Source: Opitutaceae bacterium
GTDB lineage: Bacteria > Verrucomicrobiota > Verrucomicrobiia > Opitutales > Opitutaceae
DNA: 64,000 nucleotides
Assembly: GCA_015075305.1 (NCBI GenBank)
Contig: JABTUS010000006.1
Coordinates: 248,001 to 312,000 of the forward strand
Direction of reading: 5' to 3'
The translations under genes were made by a program, and so were the position numbers. Below, piece by piece: positions 1-64,000 of this stretch (the stretch's first letter is position 1; each line of letters begins with the position of its first letter). The notes under the pieces were generated by a model that was given only the letters and a program-made list of their open reading frames with translations, ran no database searches and was not told where the DNA came from.

Positions 1-1
1 C

Positions 2-625
2 GCACCCCTCATGGCCAGGAACCAAGCGGGAGGCCCGAATGAAGGCGGGAGACCTGTGATTGTCTACCAAGGGCACACCAGTCCGTTGCGCGGGTTTCAT
101 TTCCTGCCGGACATCATCGATCGATGCTCCCGGCTTTCTCCACGCCCGCGATTCGTCATTCAGGTTCAGAACCGTCCGGCTGCTCTATCGAGCGGGCTGG
201 GACCGTCGCTGGCGCGTCTGGACAAGCTTGCGGCCGAAGCGGGGACCAGTGTGCGGCTGGTCGAAGGGGCGCTGTCCGCTGATGACTACTTTGCGCTGCT
301 GGGTGAGGCGGACATCTTGCTGCTGCCCTATGCGCCGACTTTCTACGGCCATGGTTCCTCCGGCGTTTTCACGGAAGCCGCATCCGCCGGCAAGGTGATC
401 GTGGTTTCCCCGCAAACCGTGCCTGCGCGTCAGGGGGCGGAGTACGGCCTCGGCGTTGTGCCGGCGGCAAAGTGGGAGCCATCCGCCATGGCTGAGGCCG
501 TGGGAAATGCCCTGAGGGACTTGGAGCAATTGCGTGACAGGGCCGCCACGGGTGCACCGCGCTTCCGGACGGAGCAGTGTGCCGAGGCGCTTTGGGACAA
601 GGTGCTGAACGCAATGCCGAGGTAG
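2..625 (+). CDS. Glycosyltransferase, GT-B fold, C-terminal part (truncated by window start)
   Basis: The reading frame is open to the first base of the window, so the gene probably begins upstream; the first ATG inside is at 11. About 204 residues are visible. They resemble the C-terminal Rossmann half of a GT4-type glycosyltransferase: a strand opening VIVYQGHTSP near the start, a segment of the form ADILLLPYAP, then HGSSGVFTEAASAGK, which matches the nucleotide-sugar-binding region where GT4 enzymes carry their E-x7-E type motif. Such enzymes transfer a sugar from an activated donor in the cytoplasm, usually for cell-surface polysaccharide. Donor and acceptor cannot be told. The next gene is on the opposite strand and unrelated. 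Confidence 0.65.
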   Translation, partial: APLMARNQAGGPNEGGRPVIVYQGHTSPLRGFHFLPDIIDRCSRLSPRPRFVIQVQNRPAALSSGLGPSLARLDKLAAEAGTSVRLVEGALSADDYFALLGEADILLLPYAPTFYGHGSSGVFTEAASAGKVIVVSPQTVPARQGAEYGLGVVPAAKWEPSAMAEAVGNALRDLEQLRDRAATGAPRFRTEQCAEALWDKVLNAMPR

Positions 626-679
626 TGGGGGAACTCCGCTGCCGCGGAGGGGAGAGACACCGGCGAACCCGGCCGATCC

Positions 680-1618
680 TCAGGCGGCGAATCTCGTCAG
701 TCGCTTCCTGTTCTTGATGGAGCTTCCTGGTTTTTCGTCAAATGCCTCGATGAAACGGCGGGCGAGCAGTGACTCCCTGCCGGGGCGCCAGACGGCGCAG
801 ATCGCGACCTCGATATCGGGACCGGTTTCCTTCAGGGGCCGAACAACGAGATTGTCGATCCGGGTGAGACCGCTTCGCCCCGCGAGGAGTGATACGCCCT
901 GGCCGCCGGCAATCATTGCGAGGAGAGACTCAAAACCCCTCACATCAACAAGCTTGTGAGCCTTCAATCCACGTCCCTCCATCAGGCCGCGAATGAAGGT
1001 GCGATGCAGGGAAAGCCTGCCTCCGCTGATGCAGAGCACCCGCTCCGACGCCAGTTCCGCCAGCGGCACCGAGCTCCTGGAGGCGAGCCGATGGTCCGCT
1101 CCCAGAACCGCGCACAGCGGGGTGGAGAAGACGAGCGCCCACTTGAGCGAGGGCGGCAGTTGATGAAGCGCGTTGGCAGTGATGAATCCGATGTCGAGCT
1201 CCTTGCTCGAGAGCGCAGCCATCTGGGAGGCGACGTCCATGTCGATGAGCTCGACTTCAACGTCCGGGTGCCGCGTGCAGAATACCGCCAGGCTGGCCGC
1301 GAGATGGTTGGCCGCAATGGGCCCGATGTTGCCGATGGTGAGACGTCCGCGATTTCCCTGGGCGGCGTCGCGCGCCCGCTGCGCCGCCTTCTCCGACTGC
1401 TGCAGGATCGCGCGCGCATCCTCGAGAAAAACCGCGCCGGCCTTGGTGAGGGACACCCTGGTGGTGTCACGATCCAGAAGCCGGACGCCGAGTTCGGTTT
1501 CGAGGTCGCGAACCTGCTTGCTCAGCGCGGGGGTGGAGAGATTGAGGTCCTCCGCGGCCGCGCGGAAGCTGAGGGCCCTGGCGACCGCTGCGAAATAGCG
1601 AAGATGACGAAGCTCCAT
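680..1618 (-). CDS. LysR-family transcriptional regulator
   Basis: The 312-residue length is normal for the family. Residues 1-60 form the LysR winged helix-turn-helix (start MELRHLRYFAAVARALSF, then AAEDLNLSTPALSKQVRDLE), followed by a linker helix and a type 2 periplasmic-binding-like effector domain from about residue 90 (GNIGPIAANHLAASL). It is transcribed away from the MarR-adaptor-pump unit, and a 19-bp perfect inverted repeat sits 13 bp upstream of its start codon, as expected for autoregulation. LysR proteins often control the divergent neighbour, so control of the efflux operon is plausible but inferred. The inducer is unknown. Confidence 0.9.
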   Translation of the reverse strand: MELRHLRYFAAVARALSFRAAAEDLNLSTPALSKQVRDLETELGVRLLDRDTTRVSLTKAGAVFLEDARAILQQSEKAAQRARDAAQGNRGRLTIGNIGPIAANHLAASLAVFCTRHPDVEVELIDMDVASQMAALSSKELDIGFITANALHQLPPSLKWALVFSTPLCAVLGADHRLASRSSVPLAELASERVLCISGGRLSLHRTFIRGLMEGRGLKAHKLVDVRGFESLLAMIAGGQGVSLLAGRSGLTRIDNLVVRPLKETGPDIEVAICAVWRPGRESLLARRFIEAFDEKPGSSIKNRKRLTRFAA

Positions 1619-1630
1619 GACGTGGGATGC

Positions 1631-1649
1631 TGTTAACTGATGGTTAACA
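1631..1649. promoter_or_regulatory. 19-bp perfect inverted repeat between divergent LysR and MarR genes
   Basis: The sequence is TGTTAAC-TGATG-GTTAACA: perfect 7-bp arms with a 5-bp spacer. It fits the T-N11-A core of LysR boxes and also the palindrome size of MarR operators. Its place in the only intergenic space shared by the two regulators makes it the best operator candidate for the efflux unit. Which regulator binds it cannot be read from sequence. Confidence 0.6.
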
Positions 1650-1688
1650 CCGGGGAAACTTCAAAGTCATTCCGTCGATTCACGTCCT

Positions 1689-2216
1689 GTGTTATGCTCC
1701 CGGCAATCGACCGTGAGAACTGCGAGCCATGATTCCATTCCAAAGACGCTCCAGTACCTTGCGTCAACAGCCGGAGAGGACTGCCGGCTGCGATTGCAGG
1801 CGTCGCTTCAGATCATGGATGCAGGAGACCAGCTCCTGCGCGTCCTGCGCCGGCGGCTTGCACAGGAGGGCCTGACGGGCGAGGGGTTTCAGGTTCTGGC
1901 ATCGCTCGCGGACCTTCCTGAAGTTGCGCCGCTGTCCGATCTGATGGCCATTGTGGACATGCCGAGGGCGTTCCTGAGCGAGACGGTGACGAGGCTTGAG
2001 TATTCCGGACTGATCGAGCGTCAGCGTGGCGAGCTCGATCGCCGGATGATCCGCCTGCGAATGACGGATGCGGGCAGGACGGCCATTGAAGATGCCCGAA
2101 ACCTTGTGCATCGAAGCATTCGGCAGATTTTTGGGGCGACGGATGAGGATGCACTGCGTGGCTTCGCCGAGCATTGCGTGACGGTCGCCAAGGAAGCCAA
2201 ATCGATTGGCCAGTGA
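1689..2216 (+). CDS. MarR-family transcriptional regulator
   Basis: The product has about 175 residues from a GTG start at 1689. The true start is uncertain: GTG 1713 is also in frame, while ATG 1815 would cut into the first dimerisation helix. The winged helix-turn-helix is visible in the middle (LSDLMAIVDMPRAFLSETVTRLE, then a wing with RQRGELDRRMIRLRMTDAG), the DRRM/LT pattern being typical of MarR. It lies 38 bp upstream of an RND adaptor and pump, the usual arrangement for a local repressor that is released by a toxic phenolic or drug ligand. Role inferred from family and position. Confidence 0.8.
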   Translation: MLCSRQSTVRTASHDSIPKTLQYLASTAGEDCRLRLQASLQIMDAGDQLLRVLRRRLAQEGLTGEGFQVLASLADLPEVAPLSDLMAIVDMPRAFLSETVTRLEYSGLIERQRGELDRRMIRLRMTDAGRTAIEDARNLVHRSIRQIFGATDEDALRGFAEHCVTVAKEAKSIGQ

Positions 2217-2254
2217 GGTCCGCCTGTGCTGGAGTCGGCTCCAGCGAATTTTTC

Positions 2255-3472
2255 ATGACCATGTTCCGACGCATCATTCATTTTCCTGCCGGATTCCTTT
2301 CGATCAGAGCCTGGCTTGCGGCATGCACAGCCGCGATGGCTTTGATGGGATGCTCGAAACAGAGCGTTCCGGCCACGGGCCAGACCGGTGCGCCCACGGA
2401 GGTGGGGGTGATCACAGTGACCCCGAGACCGTACACGCTCTTCCGGGAGCTTCCCGGACGCACCTCCGCCCACCGCATTGCCGAGGTGAGGGCGCGCGTC
2501 AGCGGCATTGTGCTCAAGAGGCTCTTTGACGAAGGCAGCGAGGTCACTGAGGGGCAGGCGCTTTACACGATCGATCCGGCACCCTACCAGGCGGCGCTCG
2601 ACAGCGCCCAGGCCGTGCTTGCGCGGGCGGAAGCGCGTCTGGTGTCCGCGAAACTGCAGGCCGACCGCCATGAGGCGCTCTTCAAGGCCAGTGCCATCAG
2701 CCGCCAGGAGCTGGAGGATGCCGAAGCCGACCTTCAGGTGGCGCAGGCGGATGTTTCCGCCGGCAAGGCGGCTGTGCAGACCGCCTCCATCAATCTCGAA
2801 TACACCCGGGTGCTTTCGCCGATATCCGGCAGAATTGGTTCATCACAGGTCACCGAGGGGGCGTATGTGCAATCCGGCCAGTCGACCCTGCTGGCGACGG
2901 TGCAGCAGATCGACCGTCTCTATGTTGATGTGAACCAGGCGAGCACCGAGGTGCTTCGATTGAGGAAGGCCCTTCAGAGCGGCAAGCTTCACAGCGCGGG
3001 ACAGGGGGCGGGTGAGGCGCGGGTAACTTTGCTGCTCGAGGACGGCAGCGCCTACGAGCATGCCGGCACGCTCCAATTCGCGGATATCACCGTTGACCCA
3101 TCCACCGGAACGGTGCGCGTGCGTGCGCTGGTGCCCAATCCGCAGCGCGAACTTCTGCCCGGCATGTTTGTCCGGGCGCGCATTGAGGAGGGGGTGAATC
3201 CCGCGGCAATGCTCATACCGCAGCAGGGTGTTTCGCGAAACCAGCGCGGCAATGCCACCGCGATGGTCGTGTCTGATCAGGGCAGGGCGGAGATTCGGAT
3301 TCTGACGGCTGAACGGGCGGTGGGAAGCGACTGGATTGTCACGTCGGGCCTCAACAGCGGAGACAAGGTGATCGTGCAGAATCTGCAGCGCATCCGGCCG
3401 GGCTCCGCCGTTGTTCCGGTTCCGGCGACAATTGCCGCTTCGGACTCCGACGCCTCCGGCGTGAAGCCGTAG
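2255..3472 (+). CDS. RND efflux periplasmic adaptor (membrane fusion) lipoprotein
   Basis: The start at ATG 2255 is preferred because it gives a clean lipoprotein leader ending in ALMGC, with the lipid-bearing Cys about residue 34; an upstream in-frame ATG would overlap the MarR gene. The 405 residues follow the AcrA/MexA plan: lipoyl half-motif (EVRARVSGIVLKRLFDEGSEV), alpha-helical hairpin, second lipoyl half (SPISGRIGSSQVTEGAYV), beta-barrel and membrane-proximal domain. It would bridge the inner-membrane pump encoded 45 bp downstream to an outer-membrane channel of TolC type. No channel gene is in this window, so the channel must come from elsewhere. Confidence 0.92.
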   Translation: MTMFRRIIHFPAGFLSIRAWLAACTAAMALMGCSKQSVPATGQTGAPTEVGVITVTPRPYTLFRELPGRTSAHRIAEVRARVSGIVLKRLFDEGSEVTEGQALYTIDPAPYQAALDSAQAVLARAEARLVSAKLQADRHEALFKASAISRQELEDAEADLQVAQADVSAGKAAVQTASINLEYTRVLSPISGRIGSSQVTEGAYVQSGQSTLLATVQQIDRLYVDVNQASTEVLRLRKALQSGKLHSAGQGAGEARVTLLLEDGSAYEHAGTLQFADITVDPSTGTVRVRALVPNPQRELLPGMFVRARIEEGVNPAAMLIPQQGVSRNQRGNATAMVVSDQGRAEIRILTAERAVGSDWIVTSGLNSGDKVIVQNLQRIRPGSAVVPVPATIAASDSDASGVKP

Positions 3473-3517
3473 GCCCCGGATTTCAGCGACAATCCAACCA
3501 ACCGGGAGAAACGTTTC

Positions 3518-6500
3518 ATGGCCAAATTTTTCATCGATCGACCCATTTTTGCGTGGGTGATTGCGCTTGTCATCATGCTGTCAGGGATGGCGGCCATCCG
3601 GACGCTGCCGGTATCCCAGTATCCCAGCATCGCTCCGCCGGCCATTTCCGTACGCGCGGTCTATCCCGGGGCGTCCGCGAAGACCGTCGAGGACACGGTG
3701 ACCCAGGTCATCGAGCAGAACATGAATGGCATCGACAACCTGCGCTACATGGCGTCGACGAGCGACTCGGGCGGCAATGTGACCATCACGCTGACGTTCG
3801 AGGCGGGGACGGATGCCGACATCGCGCAGGTCCAGGTGCAGAACAAGCTGCAGCTCGCCATGCCGCTCCTGCCGAATGAGGTGCAGCAGCAGGGGGTCAG
3901 GGTCACGAAATCGGTGAGAAACTTTCTGATGGTGCTGGGCTTTGTCTCGAAGGACGGAAGCATGAGCCGCAACGACATCTCCGACTACGTTGCGGCGAAT
4001 GTGCAGGACTCGATCAGCCGCATCCAGGGTGTCGGCGACATCCAGCTCTTCGGCACGCAGTATGCGATGCGCATCTGGCTGAATCCCGACGGCCTCGCGA
4101 ACTATCGGCTGACTATCAGCGACATCACGTCTGCGCTGCAGGCGCAGAACGCGCAGGTGTCCGCGGGTCAGCTCGGCGGCACTCCAGCGGTTCCCGGTCA
4201 GCGGATGGCGGCTACAATCACGGCGCAGACCCGGCTCGAAACCGCGGAGCAGTTCGGCAACGTCCTCCTTCGCGTCAACGAGGATGGCTCCCTGGTGCGC
4301 CTGCGTGATGTGGCGCGGGTCGAGCTTGGAGGTGAAAACTACTCGATTGAAACGCGCTACAATGGCAGGCCCGCCTCGGGCATGGCCATTCGTCCGGCGA
4401 CGGGCGCGAACGCACTGGAAACCGCCCGGCTGGTGCGTGAAAAGATCGAGGAGCTGTCGCAGTTTTTCCCGCCTGGCCTGACCGTCGAGTTCCCCCTCGA
4501 CACGACACCCTTTGTGAGGATCTCCATCTCGGAGGTGGTCAAGACTCTCGTCGAGGCGATCGCGCTGGTCTTCCTGGTGATGTACCTGTTCATGCAGAAT
4601 TTTCGGGCGACACTCATTCCAACAATCGCCGTGCCGGTGGTGCTGCTGGGAACTTTCGCCGTGATGGATGCCGCTGGTTTCTCCATCAATACGCTGACCA
4701 TGTTCGGCATGGTGCTTGCGATCGGCCTGCTGGTGGACGACGCGATTGTTGTCGTCGAGAATGTCGAGCGGGTGATGAGCGAGGAGGGATTGTCGCCGCG
4801 GGATGCGACGAGGAAATCCATGGAGCAGATCACGGGGGCTCTTGTAGGCATTGCGCTCGTACTGACGGCCGTGTTTGTGCCGATGGCTTTTTTCGGCGGA
4901 TCGGTGGGGGTGATCTACCGCCAGTTCTCGATCACGGTCGTTTCAGCCATGATCCTTTCGGTGATCGTGGCGATCGTGCTGACTCCCGCCCTGTGCGCGA
5001 CGATGCTGAAACCGATCCCGAAGGGGCATCATGGCACAAAACGGGGCTTCTTCGGGTGGTTCAACCGGCTGTTTGAACGCAGTTCCTCGAAGTACACCAC
5101 GGGCGTATCCGGTTTGCTGACGCGAACAGGGCGCTCACTTGTGGTTTACGTGCTCATTCTCGGTGCGATGGCGCTGCTCTTCGTGCGCATGCCCACGGGG
5201 TTCCTTCCGGATGAGGACCAGGGATTGATGTTCGCCCAGGTGCTTCTGCCTGTGGGATCCACCCAGGAGCAGACGCTCGCCGTGATGAAGGACGTGGAGA
5301 AACATTTCCTCGAAAACGAGAAGGCCAACGTCGAGTCGATCTTCACGGTTGCGGGATTCAGCTTTGGAGGCCAGGGGCAGCACACGGGACTCGCGTTCAT
5401 CAAGCTGCGCGACTGGGCTGATAGACCGGGCAGGGATGCCAAGGTGAAGGCGATTGCAGGCCGCGCGATGGGCGCGTTCATGAAGTTCAAGGATGCGATC
5501 GCGTTTGCGTTTGCGCCGCCCTCGGTGCTCGAGCTGGGCACCGCGAATGGCTTTGACTACCGCCTGCAGGACCAGGCCGGACTCGGGCACGATCGCCTGA
5601 TGGAGGCCCGCGCTCAGTTTCTGGAGCTGGCGTCGAAGCACCCCGATCTGAGCAACGTCCGTCCAAGCGGATTTGAGGACAACCCCCAGTACAAGATTGA
5701 TGTGGACCAGGAGAAGGCCAGTGCGCTGGGCATTTCGCTCACGGACATCAACCGCACGCTGTCGGCCGCCTGGGGCTCGTCCTATGTCAATGACTTCATC
5801 GACAAGGGGCGGGTGAAGCGGGTCTACATTCAGGCGGATGCGCCCTATCGCATGCTGCCCGAGGACCTGAACCGCTGGTACGTGAGAAACAGTCGGAAGG
5901 AGATGGTGCCCTTCTCCGCGTTTGCGAGTGCGCGCTGGATGTATGGACCCTCGCTGCTGGAGCGATTCAACGGCCTGCCTGCGATTGCGGTCCAGGGGGA
6001 GCCCGCACCCGGCAGGAGCACGGGTGACGCCATGGCGGCGCTCGAGCAGATTTCCAGGCAGTTGCCGCTGGGAACGGGACATGCCTGGGGAGGGTTGTCG
6101 TTCGAGGAGCGGCTGTCGGGTTCGCAGGCGCCGGCGCTGTATGCGGTTTCGCTTCTTGTGGTGTTTCTCTGCCTGGCTGCGCTCTATGAAAGCTGGTCCA
6201 TTCCGTTCGCCGTGATGCTGGTGGTTCCGCTCGGCGTGATCGGCGCCCTGCTGGCTGCGATGGTCCGCGGACTGCCCAACGACGTCTATTTCCAGGTTGG
6301 GCTGCTGACCACGATCGGCCTGTCGTGCAAGAACGCCATTCTCATCGTCGAGTTTGCGAAGGAGGGGTATGACCGCGGCATGAGTCTCATGGACGCCACG
6401 ATTCTGGCAGCGCGCCAGCGGCTGCGGCCAATCCTCATGACCTCGTTCGCATTCGTCCTGGGCGTGCTTCCGCTCGTGCGTGCCAATGGTGCCGGATCCG

Positions 6501-6649
6501 GCAGCCAGAACGCCATCGGCACGGGTGTGATGGGGGGCATGCTGAGCGCGACGTTTCTCGCCATCTTCCTGATACCGGTGTTCTTCGTCGCGGTGCTTCG
6601 CCTGATGAAGGTCAAGCCGCGGCCAGGGAGCTCGGGCACGCACGGATGA
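3518..6649 (+). CDS. RND efflux pump, HAE-1 family (AcrB/MexB-like)
   Basis: The 1043 residues match the usual length. It starts with the typical AcrB-like [20 protein letters not shown] and has the 12-helix duplicated RND layout with two large periplasmic loops. The proton-relay aspartates are D407 and D408 ([18 protein letters not shown]), at the same numbers as in AcrB, and a Lys in TM10 lies in [17 protein letters not shown]. It is a proton-driven exporter of hydrophobic or amphiphilic compounds and should pair with the adaptor just upstream. A GGGAGAAA stretch before ATG 3518 is a reasonable ribosome-binding site. Substrates are unknown. Confidence 0.93.
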
Positions 6650-6680
6650 CGATCGCGTCGTCTCGGCCAGTCGGAAACAT

Positions 6681-6707
6681 CCAGGCGCGGGGTTGCGTCG
6701 CGCCTGG
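6681..6707. terminator. Hairpin between convergent pump and glnS genes
   Basis: A perfect 9-bp stem CCAGGCGCG / CGCGCCTGG encloses a 9-nt loop in the 67-bp gap between two convergent genes. It could stop transcription in both directions. There is no T-run on either side, so it is not a canonical intrinsic terminator. Confidence 0.45.
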
Positions 6708-6716
6708 CACGCACCG

Positions 6717-8495
6717 CTATCTCACCCAGGTGTCCTTCAGTGTGATTGTCCGGTTGAATGCCGGTTGTCCGGAAACGCCGGGGTGCACGTCGCGGGTAAA
6801 ATACCCGAGACGCTCGAATTGGAAGGTCGCTCCAATCGCGGCGTCGCCCAGTGAATGTTCGAGCTTTCCAGTGACGATCCGGAGCGAGTCGGGATTGACG
6901 ACCCTGAGGAAGTCCTCCTCACGGGCGGGTTCCGACACCGTGAACAGACGGTCATAGAGGCGAACCTCCGCGTCGAAGCAGTGCCGGGTGCTCACCCAAT
7001 GGATGGTTCCCTTGACCTTGCGGTCGGCGTTGGGTGCGCCGCTGCGCGTGGAAAGGTCAGCGGTGCATCGCAGTTCGAGAACAGCTCCTGATGAATCCTT
7101 CACGATCTCATCGAGCCTGATGATGCACGCATACTTCAGCCGCACCTCGCCGCCGGGCTTCAGTCGGAAATACTTTGGCGGAGGAACCTCCGCAAAATCA
7201 TCCGATTCAATGTAGACTTCGCGGGTGAGGGGCATGGACCGGCGCGTTGGCGCCTCGGACTGCGGGTCATTCACGGCTTCGCAGGGGATGGTTTCACCGT
7301 CAGCGATGTTGGTGAGAACGATTCTGACGGGATTCAGGACGGCGAACCGGCGCAGTGCCATGGCGTTCAGCTCTTCGCGGACGGCATGTTCAAAAAGGGC
7401 GATGTCTGTGACGCTGTTGTATCGGGTGACTCCGACCCCGATGACAAAGCGTCGCAGGGCGGCCGCGGGCACACCCCGCCTTCGGAGAGCCGCGAGGGTG
7501 GGCAGGCGCGGATCGTCCCAGCCATCGACGACCTTCGCCTCGACGAGCTGCAGGAGCTTGCGTTTCGAAACCAGCGTGTAGCCGGGCACAAGCTTGGCGA
7601 ATTCGTACTGGTGCGGGACAGGACGCGGCAGATTGAGATTCGTTAGGATCCAGTCGTAGAGCGGCCTGTGGTCCACGAACTCGAGCGTGCAGATGCTGTG
7701 AGTCACGCCCTCGATGTAGTCGCTCAGGCAGTGCGCGTAATCGTACAGTGGATAAATGCACCAGGCATTTCCGGTCTGGTGATGCGGCACATGGCGGATG
7801 CGATAGAGAAGCGGATCGCGCAGCCAGACATTCGGTGATGTCATGTCGATCCTCGCCCGCAGCGATCGGGCTCCATCGGCAAACTCCCCCGCGCGCATGC
7901 GCTGGAAGAGATCGAGATTCTCGGCGACCGTGCGATTCCTCCAGGGTGAATCCCTGCCCGGCTGATCGGGCGCGCCGCGGTATTCGTCGGTTTCCTTCGG
8001 TGAAAGGTCGCACACGTAAGCCCTCCCCTCCCTGATCAGGACGAGGGCGAACTCGTAGAGCGCTTCAAAATAGTCGCTGGCGAAAAAGGGTTCGGTGATC
8101 CCGGAATTTGGATTCGCGGGAGACATGTGAAAATCCAGCCTGCCTTCCTGGAGTGATCGGTGCGCACTGGCTCCCTTCGATTTGAAGGCGAGGCAATGGT
8201 CGGCCCATCCGGAGATCAGCCAGCGGACGTCGGCGATTATTGAATCAACGTACTCCGCCTCTTCCTTCGCGGGATTGGTGTCGTCAAAACGCAGGTTGCA
8301 CTGGCCGTTCTGCTCCCGGGCGATTCCGAAATTCAGGCAGATTGACTTGGCGTGACCGATATGAAGGTAGCCGTTGGGTTCCGGCGGGAATCGGGTCACG
8401 ATTTTCGCATGGCGTCCGGCGGAGACGTCGGACGCGACAATGTCGCGGATGAAGTCGGATGGCTCGGCTGCAGGCGTGGAGGTTTCAGCGGACAT
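6717..8495 (-). CDS. glnS: Glutaminyl-tRNA synthetase
   Basis: Class I synthetase charging tRNA-Gln with glutamine and ATP. ATG 8495 is preferred over the longer reading (which could begin at 8558), because the catalytic domain then begins at the usual distance. The product has 592 residues, slightly longer than the roughly 550 of E. coli GlnRS. Visible are PPEPNGYLHIGHAKS with the HIGH motif at residues 45-48, the Rossmann-fold segment LRFDDTNPAKE, the VSKRKL form of the KMSKS loop, and the two-part beta-barrel anticodon domain to the C-terminus. It implies direct glutaminylation rather than sole reliance on GatCAB; a tRNA-Gln(UUG) gene lies 10 kb away. Confidence 0.96.
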   Translation of the reverse strand: MSAETSTPAAEPSDFIRDIVASDVSAGRHAKIVTRFPPEPNGYLHIGHAKSICLNFGIAREQNGQCNLRFDDTNPAKEEAEYVDSIIADVRWLISGWADHCLAFKSKGASAHRSLQEGRLDFHMSPANPNSGITEPFFASDYFEALYEFALVLIREGRAYVCDLSPKETDEYRGAPDQPGRDSPWRNRTVAENLDLFQRMRAGEFADGARSLRARIDMTSPNVWLRDPLLYRIRHVPHHQTGNAWCIYPLYDYAHCLSDYIEGVTHSICTLEFVDHRPLYDWILTNLNLPRPVPHQYEFAKLVPGYTLVSKRKLLQLVEAKVVDGWDDPRLPTLAALRRRGVPAAALRRFVIGVGVTRYNSVTDIALFEHAVREELNAMALRRFAVLNPVRIVLTNIADGETIPCEAVNDPQSEAPTRRSMPLTREVYIESDDFAEVPPPKYFRLKPGGEVRLKYACIIRLDEIVKDSSGAVLELRCTADLSTRSGAPNADRKVKGTIHWVSTRHCFDAEVRLYDRLFTVSEPAREEDFLRVVNPDSLRIVTGKLEHSLGDAAIGATFQFERLGYFTRDVHPGVSGQPAFNRTITLKDTWVR

Positions 8496-8601
8496 GGCTG
8501 CATGAGGAAAAGTCATCTCGGGGTGCAAGGCAATGACCCAAACGCCTCTGGGAGTCATACGACTTCAAGGGGGGCATGCCCATTGCTGTCAATGTGCAGG
8601 A

Positions 8602-8621
8602 AATCCTCGGGCGAGGGGATT
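8602..8621 (-). terminator. Possible imperfect hairpin after the MdtABC-like operon
   Basis: Read on the minus strand just after the last pump gene, AATCC and TC pair with GA and GGATT around a GCCC loop, with a two-base bulge. There is only a weak T-rich tail. It is offered as a possible operon end and is weakly supported. Confidence 0.25.
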
Positions 8622-8626
8622 GATGC

Positions 8627-11600
8627 CTATCCGTGGGCAGGAATGGTCGCCTTTGAGCCGGGTGCGGCGGTCTGGTGAATTGCCTCGGGTTTCGGACGTT
8701 TGCGCAGACGTTCGAGCCAGAGGTAGACAACAGGGACGGAGTAGAGCGTGAGAAGCTGGCTGACGGCGAGTCCACCGGCAATCGCGAGGCCGAGGGGGCG
8801 TCGCATTTCAACGCCTTCGCCGGTTGCAAGGATCAAGGGCAATGATCCCAGAAGCGCTGCCATGTTGGTCATCAGGATTGGACGGAATCGCATGACGGCG
8901 GCCTGATAGATCGCGGAACGCGGGGAGAGCCCGCCATGTCGTTCCGCTTCGAGTGCGACATCGATCATGAGGATTGCGTTCTTCATCACGATTCCGACAA
9001 GAAGGAACAATCCGAGCAGCGCGATGAGGGTGAATTCGGTCCCGGTGATTCTCAGCGCGAGCAGGGCTCCAAGACCCGCGGAGGGAAGCGTCGAGAGTAT
9101 GGTGATGGGATGAAGCAGGCTCTCGTAGAGAATGCCCAGGACCAGATACACGGCCACGACAACGCCCAGTATGAGAAAAGGCTGATCCTGAAGGCTCTTC
9201 TGAAAGCTCTGCGCGTTGCCGCCGAGGCGCCCCTGGATTTCCGTGGGCAGCATTATTCCGGCGAGGGCGCGGTCGATGGCCTTGAGGGCCTGGTCGAGCG
9301 AGACGCCCTCGGCGAGGGAGAATCCGATGTTGATCGATGCGAATTGGCTCGTGTGCCGCACGCGGTCGTCGATCAATGCGAAATCATAGCGTGCAAAGGC
9401 GGATAGCGGCACGCGCGAGCCGTCGCGCGCAATGACCTGAATCTGGTCGAGTGTGATCGGATCCTGCGTGTACCGGGGCTCGAGTTCCATCACGACACGA
9501 TACTGGTTGAGCGCGTCGTACAGCGTGGCGATCTGGCGCTGGCTGAACGAGCTGTTCAGGACCTGCGTCACCATGCGCATGTCCACGCCGAGCCTGCGCG
9601 CGGCCTCGCGATCGATGTGAAGGCGGACCTGCTTGGTTCCCTTGTCGGATGGGCCGTCGACATCGACGAGTTCCGGGATTTCGCGCAGAGCCTCGGACAC
9701 TTTGGGCCACCATTTGCGCAGATCCGAAAGCTCGCTCGCCAGAAGAACAAACTCATAGGATCCGGAGTCGGAGGTGCGGGGCATGTCGATGTCCTGGGAC
9801 ACGCTGAGCCACAGCATGCCGCCGGGTATTGGGGGCGTTTTCGTCCGAATGCGGTTGATCACATCGGTGGCTGAAACCTTGCGCTCCACGAGAGGTTTGA
9901 GGCGGATCATGATCCGGGAGTTGCTTAGCCCCCCGGATCCGCCGCTCGTGCCGATGACATCCTGGACTGCGGGATCGGCCAGCAGCAGTCTGCGGTAAGC
10001 CTCGATCTTTGGCTGCATGACCTGGAAGGAAAAGCCGTCGTCACCGCGAACGAAACCCGAGATCTGTCCGGTATCCTGCTGGGGCAGGAATCCCTTGGGA
10101 ATGCGAACATAGAGCGTGATGGTGAGCGCGATCGTTCCGATCAGGGTAATGAGCGTGAGTGTCGAGTGCTGAATGACCCACGAGAGGGACCGCGCATAGA
10201 TGCCGCGCAGGTGGTCGAAGAACCAGGTGCTGATCCGTGAAAGCCGGCCCTCCGACATCGCCGACCGCGGCTTCAGCCACCGCGCGCAGAGGCTGGGGGT
10301 GAGCGTGAGCGAGATGGCGAGGGAGACAGTGATGGCGGCCGCCAGCGTGATGGAGAATTCGCGAAACAGCCGCTCGACGAGCCCCCCCATGAAAAGGATG
10401 GAAACGAAAACCACGACCAGCGAGAGGTTCATCGCGAGCAGCGTGAAGCCGACCTCGCTGGATCCCTTGAGCGCGGCGCGGAAGGGGGAGAGTCCGCGTT
10501 CGATATGGCGCGAGATGTTCTCAAGGACGACGATGGCATCGTCCACCACGAGACCGGCGGCCACGATCAATGCCATCAACGACAGGTTGTTCAGCGAAAA
10601 CCCGTACAGATACATGACCGCGAACGTGCCGATCAGGGACACGGGTATGGCCAGGCTGGGGATGAGCGCCGAACGCGCGTTTCCCAGGAAAAGGAGCACG
10701 ACAAGCACGACGAGCGAGCCGGAAATGAACAGCGTCCATTTCGCCTCCCGCAGGGTCGCCCGAATTCCCGGCGATCGATCCATCACGACGGCGAGCTCGG
10801 CGTCCGCCGGAAGAAGCGCACGCAGGGACGGGAGCTCGGAATAGATCTCGTTTATGGTCGAGATGATGTTGGCACCAGGCTGGCGGCTGATCATGAGCAG
10901 CACCGCCGGGCGATCGTTGTAGAATCCGCTGCTGTAGCGATCCTCGACCGAGTCAGTCACAGTGGCCACGTCGCCGAGCCTCACCGGTGCGCCATCGCGG
11001 TACCGGATGATCAGAGGCAGGTATTGCTCCGCGCGGCGGAGTTGATCGTTGGTCTGCACCTGCCAGGTGCGGTCTCCGGCGTCGATCGAGCCGCGCGGCT
11101 TGAGGGAATTGGCCTCGCTGATCGCTGTGCGCACCTCGTCAAGAGCTATGCCGTAGTGGGCCAGTGCATTGGGATTCAACTGCACCCTGACGGCTGGCAG
11201 CGAACTTCCCCCGACCGTCACCTCACCCACCCCCTGGATCTGCGACAGCTTTTGCGCGATGATCGTGGATGCGGCGTCGTAAAGGACTCCGGGAGCCAGG
11301 TTGGGGGAGCTCAGCGCCAGCGCCATGATCGGCGCCTGGGAGGGATTGATTTTCTTGTAACTTGGATTGCCCGGCATGCCCGACGGCAGCTGGCTCCTGG
11401 CGGCATTGATTGCAGCCTGCACATCGCGCGCAGCGGCGTTGGTGTCACGGTCAAACGCAAACTGCAGCATGATGCTGGTGGCGCCCTGGTTGCTCCACGA
11501 GTAGATGTTGGTCACACCGGCAATGCTGCCGAACGCGCGTTCAAGCGGTGTCGCGACGGCCGATGCCATTGTTTCCGGGCTGGCGCCGGGGAGTGACGCG

Positions 11601-11743
11601 CTCACACGGATGGTGGGGAAGTCCACCTCTGGCAGGGGTGCGATCGGCAGCAGTCCATACGCCAGCAGGCCCATCAGCACGAGCGCAACCGCGAGCAGGC
11701 AGCTCGCAACGGGTCGTCGGATGAATGGGCGGGAGAGATTCAT
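8627..11743 (-). CDS. RND efflux pump subunit (MdtC-like)
   Basis: The 1038-residue RND exporter opens with MNLSRPFIRRPVASCLLAVALVL, the N-terminal style of MdtB/MdtC. Proton-relay aspartates are seen in GLVVDDAIVVLENISRHIERG, and the second half has KNAILMIDVALEAER. It is the last gene of a three-gene minus-strand operon (adaptor, pump, pump), 18 bp after the preceding pump gene. In E. coli, MdtB and MdtC form a heterotrimer and both are needed for full activity; the same is likely here. It can be called MdtC-like from its position as the second pump. Substrates (bile salts, novobiocin and similar in enterics) are not inferable. Confidence 0.9.
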   Translation of the reverse strand: MNLSRPFIRRPVASCLLAVALVLMGLLAYGLLPIAPLPEVDFPTIRVSASLPGASPETMASAVATPLERAFGSIAGVTNIYSWSNQGATSIMLQFAFDRDTNAAARDVQAAINAARSQLPSGMPGNPSYKKINPSQAPIMALALSSPNLAPGVLYDAASTIIAQKLSQIQGVGEVTVGGSSLPAVRVQLNPNALAHYGIALDEVRTAISEANSLKPRGSIDAGDRTWQVQTNDQLRRAEQYLPLIIRYRDGAPVRLGDVATVTDSVEDRYSSGFYNDRPAVLLMISRQPGANIISTINEIYSELPSLRALLPADAELAVVMDRSPGIRATLREAKWTLFISGSLVVLVVLLFLGNARSALIPSLAIPVSLIGTFAVMYLYGFSLNNLSLMALIVAAGLVVDDAIVVLENISRHIERGLSPFRAALKGSSEVGFTLLAMNLSLVVVFVSILFMGGLVERLFREFSITLAAAITVSLAISLTLTPSLCARWLKPRSAMSEGRLSRISTWFFDHLRGIYARSLSWVIQHSTLTLITLIGTIALTITLYVRIPKGFLPQQDTGQISGFVRGDDGFSFQVMQPKIEAYRRLLLADPAVQDVIGTSGGSGGLSNSRIMIRLKPLVERKVSATDVINRIRTKTPPIPGGMLWLSVSQDIDMPRTSDSGSYEFVLLASELSDLRKWWPKVSEALREIPELVDVDGPSDKGTKQVRLHIDREAARRLGVDMRMVTQVLNSSFSQRQIATLYDALNQYRVVMELEPRYTQDPITLDQIQVIARDGSRVPLSAFARYDFALIDDRVRHTSQFASINIGFSLAEGVSLDQALKAIDRALAGIMLPTEIQGRLGGNAQSFQKSLQDQPFLILGVVVAVYLVLGILYESLLHPITILSTLPSAGLGALLALRITGTEFTLIALLGLFLLVGIVMKNAILMIDVALEAERHGGLSPRSAIYQAAVMRFRPILMTNMAALLGSLPLILATGEGVEMRRPLGLAIAGGLAVSQLLTLYSVPVVYLWLERLRKRPKPEAIHQTAAPGSKATIPAHG

Positions 11744-11761
11744 GCCCGGCAGAATGACGGG

Positions 11762-14700
11762 TCAATGCGCAGCCGTGTGCAGGCCGGCCTCGGCGGCCTG
11801 TGCCGCGCGGGCATGTTCGCGTGAACGCCTGCCTTGAACGGTCAGTCGATCGAAGAAAAGATAGACCACCGGGGTCGTGAAGAGCGTTAGCACCTGGCTC
11901 ACGAGCAGGCCTCCGACCATGGCGAGGCCGAGTGGCTGGCGCAGCTCCGCTCCGGAACCGGTTGCCAGCATGAGCGGCAGTGCGCCGAACAGCGCGGCGA
12001 GCGTGGTCATCAGGATTGGTCGAAAACGCAGCAGCGCGGCCTGATGAATCGCGTCGCGCGGACTCAGACCCTGCTTGCGCTCCGCCTCGAGGGCGAAGTC
12101 GATCATCATGATTCCGTTCTTCTTCACCAGGCCGATCAGGAGAATGATGCCAATGATCGCGATCATGTCCAGCGGCCGGCCGGTCAGCTTGAGGGCGAGC
12201 AGCGCCCCCACAGTGGCCGAGGGCAGGGTCGATAGGATCGTGACCGGATGGATGCTGCTCTCGTAGAGAATGCCGAGCACGATGTACATCGTGACCACCG
12301 CGGCCAGCACCAGCCAGAGTGTGCTCGAGAGCGACGCGCGGAAGGCGTGGGCCGAGCCCTGGAATCGCATTTCGATGGACGCCGGCAGTGCGAGTTCCGT
12401 GCTTGCCTTTTCAATCGCGCTGACGGCCTCGCCTAGGGAGGCATTGCGGCCGAGGTTGAACGAGACCGTGACTGCCGGAAACTGCCCGACGTGATTGATG
12501 AGGAGCGCCGTGGGGCGCTCGGTCACGCGGGTGATGCTCGAAAGCGGAACGGGCTGGCCTGATGCGGAATCGACATAGATGTTTCCCAGGCTGGCCGGGC
12601 CGTGCACCAGCGCCGGGTCCATCTCGAGGACCACGCGGTACTGGCTGGTCTGGGTGAAGAGCGTGGAAATCTGGCGCTGTCCAAACGCGCTGTAGAGGGC
12701 GTCGTCGATCCTGGCGATGCTTATGCCGAGGCGGCTGGCGGCGTCGCGATCGATCTCCACGTAGGCCTGCAGACCCTGCTGCTGAAGATCACTCGCGACG
12801 TCGGCGAGTTGGGGCAGCTCCTGCAGGCGGGAGATCATGCGGGGCACCCATTCGTCGAGCAGCGATTGATCCGGGCTCGTGAGCGTGAATTGAAACTGGG
12901 TCCGGCTCACGCGGTCCTCGATTGTCAGCTCCTGGACCGGCTGCATGTAGAGGGTGATGCCCGACACCGCCCTGGCCTTTTCGCGCAGGCGTTCAATCAC
13001 ATCGGATGCGGATTCACTGCGCTCATTGTGCGGCTTGAGGTTGATCAGCATGCGCCCGCTGTTGAGGGTTGCGTTGGTGCCGTCGACCCCGATGAAGGAG
13101 GAAAGGCTGACGACCGCGGGATCCTTGAGGATCACAGCGGCGAGCTGCTGCTGGCGCTCGGACATGGCGCTGAATGAAATCGACTGTGGCGCCTCCGTCA
13201 CAGCCTGGATCGCCGCGTTGTCCTGCACCGGGAAGAATCCCTTGGGCACGGCCAGATAGAGCAGTGCGGTGAGGATGAGTGTGCCGAGGGTGAGCAGCAG
13301 CGTGGCACCCTGGTGGTGAAGGACCCAGTCGAGCCACGTTCCATAGCGCGCAATCACCCGGTCGAGGAATCCCGGAGTGTCGTGGCTGGTGGACTGGGGG
13401 AGCAGCCGGGCGCACATCATCGGTGTCAGCGTCAGCGAAATGACGAGCGAGATCAGGATGGAAACGGCGAGAGTGATTGCGAACTCATGGAAGAGGCGCC
13501 CGACCACATCGCCCATGAACAGCAGCGGGATCAGCACGGCGATGAGGGAGATCGTGAGCGAAACGAGGGTGAATCCTATCTGGGAGGCGCCCTTGAGCGC
13601 CGCCTCGATGGGGGAGGCTCCCTGTTCGCGGTAGCGCGCAATGTTTTCCAGCATGACGATCGCGTCGTCGACAACGAATCCCGTTGCGATCGTCAGCGCC
13701 ATCAGGGTCAGGATGTTCAGCGAGTATCCGGCGAGGTACATGACGCCGAACGTGCCGATCAGGGAGAGGGGGACCGCGATGCTTGGAATGATGGTGGCCG
13801 CGAAATTGCGGAGAAAAAGGAACGTCACGAGCACCACGAGGCCCACGGCGAACATCAGCTCATGCTGCACGTCGCGCACGGAGGCGCGGATGCTTTGCGT
13901 GCGGTCGGTGAGGACCGACATCTCAACGGCGGCGGGAAGGCTGCTTGAAAGCTGGGGGAGCAGGGCCTGCACGCGGTCCACCACCTCGATGACATTGGCT
14001 CCGGGCTGCCGCTGGACGTTGACAAGCACGGCGGGAAGGTCGTTCGCCCATGCGGCGAGGCGTCGGTCCTCGGATGCATTCACGATTCGGGCGACATCGC
14101 CGAGCCGGAGGGCCGCGCCGTTCTGCCAGGCGATGATGAGATTGCGGTACTCCTCGACGGAGCGAAGCTGGTCGTTCGCATCCATCAGGATGTTGCGCGT
14201 GGGGCCGTCGAAGCTGCCCTTGGGCTGGTTGACGCTCGCGGCATTGATCGCCGCACGCACGTCGGCGAAGTTCAGCTTGTGGGCGGCGAGCGCGGCGGGA
14301 TTGACCTGCACCCGGACCGCCGGGCGCTGGCCGCCGGCGAGGCTCACCATGCCGACGCCGGGAATCTGGGCGAGTTTCTGGGCAACGCGAGTGTCGACCA
14401 GATCGTGCACCTCGGGCAGCGGAAGGCTTTGTGACGTCACCGCCAGTGTCAGGATGGGCGTGTCCGCGGGATTGACCTTTCGATAAATCGGCGGGGCCGG
14501 CATGTCATTGGGAAGCAGATTGTCAGCCGCATTGATGGCAGCCTGCACTTCCTGTTCGGCAACGCCCATCGGAATTTCCAGGGAGAACTGGAGTGTGATC
14601 ACCGAGGCTCCTCCCGAACTGGCCGAGGACATCTGATTCAAGCCGGGGATCTGGCCAAAACGCCGCTCGAGAGGCGCCGTGATCGAACTCGCCACGACCC

Positions 14701-14869
14701 GCGGGCTGGCGCCCGGATAGAAGGTGAAGACCTGGATGGTGGGATAATCCACCTCCGGAAGCGCCGCGATCGGCAGCAGCCGGTAGGCCATGACGCCCGA
14801 AAGCAGCAGGGCCACCATCAGCAGCGTGGTGGCTATGGGTCGCAGAATAAACGTGCGCGACGGATTCAT
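11762..14869 (-). CDS. RND efflux pump subunit (MdtB-like)
   Basis: The 1035 residues start with [26 protein letters not shown] features are the TM4 aspartates in [21 protein letters not shown] and the TM10 segment [18 protein letters not shown]. The ATG overlaps the stop of the adaptor gene by 4 bp (14866-14869), so the two are probably translationally coupled. It is paralogous to the pump that follows, and the paired arrangement is what suggests an MdtBC heteromeric pump rather than two independent homotrimers. The C-terminal tail after the last helix is short, hydrophilic and rich in Arg and Ala. Confidence 0.9.
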
Positions 14870-16086
14870 GAACTCCTTGCGCGCGGGGTGGGAGGAGCGG
14901 GCGGGCTGGGAGTTCCATTGACAATCTGAACGGTGCGGCCTTCGCGCAATCGGTCCAGGCCTTCAAGGACGACTTGATCGCCGGCTGCGACTCCCTGCGT
15001 GACCGCCTGCCACGTGCCGTCCGATGGGCCGAGCACGACATCGTGGATCATCGACTTGTTTTTCGCGTCGACGACATAAACGTAGGTTCCCCGTGAGCCG
15101 AATTGCACGGCATCGGCGGGGATGATGACTGCGTCCTCAATCGTGTTCACGCGCAGGCGGATATTGACGAACTGATTGGGAAACAGAATTTCGTCGGCAT
15201 TGGGGAACTCTGCCTTGAGGCGCACGGTGCCCGTCGCGATGTTGATCTGATTGTCCACCGTTTTCAGGACGCCCGTTTCGAGAAGGTTCTGTTCATTGCG
15301 ATCCCATGCCTCGGTCCGGAGCACCTTGCCGGCCCGCAGGGGATCGAGAACCTTTTGGAGATCGACCTCTGGAATGGTGAACACGACGGAGATGGGCTGG
15401 GTCTGTGTAATCACCACGAGACCGTTTGCATCTCCGGGTCGGATGAGGTTTCCGGGGTCAACTTGGCGCAAACCAAGACGTCCATCGATGGGAGCCTCGA
15501 TTCGGGTGTAGCCGAGCTGGAGTCTTGCATCCTCGACCTGGGCCTCATTGGCGGCGAGAGCACCGCTTCGCTCAGCCACGCGAGCTTGGGCGGCGTCGAG
15601 CTCCTGCGCTGTCACGAGGGTCTTTTCGAAGAGCTGCTTCAGCCGCTCGAGATCGCGCTCGGCATTGTGGAGCTGCGCCAGGTTTTGCTTCTGATTGCCC
15701 TCGGCTTGCGCCAGCTTGATCTGGTAGGGATCAGGATCGATCTCCGCGAGGAGGTCGCCCTTCCTGATCTTTTGACCTTCAGTGAAGGCGACCCGGATGA
15801 GCTGGCCCTCGACACGACTGCGCACGGTCACGGTGTTGAGTGGAGTGACGGTTCCAATCGCCTTCAGATAAACGGCAAGGGAGTCCCTTTTTGCGGCAAC
15901 GGTCTTGACCGGCACGGCCTCCGCTCCACCGAAACCTCCGGATCCATGGCGGAAGGAAAAGCCCCGGGATTGAGGCGGCTGGCTTGCTGACTTGAAACCG
16001 AAATACCAGACCCCCCCTGCGAAAACGGCACCGATTGCGGCGAATATCAGCCAACGTCGCTTGGATGAGGGCGTGGGAGAAGACAT
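14866..16086 (-). CDS. RND efflux periplasmic adaptor subunit (MdtA-like)
   Basis: ATG 16086 is chosen because it gives a start [20 protein letters not shown] with a single membrane anchor or uncleaved signal at about residues 12-30; the frame is open further upstream but with unlikely sequence. The 406 residues carry the lipoyl halves ([20 protein letters not shown] and [19 protein letters not shown]), a helical hairpin and barrel domains. Unlike the first adaptor in the window it has no lipobox. It heads an operon with two pumps and overlaps the first by 4 bp. It ends in a proline-rich tail, which is common in MdtA-type adaptors. Confidence 0.9.
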
Positions 16087-16206
16087 AGTGCGGAATAGTA
16101 GACGCAATCCCCTGACGGAAGGTGACGCGGATGGCGAAAAATAGAGATGAAACGGTTGTTTACCGCGTGCAAGGTTCCCCAACGCAAAGTCGGAAAAAAG
16201 AATCGG

Positions 16207-17214
16207 CTAACGCTTTGCGCCATGCATGCGGAGCACATCACTGATGGAGACCGGGCTGCCTCCCTGGCGCTTGCTTTCATCGGCGGCTTCCATGAATGCC
16301 AGCACCTCAATCATTTCGTCGTGGGAAACAGGTGCCTTTCTCGTCTGGAAGAAGGAAACTATCTCTCTCACGAGAGGGGCATAGTCCGCCTTGAGATCAT
16401 CGTTGATCACTCCGGTTTTCAGCAAGGCTTTGAAGCCGTACCCGGCATTCGCGTCGCGATAGCCCTGAAAAGTTGCGACCCGCCCATCCGCCCACCGGCC
16501 AGTGACGACATCCACGTCGGGGGCATGAGTGCGCACCACGGTCTGGCAGCCCGTGCCGAGGATCGCGTACAGAATCTCAACGCCGTGTACGCCGTACCAA
16601 AAGAGGTCAGGATGATGAGGCTCGAGTGTGCACGGCGACTGGCTTGTCAGCGCGCGGATGGCCGCGCGGGTGTCAGGGCTCAGCTTTGTCACGGACTCCG
16701 CATAGCGCAGCGAGGACGCGCTGAAAAACGGCACGTTGTATTTTTTGGCGAGAGCCACGATCTCGAGTCCCTGCCCAAGCGTGCCTGCAAGCGGTTTGTC
16801 GATGAACACGGGTTTGCCGGTGGGGAACACGATTCTTGCGATCTCCAGATGCTTTCGTCCGTCCACGTTCTCGATCATGACGCAGTCCACCTGGCCCAGG
16901 ACTTCCTCGATTGAATCGCAGAGTTTTACGCCGTACTTTTCGCTCAGGTCCTTCGCAAAGCCGGCGATCCGGTCGATGCTCGCCTTCTGCATGTCCGGAC
17001 TTCCGCTGCGAAACGCCGCGACAACAGTTGCGCCGGACAGGTGATTCGACGCCTTTGGGTCGTTGAGCATCTTTGTGAATGCCACGGCGTGGGACGTGTC
17101 CAGGCCGATCATGCCGATCCTGAGACCGGCATCCGCACCAGGCGCGGCGGTGAGTGAAGTGGCGAAAATCATGAAGGGAGGAAGCAGACGCAGGAAGGAG
17201 GATGGATGAATCAT
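16207..17214 (-). CDS. Gfo/Idh/MocA-family oxidoreductase with export signal
   Basis: The 335 residues have a hydrophobic Sec-type leader (about 1-24, ending near SLTAAPGADA), then a Rossmann NAD(P)-binding domain beginning LRIGMIGLDTSHAVAF and the family's lysine motif in the variant form DKP (VFIDKPLAG) instead of EKP. The glycine-rich loop is also atypical (GMIGLDTSH). The gene follows another exported family member by 12 bp and is probably in its operon. These enzymes oxidise or reduce sugars and inositols. Export of an NAD(P)-dependent enzyme needs a bound cofactor, and with a Sec-type leader that is hard to explain. Substrate unknown. Confidence 0.8.
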   Translation of the reverse strand: MIHPSSFLRLLPPFMIFATSLTAAPGADAGLRIGMIGLDTSHAVAFTKMLNDPKASNHLSGATVVAAFRSGSPDMQKASIDRIAGFAKDLSEKYGVKLCDSIEEVLGQVDCVMIENVDGRKHLEIARIVFPTGKPVFIDKPLAGTLGQGLEIVALAKKYNVPFFSASSLRYAESVTKLSPDTRAAIRALTSQSPCTLEPHHPDLFWYGVHGVEILYAILGTGCQTVVRTHAPDVDVVTGRWADGRVATFQGYRDANAGYGFKALLKTGVINDDLKADYAPLVREIVSFFQTRKAPVSHDEMIEVLAFMEAADESKRQGGSPVSISDVLRMHGAKR

Positions 17215-17226
17215 GGTTGAAAAAGT

Positions 17227-18705
17227 TCAGGTTTTCGCGCCGGCCAGGTAGGGCGGCCGGGCGGACTCGTGAAGCAGAAACCGGGCGCGGTTGTGCAGGA
17301 GCGGATCCTCGGGATCCAGCCGGACGATGTCGTCGTTGTTCGCATCGATGGAAAGCCAGGGACCCGCAGCCAGCCGGTCGCGGGTCAGGTCGACGTTGTT
17401 CGCGCGAAGATGAGAGAGAAAGTCCTCCAGGATGGGCGCGCCTGCCGTGGATGCGGCGAATCGATCCCTGATGCCTGCGACGCCAGCGGGTGATCCCAGC
17501 CGGTGGGAGATATTGCCGTAGTGGCATACCGAGGCGGAGAGATGGCCGATGGACGGCGGTGCGTTCACGTGCGACGGGTCGTTTCTGCGAATGGCCTCGA
17601 GGAAATTGGACATGTGCGCAGAGCCTCCGTCGGCGGGGAACTTCCGGACCAGTTTGCCCTTTGAATCGTACGCGGATGCGCCGGTGAGTGCCGTGAGATA
17701 GCCGCCTTCACAATGGATGATCGTTCCGGCGCGAATGCCGAGACGATTGTCCGAGTAAGTGACTCCCGTCTTCGCGGGAAGACCGCGATTCTCGAAAAAT
17801 ATCGGGCATCGTTCGTGGTCGTAAACGACAAGCATTGAATTGGGCGTTTCGGCGGAGTCATTGACGACAAAGCGTCCGCCGACGGACATGACGCGGCGCG
17901 GGGCCCGGTTGTCGTTCAGCAGTGCGAAAGCCAGGTCGAGAACGTGCACGCCGTTGTTTCCCAACTCGCCATTCCCGGTGTCCCACATCCAGTGCCAGTC
18001 GTAGTGCAGCTTCTCGCGTCGCAAGGGAACAACCGGCGAGGGACCGCAGTAGCGATCGTAGTCCAGCCAGTCCGGGTACCAGGGCAGGACTTCCTTCACC
18101 GCGGTGCGGTGGCTGTAGTAGACGGCATGGACGTGTGTGATGCCGCCCAGAGCGCCGGAGCGGACAAATTCGCCCGCCTCGGCGAGACCGGCGTCCGTGC
18201 GGCGCTGCGTGCCGACCTGGACCACGCAGCCTGAGGCTTTTGCCGCCTCGATCATGGCCCACCCTTCGTGCACGGTGTGGGACATGGGTTTCTCGACGTA
18301 GACGTGCTTGCCCGCCTGCAGTGCCCGGATTGTGAGCAGACCGTGCCAATGATTGGGAGTGGCGATGACCACGGCATCGACGTCGTTGCGCTCCAGCAGC
18401 AGCCCGGCGTCCGTCGTGGTGAACGGACGGTGACGGTCCGCTGGAAAATTCGAAGACACCGCTGCGAGGGTGCGCGGATCGACGTCGCAAAGTCCGGCGA
18501 TTTCGACGCCTGGGGTGGCCAGGAGACCCTTGAGATGATCGGCACCCTTGGTGCTCAGCCCGACGATGCCCATGCGCACTGTGTCCGAAGGGGTGCGGAG
18601 CACGGAGGGTGCGGCGCGCAGGTTGCGGGACAGGCCGGCGGTTGCGGCGACGGCCGCAGTGGATAGAAAACGACGGCGGTTCCAGGGAGAGGGGAGGGAG
18701 GCCAT
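17227..18705 (-). CDS. Gfo/Idh/MocA-family oxidoreductase with Tat signal
   Basis: The 492 residues have an N-terminal twin-arginine leader (NRRRFLSTAAVAATAGLS) suggesting folded export with cofactor in place. The Rossmann domain starts VRMGIVGLSTKGADH, the EKP motif is in VYVEKPMSHTVHEG, and the long C-terminal domain has the HWMWDTGNGELGNNGVHVLD stretch typical of large secreted members found in Verrucomicrobia and Planctomycetes. Relatives of this type are retaining or NAD-cycling glycosidase-like enzymes (the GH109 idea) or sugar oxidoreductases; this protein cannot be assigned between them. It is the first gene of a two-gene unit with the shorter oxidoreductase downstream. Confidence 0.85.
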   Translation of the reverse strand: MASLPSPWNRRRFLSTAAVAATAGLSRNLRAAPSVLRTPSDTVRMGIVGLSTKGADHLKGLLATPGVEIAGLCDVDPRTLAAVSSNFPADRHRPFTTTDAGLLLERNDVDAVVIATPNHWHGLLTIRALQAGKHVYVEKPMSHTVHEGWAMIEAAKASGCVVQVGTQRRTDAGLAEAGEFVRSGALGGITHVHAVYYSHRTAVKEVLPWYPDWLDYDRYCGPSPVVPLRREKLHYDWHWMWDTGNGELGNNGVHVLDLAFALLNDNRAPRRVMSVGGRFVVNDSAETPNSMLVVYDHERCPIFFENRGLPAKTGVTYSDNRLGIRAGTIIHCEGGYLTALTGASAYDSKGKLVRKFPADGGSAHMSNFLEAIRRNDPSHVNAPPSIGHLSASVCHYGNISHRLGSPAGVAGIRDRFAASTAGAPILEDFLSHLRANNVDLTRDRLAAGPWLSIDANNDDIVRLDPEDPLLHNRARFLLHESARPPYLAGAKT

Positions 18706-18943
18706 GGCGCGGGAGAGGGATCAAAGTGAAGATTCGTCTGACGAAGTGCGAACGCTTTTACCGCGAAAGTACCGCAAGAGCGCGCCGAGGCGCGTTCGCT
18801 CCTCTCCACGGGGCGGAAAGGAGTGGCGGCAACCATTTCATTTGCAACAAATAGCAGCCATTGCCGGGCGATTCTCCATTCGTCCTGCTCCGGCCTTGAC
18901 CTGCGGTTGAATACCGGCACTTTTCGCCGGTTTACCGCACGCT

Positions 18944-19017
18944 TGCCTGATGGTGTAATGGTAGCACAGGCGACTTTGACTCGCCTAGTCATGGTTCGAA
19001 TCCATGTCGGGCAGCCA
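18944..19017 (+). tRNA. tRNA-Gln (anticodon TTG)
   Basis: It folds as a complete cloverleaf. The 7-bp acceptor stem TGCCTGA/TCGGGCA has one G-T pair. The anticodon stem is GGCGA/TCGCC around loop CTTTGAC with anticodon TTG, and the T arm is CATGG-TTCGAAT-CCATG. The discriminator G is at 19014 and an encoded CCA at 19015-19017. It reads CAA and, by wobble, CAG codons. The region downstream has an accessory character (Fic gene, gene remnant, unknown ORFs), so this tRNA is a possible integration site, but no repeated 3' end was found. Confidence 0.96.
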
Positions 19018-19129
19018 AATGAGGATCAGCAACTCAGGTGATAAATCGGAAATGGTGAAAATTAGATGTCCCGATTTTCGCCCGTTTTTCAAGGGCATGT
19101 TCCCTGTGGCTGCATGGAGATGGAGCGAT

Positions 19130-20626
19130 TCAGTTTGCCGTGCGAATTGCGCTCATGAACGGGGAATTGCCTCCGGTGACTGGCGAGCCCCATAAGCCGG
19201 ATGGTGCATCTTTGAGCGCGCCGGAGTTTTCCAGTGCCGCGACGCTGTTTTCCCAAGAGTTGCACGGCAGGCTGATGGAAAAAGTGATCATCCGGCCCAG
19301 AAGTCTGATGAACGGTTCAGGGTTTTCGCCGACGGTCAGCGCTTCCAGATACGAGAGATAGTCTCCGCGAAGGGATGTGGGCACGATCAGGCGGCTGCAG
19401 TTACGGGCGGTCAGCTCGGCATTGAGGAAGAGCCGCGCGAGCCGGCCATTGCCGTCGTTGAACGGATGCACTTCGGCGATGGCGAACATCATGAAGGCAC
19501 CCCGTGCCACTGGCTGCTCGAGGTGTCGGCCGATCTCAAAGGACTGCCGCAGGGTGCCGCGCACCAATTCCGGATTCACAAATTCGCGGGTTCCCACACG
19601 GTTGGCGGTTTCCTTGAAGCGGCCCGGGCCGACATCGAGCCTGTCGTGCATCAAGCGGGCGTGCCGGACTTCAAGCAACCGGAGAAAGTCATTGGCATCA
19701 CTCGGGATCTCCCGGCAATTGTGGCCGTCCGTAGCGAGGTGAAATGTGGAAAGTATATCGTGCGCGTCCTTGGGGCGCGCGGGCGGCAACTTGTGGTCAA
19801 ACACGATTTCCCGCGCCTCTTGGATCGTGAATACCGTGCCTTCGATATAATTGGAAAAATAGGCCTCCCAAAAGGCGTGCAGCCTGCGTTCGACCTGCGG
19901 TCGCTCGGGCAATGGCGCGAAGCATTCCGTCGCCAGCCGGGTGGCGAGCCGGGTAAAGAGAGCCAGGCGATCCGGGTCGTAGGGTTCGCGGCGTGCGCGG
20001 GCCCGGCCGACCGCTGAAACCAAGGTCTCTGCATGGGTCCCCTCCACGAGCGCGGTGATCATGGTGCGCGCGCGCAGGGCGCTTTCCGCGAGATCGAGCA
20101 TGGGGGCGAGTTCTTCGGCGGCAACCAGGAGCCGGCGGAGTTCATCCGGCCCATGAATCCGGCACAGCCGGTCGAGCCATCCCTCCACCGCGGCGCGACC
20201 GAGGGTCTTGCGTTCAGCGCCTCCGCGCGCGCGACTTTCCGTCAAGTTCTCCAGGAGAGCGCGGGGGCGCGAGGCAATGAACAGATCGGCGCCGAGCTGC
20301 GTATCGCCCGCCTGGGCCGCAGCACCTTTCCACACGCGCAGGGTCACGCCCGGCAACTTGTGGATCTTGTTCTTTCGGCCGTGAGTGACATGATAAACGT
20401 AGGCCGGCGATGGCTTGGCCTCAATGGCCGTCCGATGGCTGATGACGGCACCGGGATAGAAATGCCGGATGATGGCCGGCAGATCGGAACGGACAAGCTC
20501 CTCTGGCGCGGTCGTCAGATCAGTGGTGTAGATACGCGACGCAAGCTTGCGTGCTTCCTTGCGCTTGATCATCCTCGCCAAGCGGTTGGCCTCAGAGGAG
20601 TCGGAGGAGCCGAAGAGAAGTGGCAT
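19130..20626 (-). CDS. Fic-family AMP-transferase with N-terminal AbiEi-like region
   Basis: The 498-residue protein carries a canonical Fic active site HPFNDGNGRLAR (about residues 387-398), where the His deprotonates the target hydroxyl and the GNG loop binds the nucleotide phosphates; the product would be an AMPylated protein. An inhibitory motif of the form S-x3-E-G is seen as SNYIEG, with S258 and E262 before the Fic core, so it belongs to the class that inhibits itself through an N-terminal helix. The first 110 residues (KLASRIYTTDLTTAPEELVR, later HFYPGAVISHRTA) resemble AbiEi-type winged-helix antitoxins, suggesting DNA binding. The target is unknown. The upstream region 20640-20760 is clearly AT-rich compared with its surroundings. 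Confidence 0.88.
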   Translation of the reverse strand: MPLLFGSSDSSEANRLARMIKRKEARKLASRIYTTDLTTAPEELVRSDLPAIIRHFYPGAVISHRTAIEAKPSPAYVYHVTHGRKNKIHKLPGVTLRVWKGAAAQAGDTQLGADLFIASRPRALLENLTESRARGGAERKTLGRAAVEGWLDRLCRIHGPDELRRLLVAAEELAPMLDLAESALRARTMITALVEGTHAETLVSAVGRARARREPYDPDRLALFTRLATRLATECFAPLPERPQVERRLHAFWEAYFSNYIEGTVFTIQEAREIVFDHKLPPARPKDAHDILSTFHLATDGHNCREIPSDANDFLRLLEVRHARLMHDRLDVGPGRFKETANRVGTREFVNPELVRGTLRQSFEIGRHLEQPVARGAFMMFAIAEVHPFNDGNGRLARLFLNAELTARNCSRLIVPTSLRGDYLSYLEALTVGENPEPFIRLLGRMITFSISLPCNSWENSVAALENSGALKDAPSGLWGSPVTGGNSPFMSAIRTAN

Positions 20627-20860
20627 AAAATCCGGAGTTTAGGTAGAAGAAGTACCGAAAAATGATAAATATCGGAACTTAGTCGATAAATCATGTGAAA
20701 TATTAGTATTTAATGTAGAAAATTCGTGTGATAGTCGATTCCTCCACAATTTAGAGAGCCAAGCGGACTGGGTGGGGTAGACGGTGCTGTTTCACAACCC
20801 GAGCACGGTGGCATCGGCCTTGGCGGGCCTGGTGGCCGACGCCGCCAGGATTTTCCGACG

Positions 20861-21246
20861 CTATGCCGGCCTCGCAGTGCCTGCCGAGCAGGCTTCGCGG
20901 ACGATTCCGCGCAACCAGCGATGCCCGGGATCAGCATCGAGGCGGGGATGCCACAGCATCGAGACGGTGAATTCCGGCGTGGTGACCGGGAGCGTGAAAC
21001 TGTGCAGTCCAGCGCGCAAGTTTCCGGTATGCCGCTCGGGAACCGTTGCGATCAGGTCCGAGTTTCGTGCAAGTGCCAGCGCGGTGGAGAAGCCTGCGAC
21101 AAGTGAAACGACGATCTTTCGTTTGAGTTCGAGAGGCGCCAAAGCCGCTTCAATGGGATCCTGATTGGGATTGTTGAGGTCTGGTCTGTCAACGAGCGCC
21201 CTCGTCTTGTGAGCGATGGGCTGAACGTCATGGATTTCTGGCGGAA
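20861..21246 (-). pseudogene. Remnant of a LysR-family regulator (C-terminal part only)
   Basis: Read on the minus strand from about 21246, the frame gives PPEIHDVQPIAHKTRALVDR, then VVSLVAGFSTALALARNSDL and VSMLWHPRLDADPGHRWLR before it ends at 20861. This is the characteristic end of the effector domain of a LysR subfamily. No helix-turn-helix or start codon is found upstream, where the similarity is lost. It is therefore a truncated remnant of about 125 residues. It sits next to the Fic gene in a patch of decayed or foreign sequence. Confidence 0.65.
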
Positions 21247-21416
21247 AAGAGGTCGATGGTGAAGTGAAAGGGCACCGATGACGGAATTGCCATCGTGGCG
21301 GTCGAGTGGCATGAGCCGCGCAAATCTTCTCAGGAAAAAGCCGCTGAACTCATCTGCTTGAGGTTGGCTCTGCGTTCCGGTCGAAATCCAATCGCGGTAA
21401 CGGCTCTTCCACGGTG

Positions 21417-21650
21417 CTATTCGGGATTGATCGCTGTTGTGATTCGACGGCCTCTACTTTCCGCATTGATCACAGAGAACCATTTTGTCTGAACGAAAGC
21501 CCTTAGCTTGTCCAAATTGGCCACTTGGTTTCGCCCAGCGAAATCAGCGAGTCTGCTTTCGAAGGCAGCCTTCATCTCTGCTTGTGACTTCGCGTCACAT
21601 TGCTGGAGTGCGCCGTAGGAGCGCACCAAGTCCTCGCAATCCTGATTCAA
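21417..21650 (-). CDS. Hypothetical protein, 77 aa, coupled to upstream unknown ORF
   Basis: This small, charged, mostly helical protein starts MNQDCEDLVRSYGALQQCD. It has no signal peptide, membrane segment or recognisable motif. Its ATG overlaps the stop of the preceding ORF by 4 bp, an arrangement typical of co-translated partners. The two together could be any small accessory pair, including a toxin-antitoxin unit, but nothing in the sequence proves this. Codon composition is less GC-biased than in the core genes nearby. Confidence 0.45.
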   Translation of the reverse strand: MNQDCEDLVRSYGALQQCDAKSQAEMKAAFESRLADFAGRNQVANLDKLRAFVQTKWFSVINAESRGRRITTAINPE

Positions 21651-22072
21651 GAGCTGCCGAATTTGCCCTCAAGATCCGCAAAATCCGCGTTCAAATGCCC
21701 TCCCTCGAGAATCCGGTCATCGTCCACAAGCTCCTGAACGCACGCTTGCAGAGTTGCGAGATTCGTAGCCGCGGGCTTCAGATCGCAACCCTCCGTCTCG
21801 ACCCAAACCAACAGCATCTTGCCCGCGGACTTGATTGAGCCAAGAATAGCACCGTAGCGAAGCTGATTGTGCTTGTCGTTTGGCGAGGGTAATCCGATCC
21901 GATTGCGCAACTGCTTGAACGACGAAAATGCGTTCATCCAGGTGACAACCGCAGCAATAAGTTCGTTTTGCCGTTCCTGTCGACGCACCTCATCGATCAG
22001 ACCCTCCAGCATGGCCCGGGCTTCCTTCAAGTCTTCATCGGAGATGTCAGGATGAAAGGACGAAAGGCTCAT
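21647..22072 (-). CDS. Hypothetical protein, 141 aa
   Basis: The protein is predicted soluble and helical, starting MSLSSFHPDISDEDLKEARA, with charged heptad-like stretches (MLEGLIDEVRRQERQNELIA) that could form a coiled coil. I recognise no family. It is followed by a 77-residue ORF with ATGA overlap. The pair lies between a decayed LysR gene and a non-coding stretch, so it is probably accessory DNA acquired near the tRNA-Fic patch. Confidence 0.5.
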   Translation of the reverse strand: MSLSSFHPDISDEDLKEARAMLEGLIDEVRRQERQNELIAAVVTWMNAFSSFKQLRNRIGLPSPNDKHNQLRYGAILGSIKSAGKMLLVWVETEGCDLKPAATNLATLQACVQELVDDDRILEGGHLNADFADLEGKFGSS

Positions 22073-22494
22073 GGCGAAATCTCAAGGATTCAAGCAGGCT
22101 CTTTTGCGTATATCGACTACATTTCGTTCAAAGTCGTCCCAATGCATGGGAATCGGCGGGATTTGCCAGGACTGGAAGGATAAAATGTCAATCCAAGTCA
22201 GAAACCTGACCGATCACCCCGGAATCACCTGCAAAAGGACAGGATCCGACACGTCTGCAGGTGGCGGTGTTTGCGCGGTAGCCTTCCACGGCCCTGATCC
22301 ACCACCCGGATGGGCTCCCAGCCGAGGCAGATTTCATTGGTGAAAACAAGCAGGCAGCTTGTTTCCATAGAGTCAAAATTATCGAAATAGCGCCAGCTGT
22401 TGTTTCCACGTGAGCCTGGGCGCAGTGCCAGAGACATTCACAGGGCTCATGCAGCCATCCCGGAGAATTGCTGAACCAAACAGCCTGACGGACT
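22073..22494. other. 422-bp stretch without a supportable gene
   Basis: Short frames exist on the minus strand but show no family resemblance and no coherent start context. The stretch is somewhat richer in A and T than its neighbours and contains one clear hairpin (22342-22366). It may hold the promoter of the two unknown ORFs, which start at 22072 and read away from it, and the end of the Gfo/Idh transcript coming from 22495. Confidence 0.6.
22342..22366. repeat. Inverted repeat (hairpin) in the non-coding stretch
   Basis: Perfect 8-bp arms AAACAAGC / GCTTGTTT lie around a 5-nt loop AGGCA, with one further outer G-C pair after a mismatch. Read on the minus strand it lies about 130 bp after the Gfo/Idh gene and has TTTT in its descending arm, so it could be a terminator. 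It could equally be an operator. Confidence 0.4.
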
Positions 22495-23715
22495 CTATGA
22501 AAGCGTCGCCTGATGCGTCCACCCGGGGTAGTCGCGGAGCGGACGCATGCCGCTTGATGGCCGGGCCCAGGGCACCCCCGCCTCGCTGAAGAGCCGCCCC
22601 CGCCTGGATGCGTGGGAAAGAAGCGTATCGATGCCTTGGATACGCGGGAAGGCGGACGAACCGTTCGGCGGAGTCTGAAGGTGTTCCGCGGGCAGTGTGT
22701 GGATGGGGAAAAGGTCGTGCAGGGCGTTGATCAGACGGGTGTGCTCGCGGACCATGCCCGGTGTGACAACGAAGCCCGTGCCGTTCTCGATGCGGTCCAC
22801 GACGGCATCGAGAACGTGGAGCCGGACGTCGAGCTGCGTCGCAACGGGGTGCGTTTCGGCAGCGCAGCCTCTTCGGGTCACGGTGCAGGCGTGCTCATAG
22901 GTCCAGGTGATTTCGCCATCGTCGCCGACGAGCGTCACCTCGGGGCGCAGGTCCTCCTGTCCCGCATGGGTGCAGTGGAGCAGGATGTCGACGTCGCTGC
23001 CGGTGCGGATGCGCAGACTTGCGGTGTCAAAGCTCTCGATTCGCCCCGCCCGGTAGAGCTCGGCATCGAGTCCGGCAATTCTGCCGATTTCATCGGCCTT
23101 TTCACCCGCCCAGAAGAGCGCGAGCATGAGAAAGTGTGCGAAGGAATTATTGACCGGTGAATCGAAGACCCACTTGTCGCCGACGCGCAGGCGTCCGGCC
23201 CAGTCGTTGCGGGTGTAGTAGTCTGCGCTTCGCGGCCACTGGCCGCGGACTCTCACCGAACGCAGCCGGCCGATGTCACCCGCCATCACGCGGCGCTTGA
23301 TGTCGCGGTTGGCCGGGTCATAGAGGTCCTGGTATCCCACGGCGACGAGTCGCCCGGCGGATTCCTGTGCGTCGATGATGGTGTCGACCTCGCCGACGGT
23401 CGCGGCCACCGGTTTCTCCACAAGCACGTGCGCGCCAGTCCGCAGGGAGGCCAGCGTCATGGGTGCGTGACAGTGGATGGCGGTCGGGATCAGGACCAGG
23501 TCGATGCGCCCGGCGAGGGCTTCCATCATGTTTTCGAAGGAGTCAAACACCGGCACGCCCAGGCGTTTGAGGCGGCGGCAGATCGGATCCTGCTCGACCG
23601 GATTGATCACGGTCACTCCGGCGAGTTCTATCCGCCGGAGGAGCATTTGCTCAATCGCCATCAGCAGATGCCAGCGCCCGTAGCCTGAAACCCCCACCAA
23701 AGCGGTCCGGATCAT
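22495..23715 (-). CDS. Gfo/Idh/MocA-family oxidoreductase, cytoplasmic
   Basis: The 406 residues lack a signal peptide and start MIRTALVGVSGYGRWHLLMA, with the GVSGYG loop of the NAD(P)-binding fold. The catalytic lysine motif is canonical EKP in HVLVEKPVAATVGEVD. The C-terminal domain contains GDKWVFDSPVNNSFAHFLML, where the N-x3-H pair could take the place of the usual substrate-binding His. It is divergent from a LacI regulator with 170-230 bp between them, so the two probably share control. Likely role: oxidation or epimerisation of a sugar released by the neighbouring polysaccharide-degradation genes. Substrate not determinable. Confidence 0.85.
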   Translation of the reverse strand: MIRTALVGVSGYGRWHLLMAIEQMLLRRIELAGVTVINPVEQDPICRRLKRLGVPVFDSFENMMEALAGRIDLVLIPTAIHCHAPMTLASLRTGAHVLVEKPVAATVGEVDTIIDAQESAGRLVAVGYQDLYDPANRDIKRRVMAGDIGRLRSVRVRGQWPRSADYYTRNDWAGRLRVGDKWVFDSPVNNSFAHFLMLALFWAGEKADEIGRIAGLDAELYRAGRIESFDTASLRIRTGSDVDILLHCTHAGQEDLRPEVTLVGDDGEITWTYEHACTVTRRGCAAETHPVATQLDVRLHVLDAVVDRIENGTGFVVTPGMVREHTRLINALHDLFPIHTLPAEHLQTPPNGSSAFPRIQGIDTLLSHASRRGRLFSEAGVPWARPSSGMRPLRDYPGWTHQATLS

Positions 23716-23926
23716 GGAAAACGATGCGGGAATCCACAGCCGCGCAGCGGCACCGGCAGCGGGAGCGCTTCAGCCACAGGCGGGGTGGCCGGAGGTGGAT
23801 TGGGATCTGCTTTCATGGAAGGGCGAATTCGATTCGATCTGCCGGGATGATAGTGGAAAGGAATGACGGGGATTTGCCGGTATGAATGCAGAAAATCGCG
23901 CTTGTCGGTGCGCGTCAGCCCGGCAC

Positions 23927-23945
23927 GATTGCATGCGTTGCAATC
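23927..23945. promoter_or_regulatory. Palindromic operator candidate directly before the LacI start codon
   Basis: GATTGCA-TGCGT-TGCAATC has perfect 7-bp arms and ends at the base before ATG 23946. The core TTGCATGCGTTGCAA differs by one base from a palindrome at 40062-40076 in the TonB-receptor/symporter promoter region. Binding here would block translation start or transcription of the regulator's own gene. Confidence 0.65.
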
Positions 23946-25001
23946 ATGGCTAAGGCCACCCTGAGAACCCTGGCCGAGCGCTGCGGCATTTCCGCCGCAA
24001 CGGTTTCACGCGCCCTTTCGGATCACCCCAATGTGCGGGTGGGGGTCCGGAGGCGGGTTCAGGAGGAGGCCCGGCGGGCGGGCTATGTGCGCAATCATCT
24101 TGTCGGCGCGCTGATGGCGCATGTGAGGGCTGCGCGCACGGAGCGCTTTCTCGGAAACCTTGCGATCGTGCATGTGCCGTCTCCGGAGCAGCCCCGTCCC
24201 CGGCCCATGCAGCAGACCATGATCGACGCAGCACGGGATCGTGCCAGGGAACTCGGCTTTCGCATCGACCTGTTCAGCCTGGAGCGTGCGCCGCACGCAG
24301 CCGCGGCGCTGGGCCGCATGCTTCGAGCGCGCGGTGTGCAAGGCGTCATTTTTCTCTACTCCAAGCAGACGGATTCGGCGCGCGGCTTTCCGTGGGAGCA
24401 TTTTGCCTCGACCGAGATCGACTACGGTTCGGCCACGCTGCTCCAGCACACCGTGGCCATCGATCATCATGTGACGCTGACCAATGCATTGACCCGGCTG
24501 CGCGGGCTGGGCTACCGGAATGCCGGCCTGTTCATCGAGCGGTTCAAGGACGAGCGGCTCATCCACAAATGGACCGCGGCGTTTCGCTCCTTTCAGGAGA
24601 ATCAGGGCGGAATCGGCGACACGCCGGTGCTGATGCGGGAGGCGATGACCCGAGATGCGTTTCTCGCCTGGCACGACCGCCATCGACCCGACCTCGTGAT
24701 GGGGCACATCGATGAGGCGATTGTCTGGCTGCGCAGCGTGAGTCTTTCAGTGCCCAAGCAGAGGGGATTCTTCAACTTGAACTGGAACGAGCGCGGACGT
24801 CCGTGCGCCGGACTTGATTTGCGCCCTGAACTTCAAGGGACCACCGCCATTGATTCCGTCGTCGGTCAGATCCATCGCAATGAGCGCGGGCTGCCTTCCG
24901 ATCCCCACACCGTCATGGTCAGCGGCCGCTGGATCGACGGGGCCAGCATCCGCCGCATGCCAGCGTCGGCGCGTGCAACGCTCTCACACGTGGATGCCTG
25001 A
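23946..25001 (+). CDS. LacI-family transcriptional regulator
   Basis: ATG 23946 is chosen because the helix-turn-helix then starts at once (MAKATLRTLAERCGISAATVSRAL), as in the family; an in-frame ATG at 23886 would add 20 unrelated residues and put the palindrome inside the coding sequence. The 351 residues comprise the DNA-binding domain (1-60) with the hinge region, then a periplasmic-binding-like effector domain recognising a sugar. The effector domain is shorter in recognisable motifs than GalR/LacI. The heparinase-fold lyase starts 88 bp downstream and is probably co-transcribed. The palindrome before its start and its near copy at 40 kb point to a regulon covering the whole degradation locus (inference). 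Confidence 0.88.
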   Translation: MAKATLRTLAERCGISAATVSRALSDHPNVRVGVRRRVQEEARRAGYVRNHLVGALMAHVRAARTERFLGNLAIVHVPSPEQPRPRPMQQTMIDAARDRARELGFRIDLFSLERAPHAAAALGRMLRARGVQGVIFLYSKQTDSARGFPWEHFASTEIDYGSATLLQHTVAIDHHVTLTNALTRLRGLGYRNAGLFIERFKDERLIHKWTAAFRSFQENQGGIGDTPVLMREAMTRDAFLAWHDRHRPDLVMGHIDEAIVWLRSVSLSVPKQRGFFNLNWNERGRPCAGLDLRPELQGTTAIDSVVGQIHRNERGLPSDPHTVMVSGRWIDGASIRRMPASARATLSHVDA

Positions 25002-25088
25002 CTTCCGCGGCCGGGTGGGAGACGCTGTCTGAACGCAGCCATGACCACACTCCAGCACCCAGTCGCACGAAGGTCGCTTCCCGGAAAC

Positions 25089-27332
25089 ATGAGCTCCATT
25101 CGAGTCCTTGTCTTCGTGATCGGCGCCCTGCTGCCGGCGGCGCGACTGCCAGGATCGGATACTGCATCGTTTGCGCATGCGCTTCGGGCCGATCTCCGTC
25201 GAAACGTCGAGCGCCTGCACCTGGGTTTCGCGGCGGAGCGGGCGGAGAATCGAAAGCCGTCGGACTTCTACATGCCGTATCTGCTTTCCGGATTGAGCAA
25301 CCTGCACGCCCGTACGAAGGAGCCGGTGCTGCTTGAGTGGACGAAGGCGGACTTGATGTGGCTGGTGCGATGTGCGCAGGACGGGCAGGGGCGCGCATCG
25401 CCGATGTTCGCCTCGAGTTTTCGTTTTCTCGGGGCCTTCTGCGACGCCTACCGCCATGTCAGGGAATGCGGCGCATTGACGCCGGAGGAGGCAGCGGAGG
25501 TCGACGCGCAGATCATTGCCAACGCGGAGGCTCGAATGGATCGCGCCGATTTTGGCGCGCAGAACCGCGGCCTGATCTATGGGGCGGAGCTCCTGTTCTG
25601 CGCCGCGGCGGTTCCGGACGCTCCGGGAGCCGCGCGGTGGCGCCTCTACGGCGAGGCGCTTGTTGAAGACAGCCTGAGCGGCTGGTCGGTCGAGGATGCG
25701 TCCATCTACGAACCATTCTGGCTGAACCATGTGCTCGCACTGGCGGAGCTGCGGGGCACGCTGGCCGCACAGATAAAGCGTGTGACGACGCGGTTCTATT
25801 TCGAGCATGCCCTGGCGTTGCAGATGCCCAATGGACTGATGCCGGACTGGGGCGACGGCGACTGGACGGAGAGCTGGATGTGGTTCTGCGCAAACTGGAT
25901 CCTTGCGGGCAGCCGCTATCGCGACGGTTCCTACCTCGATGCAGCCCGTCGGATCCACGAGGCCAATGCCGCCTTCCGTGGTGAGCTGCACCTGGAGGCA
26001 GTTGGCGCGCTTGGGCTGGCGGTGCGTTGGCTGGACGAGTCGGTTCCGCTCGAAGCGCTCGTTCAGGAGAAGTCCGCGGCCGTCGTTGATGATTTGATCG
26101 CGAAGAAGATCGTGTTCCGTGGGGCCGAGGGCACCTATGCGTTGTTCAACTACCGCGACCAGGGGGCATATGGACGATTCACCCGGGACTACCAGAATGC
26201 GCAGCTTGCAGCCTATGAGGAGAAGCCGCACCACGGCCATGCGGATGAAAACTCATTCTCGCTCCTCATGCAGGACGGCACGGTGCTTCTTGCGGACGGC
26301 GGCTACCGTGCGTCGTACGCGCGCGGCTGGCGGGCGGATGTCTTTCACAACCGCATCGTCGCACGCACAGGATTCCCAACTGAAGGCGATGTCTTCGGAT
26401 ACCTCTTTGCCGATCCGACCTATCACGCGGTGCAAACCGAAAAGATCCATTTCGGAAGGTTCGGCAGTCTCGACTATTCGCGCACGCGGCTGGTCGACGA
26501 GGAGCGCGGGTACACGGGCGATCGCATCATTCTTTTTGCACCCGAGAACGGCATGACGATCGTCGTCGACTCCCTTCTGATTGAGCGGGCGGGGCCGAAG
26601 GTCTTCTGCAATACCTGGCATCCGGATCGCATCCTGTCCCGCGGAGAAAACTGGGTTCTGTCCCAGCCGGAGACTGTCCCCGCACGAAGGAAGAACTGGC
26701 CCAATCCACAGACCCGGGATCTGCTTATCGAGTTTGTCGGCAATCGCGACAAGATTGCCGGCATCCGCGAAATCGACCGACGCTACAATCCGTCCGAGGC
26801 GTTTTTTCAGCACCTGGCCAACTATTTCTTCAAGGGACAGCGGCTCACGTTTGTCACGGTGCTTCGTCCACTGGCTTCCGGCAGCTTTTCGAAGGATGTG
26901 ATTGGCGGTGTTGAACTCGTCGACAGCAAGCACGACGATGGACGCACGCTGGGGCTGCGCTTCGAGTTGGGCGGCGAGAAAGTCACCGTTGGACTGAAGC
27001 TCGATCAAACCATTGGCCTGACGAATCTGCGCGGTCGCCCGATGTTCGACCGGACAACCGGCACGATCGCCTATGGAGCCCTGCGCACGGATGCGGATTT
27101 CGCGTTTGTCCGCGAGCTGCGCGATGGACGGAGGGAATTCGGATTCCAGCATGGCATGGCACTCGAGCATGAAGGCAGGAACCTGTACCTGCAGCCGGTT
27201 TGGGAAGGCATGTTCCAGGGGCCGGGCAAATTCACCGTGGCGGACCGTCGCGACAAGATGCCCCGCTGGCACGAAATCGTCGCACCAAGCTTGGAAAAGC
27301 AGGGAGTTGCCGGCGCATCGCAACGGCCGTGA
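25089..27332 (+). CDS. Secreted heparinase II/III-fold polysaccharide lyase
   Basis: ATG 25089 gives a good signal peptide (MSSIRVLVFVIGALLPAARL); ATG 25041 is an alternative. Of 747 residues, the N-terminal half is an alpha/alpha toroid (FYMPYLLSGLSN, then NGLMPDWGDGDWTESWMWF). The second half is the heparinase II/III beta-sandwich, with HGHADENSF at residues 382-390 followed by LLADGGY, the hallmark metal/structural His region of PL12/PL15/PL17-like enzymes. Such enzymes cleave uronate-containing chains by beta-elimination. The substrate is not clear; alginate, heparan-like or another uronan are all possible. It sits between its probable regulator and, convergently (45 bp), the sulfatase end of the seven-gene operon. 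Confidence 0.82.
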   Translation: MSSIRVLVFVIGALLPAARLPGSDTASFAHALRADLRRNVERLHLGFAAERAENRKPSDFYMPYLLSGLSNLHARTKEPVLLEWTKADLMWLVRCAQDGQGRASPMFASSFRFLGAFCDAYRHVRECGALTPEEAAEVDAQIIANAEARMDRADFGAQNRGLIYGAELLFCAAAVPDAPGAARWRLYGEALVEDSLSGWSVEDASIYEPFWLNHVLALAELRGTLAAQIKRVTTRFYFEHALALQMPNGLMPDWGDGDWTESWMWFCANWILAGSRYRDGSYLDAARRIHEANAAFRGELHLEAVGALGLAVRWLDESVPLEALVQEKSAAVVDDLIAKKIVFRGAEGTYALFNYRDQGAYGRFTRDYQNAQLAAYEEKPHHGHADENSFSLLMQDGTVLLADGGYRASYARGWRADVFHNRIVARTGFPTEGDVFGYLFADPTYHAVQTEKIHFGRFGSLDYSRTRLVDEERGYTGDRIILFAPENGMTIVVDSLLIERAGPKVFCNTWHPDRILSRGENWVLSQPETVPARRKNWPNPQTRDLLIEFVGNRDKIAGIREIDRRYNPSEAFFQHLANYFFKGQRLTFVTVLRPLASGSFSKDVIGGVELVDSKHDDGRTLGLRFELGGEKVTVGLKLDQTIGLTNLRGRPMFDRTTGTIAYGALRTDADFAFVRELRDGRREFGFQHGMALEHEGRNLYLQPVWEGMFQGPGKFTVADRRDKMPRWHEIVAPSLEKQGVAGASQRP

Positions 27333-27376
27333 TCACGATCTGTGCGGTTGGGAAAACGCGCATTGGGATGTGCCGA

Positions 27377-28846
27377 TCAGTGGGCGCGGATGGGGCCGGG
27401 GGCATTGATGCGGGCAGCCGATGCTGAAGCGCCCGGGGGTTCCCCGCGGTGAAGTTCGAGGCGGCGTCCGGTCGCGAGTTCTATGTCCGAGGCGGTCGGA
27501 TGAACGGGCACGGTGTCTCCGGTCTCCTTCGTCCATTGGTCAAGCACCGCACGAAGCTCCGTCAGGGCGGTGGATGGTTCGGGCGAGAGCGCGAGATTGT
27601 TCTGCTGAGCGGGATCGGCTGCGAGGTTGTAGAACTCCTCCGATGGCCGCGGCGCGAGGAAGACGTCGGATTGGAGCGACGTGAGTGTGCCGCCGGAGCG
27701 GAGCGCCTTCAACACTTCGGCGTTTGGCGTGTAGAAAGTGTCCGATGCTCCGGGCAGCGGGAGATTTGGCCAGGCGTTGCGCATGTAGACAAGATCGCCC
27801 CGGCGGATCATGCGAACATGTGCTGTAAAGTTGTGCCAGTTTTGCTCGGCGAAAACATAGTGGCGCACGGTTGAATGCGGCTCGCGCAGAACCGGCAGCA
27901 GGCTCACGCCTTGAAAGGTGACCGGCCGCTCGATGCCCGCCAATTCGAGGATGGTTGGAGCGATATCGATCGTGCTGGCAAGCGAGGTGCTTCGCCCGGG
28001 CTGGGAGACGACGGTCGGGGCGCGGATGAGGAGCGGGGTCTTGACTCCGTCGTCATAGAGGCGGGTTTTCGAATGAGGGAACGGCCGGCCATTGTCGGTG
28101 AGGAAGATGACCATGGTCTCATCAAGGATCTGCTGGCGTTTGAGTTCTCCGATGACCTCGCCAACATGGTAGTCGAGGCGCATGATTTCGTCATAGTAGT
28201 GCGCAAGGTCTTCGCGGGTCTCGGGTGTGTCCACCAAGCCGGGTGGAATGCGCACGTCAGTTGGGCGGGCCATGCCCGTGAAGGAGTCGGCATCCCAGAC
28301 GCGGTGAGCATCGTGCGAAGCGAACCACATGAAGAATGGCCGGTCGCGCGGCCGTTCACGCAGCCGATCGACCCAGCGCCCCTCACCACCCGTTCCACCG
28401 CCTGGAGTCGTGCGATCTCCGTCGCCCATGACATCGAACGCCTCCCGCAACGTTCCAGTAACCTGTCCGGGATTGTCACCGAAATGGGCCTTGCCGGATT
28501 GCACGGTGTGGTAACCCGCGTCGTGCAGCAGCCTTGGAAGCAGGGGTATCCCCGGCGGGAGAACACCATGCAGTTCGGAGGCGGTCTCGAGGTTGTGGGG
28601 ATAGCGGCTCGTGATGATGCTGCAGCGACTGGGGCTGCAGCTCGATATTGTGACGTAGGCGTTGTCGAAGACGCGGCTGTCTGCAGCCAGGCGGTCGATA
28701 TTGGGCGTGCGTATGCCAGGATTGCCGAAACATCCCAGGTCCCCGGCGCTGATGTCGTCGCCGATGATGACGACGAAATTGGGTCGGGGTGCGGCACTCA
28801 GCGTTGCGACCAACGAGAGGCAGACCAGCAGGAGGCGGAACATCAT
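27377..28846 (-). CDS. Secreted sulfatase (Cys-type, formylglycine-dependent)
   Basis: The frame is open far upstream, but ATG 28846 overlaps the previous stop by 4 bp and starts a signal peptide (MMFRLLLVCLSLVATLSAAP). The 489-residue alkaline-phosphatase-fold enzyme has a metal-binding segment PNFVVIIGDDISAGDLG and sulfatase motif CSPSR with C70, the residue oxidised to formylglycine, then SGKAHFG and FLTDNG. It removes sulfate esters from a glycan fragment in the periplasm. A formylglycine-generating enzyme is needed but is not in this window. Last gene of the seven-gene operon. Confidence 0.9.
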   Translation of the reverse strand: MMFRLLLVCLSLVATLSAAPRPNFVVIIGDDISAGDLGCFGNPGIRTPNIDRLAADSRVFDNAYVTISSCSPSRCSIITSRYPHNLETASELHGVLPPGIPLLPRLLHDAGYHTVQSGKAHFGDNPGQVTGTLREAFDVMGDGDRTTPGGGTGGEGRWVDRLRERPRDRPFFMWFASHDAHRVWDADSFTGMARPTDVRIPPGLVDTPETREDLAHYYDEIMRLDYHVGEVIGELKRQQILDETMVIFLTDNGRPFPHSKTRLYDDGVKTPLLIRAPTVVSQPGRSTSLASTIDIAPTILELAGIERPVTFQGVSLLPVLREPHSTVRHYVFAEQNWHNFTAHVRMIRRGDLVYMRNAWPNLPLPGASDTFYTPNAEVLKALRSGGTLTSLQSDVFLAPRPSEEFYNLAADPAQQNNLALSPEPSTALTELRAVLDQWTKETGDTVPVHPTASDIELATGRRLELHRGEPPGASASAARINAPGPIRAH

Positions 28847-29913
28847 TGAGCAGAGGTTTGATAGAGGAGTTTCGCGAGTGCGATGCCGTACTCGCCTGCC
28901 GTGGAGTAAAGCAGCCAGGCCTTGTCGCCTTCGCGAAAAACGTCCGGATCGCGCAGTTCGCGCACGCGGTTGTAGCCGTATTTGATTGTGCTGCCACCGC
29001 GGGAATAGGCGAGCGGCAGGTCGGCGCCTTCCCAGGGACGCTCCGGCTGGAGCACCTCGTGGACGCCGCGCGCCCGCCAGGTTTCCGGCGGCCCTTGCAG
29101 TTTGATCTCCGTGGCGATGATTCGCTCGGGGCGGTGGCTGAGGCACGAAAAATACACGTGGAGACCGCCGTCGTGCAGGTCTGCGCCGACATGACGAATG
29201 CCGTAGCGTCCGTCGCCGCTCTTTGGTCGCTGCTCAGGAGACGCTGCGCCGGGCTCACCACGCAGCCACGGATCCAACGCATCGAGAACATCCTGGCCGA
29301 TCAATTGTCCCACCGGTTGGAAAGGCGTCCCGAGAGCACTTGTTCGGTGCAGCGCGCCGGAACCGTCGATTGCGTACCAGGCTCCTTCGTGGTGGAACAC
29401 GCGGAGATAGGCCGGGCCCACCACCACGCCCAGATCGCGGAATGTGCGGCCGTCCGGCGACACTGCAACCGTCGATATCTGCGCGCCCACTCCCGCCCTG
29501 GGTGGTCCGTGAGTGAACAGGTAAATCTGCCTCGTCTCCTCGTCGATCACGGCTTCAGGCGAGGCAATGTGACCGCGCAATGCGTTCTGTTCGGCGACCG
29601 GGAGCAGGCCGCCATTCACCAGCGTCCAGGGGCCTGCCACTTCATTTGCGTAGGCGAAACGAATGTACTTCCCGTCATGATGCGCGAAATACAGGTAGTA
29701 GCGACCGAGTGGATTCCGCACCCAGTCCGGCACGCGGATGAGCGACGGGCCGTTGATGCTCTCGCCTTCTGCCCCAGGCAGCATCGACGGCGCCATGATG
29801 GGACGGTCCATCACCCGTTCGGCGCGAATGACGGGTGAAGCCGCCAGAGACAGGCAGGAGCCGGCGAGCAAGGCGGCAAGCAGCAACAAGGTTGGACGGC
29901 GATTCGCGTTCAT
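28843..29913 (-). CDS. Secreted five-bladed beta-propeller, glycoside-hydrolase-like (GH43/GH32/GH117 clan type)
   Basis: ATG 29913 overlaps the stop of the preceding lyase by 4 bp and opens a signal peptide (MNANRRPTLLLLAALLAGSC, with a possible lipobox LLAGSC). The 356 residues contain propeller-blade features: RYYLYFAHHDGKYIRFAYA, GPWTLVNGG, TVAVSPDGRTFRDLG and, near the end, LRDPDVFREGDKAWLLYST. The last resembles the DP-D-F blade motif of GH43-type enzymes, although the order of catalytic acids could not be verified. Probable role: a glycosidase acting on desulfated or lyase-cut fragments. Family number not claimed. Confidence 0.7.
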   Translation of the reverse strand: MNANRRPTLLLLAALLAGSCLSLAASPVIRAERVMDRPIMAPSMLPGAEGESINGPSLIRVPDWVRNPLGRYYLYFAHHDGKYIRFAYANEVAGPWTLVNGGLLPVAEQNALRGHIASPEAVIDEETRQIYLFTHGPPRAGVGAQISTVAVSPDGRTFRDLGVVVGPAYLRVFHHEGAWYAIDGSGALHRTSALGTPFQPVGQLIGQDVLDALDPWLRGEPGAASPEQRPKSGDGRYGIRHVGADLHDGGLHVYFSCLSHRPERIIATEIKLQGPPETWRARGVHEVLQPERPWEGADLPLAYSRGGSTIKYGYNRVRELRDPDVFREGDKAWLLYSTAGEYGIALAKLLYQTSAQ

Positions 29914-32339
29914 GGTGTGACGGAATCCGAGGATGCAGGTGCAAGGGACATCCGCCGACTGGCTTTGTCGAAGCGAAGTTTCCAGCCAGCGGTGTGCACG
30001 CCGTTCGCTGCTTTGAGCACCGGGGGCTTCCTTGCTCCCAGTCGCGAAACCTGAACCACGGCAAGGAACTGCTGCTCCACGGCGGGTGCGGAGCTCGCCG
30101 TCAGGTGCCATTGGTCTGGCAGGCGGAAGTTTTCCCCCTTGCGCCAGTAGATCGCGGGATGCCCGCCAAAATCATTGTTCTGCTGAAAGCGCAAGGTCGT
30201 CGGTTCCAGCAGCGTGACCACCGCCTCACCGCGGGCACCCCTCGCCACAATTCGGCGCGTTGCATCGTCCACATTCATCCTATTCGCAGCGTGCAACAGC
30301 CAGTCGAAGCGGCGGGGGGTGCCGTTCGCAGCGAGGACATCGTCGAGAATCACATAGGTTTCGACGTCATTGCCGCGCAGCCAGACCACATGCCGGTCGA
30401 AAAGCTGCAGCGGCGCGTCGGGGTAGGCGTGCTCCGCTGCACCGATCCAATAGACCCAGCCCTCGTGCGCCTCGAAGTGCCGCACGCGACCGTGGCCCCG
30501 GTTGTCACCATAGGGCTGGCCGAAGCCATCCACGAGAAGCGTGTTATGCGCCCGGGACTGCACGCTCCACTGCTGACGGTGAGGGTCGCCCGCGGGTGTG
30601 AAGTAGCCCGAATCGAGGAGGAGGTCCTCGTTGTAGGCGATGATGTGGAAGCTGTTTTGATCCGCATGTCCGTGACCGAATGCCCCGTATGGTCCCGAGT
30701 GAAATACAAGACGCACGTTGTCCTCTGGGCGCGTGTAGGCGGAGTGGGTGAAGACCGCACCGATGTCGGCGAACAAACGCGCCGGTGGCAGGGCGTCCAG
30801 CGGAAGCGGTGGAACCACGGTGGGCTCCGACCAGCGAAGCAGTTCTCCCAGGCCAAGACCTGTGTCGTCGTCGGGAAGCATCGCGGCGTAGGCCGCGGCA
30901 TGACCGTTGCGGTACAGTGTCGCCATCCGGTTGGCGGCTAGCCGGGCCCTGCCGCGCGGCTGGTCCGTGTTGTCGTCAAGATCGGTCTGTCCCGTGGATG
31001 CATCACCGAGCCGCGCCCAAGGGCTGCGCGGCGGGAATGCGTAGATCAGGTAGTACGGCGTCGCCTGAAACCAGGGATTGCCGTCCTCCAGCGCGAGACC
31101 GAAGGCCGTGCGGAAAAAATCAAGTGTCTTGAGGTGTGGCAGCATCTCGGTGGCATGATAGTATTTCATGCCCTCGAACGAGCCGCCATCGTTGCCGCCG
31201 AACCACGGGTAGAATGCGGTGAAAGTGCGAAGCCCTGTCTCCACCCAGGCTGCGGCCGCGGGATCTTCGCCGTGGATCGCGAGTGCTCCTGTCAAGGCAT
31301 CGAGGTAGACGTGCTGCCAGTCGTGGCCCCGCATGAGAGACTGGGATGTGCCCGCCATGCGCTCAAAAATCAGCCGGGCGCGGGCGATCAATGCCCGGCG
31401 GACAAGCGTTCGTTCTTCCGCAGTCCACTCGGCGTGCAGAAAATCGTAGGCGAGGCCGAGGCTTGCGACCATGGCGGCGTTGCCGAAGTCCGAATTGCGT
31501 TCGGAAAGAAAACCCTCCGGATCCGTCCGCGCGGCGAGCAGCGCCCGTCCGCGGGCGGCGTCGCGAAAGTACGAATCGCCCGTGGCAAGCCAGAGCCAGG
31601 CTGCATCGGCGATCGGGGAGGCAAGTTCGTAGGCGGCCTCCTTCGAGACCCAGATGAGCAGCTTGCGGTCGGGATGACCTGGCGGCTGGCTGGCGGCTCC
31701 GGCAGGGACCCTGGATTCGTATTCATCAAGTGAATACGGCTTGTCCAACCGGGCGCGGACACGCTGCTTCCAGTCCTCCAGTGGAGCGCCCAGCTGCCCG
31801 GCCCGGGCGCGCAGCGCCGGGAGATCCGCCCGGCTCACGAAGGCGCGGGGGTGGTCCGAGGGGATGCGGGCCAGATACTCCGCCCAGGGTCGCACGGGCC
31901 ATTGAGGAAGCGACGCCGGGAGTTCGAAACGTTCTGGCGCGCTCCATTTGCCGATGGCCGGCGACTCGACCCGAGTCCGCCAGTACCAGACTCCGGATTC
32001 GAAAGGCGCCGGCGGGCGGAAGAATGGCAGGGGAGACGTTTTCGTTTCCTTGTCGCCGAAGTGGGCGAAGCGTGACCACTCGATGCGGTATGCCTGCGCT
32101 TCGGGAACCGCCAGCCAGCGAAAGGTCGGCGGATTGATCTGCAGGCGCGATTCGGCAAACGGTTCCGGATGGGAAAGCTTGTCCTGCAATACGAAGTCCA
32201 CGCGTCCAGTCGCCCAGCCGATTCCGGAAAGGGAGGGGAAAGCAACTGCCAGGAGCATCAAGCCGCGGGCAGCCGACTTGAAGTGATTCGAGCCATGCGA
32301 GCACCTGCCCTCCGTGAACGCGACCGCATCAATTGGCAT
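29910..32339 (-). CDS. Secreted heparinase II/III-family lyase with N-terminal DUF4962-like domain
   Basis: The 809 residues begin with a probable signal around residues 25-43 (ARGLMLLAVAFPSLSGIGWA). A fibronectin-like/DUF4962 N-terminal domain follows (QINPPTFRWLAVPEAQAYRI, WYWRTRVE), then an alpha/alpha toroid (GLAYDFLHAEWTAEERTLVR, RGHDWQHVYLD) and the heparinase II/III beta-sandwich with HGHADQNSFHIIAYNEDLLL (H556, H558). Known relatives degrade glycosaminoglycan-like or uronate polysaccharides. ATG 32339 overlaps the upstream sulfatase by 11 bp; ATG 32258 is an alternative. Second heparinase-fold enzyme in the locus, only distantly similar to the one at 25 kb, so it probably cuts a different linkage. 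Confidence 0.85.
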   Translation of the reverse strand: MPIDAVAFTEGRCSHGSNHFKSAARGLMLLAVAFPSLSGIGWATGRVDFVLQDKLSHPEPFAESRLQINPPTFRWLAVPEAQAYRIEWSRFAHFGDKETKTSPLPFFRPPAPFESGVWYWRTRVESPAIGKWSAPERFELPASLPQWPVRPWAEYLARIPSDHPRAFVSRADLPALRARAGQLGAPLEDWKQRVRARLDKPYSLDEYESRVPAGAASQPPGHPDRKLLIWVSKEAAYELASPIADAAWLWLATGDSYFRDAARGRALLAARTDPEGFLSERNSDFGNAAMVASLGLAYDFLHAEWTAEERTLVRRALIARARLIFERMAGTSQSLMRGHDWQHVYLDALTGALAIHGEDPAAAAWVETGLRTFTAFYPWFGGNDGGSFEGMKYYHATEMLPHLKTLDFFRTAFGLALEDGNPWFQATPYYLIYAFPPRSPWARLGDASTGQTDLDDNTDQPRGRARLAANRMATLYRNGHAAAYAAMLPDDDTGLGLGELLRWSEPTVVPPLPLDALPPARLFADIGAVFTHSAYTRPEDNVRLVFHSGPYGAFGHGHADQNSFHIIAYNEDLLLDSGYFTPAGDPHRQQWSVQSRAHNTLLVDGFGQPYGDNRGHGRVRHFEAHEGWVYWIGAAEHAYPDAPLQLFDRHVVWLRGNDVETYVILDDVLAANGTPRRFDWLLHAANRMNVDDATRRIVARGARGEAVVTLLEPTTLRFQQNNDFGGHPAIYWRKGENFRLPDQWHLTASSAPAVEQQFLAVVQVSRLGARKPPVLKAANGVHTAGWKLRFDKASRRMSLAPASSDSVTP

Positions 32340-33918
32340 CCGAGAAATCCTTCATCCACTCGAGTTCCGACCAGGCGGCAGTTGGTTCCCATGGTCTGTG
32401 CGCTCCCTGTGTGCTGCGGCCGCTTTCGATGGCGGTCCGCAACCGCCCGCCGAGACGCCTGACGATTTCTGGATGGCGGTTCGCCAGATTGGTGGTCTCG
32501 GATGGGTCTGCATCCAGATCATAGAGCTGATACGGCGGAAGACGGGACAGATCAGTGGCATCCACTTTCAGCCAGCGGCTGGGTGCATCCGTGGGCGAAC
32601 TCCAGCCGCCGGATCCAGGCCAGAGCAGGAGTTTCCACTTTCCGTCGCGGATGGCGAAGCGGCCCTGCCCGGAGTGGTTCATGATCGTGGAGCGACCGCG
32701 GCCGGACTTGTCGCGCAGGAGAGGCAGGAAACTCACGCTGTCTTCCGCTGCGTTGTCGGGGATCGGGGCACCGAGGAGTTCGGCGCACGTCGCGAAAAGA
32801 TCGAACTGCCCGACCAACTCCGTGCCGGGTCGTCCGGGTGAAGCAACCTGGGGTCCGCGCACGATGAATGGCACGCGATGGCCGCCCTCGTAGAGATCGG
32901 ATTTGTAGCCGCGGTAGCCCGCGCTCGGATCGTGGCCGATGCCGCGCAGTTCGGGAAGGCCGGCGGCGGGCGCGAAGCCGTTGTCCGAGGTGAAGATGAC
33001 GAGCGTGCTGCGTTCGAGCCCGTTCTGCGCGAGTGCGTCGAGCAGGCGCCCGACGTCCGCATCGACCTGCGTGACGAAATCCCCGTAGACCGTGGCGCCG
33101 CTCTTTCCCTTGAAGGCCGCTGTCGGCAGCAGGGGCGTGTGTGGTGCGGCAAGCGCGAGGTAGAGGAAGAACGGTCTGCCGTCCCCTGCCTTTGCGCGGT
33201 CGCGTATCCACCGGATGGATTCATCCACGAGGCGCGGCTGAACCTCCTCCATGCGGAAATCCTTCGCAATGGGACCCGCCCGCCAGAGGAGGGGAGGTTC
33301 GCTGTCGCCGACACGATCCGTCGGGATCGCTGTGACCCGATCGTTCCGGAGCCAGACGTACGGTGGCATGTCGAGCGAAGCACTGATTCCGAGAAAATGA
33401 TCGAAGCCATGCGCCACAGGTCCGCCTCCAAAAGGCGCGCCGAAATCGACGTCCTCCGCGCCATTGCCGGTGCGCCGCCAGTCGAGTCCGAGATGCCATT
33501 TTCCGACCGCGGCCGTTGCATAGCCCTGTGAGTGCAGAAAATCGGCGACGGTGGGACGGTTGGGCTCCAGCAGGGGTGCATCGTAGCCGTGTAATACACC
33601 GTGCTTCAATCGCCCCCGCCAGGCGTAGCGGCCGGTGAGTACCGCGTAGCGACTTGGAGTGCAGAGTGCGGATGCTGAGTGGGCGTCGGTAAAACGCACG
33701 CCTCCCTGTGCCAGCCGGTCGATCCGGGGAGTTCGCCAGGCGCTGTGCGGGTTGTAGCAGGAGACATCGCCGATGCCGAGATCGTCGGCATAGATGAACA
33801 GGATGTTCGGCCTGTCGGCAGACTTCGCGATTGGTGCCGCCGCCTGGAGCCCCGGCAGCGAAAGGGCTGCAGCGATGCAGCACCAGATTCGGCGGAGGCG
33901 GGCGGGGATCGCGGTCAT
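32329..33918 (-). CDS. Secreted sulfatase (Cys-type, formylglycine-dependent)
   Basis: ATG 33918 overlaps the preceding stop by 4 bp and starts a signal peptide (MTAIPARLRRIWCCIAAALS). The 529 residues include PNILFIYADDLGIGDVSCYN for metal binding, the sulfatase signature CTPSRYAVLTGRY with C86 as formylglycine precursor, VGKWHLG, and FTSDNGFAP. It is closer to the arylsulfatase A / N-acetylgalactosamine-6-sulfatase type than the second sulfatase of the operon, judging from the GKWHLGL and SGRYA-like contexts. The two sulfatases probably remove sulfates at different positions of one glycan. Confidence 0.9.
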   Translation of the reverse strand: MTAIPARLRRIWCCIAAALSLPGLQAAAPIAKSADRPNILFIYADDLGIGDVSCYNPHSAWRTPRIDRLAQGGVRFTDAHSASALCTPSRYAVLTGRYAWRGRLKHGVLHGYDAPLLEPNRPTVADFLHSQGYATAAVGKWHLGLDWRRTGNGAEDVDFGAPFGGGPVAHGFDHFLGISASLDMPPYVWLRNDRVTAIPTDRVGDSEPPLLWRAGPIAKDFRMEEVQPRLVDESIRWIRDRAKAGDGRPFFLYLALAAPHTPLLPTAAFKGKSGATVYGDFVTQVDADVGRLLDALAQNGLERSTLVIFTSDNGFAPAAGLPELRGIGHDPSAGYRGYKSDLYEGGHRVPFIVRGPQVASPGRPGTELVGQFDLFATCAELLGAPIPDNAAEDSVSFLPLLRDKSGRGRSTIMNHSGQGRFAIRDGKWKLLLWPGSGGWSSPTDAPSRWLKVDATDLSRLPPYQLYDLDADPSETTNLANRHPEIVRRLGGRLRTAIESGRSTQGAHRPWEPTAAWSELEWMKDFSDAN

Positions 33919-34952
33919 TTTTCGCTCTTCAGGCGAAATTTGGAGACTCGATCCGCAGCCGCAAGCACCGCCTTGTCCTGATGAATTGTTCCGTAGAGGG
34001 TGAGTGCCATCGCGACCTCGGTGTAGTTTACGCCCTTGCTCTTTCCAGAGAAGGGGTCGGGCTCCAAGCCGACTCCCGTGCGCGTATTGCCGCGTGCGTC
34101 GACCTCCCCCGAAGGCAGGATGCGAGTCACCTGCCACGCGACCGCTGCGGGCAGGGCGGCTTCGAACTCAGGAAGCGGCAGATGGAGCGCGAGCACCTGA
34201 CCGAACAGGATGGACACGACATTGTAGCTGGAATCGCGCCCGCCGCGCTCGATGAAGACTCCCTCCTTGTCGCGCAGCGTCAGTGCGTGGGCGATGAGCT
34301 GGCGGGACTTCTGGATCATGCGCGCATCGTCGAGTGCGAGTCCGCAGAGACCGAACGCCTTGGCGGCGATGATCACCCGGTTCACCGTGTGGCCGACCTT
34401 CGGGATGATGGTGTCGAAGCCCGCGAGGATGAAGTCCGCGGCGCGGCGGAGCTTCGGTTCGAGCGCAACGAGCCGCTCGTGGAAATGCGCCTCATGCGGC
34501 GATTCCCGAATGACGAGGATGGCCCGGCCCAGCTCCTGCAGAAAGAAATAGGCTGTCTCAACGGCGGCGGGACCCTCGTTTGATGTGCTGCCGTTCGGCT
34601 TGACGATGGCGTCGAATCCGCCGTCCGCACGCTGGTGGGAAAAGGCGACGTCGATGCCGCGCCAGCAGTCGTCCGCAGCGGCCAGATCACCCGCGACAAC
34701 GGCCGCTATCACACCGCGACAGGAGCCGCGCTGGGGTCCGACCTCGATCCAGAAACCGTTGGCACGATTGCCTCCGGTGAAGCCCTTGGCGTCGGGCTTG
34801 TCGCCCGAGCTCAGTTCGGCCAGGCGACCGGGTGGGAAGGAACGCAGCACGTCATACTCACTCAGGTGAGGCCTCGCAGCGGCGAATGCGGAAACGGTCG
34901 GCAGCAGACTGGCGAGATGGAGGAAGAGGCGCAGGCGAAGGGGAAGGTTCAT
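33915..34952 (-). CDS. Secreted protein of unknown family, probable helical toroid enzyme
   Basis: The 345 residues have a signal peptide MNLPLRLRLFLHLASLLPTV ending near AFAA. Repeated helical pairs with Gly-rich turns (AFSHQRADGGFDAIV, VETAYFFLQELGRAILVIRE, YNVVSILFGQVLALHL) suggest an (alpha/alpha)n toroid as in lyases and unsaturated-glucuronyl hydrolases. I recognise no named family. Its start codon shares one base with the stop of the previous gene (TGATG), and the following sulfatase overlaps by 4 bp, so it is firmly part of the degradation operon. A catalytic or binding role on the same glycan is inferred from position only. Confidence 0.72.
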   Translation of the reverse strand: MNLPLRLRLFLHLASLLPTVSAFAAARPHLSEYDVLRSFPPGRLAELSSGDKPDAKGFTGGNRANGFWIEVGPQRGSCRGVIAAVVAGDLAAADDCWRGIDVAFSHQRADGGFDAIVKPNGSTSNEGPAAVETAYFFLQELGRAILVIRESPHEAHFHERLVALEPKLRRAADFILAGFDTIIPKVGHTVNRVIIAAKAFGLCGLALDDARMIQKSRQLIAHALTLRDKEGVFIERGGRDSSYNVVSILFGQVLALHLPLPEFEAALPAAVAWQVTRILPSGEVDARGNTRTGVGLEPDPFSGKSKGVNYTEVAMALTLYGTIHQDKAVLAAADRVSKFRLKSEK

Positions 34953-36667
34953 CAGGAGATTTCAATGTTGATCTGAAAGGGGGTCAGGCCGGTCAGGTAG
35001 ACACTTTGACCGTCCCACTGGGGAAGTGCTCCTCGCAACTGTGTCCAGGTGTGTTCGACATGGCCGGGACCAAAGGTGATCGTGTCCTCGCCCACGCTGA
35101 ACCGCCCCGTGCCGGATTTGAGCAGCCAGGCATTGGCGATGCCTTCGACAGGTGTGACACCCTCAAGGCGACCGCCGTGTCGAAAGGCGAGTTCGACGGC
35201 GACAGGAACGCCGTCGGTGCCCGTGATTTCGAGTTGAAGCCTGAAGCGGCCTGAATCCTCGGACACGGTGGCGCGGGACAAGAGATGCTGCACGTTGCTT
35301 TGCGTGCGTGCGGCGCGTCCGCCGACGGCGAGTGTGCCGTTTGGGGCCATGCGAACATGTTCGCCACCAGCCATCTGATCGGCCGACAACGGCTGGAAGT
35401 ACGGGCCATCAAGGCGCTGCTCGATGAGGTAGGCGCCATTGCGAATCTCAAGCGCCTCACCGACAAACTGACCCTTGCCAAAGAATGCAGAGGCGAAACG
35501 CAGAGCCTCCAAGGCGGCTGCACCCTTGCGAAAGGAGAACAGCGTTGAATTCTGCGCGAGAATCGTGGCGCTGACCTTGCCGCGCCGGATGCGCGCCAGC
35601 TGGGAGGATGCGAAGACCTTGGCGTAGTTGTCAGGCAGCGGAAGTGGTGGCGGCAGATCGGCTGCAAACTCAGGTTCCGCGAGGAAAGTCAAAAGCTCGG
35701 AAGTCAACTGCGCCTCGGCTGTTCGCTCGATCTGTGCAGCCATGGCGGCGAAGCGTCCGTTGCCGTAGAGCCGGGCCAGGGTACGATAGCTGTAGTAGTA
35801 GCGGGCCATGCTGCCGCGCTGGTATTTGTCCTGGCGCTTCGATGCTTCGGTGACGACCTCTCCGTCGGGATGGACGTAGAAAAGTGTCATCTCGAGATTG
35901 CGGCGCACGGGGTCGCGCAGGTCCGGACGGTTGAGGTGTCGCGCAACGGTCAGAAGCGCGCGATCGACGACCGGGGAATAGACCGAGGTGCTTTTCTCCG
36001 TGTACTGGCCGTCGGAATCGATGTCGATGGTCTCCGCCAGCCACTGGTTGATGCGCGAGACGTAACGCGGATCCGGAGATTGCGCGTGGATGGCGGAGAG
36101 TGCGGCGCAGACGACCCAGCGGTGGTTGGGTGTGTGCACGCCGCCGGTCACGAGTGCCTCCCCTGCGCGGCGGAGAAACTTTTCCAGGTGGGCGCGCAGT
36201 CGCGCCTCTGACGGATCCGCTTCACGATTCAGCAGGGCCGTCAGCGGCGCGATGAATTCGACGACAAAGGCGGTGTCGGGTGGCGAGTGGAAGTTTGTCG
36301 CGACCAGGTCGATCGTGCCATCGTCATGCTGTGCGTCGAGCAGGGCGGATGCCGCGCGTTCGAGCGGATCGAGCAGGCCAGGATCGCGGTGGTGGCGCGA
36401 TCCTGGCGCGTGGCGCGCGGAAGCGAGCACGCTGATGAGACGCGCCGTGTCCTGGGCTGTTGGGATGCCATACGTGTCCACCACGACACCGCGCTGTGTC
36501 AGCCGGCGCAGAAGATCCGGGATGAGCGCATCGTTGGCGGCGGTGAGACGGGCCTGGAGCGATGAAACCGAGGGAGTCCTGGCTGGGCTGGCACCCGCCC
36601 GCGAGAGGCCGAGTGCGCCGAGTGAAAGTGCCGAAGCGGTGGAGATGATGAAGGAGCGGCGTTGCAT
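34952..36667 (-). CDS. Tat-exported protein of unknown family, lyase-like architecture
   Basis: ATG 36667 starts a twin-arginine leader (MQRRSFIISTASALSLGALG); the frame extends 30 bases further upstream. The 571 residues have a helical N-terminal two-thirds (HTPNHRWVVCAALSAIHA, SVYSPVVDRALLTVARHL, RYYYSYRTLARLYGNGRFAA) and a beta-rich C-terminal third ending QWDGQSVYLTGLTPFQINIE. This toroid-plus-sandwich layout resembles heparinase-type and PL8-type lyases, but the HGHAD motif is absent. The conserved-looking N-H-R and Y-Y-Y-S-Y clusters are candidate catalytic residues. First gene after the TonB receptor (about 100 bp gap). Confidence 0.75.
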   Translation of the reverse strand: MQRRSFIISTASALSLGALGLSRAGASPARTPSVSSLQARLTAANDALIPDLLRRLTQRGVVVDTYGIPTAQDTARLISVLASARHAPGSRHHRDPGLLDPLERAASALLDAQHDDGTIDLVATNFHSPPDTAFVVEFIAPLTALLNREADPSEARLRAHLEKFLRRAGEALVTGGVHTPNHRWVVCAALSAIHAQSPDPRYVSRINQWLAETIDIDSDGQYTEKSTSVYSPVVDRALLTVARHLNRPDLRDPVRRNLEMTLFYVHPDGEVVTEASKRQDKYQRGSMARYYYSYRTLARLYGNGRFAAMAAQIERTAEAQLTSELLTFLAEPEFAADLPPPLPLPDNYAKVFASSQLARIRRGKVSATILAQNSTLFSFRKGAAALEALRFASAFFGKGQFVGEALEIRNGAYLIEQRLDGPYFQPLSADQMAGGEHVRMAPNGTLAVGGRAARTQSNVQHLLSRATVSEDSGRFRLQLEITGTDGVPVAVELAFRHGGRLEGVTPVEGIANAWLLKSGTGRFSVGEDTITFGPGHVEHTWTQLRGALPQWDGQSVYLTGLTPFQINIEIS

Positions 36668-36768
36668 GGGAGCGTGCGGGTGCGGACACCGGCGCATCAG
36701 GGTGTCACGCGGCTGCGGATCCTTTCAAGACCGGCGTGTCGAAAGCGCCGGCATGCGTGGAGTTCAAC

Positions 36769-39700
36769 TCAGAAGTCGAACGTGGTCGTCAGGATGAAGA
36801 GCCGCGGATCGATGATGCGGAAGGAGGTCGGCTGACCGAGCGGATTGACAGCCACGGGCTGGAGCCGCCCGCTTTCGAAGGCGTTGCGCACATTGAGCTG
36901 GGTGCGGATGCGAATGCGGTCGCTGGCGAGCTTGAATCGGTAGCCAACGCTGAAATCGAAGTAGTAGCGTGCCTTGTCGAAAATGGGCTTTTCGGGATCG
37001 AGTTCGAGGATGACACCATTCTCAGGTGCGCGTCCCAGGTATCCGATCGCGGACTTGTCCTCCCAGCGAACGGCGCCGCCAATGCTCCAGTTCTTGAGGC
37101 GTCCCTCGGTGAAATCATAGTTGGTAAGGGCGTTCCAGCGCCACTCGCGCACCTGGGCTCGGGACTTGCCATTGTTGGCGACCTCGAAGAGGTAGGGGGC
37201 GCGGATTGATCCCAGCCATTGAGTCATGGCGTAGTTGTTGTTGGCCGTCCACCAGAGGTTGCCTTGGTCGTCCTTGGCGGACATCCAGACCGGCAGGCGG
37301 CGCTCGAAATATCCCTCGAGATCACCGCCGATGTTCGAGTCGACCGACTTCTGCTGCGCCGCGTTGAACTTTATGCGCCAGTTGGGGAGGGGATTGTAGA
37401 CGGCCTCGATTTCCCAACCCTTGGATTCGCGGTCGCCGGCGACGCCGACGGCACCGGTGAGGTCGGTCTGGCGGAGAAAAGCGGGGTCGAGTTTGACCAG
37501 CTCGGTGGCGGCCTTGTCGTAGATCTGATCTTCGGAGGCTGTGATGCCCTGCTGCTGGTAGCGGGCGCGGATGACGCCGATGGCCCAGCCGAGAAACGAC
37601 TGCGGTGTCTGCTGGCGTCCACCCTCAAGAACGTGCGTGCGAGAACCCACCGTGCCGAGCTGACTCAGCCGTGCCTTGATCTCCCTGACCTGGTAGCGGT
37701 TGACGCGGAGCGCGAGTTTTCCGTCGAGCAGGGAGACACCGATGCCAAAGTCCTGGCCCTTGCTGGTGGGATTCGGCATGATGATGCCATTGATGTCATA
37801 GCGGATTGCCTCCGGGGAGAAGCTGTCGGCCCAGTTGTAATAGAAGCGGAGCCAGGGAGTCGCCTTGATGACGCCGCCGAGGGTGTAGGTGTTCCCCTTC
37901 TGAATGGAGTCGGCGGTGGGAAAGTTTCGGAGGGCTGGGGAATCAGAGGAGTAGAGACCCGTGGCCGGATCGATCGTCCATGCGTCCGACGTGTTGCTGC
38001 CCTGCTCGTCGCGACGATAACCTGCTGTCGCCACAAGCCGGTCGTCGATGAAGTTGCCCTGGTAGGTGACGTTGGCGGAGTCAATGTAGCGCGTGCGCGT
38101 CCGTGTATTGCTGACCGGAACCTCGCCGAGGCGCGCCTGCTCGACAACCCATTGGTTGGTCTGCGCGTTGAACCAGGTGAACGGATACGTGCCTGCGAGA
38201 TTCGCGATTGATGTCGGGGCATAGTCTATGTTCTGCCCCTGCTTGTCGCCGAGGTAGTATTGAAAGTAAGTGGTGGTGGACGCGGAACGATTCGACGGCG
38301 TGATCCAGGCGTGGTCTGACGCGATGAAGTCATTGTAGCGGTAGTTGACGCTCTCCTGGCTGCGACGCTCGGCGTGGAGGTTGAGGCGCTGACGGCCGAG
38401 CCAGTCGAAGCGGCTGTCGCTCTGTTCAGGCGTGAGCTGGTAGACAAGGTCGCCGCTGATGGTTTCCTCGTACTCGGGCGTGCGCAGGACGAGAGGACTG
38501 TTGGCGCCGACGTAGGGACGCCGGAAATTCGGGTTGGGGGAGCCGTCGAGCAGGCGCTCATTGACGTCGACGAAGATGATGGTGTCGTTCTCGCCGATCA
38601 TGTCGCGCTCGTAGCGCTCGAAGTCCTGGCGGAAGTAGCCGGCTCGGGCGGCGAGCAGGTGTCTGGGAGTCTCGATGAGGAACTGCTCCAGCTCAGCCAT
38701 GTAAGTCGTGGCCTTGTCCTGGACGTAGTTGGGGGCGACATAGTTGATGCTCGACCAGTCGTAGAGGGACTTGTCGGAGACGCCTGGTTCGAAGAAGAGC
38801 GGGAAGTTTGTCTTGTCGCGCCGGAGATCCGTGCCGCTTTGGAGCATGCGCAGATCGGTGGTCCAGCGACGCGGGGTCGGCGCGCCGGCCAGGTTTCCGG
38901 TGCGGTTGACGCCCCAGTAGGTGATGGAGCCGTCGGGTTCCACGAACAAAGGAGTGCGCTGGTAGAAACCGTTGCCCTGCGCCCAGAGCCCCAGGGGCAG
39001 CTTGCTGTCATTGGAGGCGGTGAACGGGCCGGAGGTCGTGCCGTTGGAGAGGGTGACCATGCGTGTCACCGGGTTCCATGTCGGCTCGCCCGCGGCGCGC
39101 CAGTCGGTGACCGTCTGGCGCGGGGTGAGCGCATTGGGGCGCTGCGCGGTGTTGCGGTAGGATTCCACCGATGCCTTGAGCGTCGTGCGGCGGAATGGCT
39201 GGTAGAAGAGAGAGAACTGGCCGCGGCGGATTTCCTCGCGGGACGGCTCGAGCTCGAAGCCCTTGTCCTCCCAGACGCCCGCGACACGGATGGCGAGTTT
39301 CTTGCTGAACAGCGGCCGATTGAAGTCGAACGATCCGCGGTATCCGCCCCGGTCGTCAACCCGCGCGGTCACGGTGGTGATTTCGCGGGAGAGCCGGGCG
39401 TAGGCGGGCACGAGGTTGACGGCGCCCGCGCCGGAGCCGAGACCGAAGATGTTGGAGTTGGGACCGCGGGAAATCTCGATGGCCTCGATGTTGTAGAGAT
39501 CGAGGGGGATGTTGGGGTTGCTGGCGAAGTTCCCGATGGCGACGTTGGCGGAGCCGAGGCCGCGGATGCGGTTGGCGGTCTGCGGGTTGGCCTGGACGTC
39601 GTCATTGACGCCGCCGTCGCGGTTGGGCGTCATGGCGGTGAACTGACCGGTGCCCTCCGTGCCGACTTCGTAGAGGAAGACGTCGTTGATGTCGTTGGCC

Positions 39701-39972
39701 GCGGTGTCCTCGAGCTGGAGCTTGGTCACGACGGAGATCGACGAGGCGATGTCCTCGAGGCTGGTGTTGAGGCGGGTGCCCGAGAGGGCGTTGGTCGCCA
39801 GGTAACCTCGTCCGTCGGAGGTGACGGTGAAGGGGGAAAGCCGCACGGCCTCGTCGTTTTCGGGCCTGGCGGTTGCGGTCTGCTGTGCGGAGAGCGAGCC
39901 CGTGAAGAGCATCGCCGCGGGCAGGCAGGAGGTGAGAATGCGGAGGGATGGGAAGAACAACGGCTTGGTCAT
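36769..39972 (-). CDS. TonB-dependent receptor, Opitutaceae type
   Basis: The 1067 residues have a signal peptide (about 1-30, ending near SLSAQQ), then VRLSPFTVTSDGRGYLATN, the pre-plug signature common in Opitutaceae receptors. The plug domain (about 55-190) contains SGTRLNTSLEDIASSISVVT and RGPNSNIFGLGSGAGAVNL, followed by a 22-strand barrel ending in Phe (TTTFDF), as usual for outer-membrane proteins. It would import oligosaccharides across the outer membrane with TonB energy. No SusD-like partner is encoded nearby. First gene of the seven-gene degradation operon and divergent from a sodium symporter; a LacI-type palindrome lies 90 bp upstream. Confidence 0.93.
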   Translation of the reverse strand: MTKPLFFPSLRILTSCLPAAMLFTGSLSAQQTATARPENDEAVRLSPFTVTSDGRGYLATNALSGTRLNTSLEDIASSISVVTKLQLEDTAANDINDVFLYEVGTEGTGQFTAMTPNRDGGVNDDVQANPQTANRIRGLGSANVAIGNFASNPNIPLDLYNIEAIEISRGPNSNIFGLGSGAGAVNLVPAYARLSREITTVTARVDDRGGYRGSFDFNRPLFSKKLAIRVAGVWEDKGFELEPSREEIRRGQFSLFYQPFRRTTLKASVESYRNTAQRPNALTPRQTVTDWRAAGEPTWNPVTRMVTLSNGTTSGPFTASNDSKLPLGLWAQGNGFYQRTPLFVEPDGSITYWGVNRTGNLAGAPTPRRWTTDLRMLQSGTDLRRDKTNFPLFFEPGVSDKSLYDWSSINYVAPNYVQDKATTYMAELEQFLIETPRHLLAARAGYFRQDFERYERDMIGENDTIIFVDVNERLLDGSPNPNFRRPYVGANSPLVLRTPEYEETISGDLVYQLTPEQSDSRFDWLGRQRLNLHAERRSQESVNYRYNDFIASDHAWITPSNRSASTTTYFQYYLGDKQGQNIDYAPTSIANLAGTYPFTWFNAQTNQWVVEQARLGEVPVSNTRTRTRYIDSANVTYQGNFIDDRLVATAGYRRDEQGSNTSDAWTIDPATGLYSSDSPALRNFPTADSIQKGNTYTLGGVIKATPWLRFYYNWADSFSPEAIRYDINGIIMPNPTSKGQDFGIGVSLLDGKLALRVNRYQVREIKARLSQLGTVGSRTHVLEGGRQQTPQSFLGWAIGVIRARYQQQGITASEDQIYDKAATELVKLDPAFLRQTDLTGAVGVAGDRESKGWEIEAVYNPLPNWRIKFNAAQQKSVDSNIGGDLEGYFERRLPVWMSAKDDQGNLWWTANNNYAMTQWLGSIRAPYLFEVANNGKSRAQVREWRWNALTNYDFTEGRLKNWSIGGAVRWEDKSAIGYLGRAPENGVILELDPEKPIFDKARYYFDFSVGYRFKLASDRIRIRTQLNVRNAFESGRLQPVAVNPLGQPTSFRIIDPRLFILTTTFDF

Positions 39973-40061
39973 GGCATGTAGGTTTGAGGACTGACTTCCG
40001 ACCGAGGGGTTCGGTTTTTCGCAACGATGGAATCGAGCGCCCGCATGTCAGTCCAACGATG

Positions 40062-40076
40062 TTGCAAGCGTTGCAA
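40062..40076. promoter_or_regulatory. LacI-type palindromic operator candidate between TonB receptor and symporter
   Basis: TTGCAAGCGTTGCAA is a perfect 6-3-6 palindrome in the 207-bp divergent intergenic region, 90 bp from the receptor start and 104 bp from the symporter start. It differs by one base from the core of the palindrome before the LacI gene at 23.9 kb. It could repress both transcripts at once. Confidence 0.65.
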
Positions 40077-40179
40077 TTTGTCGATCGGCGGAGGCGGATG
40101 TCGGGAAATGGTTCCCTGATGGGGCCACCTGTGCCTTGTTGCCGGTGCACGACTGCTCGAAAATCCTGATGCCTCCCCC

Positions 40180-41772
40180 ATGTTTCGATTCATGACGAAG
40201 CGTTTGGTTCGCCTGTCCTGCCTGCTTGGCGCATCATTTTCGGGCGTTGCCGCCTTCGCCAGCGGGCCAGACGGTGCCTATGCCGGTCGCAAAGGCGGAT
40301 TTGCCTGGTTGGACTATGCGACGCTGGTGGCCTACCTCCTCGGCATGGTCGCCATTGGCTGGTATTGCGCGAGGCGCAACAAGAACACCGACGACTACTT
40401 CAAGGCGGCCGGACGGATACCCTGGTGGGCGGCTGGACTCAGCATCTATGCGACGATGCTCAGTTCACTCACCTTCATGGCCATACCCGCAAAGGCCTAT
40501 GCGACCGACTGGACCTTTTTCTGGGCCAACGTTCCCATCCTTCTGCTTGCGCCGCTCATCATCCACTTGTATCTGCCGTTCTTCCGACGGTTGAACATAA
40601 CCTCGGCCTACGAATATCTGGAGCTTCGATTCAATCTCCCTGCGCGCCTCTACGGCAGCGCGGCATTCGTCCTCTTTCAGATCGGACGCCAGGCCATCGT
40701 CCTCCTGCTGCCCTCTCTCGCGCTGGCCAGGGTGAGCGACCTCGATGTCACGACATCCATACTCATCATGGGCATCCTGTGTGTCGTTTACACAGTCATG
40801 GGAGGCATGGAGGCGGTGGTTTGGACTGATGTCGCCCAGACTATCGTGCTGCTGGGGGCGGCCCTGCTCAGCCTTGGACTGATCCTGTGGGGGCCGACGG
40901 GGACGGGCTTGGGCCAGTTCGTGGAAGTCGCCACGGATGCGGGGAAGTTCCACATGTTCAACTGGACGACTGATCCGAGCACATCAGCCAACGCCTTCTG
41001 GGTGATTCTCCTCGGCAATATCTTTATCAATCTCGTGCCGTATACGAGCGATCAGGCGGTTGTGCAGCGCTACATGACCACAAGGGATCAGTCCCAGTCG
41101 GCGCGGGCGATCTGGTTGAACGCTTGGATAACCATTCCCTCCACCGTGCTGTTCTTCAGCATCGGAACCGCGCTTTATGTCTTTTACCACCAGCACCCGG
41201 ACATGCTGGACCAGAAACAAGCCACCGACGTCATATTCCCGGCGTTCATCGTGCAAAATCTTCCTATCGGCGTTGCGGGCCTCGTCATCGCAGGCATCTT
41301 TGCGGCCGCGCAGTCCACCGTTTCAGGAAGCCTGAACAGCGTTACAACCGCGATTATGACCGACTTCTGCCGGAGGTTTGGCTTTCTCCGTGATGAAACG
41401 CGCAGCCTTCGCGCGGCACGCCTTATAACAGCGACCCTCGGCGTGTTCGCCACATTGGCGGCGCTGGCGCTGGCTCAATTTGGATTCAAGTCACTCTGGG
41501 ATGCCTACAACAGCCTTGTTGGTTTGATCGGCAGCGGTCTCGCTGGATTGTTCATGCTGGGCATCTTTACCCGGCGCGCCAACGGAGTTGGGGCGATGAT
41601 CGGCGCGCTCGCCAGCGCCTTGGTCCTCTTTGTCGTGCAGAAGTTCACAGACCTTCATTTCTTTCTCTATGCCGGCATCGGCATCGTCACCTGCGCAGTG
41701 GTGGGATGGATCGCAAGCCTCGCGTTTCACTCTTCATCCCCATCTCCCAAGGGTCTGACCATTCATGGTTAG
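40180..41772 (+). CDS. Sodium:solute symporter (SSS family), possibly for sialic acid or a related sugar acid
   Basis: The 530 residues have an extra hydrophobic leader (LSCLLGASFSGVAAFASG) before a 13-helix SSS core. Family signatures include RNKNTDDYFKAAGRIPWWAAGLS, GGMEAVVWTDVAQ and TSDQAVVQRYMTTRD, the last a well-conserved SSS block. It imports a sugar, sugar acid or similar metabolite by sodium symport through the inner membrane. An N-acetylneuraminate-lyase-like gene follows at 154 bp, as in sialic acid uptake loci with SiaT-type symporters, so a nine-carbon or six-carbon keto-acid substrate is a fair guess, not proven. ATG 40192 is an alternative start. Confidence 0.88.
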   Translation: MFRFMTKRLVRLSCLLGASFSGVAAFASGPDGAYAGRKGGFAWLDYATLVAYLLGMVAIGWYCARRNKNTDDYFKAAGRIPWWAAGLSIYATMLSSLTFMAIPAKAYATDWTFFWANVPILLLAPLIIHLYLPFFRRLNITSAYEYLELRFNLPARLYGSAAFVLFQIGRQAIVLLLPSLALARVSDLDVTTSILIMGILCVVYTVMGGMEAVVWTDVAQTIVLLGAALLSLGLILWGPTGTGLGQFVEVATDAGKFHMFNWTTDPSTSANAFWVILLGNIFINLVPYTSDQAVVQRYMTTRDQSQSARAIWLNAWITIPSTVLFFSIGTALYVFYHQHPDMLDQKQATDVIFPAFIVQNLPIGVAGLVIAGIFAAAQSTVSGSLNSVTTAIMTDFCRRFGFLRDETRSLRAARLITATLGVFATLAALALAQFGFKSLWDAYNSLVGLIGSGLAGLFMLGIFTRRANGVGAMIGALASALVLFVVQKFTDLHFFLYAGIGIVTCAVVGWIASLAFHSSSPSPKGLTIHG

Positions 41773-41820
41773 ACGGTATTTCGATCCTGATGGCAGTCGC
41801 GGCCTCGGGAGAACAAGGAC

Positions 41821-42841
41821 CCGGTCCGCCCGCGAATGGTTCCGCAATTGCACCAGTGTGCGCCGCTTGCGGGGGCGGCTCGTGCGCCCACGCTGGGGCG
41901 CTGCACTGTCGTCATCGCGTTTCAAATGAACACCCTGCCTCCCGGTCTAATCGCCGCGCCCTTCACCGCGTTCCATCCGGACACCTCGCTGAATCTGGAG
42001 GCGGTTCCCCGCCTTGCGGCACTGCTGGCGCGCAACAGGGTTGTGGGCGCGTTTGTTTGCGGCACTACGGGTGAGGGACTTTCCATGACGGTTTCGGAGC
42101 GCCGCCGGGTCGCCGAGGCATGGAAGGCCGCGCTGCCCGCTGAGTTGAAGCTCATCGTTCACGTCGGCTGCCTGAACCTCGGCGAAACCTGCGAACTGGC
42201 CCGGCATGCCCAGATGATTGGAGCCGACGCCATTGGCACGATGGCCCCCAGTTTTTTCAAGCCGGCCGCGGTCGAGGACCTGGTCCAATGGACGGCGCAT
42301 GTTGCGGCTGCCGCGCCGCGGCTGCCGTTCTACTACTATCACATTCCGTCCATGACCGGGGTGCGGATTGCGGCCGCCGATTATCTTGCCCAGGCAAGGC
42401 TGCGCATTCCCAATCTGGCCGGCATCAAGTTCACGGATGAGGATCTTGCGGACTATTCGGCGGCACGGGCCATGGCGGGTGAAAAACACCAGATTCTCTT
42501 CGGACGCGACGAGCTTCTTCTGTCGGGCCTCGATTGCGGCGCCACCGGGGCGGTCGGCAGCACGTACAACTATTCGGCGCCGCTCTACCTGCGCATCATG
42601 CAGGCGCTGAAGAACGGCGATCGTGCGGAAGCCGAGCGAGGACAGGCCGATGCAAGGGAGTTCATCGACGTCATGATCCGGCACGGCGGACTTCCGGCTG
42701 GCAAGGCGATCATGAAGATGGTGGGGGTCGATTGCGGCCCTGTCCGCCTCCCGCTCCGCTCATTGACCGCTTCCGCGGAACAGGCGCTGCGTGCCGACCT
42801 TGAGTCGAAGGGATTCTTTGCCCGCGCCAGCGCCGCCTGAC
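41821..42841 (+). repeat. Direct repeat copy 1 (about 1.02 kb, holding the first lyase gene)
   Basis: Copy 1 matches 47611-48631 at a constant offset of 5790 bp. It includes about 105 bp of upstream non-coding sequence and the whole lyase gene, and ends right after its stop codon. The first 870 bp differ from copy 2 at only two bases (41861, 42513), but the last 150 bp differ at twelve. Confidence 0.97.
41926..42840 (+). CDS. N-acetylneuraminate-lyase-like aldolase (DHDPS/NAL superfamily), copy 1
   Basis: Class I aldolase of the DapA/NanA superfamily, 304 residues, start MNTLPPGLIAAPFTAF. Visible are GTTGE at residues 46-50 (carboxylate binding), FYYYHIP with catalytic Tyr138, and Schiff-base Lys168 in AGIKFTDEDL, then GATGAVGSTYNY. 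The YYYHIP and GATGAVGSTYNY blocks are characteristic of the eukaryotic-type N-acetylneuraminate lyases rather than of DapA. The likely reaction is splitting of N-acetylneuraminate to pyruvate and N-acetylmannosamine, although another 2-keto-3-deoxy sugar acid is possible in this uronan-type locus. Probably co-transcribed with the symporter upstream. Almost identical to the copy at 47.7 kb. Confidence 0.85.
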   Translation: MNTLPPGLIAAPFTAFHPDTSLNLEAVPRLAALLARNRVVGAFVCGTTGEGLSMTVSERRRVAEAWKAALPAELKLIVHVGCLNLGETCELARHAQMIGADAIGTMAPSFFKPAAVEDLVQWTAHVAAAAPRLPFYYYHIPSMTGVRIAAADYLAQARLRIPNLAGIKFTDEDLADYSAARAMAGEKHQILFGRDELLLSGLDCGATGAVGSTYNYSAPLYLRIMQALKNGDRAEAERGQADAREFIDVMIRHGGLPAGKAIMKMVGVDCGPVRLPLRSLTASAEQALRADLESKGFFARASAA

Positions 42842-43224
42842 TTGTTGGAGTTGATCTGATCGCGAAGAGTGCTGATTTCCCGGATGAAGGGAATTCTGGA
42901 GTGAATGCGGTGCGAGGGACGAAAGCGGTTGTTGGCGAAATCGGAAGATAGGCGGTCGTTTTCGAGACAGAGTGCGTCCTTTTGGCGAATGACGGTGTGA
43001 TGTGAGTATGCTTACACCTTCCACCGTTGTGGGTTGAGGGAAAACGATGGACTGAGATCGAGCTGCTTCAGCGAGTTTTTGCCGATCGGTGAGCAGCCGC
43101 GCAACAACCCTCCGGTTGTGCGCCAGCGGGCCCCAGGCCATGGTGAGATGGCAATGGTCGAAGCGACATAAGAAACAGGTGGTTGCGAGGCTGTTGATCG
43201 ACGAGAGTGGCAAACTCCTTTTCG

Positions 43225-43720
43225 ATGCAGTTGTATCCGGAGAATGAGAGTGACCCAAAGACTTGTGAGCCGACGGAGGAAAAGCTGGAGAGGCGGACTG
43301 CAGCGAAGGATATCATGATGGTTGGCGATCGCGACATTATCAAAAGAATCGGAAATCAAGAACCGGGCTGCGGTATCGCAACTGGCGTTGCTGGATGGTT
43401 GCCACGTCTTGGAGACAGACGTGCCTGCCGCGGCCTCGGACATCCACACGGTGCATGTACGCTATATGAGCCTGACCGACGTCGGGGAGAACTTTCGAAC
43501 GATGAAGACGGGGCTGGTGGAGCTACGATCGATTTTCCTGCGCAAGGCCGAGCGCTCCGAAAACTGCGCGGTGGTGACGATGCAGGCCTTGGAATTGGTG
43601 CATGGACCCAACCGGCAGGTTGCTCTTCTGGGACTCACGGTGTTGCCGCCGCTTCCCGCATCGAGATTGTTTCCAAAAAAATCGGCAAAATGGCCTCCCA
43701 CCCAATCCTGCCTGGGCCGC
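43225..43720 (+). pseudogene. Decayed transposase remnant (IS1634/IS4-like DDE family)
   Basis: Two fragments in different frames are visible. The first (about 43225-43335) reads MQLYPENESDPKTCEPTEEK and then KDIMMVGDRDIIKR, matching the block around the second Asp (VGDRG) of this transposase group, with Gly replaced by Asp. The second (about 43322-43720) reads LLDGCHVLETDVPAAASD, VRYMSLTDVGENFRTMKTG and RSIFLRKAERS, the region around the catalytic Glu. Material between them is missing and the frame shifts. No terminal inverted repeats were seen. The gap 42841-43224 before it holds no supportable gene, only possible eroded transposase sequence around 43130-43220. Confidence 0.68.
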
Positions 43721-43785
43721 GGTTCTCCCCTAAAGTGAACCCAGCCACCCGTGCGAAATGTCACTTCAATCAAACGGGGGATCCG

Positions 43786-44823
43786 TCAGAAATTCAGCCC
43801 GAGATTCACGGTGATGCGCTGATCCCGGCGAAAGGCTGGATTGGCAATGCTTGAATCGTGGATCTGCTCGCGGCTAACCCCGAGGGTGATGTTGTCCCGG
43901 AGTTTGTTGTTCAGCTTCAGATTGTATTGGTAGAAATAGCGGCCATATTCATTCCCTGCCGGAATACCCTGCGGGTTGGGAAATGCGCCGAATGGAGTGA
44001 GGCGGGACTGTATGCGCCCGGTCATGTCGAATGACATCCGGGTTGTCATCTGCCAGTTGGATTCCACGAAAAATTGTCCGAGCAGCCCGACTCCTTCGGG
44101 CTGCGGAATCGCCATTTGTCGTTCCTGCCCCACCAGACCCAATCCGATTAACGCATTCAATCGCGGCCGCTGGAGCAGCCGGTAGCCGCCGTCAACCGAC
44201 TGTTCGTACTGTGCGTCGATCCGGCGGATCCCGTCCTTCAAATAGCTGGTGACCTCTTGGAAAAAGTATCTGGCTGACATGTCCCGCCGCCAGCGAAAGC
44301 TTGCTTCGTCGCGTTTCTCCACCAGGATGGTTCCGATCCTGGAATCGACCCACTGGATGTTCGCCTCGAGGGAGTTTCTGCCGATTGTTCGCTGTGCATT
44401 GGCGGCCAGACTTATGCGCCGCGTAACGATGTTCACCGATTGGCTGAAATATCCGGCTTCGATCCGAAATTTCCAAGGGGGAGGACTGGCCTTTGGCGCT
44501 GCCGGGGGCGCCGGCGGAGGAGCCGGGGGTGCCGGCGGCGTCGGAGGCGGCACCGCCAACGGTGGGGGGATGGGCTCGCTTGTGCGGACAATGTTTTCTG
44601 CGGGAACCTGGATCTCGCCAAGTGATTCGGTTCGTACAGTCACATGGTTTCCGGAGCTACGCATGGTTCCAACGAGATGACTTCCGTCCTTGAGCCATAC
44701 CTCGGCTGCAGTCGCGCGTGCGTTGAAGTCCGCCGCCAATGTCAGAATGCCCGCCACGCCCGCATTGCGAGCGAACCTCCACGCTTGTGAAATGACACAG
44801 GCAGGTTTCCCGGAGTTTGACAT
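43786..44823 (-). CDS. DUF481-type outer-membrane protein with proline-rich linker
   Basis: The 345 residues have a signal-like N-terminus (to about residue 38, ATAAE), then a short domain VWLKDGSHLVGTMRSSGNHV with IQVPAENIVRT. A 30-residue run dominated by Pro and Ala follows, then a beta-strand-rich C-terminal barrel (FRIEAGYFSQSVNIVTRRIS to RITVNLGLNF) ending in Phe, as outer-membrane proteins do. DUF481 proteins are small outer-membrane barrels of unknown function (YdiY in E. coli). Whether it takes part in glycan use is unclear. It follows the DUF4838 gene on the same strand with a 70-bp gap. Confidence 0.78.
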   Translation of the reverse strand: MSNSGKPACVISQAWRFARNAGVAGILTLAADFNARATAAEVWLKDGSHLVGTMRSSGNHVTVRTESLGEIQVPAENIVRTSEPIPPPLAVPPPTPPAPPAPPPAPPAAPKASPPPWKFRIEAGYFSQSVNIVTRRISLAANAQRTIGRNSLEANIQWVDSRIGTILVEKRDEASFRWRRDMSARYFFQEVTSYLKDGIRRIDAQYEQSVDGGYRLLQRPRLNALIGLGLVGQERQMAIPQPEGVGLLGQFFVESNWQMTTRMSFDMTGRIQSRLTPFGAFPNPQGIPAGNEYGRYFYQYNLKLNNKLRDNITLGVSREQIHDSSIANPAFRRDQRITVNLGLNF

Positions 44824-44893
44824 TATTTTTCGAGGGGATTGCCTCGGAAGCTGTGCAGCTTCTCAGGAGGTTCGCATGGAGGATGAAGGAGGT

Positions 44894-47461
44894 TCAATGG
44901 CCCGGGTTTTCATCAGCTGATGATGCATTGGCCGGAGGTGCTGCCAGAGGACGCAAATCGTAGCTGAAGGAAAACGTTTTCCCCGGCTGCAAGGGAGGGA
45001 CGGACACCCAATAATCAAGACCCAGAAATTCGCGGCCTGGATTCCATGATGCGGCGAACCGGGTGAATGTTCCTGGATGGAAGTCATGCGTGATTCCGAA
45101 CCGGGTGGTGCGGTCAAAGAATGCCAGGGAACGGACTGCATCACTGCCCGGCACGTGAAACTGCATGACATTCATCCTGCCAAAGTCCCAGTTTGCATTC
45201 ACCTGACGCCAGGCCGGATCACGAAGGTAGACTGCGGTGAGGAACGGGCTGTCGGATGAGGAAACGGCATATTCCGCTGAGCGCTCGCGTACCGTCCAGG
45301 CGGGAAGGGAGTGAGCCGCCTTCAGCTCCATTTGGATCTGGATCGCGCCACTATCCTCAAGGGATATTGTGCGCTTCCAGGAGTTCCCGTCGGGGAGGGA
45401 CAGAGTCATGACAGCCTTTCGGGGGTCGCTGGTCCAGCTTCGCGTGCCGGCGGCCAGCGAATTTACCCCGACGCGTGCGGACTCCGGCCACAAATTCCAC
45501 TGAGCCCAGCGCATCATGCGTGTGGATGGCGGGGCGATGATCTGGCGCCCTGTCGGCTTGTGGTTCAGCAGCATGATGCGTCCGTCCGCCATGGTGGACA
45601 CCACGAGCCTCCAGACGGCATTCTCGAGTGTGATGACCGGCCAGCCCTTTTCGAGAGACTCCAACTCCAGAAAGTGAGCAGCGGCATCGCGACCTTCGCC
45701 GACGAGAGTCATTCCATGCTTTCGCGCGAGTTCAATGTAGCGCTGCAGGGAGCCCGGCGGCAGCGATGACACATCCAGGCGATACGAACCGTTTGTGCAG
45801 GTGCGGGGTGCGGTTGCCAGGAGAGAGCCCAGCACCGGGATCATCGCCTTTTCCACGCGCCCGCGCAGCGTGTCGTCGTCCGCGAGATGCTCCGCCCCAG
45901 CCACACGGTCATGGAAACCGCGCGCGACCGCGGCGTCCAGACCCAGCTCGATGGGGACGTCGGCCATGCACCGAAGGTAGACTCCGCGCGCGTGTGCGTT
46001 CGCGTAGAGATAACGCAGCCCGTCTAGGATGGGTGCGGCCGCGGGTCCGTAGTGAAGCCGACAGAATTCCTCCACCAACGGCCAGCTGTCGGGCACCGGC
46101 CGCCACAGGCAGCGGGCGATCACATAATTGTGGAGATCGCTGTACGCGGCGGACATGCCGTCACCCGCGGCCTGCATGAATACGCCATGGACGCCACGAT
46201 CGCGGAACAGGCTGAGGTTGGGGCCGGTTGCCTCGAGATTCGTGAAAGGCAGGTCGTAGTTGCGGAACGCCACGTTGTAGTTCCAGAGCCAGACATGGCG
46301 GCAAATTTCCTGCCATTGGGTGAAATCCTGCATGAAAACGCGGTTCTGAAAGCAGGCGGAATCCGCCAGGGGGTGCAGGTTGCACGCCTCGATGCTGCAA
46401 AGCTGGATTTCCACATTGGGCTCGAGGTTGAGCGTCATGGGAGGCTTGCGGGTGTGCCAGTAGATCAGCGTGCCCACACGCACTCCCGGATGGGATTTGG
46501 CGACAGCGGCGGCCACAGCGTTGACCAGCACCAGATGAGGGGCTCCAAGGGTTCCCTCGCGTGCAATCAAGGCTGAGCAATCCCGGCATTCGCAGCAGGC
46601 ATCGTTGTCGGGTGGGCTCACGCTGATGTTCGTCCATGCGGGATGCGCATCCAACTCACGCAGGACAGCCTCCGTGACGAGCCGGATGACATCACGATTC
46701 AATGAGCATACCTGAGGACCGCCGCCCTGCCCTTCGAGCCGGCGCGTGCCGCCGATCAGGGCGAAGTATTCAGGATGATCCCGGCCATAGGTGGCGACCG
46801 GCAAATATTGCTGCAGGGAATGAGAGATCAGCTGCTGCGAGGTTTTGCCGCCTAGGCGCGGATCGTCGGTTATTGTGTTCACACGCAGCCGTGTGGCGAA
46901 GGCCGGGGCGGCGTAGTTCTCGCGATAATAGGAGGAGCGAAACGAGAAGGGTGGATCGTAGCTGAAATCCTCCACCGGCAGAACCGCGTTGCGTGCCTCT
47001 GCAGGAACATAGGTGTGGTCCGCCGTCAGAAACCGCACGCCCGCGTAGCGCTCGAAAAATTCATAAACTCCATAGAGTGAACCACGCGGCCGGCCACCCG
47101 TGACAAAAATTGCTCCCGGATGGATGCGCAGACGCAACCCCTCCTCGCCAGCGGTGCTGATATCGGGGCTGTCTTCGTTGGGCGCTACGGCGCCCTGCCC
47201 AATATGGATGCTGCCTGTCGTCCCGGGAGCCTCGCTTATTGGCAGGCTTGCATCCGTTGCCAGTTTGAACAACCGGACGAACTCCTCGGCGGCGTATCGT
47301 TCGCTTGGCAGGGCATTCCGTCCAACGACAACGGTCCACGTCCCGAGATCCCCCAGATGTCGCGGGGAGGCCGCCTGGCACGGGGCGATTGCGACGGCGA
47401 CGCCCACCGCCAGAAGGATCCAGGCGGCTGAAGACGGGAAGGGAGGCTGGCGGACGATCAT
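44894..47461 (-). CDS. Secreted DUF4838 protein, glycoside-hydrolase-like
   Basis: The 855 residues have a signal peptide (SAAWILLAVGVAVAIAPCQA). The N-terminal domain (about 35-135) resembles the non-catalytic N-domain of alpha-glucuronidases and GH20-like enzymes (YAAEEFVRLFKLATDASLPI, LYGVYEFFERYAGVRFL). A DUF4838 barrel (about 200-480) includes VSPPDNDACCECRDCSAL and an aromatic-rich sequence VWLWNYNVAFRNYDLPF, and a C-terminal beta-sandwich of about 300 residues follows. DUF4838 proteins are widespread in polysaccharide loci of Bacteroidota and Verrucomicrobiota and are presumed glycosidases; activity is unproven. It lies between the two copies of the aldolase gene on the opposite strand. 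Confidence 0.85.
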   Translation of the reverse strand: MIVRQPPFPSSAAWILLAVGVAVAIAPCQAASPRHLGDLGTWTVVVGRNALPSERYAAEEFVRLFKLATDASLPISEAPGTTGSIHIGQGAVAPNEDSPDISTAGEEGLRLRIHPGAIFVTGGRPRGSLYGVYEFFERYAGVRFLTADHTYVPAEARNAVLPVEDFSYDPPFSFRSSYYRENYAAPAFATRLRVNTITDDPRLGGKTSQQLISHSLQQYLPVATYGRDHPEYFALIGGTRRLEGQGGGPQVCSLNRDVIRLVTEAVLRELDAHPAWTNISVSPPDNDACCECRDCSALIAREGTLGAPHLVLVNAVAAAVAKSHPGVRVGTLIYWHTRKPPMTLNLEPNVEIQLCSIEACNLHPLADSACFQNRVFMQDFTQWQEICRHVWLWNYNVAFRNYDLPFTNLEATGPNLSLFRDRGVHGVFMQAAGDGMSAAYSDLHNYVIARCLWRPVPDSWPLVEEFCRLHYGPAAAPILDGLRYLYANAHARGVYLRCMADVPIELGLDAAVARGFHDRVAGAEHLADDDTLRGRVEKAMIPVLGSLLATAPRTCTNGSYRLDVSSLPPGSLQRYIELARKHGMTLVGEGRDAAAHFLELESLEKGWPVITLENAVWRLVVSTMADGRIMLLNHKPTGRQIIAPPSTRMMRWAQWNLWPESARVGVNSLAAGTRSWTSDPRKAVMTLSLPDGNSWKRTISLEDSGAIQIQMELKAAHSLPAWTVRERSAEYAVSSSDSPFLTAVYLRDPAWRQVNANWDFGRMNVMQFHVPGSDAVRSLAFFDRTTRFGITHDFHPGTFTRFAASWNPGREFLGLDYWVSVPPLQPGKTFSFSYDLRPLAAPPANASSADENPGH

Positions 47462-47610
47462 GAATGGACGAGGTTGGGTGTTGAATGCCCTGACTGGCAG
47501 GGCGCTCGATGGAGCCCGCCTCGCTGTGCAGGGGGAGGCACGATTGACATTTTTTGATTGTCTGGCTGCGAGGCAAACTCCGAAAGCTGGTCTGGAAAAG
47601 GTACCTCACG

Positions 47611-48631
47611 CCGGTCCGCCCGCGAATGGTTCCGCAATTGCACCAGTGTGTGCCGCTTGCGGGGGCGGCTCGTGCGCCCACGCTGGGGCGCTGCACTGTC
47701 GTCATCGCGTTTCAAATGAACACCCTGCCTCCCGGTCTAATCGCCGCGCCCTTCACCGCGTTCCATCCGGACACCTCGCTGAATCTGGAGGCGGTTCCCC
47801 GCCTTGCGGCACTGCTGGCGCGCAACAGGGTTGTGGGCGCGTTTGTTTGCGGCACTACGGGTGAGGGACTTTCCATGACGGTTTCGGAGCGCCGCCGGGT
47901 CGCCGAGGCATGGAAGGCCGCGCTGCCCGCTGAGTTGAAGCTCATCGTTCACGTCGGCTGCCTGAACCTCGGCGAAACCTGCGAACTGGCCCGGCATGCC
48001 CAGATGATTGGAGCCGACGCCATTGGCACGATGGCCCCCAGTTTTTTCAAGCCGGCCGCGGTCGAGGACCTGGTCCAATGGACGGCGCATGTTGCGGCTG
48101 CCGCGCCGCGGCTGCCGTTCTACTACTATCACATTCCGTCCATGACCGGGGTGCGGATTGCGGCCGCCGATTATCTTGCCCAGGCAAGGCTGCGCATTCC
48201 CAATCTGGCCGGCATCAAGTTCACGGATGAGGATCTTGCGGACTATTCGGCGGCACGGGCCATGGCGGGTGAAAAACACCAGATTCTCTTCGGACGCGAC
48301 GAACTTCTTCTGTCGGGCCTCGATTGCGGCGCCACCGGGGCGGTCGGCAGCACGTACAACTATTCGGCGCCGCTCTACCTGCGCATCATGCAGGCGCTGA
48401 AGAACGGCGATCGTGCGGAAGCCGAGCGAGGACAGGCCGATGCAAGGGAGTTCATCGACGTCATGATCCGGCACGGCGGACTTCCGGCGGGAAAGGCCAT
48501 CATGAAGATGATCGGGGTTGATTGCGGCCCGGTCCGCCTGCCGCTCCGCTCACTGACCGCTTCCGCGGAACAGGCGCTGCGTGCCGACCTTGAGTCGAAG
48601 CGATTCTTCGCCCACGCCAGCGCCGCCTGAC
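47611..48631 (+). repeat. Direct repeat copy 2 (about 1.02 kb, holding the second lyase gene)
   Basis: Copy 2 of the repeat at 41821-42841, same orientation. The left edge is sharp: the flanking bases 41820 and 47610 differ. The right edge coincides with the stop codon. The spacer between copies carries the decayed transposase, the DUF481 gene and the DUF4838 gene, which recombination between the copies could delete. Confidence 0.97.
47716..48630 (+). CDS. N-acetylneuraminate-lyase-like aldolase (DHDPS/NAL superfamily), copy 2
   Basis: The 304 residues differ from copy 1 at three positions only: Val to Ile in MKMIGVD, and Gly to Arg and Arg to His in the C-terminal SKRFFAHASAA. All catalytic features are kept (GTTGE, Tyr138, Lys168). 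It shares with copy 1 the 105 bp before the ATG, so part of the leader is duplicated too. Upstream, on the other strand, is the DUF4838 gene; the GntR/LacI-type regulator follows 207 bp downstream. Both copies are intact, so dosage or separate regulation may be the benefit. Confidence 0.85.
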   Translation: MNTLPPGLIAAPFTAFHPDTSLNLEAVPRLAALLARNRVVGAFVCGTTGEGLSMTVSERRRVAEAWKAALPAELKLIVHVGCLNLGETCELARHAQMIGADAIGTMAPSFFKPAAVEDLVQWTAHVAAAAPRLPFYYYHIPSMTGVRIAAADYLAQARLRIPNLAGIKFTDEDLADYSAARAMAGEKHQILFGRDELLLSGLDCGATGAVGSTYNYSAPLYLRIMQALKNGDRAEAERGQADAREFIDVMIRHGGLPAGKAIMKMIGVDCGPVRLPLRSLTASAEQALRADLESKRFFAHASAA

Positions 48632-48837
48632 GCACAGAGGCCGGGGCTGGCGTGCAATCGTGCCCTTGGGCAGCCAGCAACGCAAACCCGATTCAGCCCC
48701 AGCCGCCTCCTTCCCGTTTGATGGCGGTCAGGCTGCTGGGGCCTCCCGTTGCAGCGTTTGAACTGGACCTGCGCGTGACCGCTGGCGATAAGACGTGCAG
48801 CCCGGCGCGGGCCCCGCTTGTCAACATACTCGGTCTC

Positions 48838-49935
48838 ATGCCGCATCTGCCGAAACGTCAATCACTCGTCCATCAGACCGCGAAAATCCTGCAGGATGAA
48901 ATCGCCCAGGGCGGATGGAAGAACTGGCTGCCAGGGGAAAGGATGCTTTCAGCAAAATACCAGGTCAGCCGCAACACCGTGCGGGCGGCGCTGGCCCAGC
49001 TGCAGCAGGAGCGCCTGATCCGTGCAATCCATGGGTCCGGTCATCGCATACTTGTCCCGCCCAACCGACGTTCGCTGCGTGAGGATCAGGAGGCTGTCGG
49101 GTTGCTCATGCCGGAAGCGCCGGAGCGCCTACGCCCGAGCCAGACGCTGTGGATCGACGAACTGCGGGCCCTGCTGGGAGAACACGGCTGTGTCCTTCGA
49201 TTGTTTCACGGTCAGCAGTATCTTACCAGGGATCCCAGCATGGCCTTGGAAAAGCTGGTCACACAACACTCCCACGGCTGCTGGATTCTTCTTCGCTCAA
49301 GCGCCGCAACGCAGTCCTGGTTCAGCCGCCATCATTCACGGTGCCTGGTTGTTGGAACGGTGCATGCGGGACTGCCGCTGGCTTACCGCGACATCGACCA
49401 TCGGGCGCTCTGCCGGCATGCCGCGGGGGTGCTGCTTGGCCTTGGTCACCAGCGGATTGCCTTCATGGCCGCCAAGCCCGCACTGGCGGGTGACCTTGAG
49501 AGCGAGGCCGGGCTTATGGAGGCGGTGCGCTCCTCGCACCGCGCTGCCGACGCCATCACCGGATGGCACGACGGCAGTGTGGCGGGTATCGGCCACGCAT
49601 TGCGTCTCCTGCAGGCGCGCCGCGCTGCGCCGACGGCGTTGATCATGGCCGGCACCTATCACTACCTCGCGGCCTGGAGCCTCCTGATGCAGTCCGGCAT
49701 CCGGGTGCCGAAGGATGTCTCCATCATTTCCCGGGACGATGATCAATTCCTGTCCTACCTCAAGCCGTCGCCTGCGCGCTATGTCTCCTCCGCAAGAAAC
49801 CTTGCGAAGGCGCTGCTGCGCCCCGTGATGGAAATCCTGGCAGACGGACAGGCATCCCTGCGCGAGCTCAAGCTGATGCCTGAGTTTTTCCAGGGTGAGA
49901 CGGTGGCACCGTGCGCGGACGAGAGTCGGGACTGA
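48838..49935 (+). CDS. GntR-type helix-turn-helix fused to LacI-type sugar-binding domain
   Basis: ATG 48838 starts directly at the DNA-binding domain (MPHLPKRQSLVHQTAKILQD); the frame is open 186 bp further up without domain support. The N-terminal 75 residues are a GntR winged helix (GERMLSAKYQVSRNTVRAAL, then HGSGHRIL). The remaining 290 form a periplasmic-binding-like domain as in LacI/GalR (GLLMPEAPERLRPSQTLWID, VLLGLGHQRIAFMAAKPALA, VPKDVSIISRDDD). This hybrid resembles AraR of Bacillus in layout. Total 365 residues. It lies before the second TonB receptor and after aldolase copy 2, either of which it could regulate. Confidence 0.85.
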   Translation: MPHLPKRQSLVHQTAKILQDEIAQGGWKNWLPGERMLSAKYQVSRNTVRAALAQLQQERLIRAIHGSGHRILVPPNRRSLREDQEAVGLLMPEAPERLRPSQTLWIDELRALLGEHGCVLRLFHGQQYLTRDPSMALEKLVTQHSHGCWILLRSSAATQSWFSRHHSRCLVVGTVHAGLPLAYRDIDHRALCRHAAGVLLGLGHQRIAFMAAKPALAGDLESEAGLMEAVRSSHRAADAITGWHDGSVAGIGHALRLLQARRAAPTALIMAGTYHYLAAWSLLMQSGIRVPKDVSIISRDDDQFLSYLKPSPARYVSSARNLAKALLRPVMEILADGQASLRELKLMPEFFQGETVAPCADESRD

Positions 49936-50167
49936 ATGGCCGCACAGGTGGTCTGATTCAAGTACCAGCACTCGGCAGTTTTCTCCGGGGCTTGCCAGGC
50001 TTGTGCTGCTCCCGGGATACATCCTAGCTGTAGCAGCCGCGTAGTGAACCGTCCCCTTTTTCACGGAGAACGACGATCTCACTCGCATGGGCTGCTTCCT
50101 TGGGTGGCTCCCGACCACCTGCATTCGTCATCCCTCGTCCCTCACCCCGCGCCTCACCCTCAATGCC

Positions 50168-52981
50168 ATGAAAACACCAAGAAACATTGCGTCCCGAAGC
50201 CTGATCCTTGGGCTCTGCCTGAGTCTGTCTGGAACCTATAGTCTCACCGCTGGCACCATCAACGGCCAGGTGAGCGATATCAACACGGGTGCCTCGGTCA
50301 CCGGTGCGACCATCACCAACAGTGCGACCAATCAGGTTATTGTCGCGGACCGGGAGGGCCAATTTCGACTGGATGACATTCCCGCCGGGACAGTTACCCT
50401 GAGAATCGCAGCGCTTGGGTATCCCGATGGGTCCCAGACCGTGCAGGTGCCCGCGACCGGAGTCGTTCCAGTGAGAATCTCCCTGGGAGAAAAGGCGGTA
50501 CGGCTCGATCAGCTTGTTGTGGAGGGCTACCGGGAGGGTTGGTCCAAGGCGCAGCAGCAGAAGCGCAACGCAACCAACATCATGGATGTGCTTTCGACGG
50601 ATGCGGCGGGAAAGCTGCCGGACAACAACATCGGCGAGGCGCTCGCCCGCCTGCCCGGAGTCTCGCTGGATGTGGACTACGGTGAGGGCCACTTTGTCAG
50701 CATCCGTGGCATCAGCCCCAATCTGAACACGGTCACCATGAACGGCGCGAGCCTGGCCACGCCTGGAAATTTGGGGCGTGACGGACGTTCGACGCCGATG
50801 GACCTTCTGGGAACCTCGATCATCAGCCAGGTGGAGGTGATCAAGGCGCTCACGCCGGACATGGATGGCACGTCGCTCGGCGGCACGATCAATGTGCTCA
50901 CTGCATCGGGCTTTGACCACAACGGAAGATTCCTCGCGGGTGCCGCGCAGTACGGGCGGAACATGGCGGGCAGTCTGCCCATCTATGCCGGCGACTTCAC
51001 CTACTCCGATGTCTTCGCCACCCAGGCCGGCAGACTGGGCGCCGCCTTCAGCATGAACTATCAGAGCCGGGAAACGCGCAGGGACATGTTCATGGGGCAG
51101 TGGAATCCGAGCGCAGGCGGCAGGGCCGCGCTCTACGAACCCCGTCTGGACTACAATCTCGACCGCCGCGTGAAGCGGGGAGCCACGCTGAACCTGGACT
51201 ATCGGCTCGACGATGGCTCACGAATCTACCTCCACACCTTTTTCAACCGATTCACCGAGGAATCTGACAAGAACGAGCATTTGTACACAGCCCGCGGCAC
51301 GATGACCCAGCTCTCGCCGACACGCGTGTCCTTCCCTCAGGTGCGCTATGACCTTCGGATGATCAGCTTCACGCGAAAGGCTGAAATGAGAAACGTGGTT
51401 TTTGGGGGATCGAAGATCCTGGGAGACTACAAGATCGGCGGGGAAGTTGGCTATTCGCATGCACCGGATGAGATGCCTTCCTACCGGAATTTTTCATTCC
51501 GCTCAAAGGACACCGTGGTGCCGGGTGGCTTTGTCATCGATTATGGCACCTATTTCCCCACCTATGACCTCAAGAATCTGATCTCGACCGCCAACCCGAC
51601 GGTGCGCCAGGTGCGTGGTGACTCGGCGGAAAATGTGGAGAAGACCAAGACCGCGCGGGTTGACGTCCAGCGTGACTTCAAGAACTGGTTTGGGGACAAG
51701 GACGGATTCATCAAGGTCGGTGCAAAGTATGCCAGCCGTCACCGGACCATGGCGCGGAATGTGAACATCTACACCGCACCCGGTTATTCCCTGTCCGATT
51801 TCAACAAGCCGTCCGCGCCAGCCCCGGAAAAGGTGATGGATGACCGGTACACCATCGAAACCATGATCTCCCCGGATGGCTCGCGCAAGGTCTTCGACGA
51901 TCTCCTAGCGCAGAAGAAGCTTGTGTACAATGCGTCAGGCTCGCTCTCCAATGCGGGTGAGGACACCTATGACGTCGATGAAAAGATCACCGCTGGCTAT
52001 GGCATGGCGAAAATCAATTTGACGCCTTTACTGACGCTGATCGGCGGCGCGCGTTACGAGTACACCAAGGCACCGCTGACAGGACCGCTCTTTCTCACCG
52101 ATCCGAAGACCGGTGCGCCAACGCTGATTTCCAAGACGGTCAACTTCAATTACGGGGAGTTCCTTCCAAACATCCAACTCTCCTACCGTCTGCCGCCCTC
52201 CACTGTGATCCGCGCGGCCATAACGAGGACCTTTGGACGTCCGGCCTACGCCGACCAAGTGCCATCGTCGGCGCTGGACAATGTCGGTGGCGTACTCACC
52301 ACCGGCAATCCTCAGCTCAAGCCCTATGAGTCCCTGAACTTCGATCTGTCCGTGGACTACTACCTCAAATCTGGAGGAATCATTTCGGTGGCGGCTTTCT
52401 ACAAGACCGTCGACAATCCGATCTATACCTACAGTTACGTTCAGAAGGATGTGAGCTACGCAGGCTACGACTTTTCCAGCTTTACCGTCACTTCAAAACA
52501 GAATGGTAAGTCAGCCGGAATGAAGGGCGTCGAGCTGAGCGCACAAGTTCCTTTTTCAATCTTCACCCGCAGCTTCATCGATGGTTTTGGTGTCGACACC
52601 AATGTCACGCTCATGGACTCCAGCGTGAAGGTCTCAACGCGGCCCGACACATTGAGGCTCTACGCGTCGCCGAAATTCCTGGCAAACGTGGGCCTCTTCT
52701 ACGAGAAATACGGGGTGTCCGCGCGGGTTGCCTACAACTATCGCGGTGACTCTCTGGATTCAATTGGCGCCGATATCTTCACGGATGTGTACAGCAGGGC
52801 CCGCTACTTTGTCGACGCGCAGATGAGCTACAGGGCAACAGAAAACTTTTCGGTGTTTGTCAACTGGCAGAATCTCACCGACCAGCTCTCGACGAGCTAC
52901 ACCGGCGGCAATAAGGATGTTATTTCACAAAGCTACTGGTTCGGTTCCAACATCCGTGCCGGCGTGAAGTTCAGATTCTAG
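50168..52981 (+). CDS. TonB-dependent receptor with N-terminal carboxypeptidase-regulatory-like domain
   Basis: ATG 50168 opens a signal peptide (MKTPRNIASRSLILGLCLSL, to about residue 29); an earlier in-frame start adds 27 unlikely residues. The 937 residues hold a CarboxypepD_reg-like beta-sandwich (about 30-112: GTINGQVSDINTGASVTGAT, LRIAALGYPDGSQTV), then the plug (GKLPDNNIGEALARLPGVSL, VSIRGISPNLNTVTMNG) and a barrel ending KFRF. The plug block resembles the TBDRs used for oligosaccharides in Caulobacter and Opitutus. No SusD follows. A terminator-like hairpin comes right after the stop, so it may be its own transcription unit, with some read-through to the next genes. Confidence 0.92.
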   Translation: MKTPRNIASRSLILGLCLSLSGTYSLTAGTINGQVSDINTGASVTGATITNSATNQVIVADREGQFRLDDIPAGTVTLRIAALGYPDGSQTVQVPATGVVPVRISLGEKAVRLDQLVVEGYREGWSKAQQQKRNATNIMDVLSTDAAGKLPDNNIGEALARLPGVSLDVDYGEGHFVSIRGISPNLNTVTMNGASLATPGNLGRDGRSTPMDLLGTSIISQVEVIKALTPDMDGTSLGGTINVLTASGFDHNGRFLAGAAQYGRNMAGSLPIYAGDFTYSDVFATQAGRLGAAFSMNYQSRETRRDMFMGQWNPSAGGRAALYEPRLDYNLDRRVKRGATLNLDYRLDDGSRIYLHTFFNRFTEESDKNEHLYTARGTMTQLSPTRVSFPQVRYDLRMISFTRKAEMRNVVFGGSKILGDYKIGGEVGYSHAPDEMPSYRNFSFRSKDTVVPGGFVIDYGTYFPTYDLKNLISTANPTVRQVRGDSAENVEKTKTARVDVQRDFKNWFGDKDGFIKVGAKYASRHRTMARNVNIYTAPGYSLSDFNKPSAPAPEKVMDDRYTIETMISPDGSRKVFDDLLAQKKLVYNASGSLSNAGEDTYDVDEKITAGYGMAKINLTPLLTLIGGARYEYTKAPLTGPLFLTDPKTGAPTLISKTVNFNYGEFLPNIQLSYRLPPSTVIRAAITRTFGRPAYADQVPSSALDNVGGVLTTGNPQLKPYESLNFDLSVDYYLKSGGIISVAAFYKTVDNPIYTYSYVQKDVSYAGYDFSSFTVTSKQNGKSAGMKGVELSAQVPFSIFTRSFIDGFGVDTNVTLMDSSVKVSTRPDTLRLYASPKFLANVGLFYEKYGVSARVAYNYRGDSLDSIGADIFTDVYSRARYFVDAQMSYRATENFSVFVNWQNLTDQLSTSYTGGNKDVISQSYWFGSNIRAGVKFRF

Positions 52982-53005
52982 AATCCACTCCAGCATTCAT
53001 CACGA

Positions 53006-53037
53006 CAGACCTCCACCCGAAGGTGGGGTTCTGTCTT
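53006..53037 (+). terminator. Terminator-like hairpin after the second TonB receptor
   Basis: A 12-bp stem CAGACCTCCACC / GGTGGGGTTCTG with two non-Watson-Crick positions closes on the tetraloop CGAA and is followed by TCTT. It lies 25 bp after the receptor stop and 9 bp before the next start codon. It probably reduces, not abolishes, transcription into the next gene. Confidence 0.6.
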
Positions 53038-53045
53038 TCTCACCC

Positions 53046-54644
53046 ATGCCATTCACCAGACCCATATCCGGATTTGGCGTCATGCACGCCCTGCTGATGC
53101 TCTGCCTTGCGTTTGGCCGCATGGGTGCGGCGACCCGCATGCCGCTGCTCATGCCGGACGATTTCGAGTCGCTGAAACTGGCGGCCTGGCGAATTGAAGA
53201 GGGCGTGCCCGATGCGCACAATCCGCTGCTGGAGCCGGCGATGCCCTGGGATGCCGGGGGCATCATGGGACACGGCACGGTGCTTCACGATCCCATTGAT
53301 GGGCTTTGGAAGGCGTGGCAGGTCTCGACGCCGGAGGAAACGGAGCTTGATGGACTGAAGTCACTGCATGAGGCGCGTCGCCGTCTGACCTATCTCGAAA
53401 GCAGCGACGGGGTGAAGTGGCATCGGCCCATGCTGTCACTGGTGTCGTGGCCGGGTCATCCAAAGACAAACATACTGCTCGACTTCGATTCCGGCGGCAC
53501 GGCCCAGTATGCTTCGGTGATGATTGATGCCTCGAACAAGGCGGAGCCGTATGAGATGTTCATTTTCCGCTCGCCGAGTAGAAATGGGACGATCGCCTCG
53601 CAGATGGGAGCGCAGGGCAGCGTGGGTTCGCTGCCGGGTCCGGCTGAAAAATACGGCTTGTACCGCTATCGATCGAAGGATGGCAAGGACTGGAAACTCA
53701 AGGAGGGGCCCTTGGAGATCAAGGGAGGCACGGATGTGTGCTACATCTATCGGCAGCCTGCCGGCGGCTATGTCGCCTATTTCAAGGTGTACCCTCCGAA
53801 GGAGCCCGGAGACCGCATCATTCCCTACGATGTGAATGCGAAGCAGCTCCAGCGGCGGGTCGGCCGGGCAACCAGTCCGGACGGAACACACTGGAGCGAT
53901 ACGACGGTTGTTCTTGGACGCGATCTTCGCGATCCGGATTTTGCGCAGTTTCTGGAGATTTGTCCGCTGCCTGTGGCAGGTGGTTATGTGGCGCTGGTCA
54001 ACTACTACGATGCGGCGCAGCAGACGATGTGTCTGCAGTTTGCGGCGTCGCGTGACGGCCTGCAATGGTGGCGGCCCGACACGCGTCCCGCGCTTGCGAA
54101 TGCTCCCATCGGGGATTTTGGAGGCGGCTTGATCTGGCAGATGCGCCAGCCCATCGTTGATGGCACGAGGCTGTACGCCTACTATTCCGGATCAGAGGGC
54201 GTTCATTCGGCGATCGTCGACTCTCGATTTCAGCCGCAGATTGAGATTCCTGGCGGATCGCTGATAGGTTTCAGAAAGGGCACCCTGCCGTATTACGGCG
54301 CCTTGTGCCGTGCTTCGTGGGAGGCGGATCGCCTTTGGGCTCTGGTCTCGGTGGTTGGCGGGCCGATGCCGGTCGAAGCCGTGACCCGGCCGAGGGACAT
54401 CGGCGGGCACACGATACAGGTGAATGTCCGTGGGAAGAAAGGCGGACAGTTGAAGGCCGAGCTGCTTGATTCCGCCGGCGTTGGCTTGCAGGGATTCACA
54501 CTCGACGACTGCAAGCCCGTGACCGGCGACCATCATCGAATCACGCTTGAGTGGAGGGGTGGGAGCCAGGCGCCGGCTTCCGCAGCCCGGATTCGATTTG
54601 TTTTTAATCGCTCGTTTTTGTACGGATTTGAAGCCGTACAGTGA
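53046..54644 (+). CDS. Secreted beta-propeller protein, glycoside-hydrolase-like
   Basis: The 532 residues have a signal peptide (a start at ATG 53082, MHALLMLCLAFGRMGAA, is also possible). Repeated propeller blades carry the pattern aromatic-SxDGxxW: YLESSDGVKWHRP, YRSKDGKDWKLKEG, RATSPDGTHWSDT, FAASRDGLQWWRP. A C-terminal beta-sandwich of about 130 residues (GGHTIQVNVRGKKGGQLKAE) follows. The fold is that of GH32/GH43/GH117/GH130-like enzymes, but the catalytic acids cannot be assigned by eye. A related protein, with the same C-terminal module type, is encoded at 59.6 kb; the two bracket an SDR, a Gfo/Idh enzyme and a cytochrome fusion. Confidence 0.72.
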   Translation: MPFTRPISGFGVMHALLMLCLAFGRMGAATRMPLLMPDDFESLKLAAWRIEEGVPDAHNPLLEPAMPWDAGGIMGHGTVLHDPIDGLWKAWQVSTPEETELDGLKSLHEARRRLTYLESSDGVKWHRPMLSLVSWPGHPKTNILLDFDSGGTAQYASVMIDASNKAEPYEMFIFRSPSRNGTIASQMGAQGSVGSLPGPAEKYGLYRYRSKDGKDWKLKEGPLEIKGGTDVCYIYRQPAGGYVAYFKVYPPKEPGDRIIPYDVNAKQLQRRVGRATSPDGTHWSDTTVVLGRDLRDPDFAQFLEICPLPVAGGYVALVNYYDAAQQTMCLQFAASRDGLQWWRPDTRPALANAPIGDFGGGLIWQMRQPIVDGTRLYAYYSGSEGVHSAIVDSRFQPQIEIPGGSLIGFRKGTLPYYGALCRASWEADRLWALVSVVGGPMPVEAVTRPRDIGGHTIQVNVRGKKGGQLKAELLDSAGVGLQGFTLDDCKPVTGDHHRITLEWRGGSQAPASAARIRFVFNRSFLYGFEAVQ

Positions 54645-54680
54645 CGGCTTCCGTTTCCCGCGATGCGAGAGTGGTTTCCG

Positions 54681-54692
54681 AATTGCGCAATT
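54681..54692. promoter_or_regulatory. 12-bp perfect palindrome AATTGCGCAATT before the cytochrome fusion gene
   Basis: It lies in the 150-bp gap between the beta-propeller gene and the start of the cytochrome c fusion gene. Palindromes with a central CG are usual for LacI-family operators. It stands alone: no second copy was noticed in the window. Confidence 0.3.
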
Positions 54693-54794
54693 TTCCGTTG
54701 ATGCTCGTTGATGCCATGCGGATGATCGGTGATTCATATCCGCAAGAAATTGAAAATCACCGACTGCAGGGTTCGATCGAGGTGGTGTGTTTGC

Positions 54795-57467
54795 ATGGTC
54801 GTGACGCTGACGCTGATTGCGTCGGCTCAGCCGCTGCCGGAGAAGGGAGGGGGCAGTCGATCGGAGCTGGGAAAGCGTGATGCTCGGGCGCATCCGACGG
54901 ACCTGTGGGGCGACTGGATAGAGAAGGATTTCCCCTTTTTCTCGTCCGTTCTTGATGCGAGAAAGACGGGAGGGGAGTTTCCGACGGACAATCTCGTTCC
55001 GCGTGGCCTGGTCTTCCAGCTCGGGCGCGATTGCTGGGCGTGTTTTGACACCGATCTGCTGCGCATCGCCGCGGTCTGGCAGGGGAGGGAAGGAGTCACT
55101 CCGCACGCACTGGCACCGGGCTCGTATCACGATCCGTCTAGGAAGACTCCCGGCGGACAAAGTTTCCTGCCCGAACCCAGCGGACGCGTGTGGGTGGCGA
55201 CGGGAATTTATCCCGGATGGCAGATGGCGGGGTTGTCGCTGAAGGATCCGAGGACTCCGGCGCCCAGTCCGGAGGAGGTTGGTCGGGGGCCGCTGCCGGG
55301 GAAGCTCGGTCGACTGAATTGGGTGAGACCCGTGGCCAATGCCGCAGTGCTTGGTTACTCCGTTGGAGAGTCGAATATTGAGGAATGGATTGATGCAACG
55401 GGTACCGACACGGCACCTGTGGTGAGGCGGCATTTCTTGGTCGGGCCTGCACAGGAGCAGCGCGTGCTGGTGCTCGGCAGGAAATCTGCGGACGTGCATT
55501 TTTCGATTGAGTGCGAGAATGCCAAATCAAGGCCGGTGCTGTCGTCAGAGACGGCTGCGGATGGATCCGTGACCTGGCTCGTGAGAATCGAGCCGCATGC
55601 GGATCCGCTGGCGTTTTCCGTTTCGATGACGTTGGGTGCTGCGCCGCAGTCCGATTTGGCGCAGATTGCGCCTCCACCGGCGGTGCACCACCGGTGGCCG
55701 CAGACTGTCAGCTCGGAGGTCCACCGCTCGACATCGCTGGCCAGTTATGTCGTCGATGACATCGACCTTCCCGTGGCAAATCCGTGGCGTCGCAACATCC
55801 GGATCAGCGACATCCAGTTCCTGCCGGATGGAACCGGCGTGGGAGTGACCATTGACGGCGATGTCTGGCTCCTGCGGGGATTGGAGGGCTCCCGGGTCGA
55901 ATGGCGGCGCTTTGCCTCGGGCCTTCACGAACCGATGACGGCCGCGATTCGCAACGGAGAGATTTATGTCTTTGATCGGAACGGCATCTGGCGGCTCCCG
56001 GATCGCGATGGGGATGGTGAGGCGGATGAACATGAACTCTTCTCCAATGCGTTTGGCCAGACAGCGGACACGCGGGAGTTTCCGGCTACCCTGCGCCTGG
56101 CTCCGCACGGCGAATTCGTGATTGCGAAGGGCGGGCAGCAGGCGACCACGGTGGGAAAGCACAATGGCAGCGTCCTGCGCATTTCGGCCGATGGCCGAAC
56201 AGCCACAGTGCTGGGCTACGGGTTTCGTCAGCCGAACATCGGGGTCAACATTCGTACGGGTCTCGTGACATCCAGCGACCAGCAGGGGCAGTACATTCCC
56301 AGCACGCCGCTCCACATTGCGGACGGAGACCAGTTCTATGGATTTCTGAGCGACTTCATGCCGCGGGAGAAGTACCCGGCGCCGATAGCGGATCCGCTCG
56401 TGTGGCTGCCTCACAGCGTGAATGCGTCGGGCATTTCACAGGTGTGGCTCTTCAATGCGAAGATGGGTGCGCTGAACGATGGATTGGTGCACATTGGCTT
56501 CAACCGTCCTGAACTATTTTCTGTGCTGCTGAATTCGCGGGAGAGACGCATGCAGGCGGCCGTCACGAGCGTGACCCAGGACTTCGAGTTTCCCCCGTTG
56601 AATGGATCGGTGAATCCGATCGATGGGCAGCTGTACCTTGCGGGATTCCAGGTGCTCGGCTGGGGAACGACCGCAACCCGGCTCGCGGGTCTGGCGCGGG
56701 TGCGTTATACGGGGCATGCGAGTGCGCTGCCGCGTGAAGTCGTGCCCATGAAGGAAGGCGTTCTCCTGAGATTTGGTGTCCGACTCGATCCGGTCGAGGC
56801 GGTTAAGCCCGCGAATTATTCGGTGTCCACCTGGCACTACATACGGACGTATCGATATGGTTCGCCACAACTGCGTGCCGACGGTAAGCCCGGTGCGGAT
56901 CCCCTGCCGGCGAGCAGTGTGTACCTCTCCGAGGATGGGTGCGGCGTGTTCATTGGAATTCCCGGCATGCAGCCAGTCATGCAGCTTCGCGTCGGCTGGT
57001 CGTTGAAGACGCGGGATGGGGAAGGCATGGTGAGCAGCGCCTACACGACGCCCTATCTGCTCCCGCATTTTGAACCACGCGTGGAGGGATTTGGAGACAT
57101 CCGGGTCGATCTCTCGAACGTTGTCGCGGCAACGGCGAAGGAAAAGGTGCCGGCGACGAAGGAGGAAGGTGCAACGCTGGCCCGCACCTTCGGCTGCGTG
57201 GCGTGTCATGGCGGAGTGGAGGGCAGTCCGGCAATCGCGACCTATGGTCCATCCTGGGCCGGACTCTATGGGAAGACGAGGGACTTTGGAGGGAAGGTGG
57301 GGCGTATTGTTGCCGACGATGCGTACCTGCGTGAATCGATCCTCGACCCGCAGGCCAAGATTGTGCCGGGAACGGAGAAGGTTGAAGCGGGCATGCCCAG
57401 TTATGCCGGTGTCCTGAGCGACGATCAGATGGATGCGATCATCGCCTACATCAAGAGCCTGAAGTGA
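54795..57467 (+). CDS. Large periplasmic beta-propeller protein with C-terminal cytochrome c domain (DUF6797-like)
   Basis: The start is uncertain: ATG 54795 gives a short hydrophobic leader (MVVTLTLIASAQ), while GTG 54729 adds a basic stretch that would make a fuller signal peptide. About 890 residues. The N-terminal part (HPTDLWGDWIEKDFPFFSSV, GLVFQLGRDCWACFDTDLLR) looks like the DUF6797-type domain of PVC-group proteins. The middle is a six-bladed propeller as in PVC PQQ/NHL-type proteins (VWLLRGLEGSRVEWRRFASG, GIWRLPDRDGDGEADEHELF). The end is a class I cytochrome c with CVACH (C801, C804, H805) and axial Met867 in AGMPSYAG. Likely a periplasmic dehydrogenase or electron carrier; substrate unknown. 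Confidence 0.82.
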   Translation: MVVTLTLIASAQPLPEKGGGSRSELGKRDARAHPTDLWGDWIEKDFPFFSSVLDARKTGGEFPTDNLVPRGLVFQLGRDCWACFDTDLLRIAAVWQGREGVTPHALAPGSYHDPSRKTPGGQSFLPEPSGRVWVATGIYPGWQMAGLSLKDPRTPAPSPEEVGRGPLPGKLGRLNWVRPVANAAVLGYSVGESNIEEWIDATGTDTAPVVRRHFLVGPAQEQRVLVLGRKSADVHFSIECENAKSRPVLSSETAADGSVTWLVRIEPHADPLAFSVSMTLGAAPQSDLAQIAPPPAVHHRWPQTVSSEVHRSTSLASYVVDDIDLPVANPWRRNIRISDIQFLPDGTGVGVTIDGDVWLLRGLEGSRVEWRRFASGLHEPMTAAIRNGEIYVFDRNGIWRLPDRDGDGEADEHELFSNAFGQTADTREFPATLRLAPHGEFVIAKGGQQATTVGKHNGSVLRISADGRTATVLGYGFRQPNIGVNIRTGLVTSSDQQGQYIPSTPLHIADGDQFYGFLSDFMPREKYPAPIADPLVWLPHSVNASGISQVWLFNAKMGALNDGLVHIGFNRPELFSVLLNSRERRMQAAVTSVTQDFEFPPLNGSVNPIDGQLYLAGFQVLGWGTTATRLAGLARVRYTGHASALPREVVPMKEGVLLRFGVRLDPVEAVKPANYSVSTWHYIRTYRYGSPQLRADGKPGADPLPASSVYLSEDGCGVFIGIPGMQPVMQLRVGWSLKTRDGEGMVSSAYTTPYLLPHFEPRVEGFGDIRVDLSNVVAATAKEKVPATKEEGATLARTFGCVACHGGVEGSPAIATYGPSWAGLYGKTRDFGGKVGRIVADDAYLRESILDPQAKIVPGTEKVEAGMPSYAGVLSDDQMDAIIAYIKSLK

Positions 57468-57660
57468 GCGACGGCTGACGCCTTGGCCAGCCGGCAGTCT
57501 GTCTGTCGTTTGGAGACGGTGAATGCCGGGTTGAGGATGGGCATCAGGCGGTGCAGTGGTATGAAGAAAGCACCTTCTCTTTCGCGTGGCGGCGCCCGTT
57601 GGAGCATCCATCGTTCTTCGCGTTGCCTGTTGGAGCGCCCGCATGGAGAATCTCTGCCGA

Positions 57661-58470
57661 ATGAATGCCTCAGTTTTCGATCTCTTTCGATTGAATGGAA
57701 CCGTCGCGCTGATCGTTGGAGGTGCGCGAAACTTGGGATACGACATGGCGGCCGCCCTGGCTGAGGCGGGGAGCGATTTGGTCATCACGTCCCGGACAAT
57801 CCTGTCTGCAACGAGGGCTGCGGAAGCGCTGGCCAATGCATTCAAGATCGAGGTTCTGCCGCTGGCGCTGGATCATCGCCGTCACGAAGACGTCGCCACC
57901 GTTGTCAATCGTGCAAAGGAGTGGAAGGGGCGCATTGACATTCTTGTCAACAATGCGGGCGGAGGATCCGGCCGCAGCCCGGCCCACCTCTTCACGCGCG
58001 ATCCTCGGGAGGTGGAGGATCTGATCGCCGTGAATCTCACCGGCGTGCTGCACTGCTGCCAGGCGGTCGGGCGGATCATGGCTGAACAGCGCCAGGGGAA
58101 GATCATCAGCATCGCATCGATCGCCGCACTGGTCGGACGCGACCGGCGCGTGTACGAACGGAATGGCCTCAAGGGCCAGCCGATCGACTATGCCGCGGCG
58201 AAGGCGGGCATCCTGGGCATGACGCGCGACCTGGCAGGACTGCTGTCGCCCTTCGGTGTGTGCGTGAACGCCATCTCGCCGGGGGGCTTTGAGCGGGAGG
58301 ACATGCCGCGGGGTTTTGTTCAGGACTACAGCGAACGCACCCCGCTGGGGCGCATGGGGCGCGATGGCGTGGATCTCAAGGGGGCGGCGCTGTTCCTGGC
58401 GTCCCGGGCATCGGACTATGTGACCGGACACAATCTGGTGGTGGACGGAGGGTTTTCACTATGGCGTTGA
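57661..58470 (+). CDS. Short-chain dehydrogenase/reductase (SDR), sugar-oxidoreductase type
   Basis: ATG 57661 is chosen; the frame runs further up without similarity. The 269 residues have a cofactor loop GGARNLGYDMA near residue 20, a slight variant of TGxxxGxG with Gly for Thr. NNAGGGSGR is near residue 97, and the catalytic Y177-x3-K181 lies in DYAAAKAGILGMTRDLAG. The closing segment has LASRASDYVTGHNLVVDGG. This is the classical SDR family near gluconate 5-dehydrogenase (IdnO/KduD-like), which fits processing of keto-sugar acids from uronans. It overlaps the Gfo/Idh gene by 10 bp, so the two act together in one transcript. Confidence 0.9.
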   Translation: MNASVFDLFRLNGTVALIVGGARNLGYDMAAALAEAGSDLVITSRTILSATRAAEALANAFKIEVLPLALDHRRHEDVATVVNRAKEWKGRIDILVNNAGGGSGRSPAHLFTRDPREVEDLIAVNLTGVLHCCQAVGRIMAEQRQGKIISIASIAALVGRDRRVYERNGLKGQPIDYAAAKAGILGMTRDLAGLLSPFGVCVNAISPGGFEREDMPRGFVQDYSERTPLGRMGRDGVDLKGAALFLASRASDYVTGHNLVVDGGFSLWR

Positions 58471-59450
58471 ACAATCGCATTGTTGTTGTCGGTCTGGGAT
58501 CGATCGGCCGCCGGCATGCGCGACTCCTCGCGCATCGGAAGGATCTTCAGGTGGAATGGTGCGAGAGTTCGGCGGAGGCGGTCGCGCGCGCGCGGCAGGA
58601 GCTCGGAGCGCCGGTTCGCGTGCACGATACATTTCAAGAGATGCTGGCGACGCGACCGGCGATGGTTGTCATTGCAACTCCGCACTCCATGCACGCCGCA
58701 CAAGCGATTGGCGCCTTGGAGGCCGGGGTGCATGTGCTGTGCGAGAAGCCGCTCAGCGACAATCTGGAGGATGCACGGGCGATTGCCGCCGCGGCCGATC
58801 GATCGTCGGCGATCCTTGCGGTGGGCTTTCAGCTTCATTTCCACCCCGCGCTTTGCCGGGCGAAGACGTTGATTGAATCCGGGGAACTCGGGTCGGTCCA
58901 TCATGTGCACTGTCTTGTGGGCACGTACGTGACGCTGGTGAATTCGCAGTCGCGCTATCAAAGCCGGATTGAAGGGGCGCTGTTCATGGACTACGCGCAC
59001 CAGCCGGACATCCTGTTCTGGCTGCTTGGAAGGAAGCCCGAGGGGGTCTACGTGGCGGCCGGGCAGGGCGGGAGCCTTCCCCTGCAGGCGAATCCCAATT
59101 TTGCGGCGATCACCTGTGACTATGCGACACCGATGATCTCCACCATTCACCTCAATTATCTCCAGGCGCCCGACAGGCACGAGTATGAGATCATAGGCGA
59201 CCGGGGGTGGATTTCACTCGACATGTTCAAGGGGGAAATGCGCCTCGGCCGCCAGAGTGACGGAACGGTCCAGGTGGAGCATTTTTCAACCGAACGGGAC
59301 CCCCTGTACGAGCGGGAGCACCAGGTGTTCCTGGATGCGGTGGCGGGCAGGCGAAAGCCGGAGAGCCCGGCGGGCGAGGCGTTGATTTCGATGGAAGTGA
59401 TCGCCGCTGCGCTGCGCTCCCTGCATTCCCGCCGCCGGGAAATCCTGTAG
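58461..59450 (+). CDS. Gfo/Idh/MocA-family oxidoreductase, cytoplasmic
   Basis: The 329 residues lack a signal and start MALNNRIVVVGLGSIGRRHA with the canonical GLGSIG nucleotide loop, EKP in HVLCEKPLSDNLEDA, and a C-terminal sheet domain containing FMDYAHQPDILFWLLGRKPE, where D-x3-H-x2-D is in the usual place of the substrate-binding pair. It overlaps the upstream SDR by 10 bp. A coupled SDR and Gfo/Idh pair suggests sequential oxidation and reduction (net epimerisation) of a sugar or sugar acid. The specific sugar is not apparent. Confidence 0.9.
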   Translation: MALNNRIVVVGLGSIGRRHARLLAHRKDLQVEWCESSAEAVARARQELGAPVRVHDTFQEMLATRPAMVVIATPHSMHAAQAIGALEAGVHVLCEKPLSDNLEDARAIAAAADRSSAILAVGFQLHFHPALCRAKTLIESGELGSVHHVHCLVGTYVTLVNSQSRYQSRIEGALFMDYAHQPDILFWLLGRKPEGVYVAAGQGGSLPLQANPNFAAITCDYATPMISTIHLNYLQAPDRHEYEIIGDRGWISLDMFKGEMRLGRQSDGTVQVEHFSTERDPLYEREHQVFLDAVAGRRKPESPAGEALISMEVIAAALRSLHSRRREIL

Positions 59451-59600
59451 CCAACCCTTTCGATCGAGTGGTATTTCAAAAGCACCTCTGGTTTCTGTTG
59501 GTGACGGCCGCGAATCGAGGCAGGTTTGAGATTGAACAGGATGCGCTTGAAATCCCCCGGTTGCATCCGTGTTCCAGCCAATCCATTTGACGTATTCCCC

Positions 59601-61046
59601 ATGAAACGCATTTCCACCCTTCCTGTCCTCCTCGGTTTCCTGCTGCCGATTGTCTCGCTTGCGGACATGCCCGTGGCGCGAAAGACGCTCCTGCTGGACT
59701 CCACTTTGATCAAGAGCAGTGAGAACATCCGGATGACCGTGGGGCGGCTCACGAAGTATTCCGGCAATCCGCTGTTTGGTGAGGATCGGCCTTGGGAGCC
59801 GCGTTTCGACAACATGTATCCCAATGTGATCCGGGATGAGAGCGACGGCCTGTTCAAGTGCTGGTACAATCCATTCCTGGTTGAAGTTGAGGACTGGCTT
59901 GGATCGAGCAATGAGCGCAAGCGGTGGCTGTATCCGCGGCAGTCGGGATTGTGCTACGCCACATCCAGGGACGGGATCCATTGGGAAAAGCCGGCCTTCG
60001 ACATCCTCCCGTTCTGGGGTCAGCCGAGCAACATCCTGATGCGGGATGTTCATGGCGTGGGGGTCTTCCGCGACGCCCGCGATCCGGATCCGGCGCGCCG
60101 CTACAAGGCGTTTTTCGTGAATCAGGAGGCTGGCCGCCGCACAACGGTGGCCGTGGCGTTTTCGGCGGACGGCATTCATTGGGGTCCTCAGACCGTGCTC
60201 AACAATGTGAAGCTCATGGCCGACACCCACAACAATGCGCTGTGGGCGCCGACGCTCAACCGCTACGTGGCGTTCACGCGCGACTGGGATCCACGCGAAT
60301 GGAAACGGAACAGCAAGGGCGAGATCCCGGCGGTGCGCCTTGTTTCCCGCATTGAGAGCGAGGACTTCGTGCACTGGAGCGATCCGCAGACCGTGCTGCG
60401 TGGGGTGACGGACAATCTGCAGGTTTACGCGATGCCGGTGTTCCACTACGCGGGAATTTATCTCGGACTGCCCGTCGTGCTCGACGCCAAGGATGACCGG
60501 ACCCACACGGAACTGGCCTGGAGCAAGGACACGGTCAACTGGCATCGGGTCGATGCGGGAACCCCGTTCATTCCCAATAGTGAAAAGAAGGGTGACTACG
60601 ACTGGGGCTGCACCTATCCGGCTGCGGTTCCGGTCATCATGAAGGACGAGATTCGAATCTATTATTCCGGCAGTGACGGCCTGCATTTTGGACAGCGGAA
60701 AGCCTGGTTCGAGTTTGCGACGCTGCGTCCCGATGGGTTCGCAGCAGCTGCTCCCGTGGATGAGTCGCGGGAGGGGCTTGTCCAGACGACCCCCGTGTCG
60801 ATTCGGTCGGACGAGCCATTGATGCTCACGGCGGATGTGGAGGCGGGAGGCAGTGTGCAGGTGGCGATTTTGGATGCCGAAGGCCGCGAGGTGGCGCGCT
60901 CCGTTCCGATGACGGGGTCATTCACATCGCGCGCGGTCAGATGGGAGACGGCTTCGCGCGTTGTCGATGGAGAGCACGCATTGAAATTCAGGCTGGTTCG
61001 AGCCAGGCTGTACTCCTACGAGTTCGGAACGAAGCGCGTGCAATAG
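59601..61046 (+). CDS. Secreted beta-propeller protein, glycoside-hydrolase-like
   Basis: ATG 59601 begins a signal peptide (MKRISTLPVLLGFLLPIVSL); 481 residues. Blades show CYATSRDGIHWEKP, AVAFSADGIHWGPQ, ESEDFVHWSDPQ and AWSKDTVNWHRVD, the same S-x-D-G-x-x-W type as in the 53 kb gene. Near the end, IRIYYSGSDGLHFG and a C-terminal beta-sandwich (DEPLMLTADVEAGGSVQVAI) match the partner's module order. The N-terminal segment has a clear acidic cluster (NMYPNVIRDESDGLFKCWYN). Probably a GH43/GH117-clan-like enzyme or sugar-binding propeller. It follows the Gfo/Idh gene after 150 bp. Confidence 0.72.
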   Translation: MKRISTLPVLLGFLLPIVSLADMPVARKTLLLDSTLIKSSENIRMTVGRLTKYSGNPLFGEDRPWEPRFDNMYPNVIRDESDGLFKCWYNPFLVEVEDWLGSSNERKRWLYPRQSGLCYATSRDGIHWEKPAFDILPFWGQPSNILMRDVHGVGVFRDARDPDPARRYKAFFVNQEAGRRTTVAVAFSADGIHWGPQTVLNNVKLMADTHNNALWAPTLNRYVAFTRDWDPREWKRNSKGEIPAVRLVSRIESEDFVHWSDPQTVLRGVTDNLQVYAMPVFHYAGIYLGLPVVLDAKDDRTHTELAWSKDTVNWHRVDAGTPFIPNSEKKGDYDWGCTYPAAVPVIMKDEIRIYYSGSDGLHFGQRKAWFEFATLRPDGFAAAAPVDESREGLVQTTPVSIRSDEPLMLTADVEAGGSVQVAILDAEGREVARSVPMTGSFTSRAVRWETASRVVDGEHALKFRLVRARLYSYEFGTKRVQ

Positions 61047-61184
61047 CCCGCCCGCGACGGCAGATCGAACGGACGCGGGTCTTCCGTGTGATTTGGAGCC
61101 CACGGCTGATGCCCGAGGCCAAGAGCTCCGTTGAGGCGATCCTCGGCGCTTGCCAATCCGGGGCCGGGTGGCCAGAGATCGGTC

Positions 61185-61643
61185 ATGAACCTGATCTCGC
61201 GGACGTCGGAATATGCCCTGCGGGCGGTGGTTTGGCTGATTCAGGATCCCACGCGATCGCAGACGACGCGACAGATCGCCCGCGGAACCCGGACGCCGCC
61301 GGACTATGTGTCGAAGGTGCTTCAGGCTCTGGCCAGGGCAGGGGTGATTCGCGGGCAGCGCGGCCTGGGCGGCGGATTCCAGCTCATCGCGGATCCGGAA
61401 GTGCTCACGGTGCTTGATGTCATCAATGCCGTCGATCCGCTTGAATGCATCAAAACCTGTCCGCTGGGACTGAAAGCGCATGGCACAAAGCTCTGCCCAC
61501 TCCACAGCGGCCTAAATGAGGCAGCCAGGCAGATTGAGACAGCGTTTGGGAATACCCGGATTTCAGAGCTGCTGAACGATCATTCGGGTTCTATTCCGCT
61601 GGGCATTACCTTGGCTAAGAATCGCCAGAGGAAGGCGGGTTGA
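61185..61643 (+). CDS. Rrf2-family regulator with cysteine ligand set
   Basis: The 152 residues from ATG 61185 (MNLISRTSEYALRAVVWLIQ) follow the Rrf2 plan: winged helix (QTTRQIARGTRTPPDYVSKV, then RGQRGLGGGFQL), dimerisation helix, and a loop with three cysteines in ECIKTCPLGLKAHGTKLCPL. IscR and NsrR use three such cysteines to hold an iron-sulfur cluster that senses iron-sulfur status or nitric oxide; spacing here (3 and 11 residues between) is not identical to NsrR. It is convergent with the cbb3 oxidase operon, so it could set respiratory gene expression, but no operator was found. Confidence 0.87.
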   Translation: MNLISRTSEYALRAVVWLIQDPTRSQTTRQIARGTRTPPDYVSKVLQALARAGVIRGQRGLGGGFQLIADPEVLTVLDVINAVDPLECIKTCPLGLKAHGTKLCPLHSGLNEAARQIETAFGNTRISELLNDHSGSIPLGITLAKNRQRKAG

Positions 61644-61701
61644 GAATATCCGCGGCCCACGACTGCTCCGTAAAATCCGGGCAGGTGCGGCGTATTACGG
61701 C

Positions 61702-62109
61702 TCAATGGCCCATCGTGAAGTACCGCGCGATGTAGTAGACGGACCAGCCGGCGAAGAGGACGAGCAGGATGACGATCCAAGAGGGGATGCCGCGGGGGGT
61801 TTCGCTGCCGTAGATGACGAACTGTTTCTGATCCCCCTTGCCATAGGCGTTTATCATGAGGGGTATCACGCCGTCCACGGTGTCGCCGGGCTTGAGACCC
61901 TCCACATCGATGGCGGGTCCGTTGCGCACGATGAACGGCAGAAGTCGGACGCCCTCCAGTCCGCCGGGGTCCCGGCTAAGGATCTTCAGGACGTGCCTGC
62001 CGTCAGCGAGCAGGCGGGTGTCGAGTTCGAATGTGACGGGTGACGTGAATTCACCGATCGGATTGGGATCGTCGTCAAGAAACAGCCTGACTGTGCCTTT
62101 AGGGTCCAT
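61702..62109 (-). CDS. Small membrane-anchored protein of the cbb3 oxidase operon
   Basis: The 135 residues comprise an Ig-like beta-sandwich (TVRLFLDDDPNPIGEFTSPV, LKILSRDPGGLEGVRLL) followed by a single C-terminal membrane helix (IPSWIVILLVLFAGWSVYYI). There is no N-terminal signal, so topology is tail-anchored or needs assisted translocation. It overlaps the preceding small gene by 11 bp and is the last gene of the oxidase operon in this window. I do not recognise a named family; by position it is an oxidase accessory or assembly factor. Confidence 0.65.
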   Translation of the reverse strand: MDPKGTVRLFLDDDPNPIGEFTSPVTFELDTRLLADGRHVLKILSRDPGGLEGVRLLPFIVRNGPAIDVEGLKPGDTVDGVIPLMINAYGKGDQKQFVIYGSETPRGIPSWIVILLVLFAGWSVYYIARYFTMGH

Positions 62110-62377
62110 AGGAGTCGTGCAGAAGAATGGTTCGTTTGATGTGGGTGGGATTCTGTTCCCCGGGGCGCATGAGGCACTTGATCGCCCAAGCCAGCGCGAA
62201 GAACACGATCAAAGCGGCGGCTGCGGCGATGACGTAGTCCAGGCTGCCCTGGGGTCCCGGGCCGTGCGTAAGGCCGCGCAGGAATTTCGGCTGCTCCACG
62301 GAGCACATTTCGCAGGCGAACGCCGCGGATTGCACCGCGGGAAGCGTGGAGATCAGAAGGGACAGGCGAGTCTTCAT
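62099..62377 (-). CDS. Small exported membrane protein of the cbb3 oxidase operon
   Basis: The 92 residues have a cleavable-type signal (MKTRLSLLISTLPAVQSAAF), a short Cys-containing segment CEMCSV, and one membrane helix (YVIAAAAALIVFFALAWAIK). The CxxC could bind copper or heme or be redox-active; it lacks the CxxCH of cytochrome c. It begins with a 4-bp overlap on the stop of the CcoO fusion gene. Candidate small subunit or assembly helper of the oxidase; family not recognised. Confidence 0.65.
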   Translation of the reverse strand: MKTRLSLLISTLPAVQSAAFACEMCSVEQPKFLRGLTHGPGPQGSLDYVIAAAAALIVFFALAWAIKCLMRPGEQNPTHIKRTILLHDSYGP

Positions 62378-63384
62378 GGAGCGATGCCCGCAAGGATTTT
62401 TGTCACTTCGTCGAGCGGGACTTCGCGGACCTGATTGCCCCAGCTTTGTCGCTCGTGGTTGATGATGGCGTGTATCTGGGCCGGGGTCAGCTTGTTGGTC
62501 ACACCAATGGGCGGCATCGCGGGATAACCCTCCTTTTCGCGGGAGGTGTAGCCCTTCATGATGATCGTGAGAATCCGCGTGGGGTCGTCATCCGTCACAA
62601 TCGGACTCGCCTTCAGCGGTGGAAATGCGCCCTTCAGTCCCTCGCCGTTCGCCTGATGGCAGGCCTGGCAGTTCGCGGCGTACAGCGTGGTGCCATTGAG
62701 GGCTGCGCCTGCACCGGTCCCGCTTGCCGCGGCTTGTGCGCCATTGCCAGGGGATGCCGCGTAGAGGAACGCGGGCGGGGCGGAGCCGTCGGGCAGGGGC
62801 GTTTGTTTCAAGGAGAGCAGGTAGGCGACAAGCTGAAGCGCCTCGGGCGAGGCCACAACCTGCCGACCCTCGGGATTGAACGGGGCGGGCACATTGACGA
62901 CGGTGTCGCCTGGCGATGTTTCCGTTTTCTCCACAAACAGCCAGGGGTAGGCTGGCATGATGGAGGCGGGCACGACTGAGCGCGGTGCGTAGAGGTGGAG
63001 CAGGTGCCAGACATCGCTGGGCTGACGCGAACCGATTGAGGTGAGATCCGGGCCGGTGCGCTCGGTGCCCATCAAGGTGGCGGTGTTTCGCCAGAGGTCA
63101 GTGCGTCCGATGCCCGCGTAGTCCGCGGCGATGCTCGGGCGCTCGCCCCAGACGCGGTCCATCGCGACATTGCGCACCTGCTGCGTGTGGCAGGCGACGC
63201 ATCCGTTGGCGATGAAGATCGCCTTGCCCTTGAGGGCGTCGCCTGAAAGGGGCTCGGCACCTGGCAGGGGAGCGTAGCTGGCCTGATTGTGAAGGGCCGG
63301 CAGGATGGCGATGGCGATCGTCAGCGAAATGAAGAGTGCGGCGACGGCACTGAAGAGAAGTCTGTGACTGCGATAGAAACTCAT
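62374..63384 (-). CDS. cbb3 oxidase CcoO-type subunit fused to an extra cytochrome c domain
   Basis: The 336 residues have an N-terminal membrane anchor (about 9-29), then a CcoO-like domain with heme site CVACHTQQVR (C62, C65, H66), GERPSIAADYAGIGRTDLWR and axial Met143 in ASIMPAYPWLF. A Gly/Ala-rich linker (about 205-230) leads to a second cytochrome c domain with CQACH (C239, C242, H243) and Met290. The fusion probably combines the roles of CcoO and CcoP, passing electrons to the CcoN subunit encoded just upstream, with 1 bp between the genes. Membrane-bound, acting in the periplasm in high-affinity respiration. Confidence 0.9.
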   Translation of the reverse strand: MSFYRSHRLLFSAVAALFISLTIAIAILPALHNQASYAPLPGAEPLSGDALKGKAIFIANGCVACHTQQVRNVAMDRVWGERPSIAADYAGIGRTDLWRNTATLMGTERTGPDLTSIGSRQPSDVWHLLHLYAPRSVVPASIMPAYPWLFVEKTETSPGDTVVNVPAPFNPEGRQVVASPEALQLVAYLLSLKQTPLPDGSAPPAFLYAASPGNGAQAAASGTGAGAALNGTTLYAANCQACHQANGEGLKGAFPPLKASPIVTDDDPTRILTIIMKGYTSREKEGYPAMPPIGVTNKLTPAQIHAIINHERQSWGNQVREVPLDEVTKILAGIAP

Positions 63385-63385
63385 G

Positions 63386-64000
63386 TCAGATCACAGCTCC
63401 TTCCTCGACTGGCGAGGGCGCCTCGTGACGGGCCCCGCCTGCGATCATCTTGTACATGTTATAGGCAAAGATTCCGTGGGAGAGCCACATCAGTGTGCCA
63501 CCGATGGCTCTCCACAGCCAGAACGGCGCCATCAGACTGACCGTCTCGATGAAGGGAACGCCGTCGAGCCAGGCTATTCCGCGGAGTGTTCCGCCCACCA
63601 TCAAAGGAATCGAGTAGAAGAGCAGGCCGATCAGGGCCATCCAGAAGTGGGCGCCGACCGTGGCTTGGGGAGGCTCACGACCGGTCAGCCGGGGTACAAC
63701 GGCATAGATGCAGGCCCAGAGCAGGAAGCTGATGATGCCGTACATCGTCAGGTGGGAATGGGCGACCGTGAAGTCGGTGAAGTGCCAGACGAGATTGGTC
63801 CATCGGAAAGCCTCGGCCGTGCCCTGCAGGGAACCGGTGAAATAGAAGACGACCCCGACAAGGAAGAAGGGCAGGGTGTAGCTGCCACCGATCTTGTGGA
63901 ACGCGCCACGGAAGGTGAGCAGGAAGTTTGCGGTGCCTGCGACGACGGGGATAACCATTCCCATGCTGCCGACGATGGCGATGGTCTGGATCGACCACGG
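63386..64000 (-). CDS. ccoN: cbb3-type cytochrome c oxidase subunit I, C-terminal part (truncated by window end)
   Basis: The frame stays open to the last base of the window (opening PWSIQTIAIVGSMGMVIPVV), so only about 204 residues of the C-terminal part of the heme-copper subunit are seen. Membrane helices are clear, and HFTDFTVAHSHLTMYGIISF matches the CcoN segment holding the heme-ligand histidines. The last helix ends IFAYNMYKMIAGGARHEAPS. This is the catalytic subunit, which reduces oxygen at the heme b3-CuB site. First visible gene of a minus-strand operon with the CcoO fusion and two small membrane proteins. The rest of the subunit lies outside. Confidence 0.93.
   Translation of the reverse strand, partial: PWSIQTIAIVGSMGMVIPVVAGTANFLLTFRGAFHKIGGSYTLPFFLVGVVFYFTGSLQGTAEAFRWTNLVWHFTDFTVAHSHLTMYGIISFLLWACIYAVVPRLTGREPPQATVGAHFWMALIGLLFYSIPLMVGGTLRGIAWLDGVPFIETVSLMAPFWLWRAIGGTLMWLSHGIFAYNMYKMIAGGARHEAPSPVEEGAVI

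Follow-up and report, generated by a model that had tools for sequence, protein, structure and literature searches.

A divergence step within a duplicated aldolase gene pair of an Opitutaceae bacterium, read as a recombination mosaic

Two copies of an aldolase gene, directly oriented and 5.8 kb apart in an Opitutaceae genome (4.87 Mb, 17 contigs), are almost identical from their common leader through most of the coding sequence and diverge abruptly near their 3' ends, and there is good support for reading the pair as a mosaic made by recombination and not as a uniform duplicate. Gene conversion between older, already diverged copies, covering the leader and the first 85% of the gene, is the most probable explanation (probability about 0.6). 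Both copies lie in the window, that is, the whole stretch of 64,000 nucleotides that was analysed (G000:C6:248001-312000), and positions are counted from its first letter.

Layout and identity of the two copies

Positions 41821-42840 and 47611-48630, both on the plus strand, align without gaps or indels at an offset of exactly 5790 bp, with 1006 of the 1020 aligned positions equal; an earlier note on this DNA had described two 1.02-kb copies 5790 bp apart, and this description holds exactly. Both genes are intact (copy 1 at 41926-42840; copy 2 at 47716-48630, as given by the alignment and NCBIfam models), each encoding 304 aa counted from the likely start. The open reading frame of copy 1 is listed from 41836, and the assumed start at 41926 is residue 31 of this longer frame; it is supported by the five closest same-genus homologues (58-61% identical), which align from residue 26-30 of the long frame. 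The length of the leader, about 105 bp, rests on this assumed start, and the non-coding leader of that length that the note had counted into the near-identical part agrees with the data if the start is indeed at 41926. The leader of copy 1 (41821-41925) differs at one position (41861) from that of copy 2, which the alignment places at 47611-47715. Similarity between the copies has a sharp onset at 41821 and ends one base past the TGA, much as the note had it stopping at the stop codon, and comparison of the flanks (blastn, 7-base words) gave a best match of only E 0.036.

A genome search with the leader recovered, besides both copies, only matches at E 0.24-0.83, and the leader was therefore rejected as a multi-copy element. 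Across 114 loci, outside those holding both copies, leader homology was limited to 14-19-base matches (E 0.57). A promoter and terminator scan gave no signal above that of shuffled sequences.

Copy 1 matches PF00701 (DHDPS) with 168 bits (E 2.5e-49) against a gathering score of 22.1. For both copies the best NCBIfam models are those of N-acetylneuraminate lyase, all scoring below cut-off (copy 1 reached 160.6 of 281 and 138.4 of 382 bits with the equivalogs), and the assignment as NanA was dropped because the equivalog cut-off was not reached. The predicted products are aldolases of the DHDPS/N-acetylneuraminate lyase superfamily. The assembly holds no third near-identical copy; apart from the two genes themselves, a search at E<=1e-20 recovered just a 42% identical paralogue on contig C7, and a third copy as conversion donor was rejected for this reason.

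Divergence step and breakpoint

The copies differ at 41861, at 42513 and then at 12 sites within 42699-42824, giving 2 mismatches in the first 878 bp versus 12 in the last 142 bp. The step that the note had placed at 2 differences in 870 bp and 12 in 150 bp is confirmed, with this slightly different exact split. The divergent tails, 42699-42840 in copy 1 and, by alignment with it, 48489-48630 in copy 2, are about 8.5% divergent at the DNA level. The copies share stretches of unbroken identity over 651 and 185 bp, and the second of these, at 42514-42698 on the plus strand, is the hard interval holding the breakpoint.

A model with one breakpoint is better than a uniform rate by 18.6 log units, and none of 20,000 shuffles matched the observed likelihood ratio, the largest shuffle value being 11.8. 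These results speak strongly against a uniform recent duplication, as had been claimed from the step. The 2-log-unit support interval is 42674-42699, and the breakpoint near 42690 proposed in the note falls inside it. At third positions, 1 of 257 differs in the 5' part versus 8 of 48 in the tail (Fisher P 1.8e-6, with the breakpoint picked from the same data). Estimates by NG86 follow the same division: codons 1-257 give a dS of 0.005 with a dN of 0, codons 258-304 a dS of 0.276 with a dN of 0.034. Twelve codons are changed, one of them, silent, in the 5' part and 11 in the tail; eight of the latter are silent and the rest are V/I, G/R and R/H; the note had described the tail differences as mostly silent or conservative. 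The step, its position and its strength are demonstrated by these comparisons.

Rate variation and character states among homologues

Rates along the gene were compared in an alignment set of 36 homologues, consisting of 35 loci of other genomes and the C7 paralogue of the same genome. For each of the 666 pairs that these homologues form among themselves and with copy 1, DNA divergence in the tail was divided by that in the 5' part; this ratio has a median of 1.13, a 5-95% range of 0.92-1.36 and a maximum of 3.3, compared with about 65.6 for copy 1 and copy 2. The homologue ratios lie far below the latter value, so that a fast C-terminus does not account for the step and was rejected as its cause; the step is not a general property of the aldolase gene. 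Two DNA matches per genome were found in G033, G104 and G252 (at most 2 candidates scored per genome); among these, G033 alone has both genes in the alignment, and its pair lies outside the closest four by protein identity.

The ratio of 3.3 belongs to a pair that is 93.7% identical in the 5' part and that corresponds, by protein identity, to loci L066 and L068 from two genomes of another genus. These two genomes, G101 and G114, are 87.7% identical across 3177 bp around the homologous aldolase gene. Identity between L066 and L068 is 87-99% per 75 bp upstream and over most of the gene and drops to 63-77% in a stretch that takes in the 3' end and some 190 bp of following DNA (1951-2250 of L066, around the stop). 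Further downstream it is uneven, varying between 69 and 96% per 75 bp for another ~750 bp. This drop is a separate, interspecies case.

At the 12 tail sites, 25 of the 36 homologues match copy 2 more often and 10 match copy 1, with one tie. The commoner state is that of copy 2 at several tail sites and that of copy 1 at others: the copy 1 base is present in just 1 of 36 homologues at two silent sites, while at the G/R site 35 of 36 carry the copy 1 base and none the copy 2 base. Both copy lineages therefore seem, judging from these states, to have changed in the tail. The excess of silent changes, together with minority states on both copies, is what would be expected of two lineages diverged under purifying selection. 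No DNA identity above 69% over a long match was found in the other 251 family genomes (at most 2 candidates scored in each); only short matches of no more than 171 bp reach 71-96% in relatives. With long matches at this level of identity, the tail states do not tell which copy was the donor of the 5' part.

Genes between and around the copies

Three features lie between the copies. The first, at 43355-43591 on the plus strand, is a putative IS1634-family transposase fragment of 79 residues, matching NF033559 over profile positions 345-420 of 483 (E 7.3e-10, 38.5 bits versus a cut-off of 100); Pfam gave no transposase match here, and a genome search with the IS1634 family returned seven matches, this fragment not being among them. 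Elsewhere in the genome, an IS1634 match above the curated cut-off and free of internal stops lies at C6:145603-147141, and one above the cut-off with a single stop at C9:120121-120792, besides weaker pieces. The other two features are full genes on the minus strand, encoding a DUF481 protein (43786-44823) and a DUF4838 protein (44894-47461), the latter perhaps a glycoside hydrolase to judge from a sub-cut-off match to a GH67 N-terminal domain. DUF481 matches occur in 65 other family genomes, none more than 35% identical (at most 8 candidates scored per genome). For the DUF4838 protein, a search of the 251 other family genomes at E<=1e-80 gave none (at most 3 candidates scored per genome). At E<=1e-40, 78 of 387 phylum genomes were matched, its own included; the best other match is 42% identical, and two family members reach 30-33%. 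In codon usage, among 27 genes scored, the DUF481 gene is lowest (-0.162) and the DUF4838 gene ordinary (-0.066), which gives no consistent sign of foreign origin for the two. Also downstream of copy 1, a stretch of 167 bp (42920-43086) is 81% identical to G000:C1:451779-451944 and is probably a dispersed repeat or a shared remnant.

Both full genes between the copies thus appear to be without close family counterparts, with the aldolase copies as the borders of the segment, a point that the earlier note had missed. As far as gene content goes, this points to an insertion bordered by both copies.

To the left of copy 1 lies a predicted sodium:solute symporter gene (40180-41772, plus strand; PF00474 E 3.2e-38, TIGR00813 above cut-off). 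To the right of copy 2, a GntR regulator with a periplasmic-binding-protein-like domain (48652-49935, plus strand; PF00392, PF13377; its real start probably being later) comes first, then a TonB receptor and other genes. The same-genus genomes G005 and G007 each have a cluster, in partly different order, with counterparts that are 57-81% identical. Counterparts of the GntR, TonB receptor, SDR and GFO genes and of the genes at 53046 and 59526 occur in both, that of the symporter in G007 only and that of the gene at 54729 in G005 only; each of the two genomes has one close aldolase (60-61%) and one at 43%. The presence of symporter and right-hand genes in these two genomes, where the genes between the copies are not found at such identity, provides context for the preferred reading. 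A second TonB receptor, left of the symporter (36769-39972), has no close counterpart in the loci compared.

Arrangements in relatives differ: the aldolase directly follows the symporter in G011 and G254 and adjoins the GntR gene in G005, G034 and G036, and G128 holds symporter, GntR and a 42% identical aldolase within 5 kb in a different order. The row symporter-aldolase-GntR was found in none of the relatives' loci examined.

Two genes of this region, at 53046-54644 and 59526-61046, encode proteins of ~510-530 aa that are mutually ~24% identical in cross matches; the first gave no Pfam hit and the second no NCBIfam hit, and both are present in the two same-genus clusters. Far to the left in the window, a 137-bp direct repeat with 70% identity (11608-11744 and 14734-14870) marks the 5' ends of two neighbouring large open reading frames; these similar-sized frames (8627-11743 and 11762-14869) are perhaps tandem paralogues.

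Origin of the mosaic

The history that we favour would begin with two aldolase copies of the superfamily, either old paralogues or a resident gene and a copy from a related bacterium, that had first diverged by about 8.5% at the DNA level (dS ~0.28). Homologous recombination would then have overwritten the leader and the initial ~770 coding bases of one copy with those of its partner, in a conversion tract reaching the left homology limit at 41821 and having its other end within 42514-42698, and two substitutions would have arisen after conversion. We infer one single event, with RecA-type gene conversion as its mechanism. Several observations count against this reading: relatives offer no long match above 69% DNA identity from which ancestral states and direction could be read, the tail is just 142 bp long, and the right homology limit lies one base past the stop codon, a point that an old duplication would need to hit by chance.

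The same step would be produced by a recent duplication of the whole 1.02-kb unit in which one tail was later replaced, through homologous recombination, by a divergent allele of a related strain or species, and the tail dS of 0.28 suits a related-species allele. We regard this sequence of events as possible but improbable. A tract of imported DNA would be expected to continue past the stop codon, and an outside donor is needed, with none above 69% DNA identity in the family genomes at up to 2 candidates scored in each. The G101/G114 pair, with its drop to 63-77% identity around the aldolase stop codon, offers a loose parallel, weakened by the similar unevenness (69-96%) of its further downstream DNA. 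Of the earlier proposal, the part that invoked recombination stands on the step, the shuffles and the dS values, whereas its specific form, an older duplicate followed by gene conversion, is the likeliest history but is not separated from an imported tail.

Gene conversion of older copies could have had a further component, in which a foreign segment carrying the IS1634 fragment, the DUF481 and the DUF4838 genes would have entered the aldolase gene by homology and left a copy of it at either border. With the aldolase gene as its anchor, such an integration could, on gene content only, account for the duplication. If duplication and conversion were in this way a single event, it would explain both that the copies border genes lacking close counterparts and that homology ends at the gene edges. 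The left-hand TonB receptor is likewise without close counterpart, so that variable DNA is not confined between the copies, which argues against integration. In its fullest form, one double-strand-break repair event would have done everything: a foreign segment with its own related aldolase would have crossed over inside the resident aldolase, between symporter and GntR genes, and the conversion tract of the crossover would have made the copies alike from the leader through the 5' part. The aldolase would in this way have been the homology anchor for possible polysaccharide-use cargo (DUF4838, DUF481). We hold this version to be unlikely. A plain Campbell-type single crossover without conversion fails alone, as it predicts that divergence should be the same to either side of the breakpoint.

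An artefact, with reads of both copies or of two strains merged over the 5' part, is a distinctly less probable source of the mosaic. Identical runs as long as those found are hard for short reads, and a search of the 17 contigs for a 16S gene was negative, which hints weakly at a short-read bin (the same search was positive in 9 and negative in 5 of 14 control genomes). Yet the upstream flanks of the two copies differ from each other, as do their downstream flanks and their tails, the window contains no N, and the differences at 41861 and 42513 are retained, indicating that the 5' part was not simply collapsed.

Very improbable, finally, is an origin without recombination, by mutation or selection acting differently on the C-terminal region of one copy, with targeted diversification of the diversity-generating retroelement type as a special case: targets of such elements do diverge at their 3' end, but by adenine-specific, mostly amino-acid-changing differences from a template copy, whereas the copies show mixed base changes without an adenine-only pattern, 8 silent codons among the 11 changed in the tail (on which grounds the retroelement was rejected), minority states on both copies, and no similar tail acceleration among the 36 homologues.

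Comparison with known systems

Conversion between duplicated genes is on record for the tuf genes of Salmonella (PMC5485169) and has been measured directly for the rRNA operons of E. coli (PMC8022953). A conversion tract that stops where homology stops agrees with the tuf report (PMC5485169); conversion there was selected and observed, whereas the aldolase event is read from one assembly, in a directly oriented pair 5.8 kb apart. The mtrA-1 and mtrA-2 genes of methanogens are likewise paralogues homogenised in one part and distinct in another (PMC4632066). In that case the distinct part is a transmembrane domain acquired via domain shuffling and fusion, and conversion acted over a long history (PMC4632066); the aldolase tails, unlike it, are homologous and their differences mostly silent.

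The possible integration resembles homology-facilitated illegitimate recombination, in which new genes are gained beside a homologous anchor and the old gene is kept (PMC3240628, PMC5361080). It differs in that the aldolase integration is read from gene content only and no empty site was found in a close relative. Literature searches on mechanisms and on the family brought up no report of the aldolase gene pair. The mosaic is best explained as a clean case of a well-known kind, namely ordinary DNA copying between gene copies.

Significance

The aldolase pair preserves, in compact form, a natural trace of duplicate genes recombining in an Opitutaceae-type genome, and shows that the 5' identity of such pairs is unfit for dating the duplication. 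The possible origin of the duplication is more interesting than the mosaic itself: if the integration reading is true, it would show how a catabolic gene cluster can acquire cargo, with a gene of the cluster itself supplying the homology.
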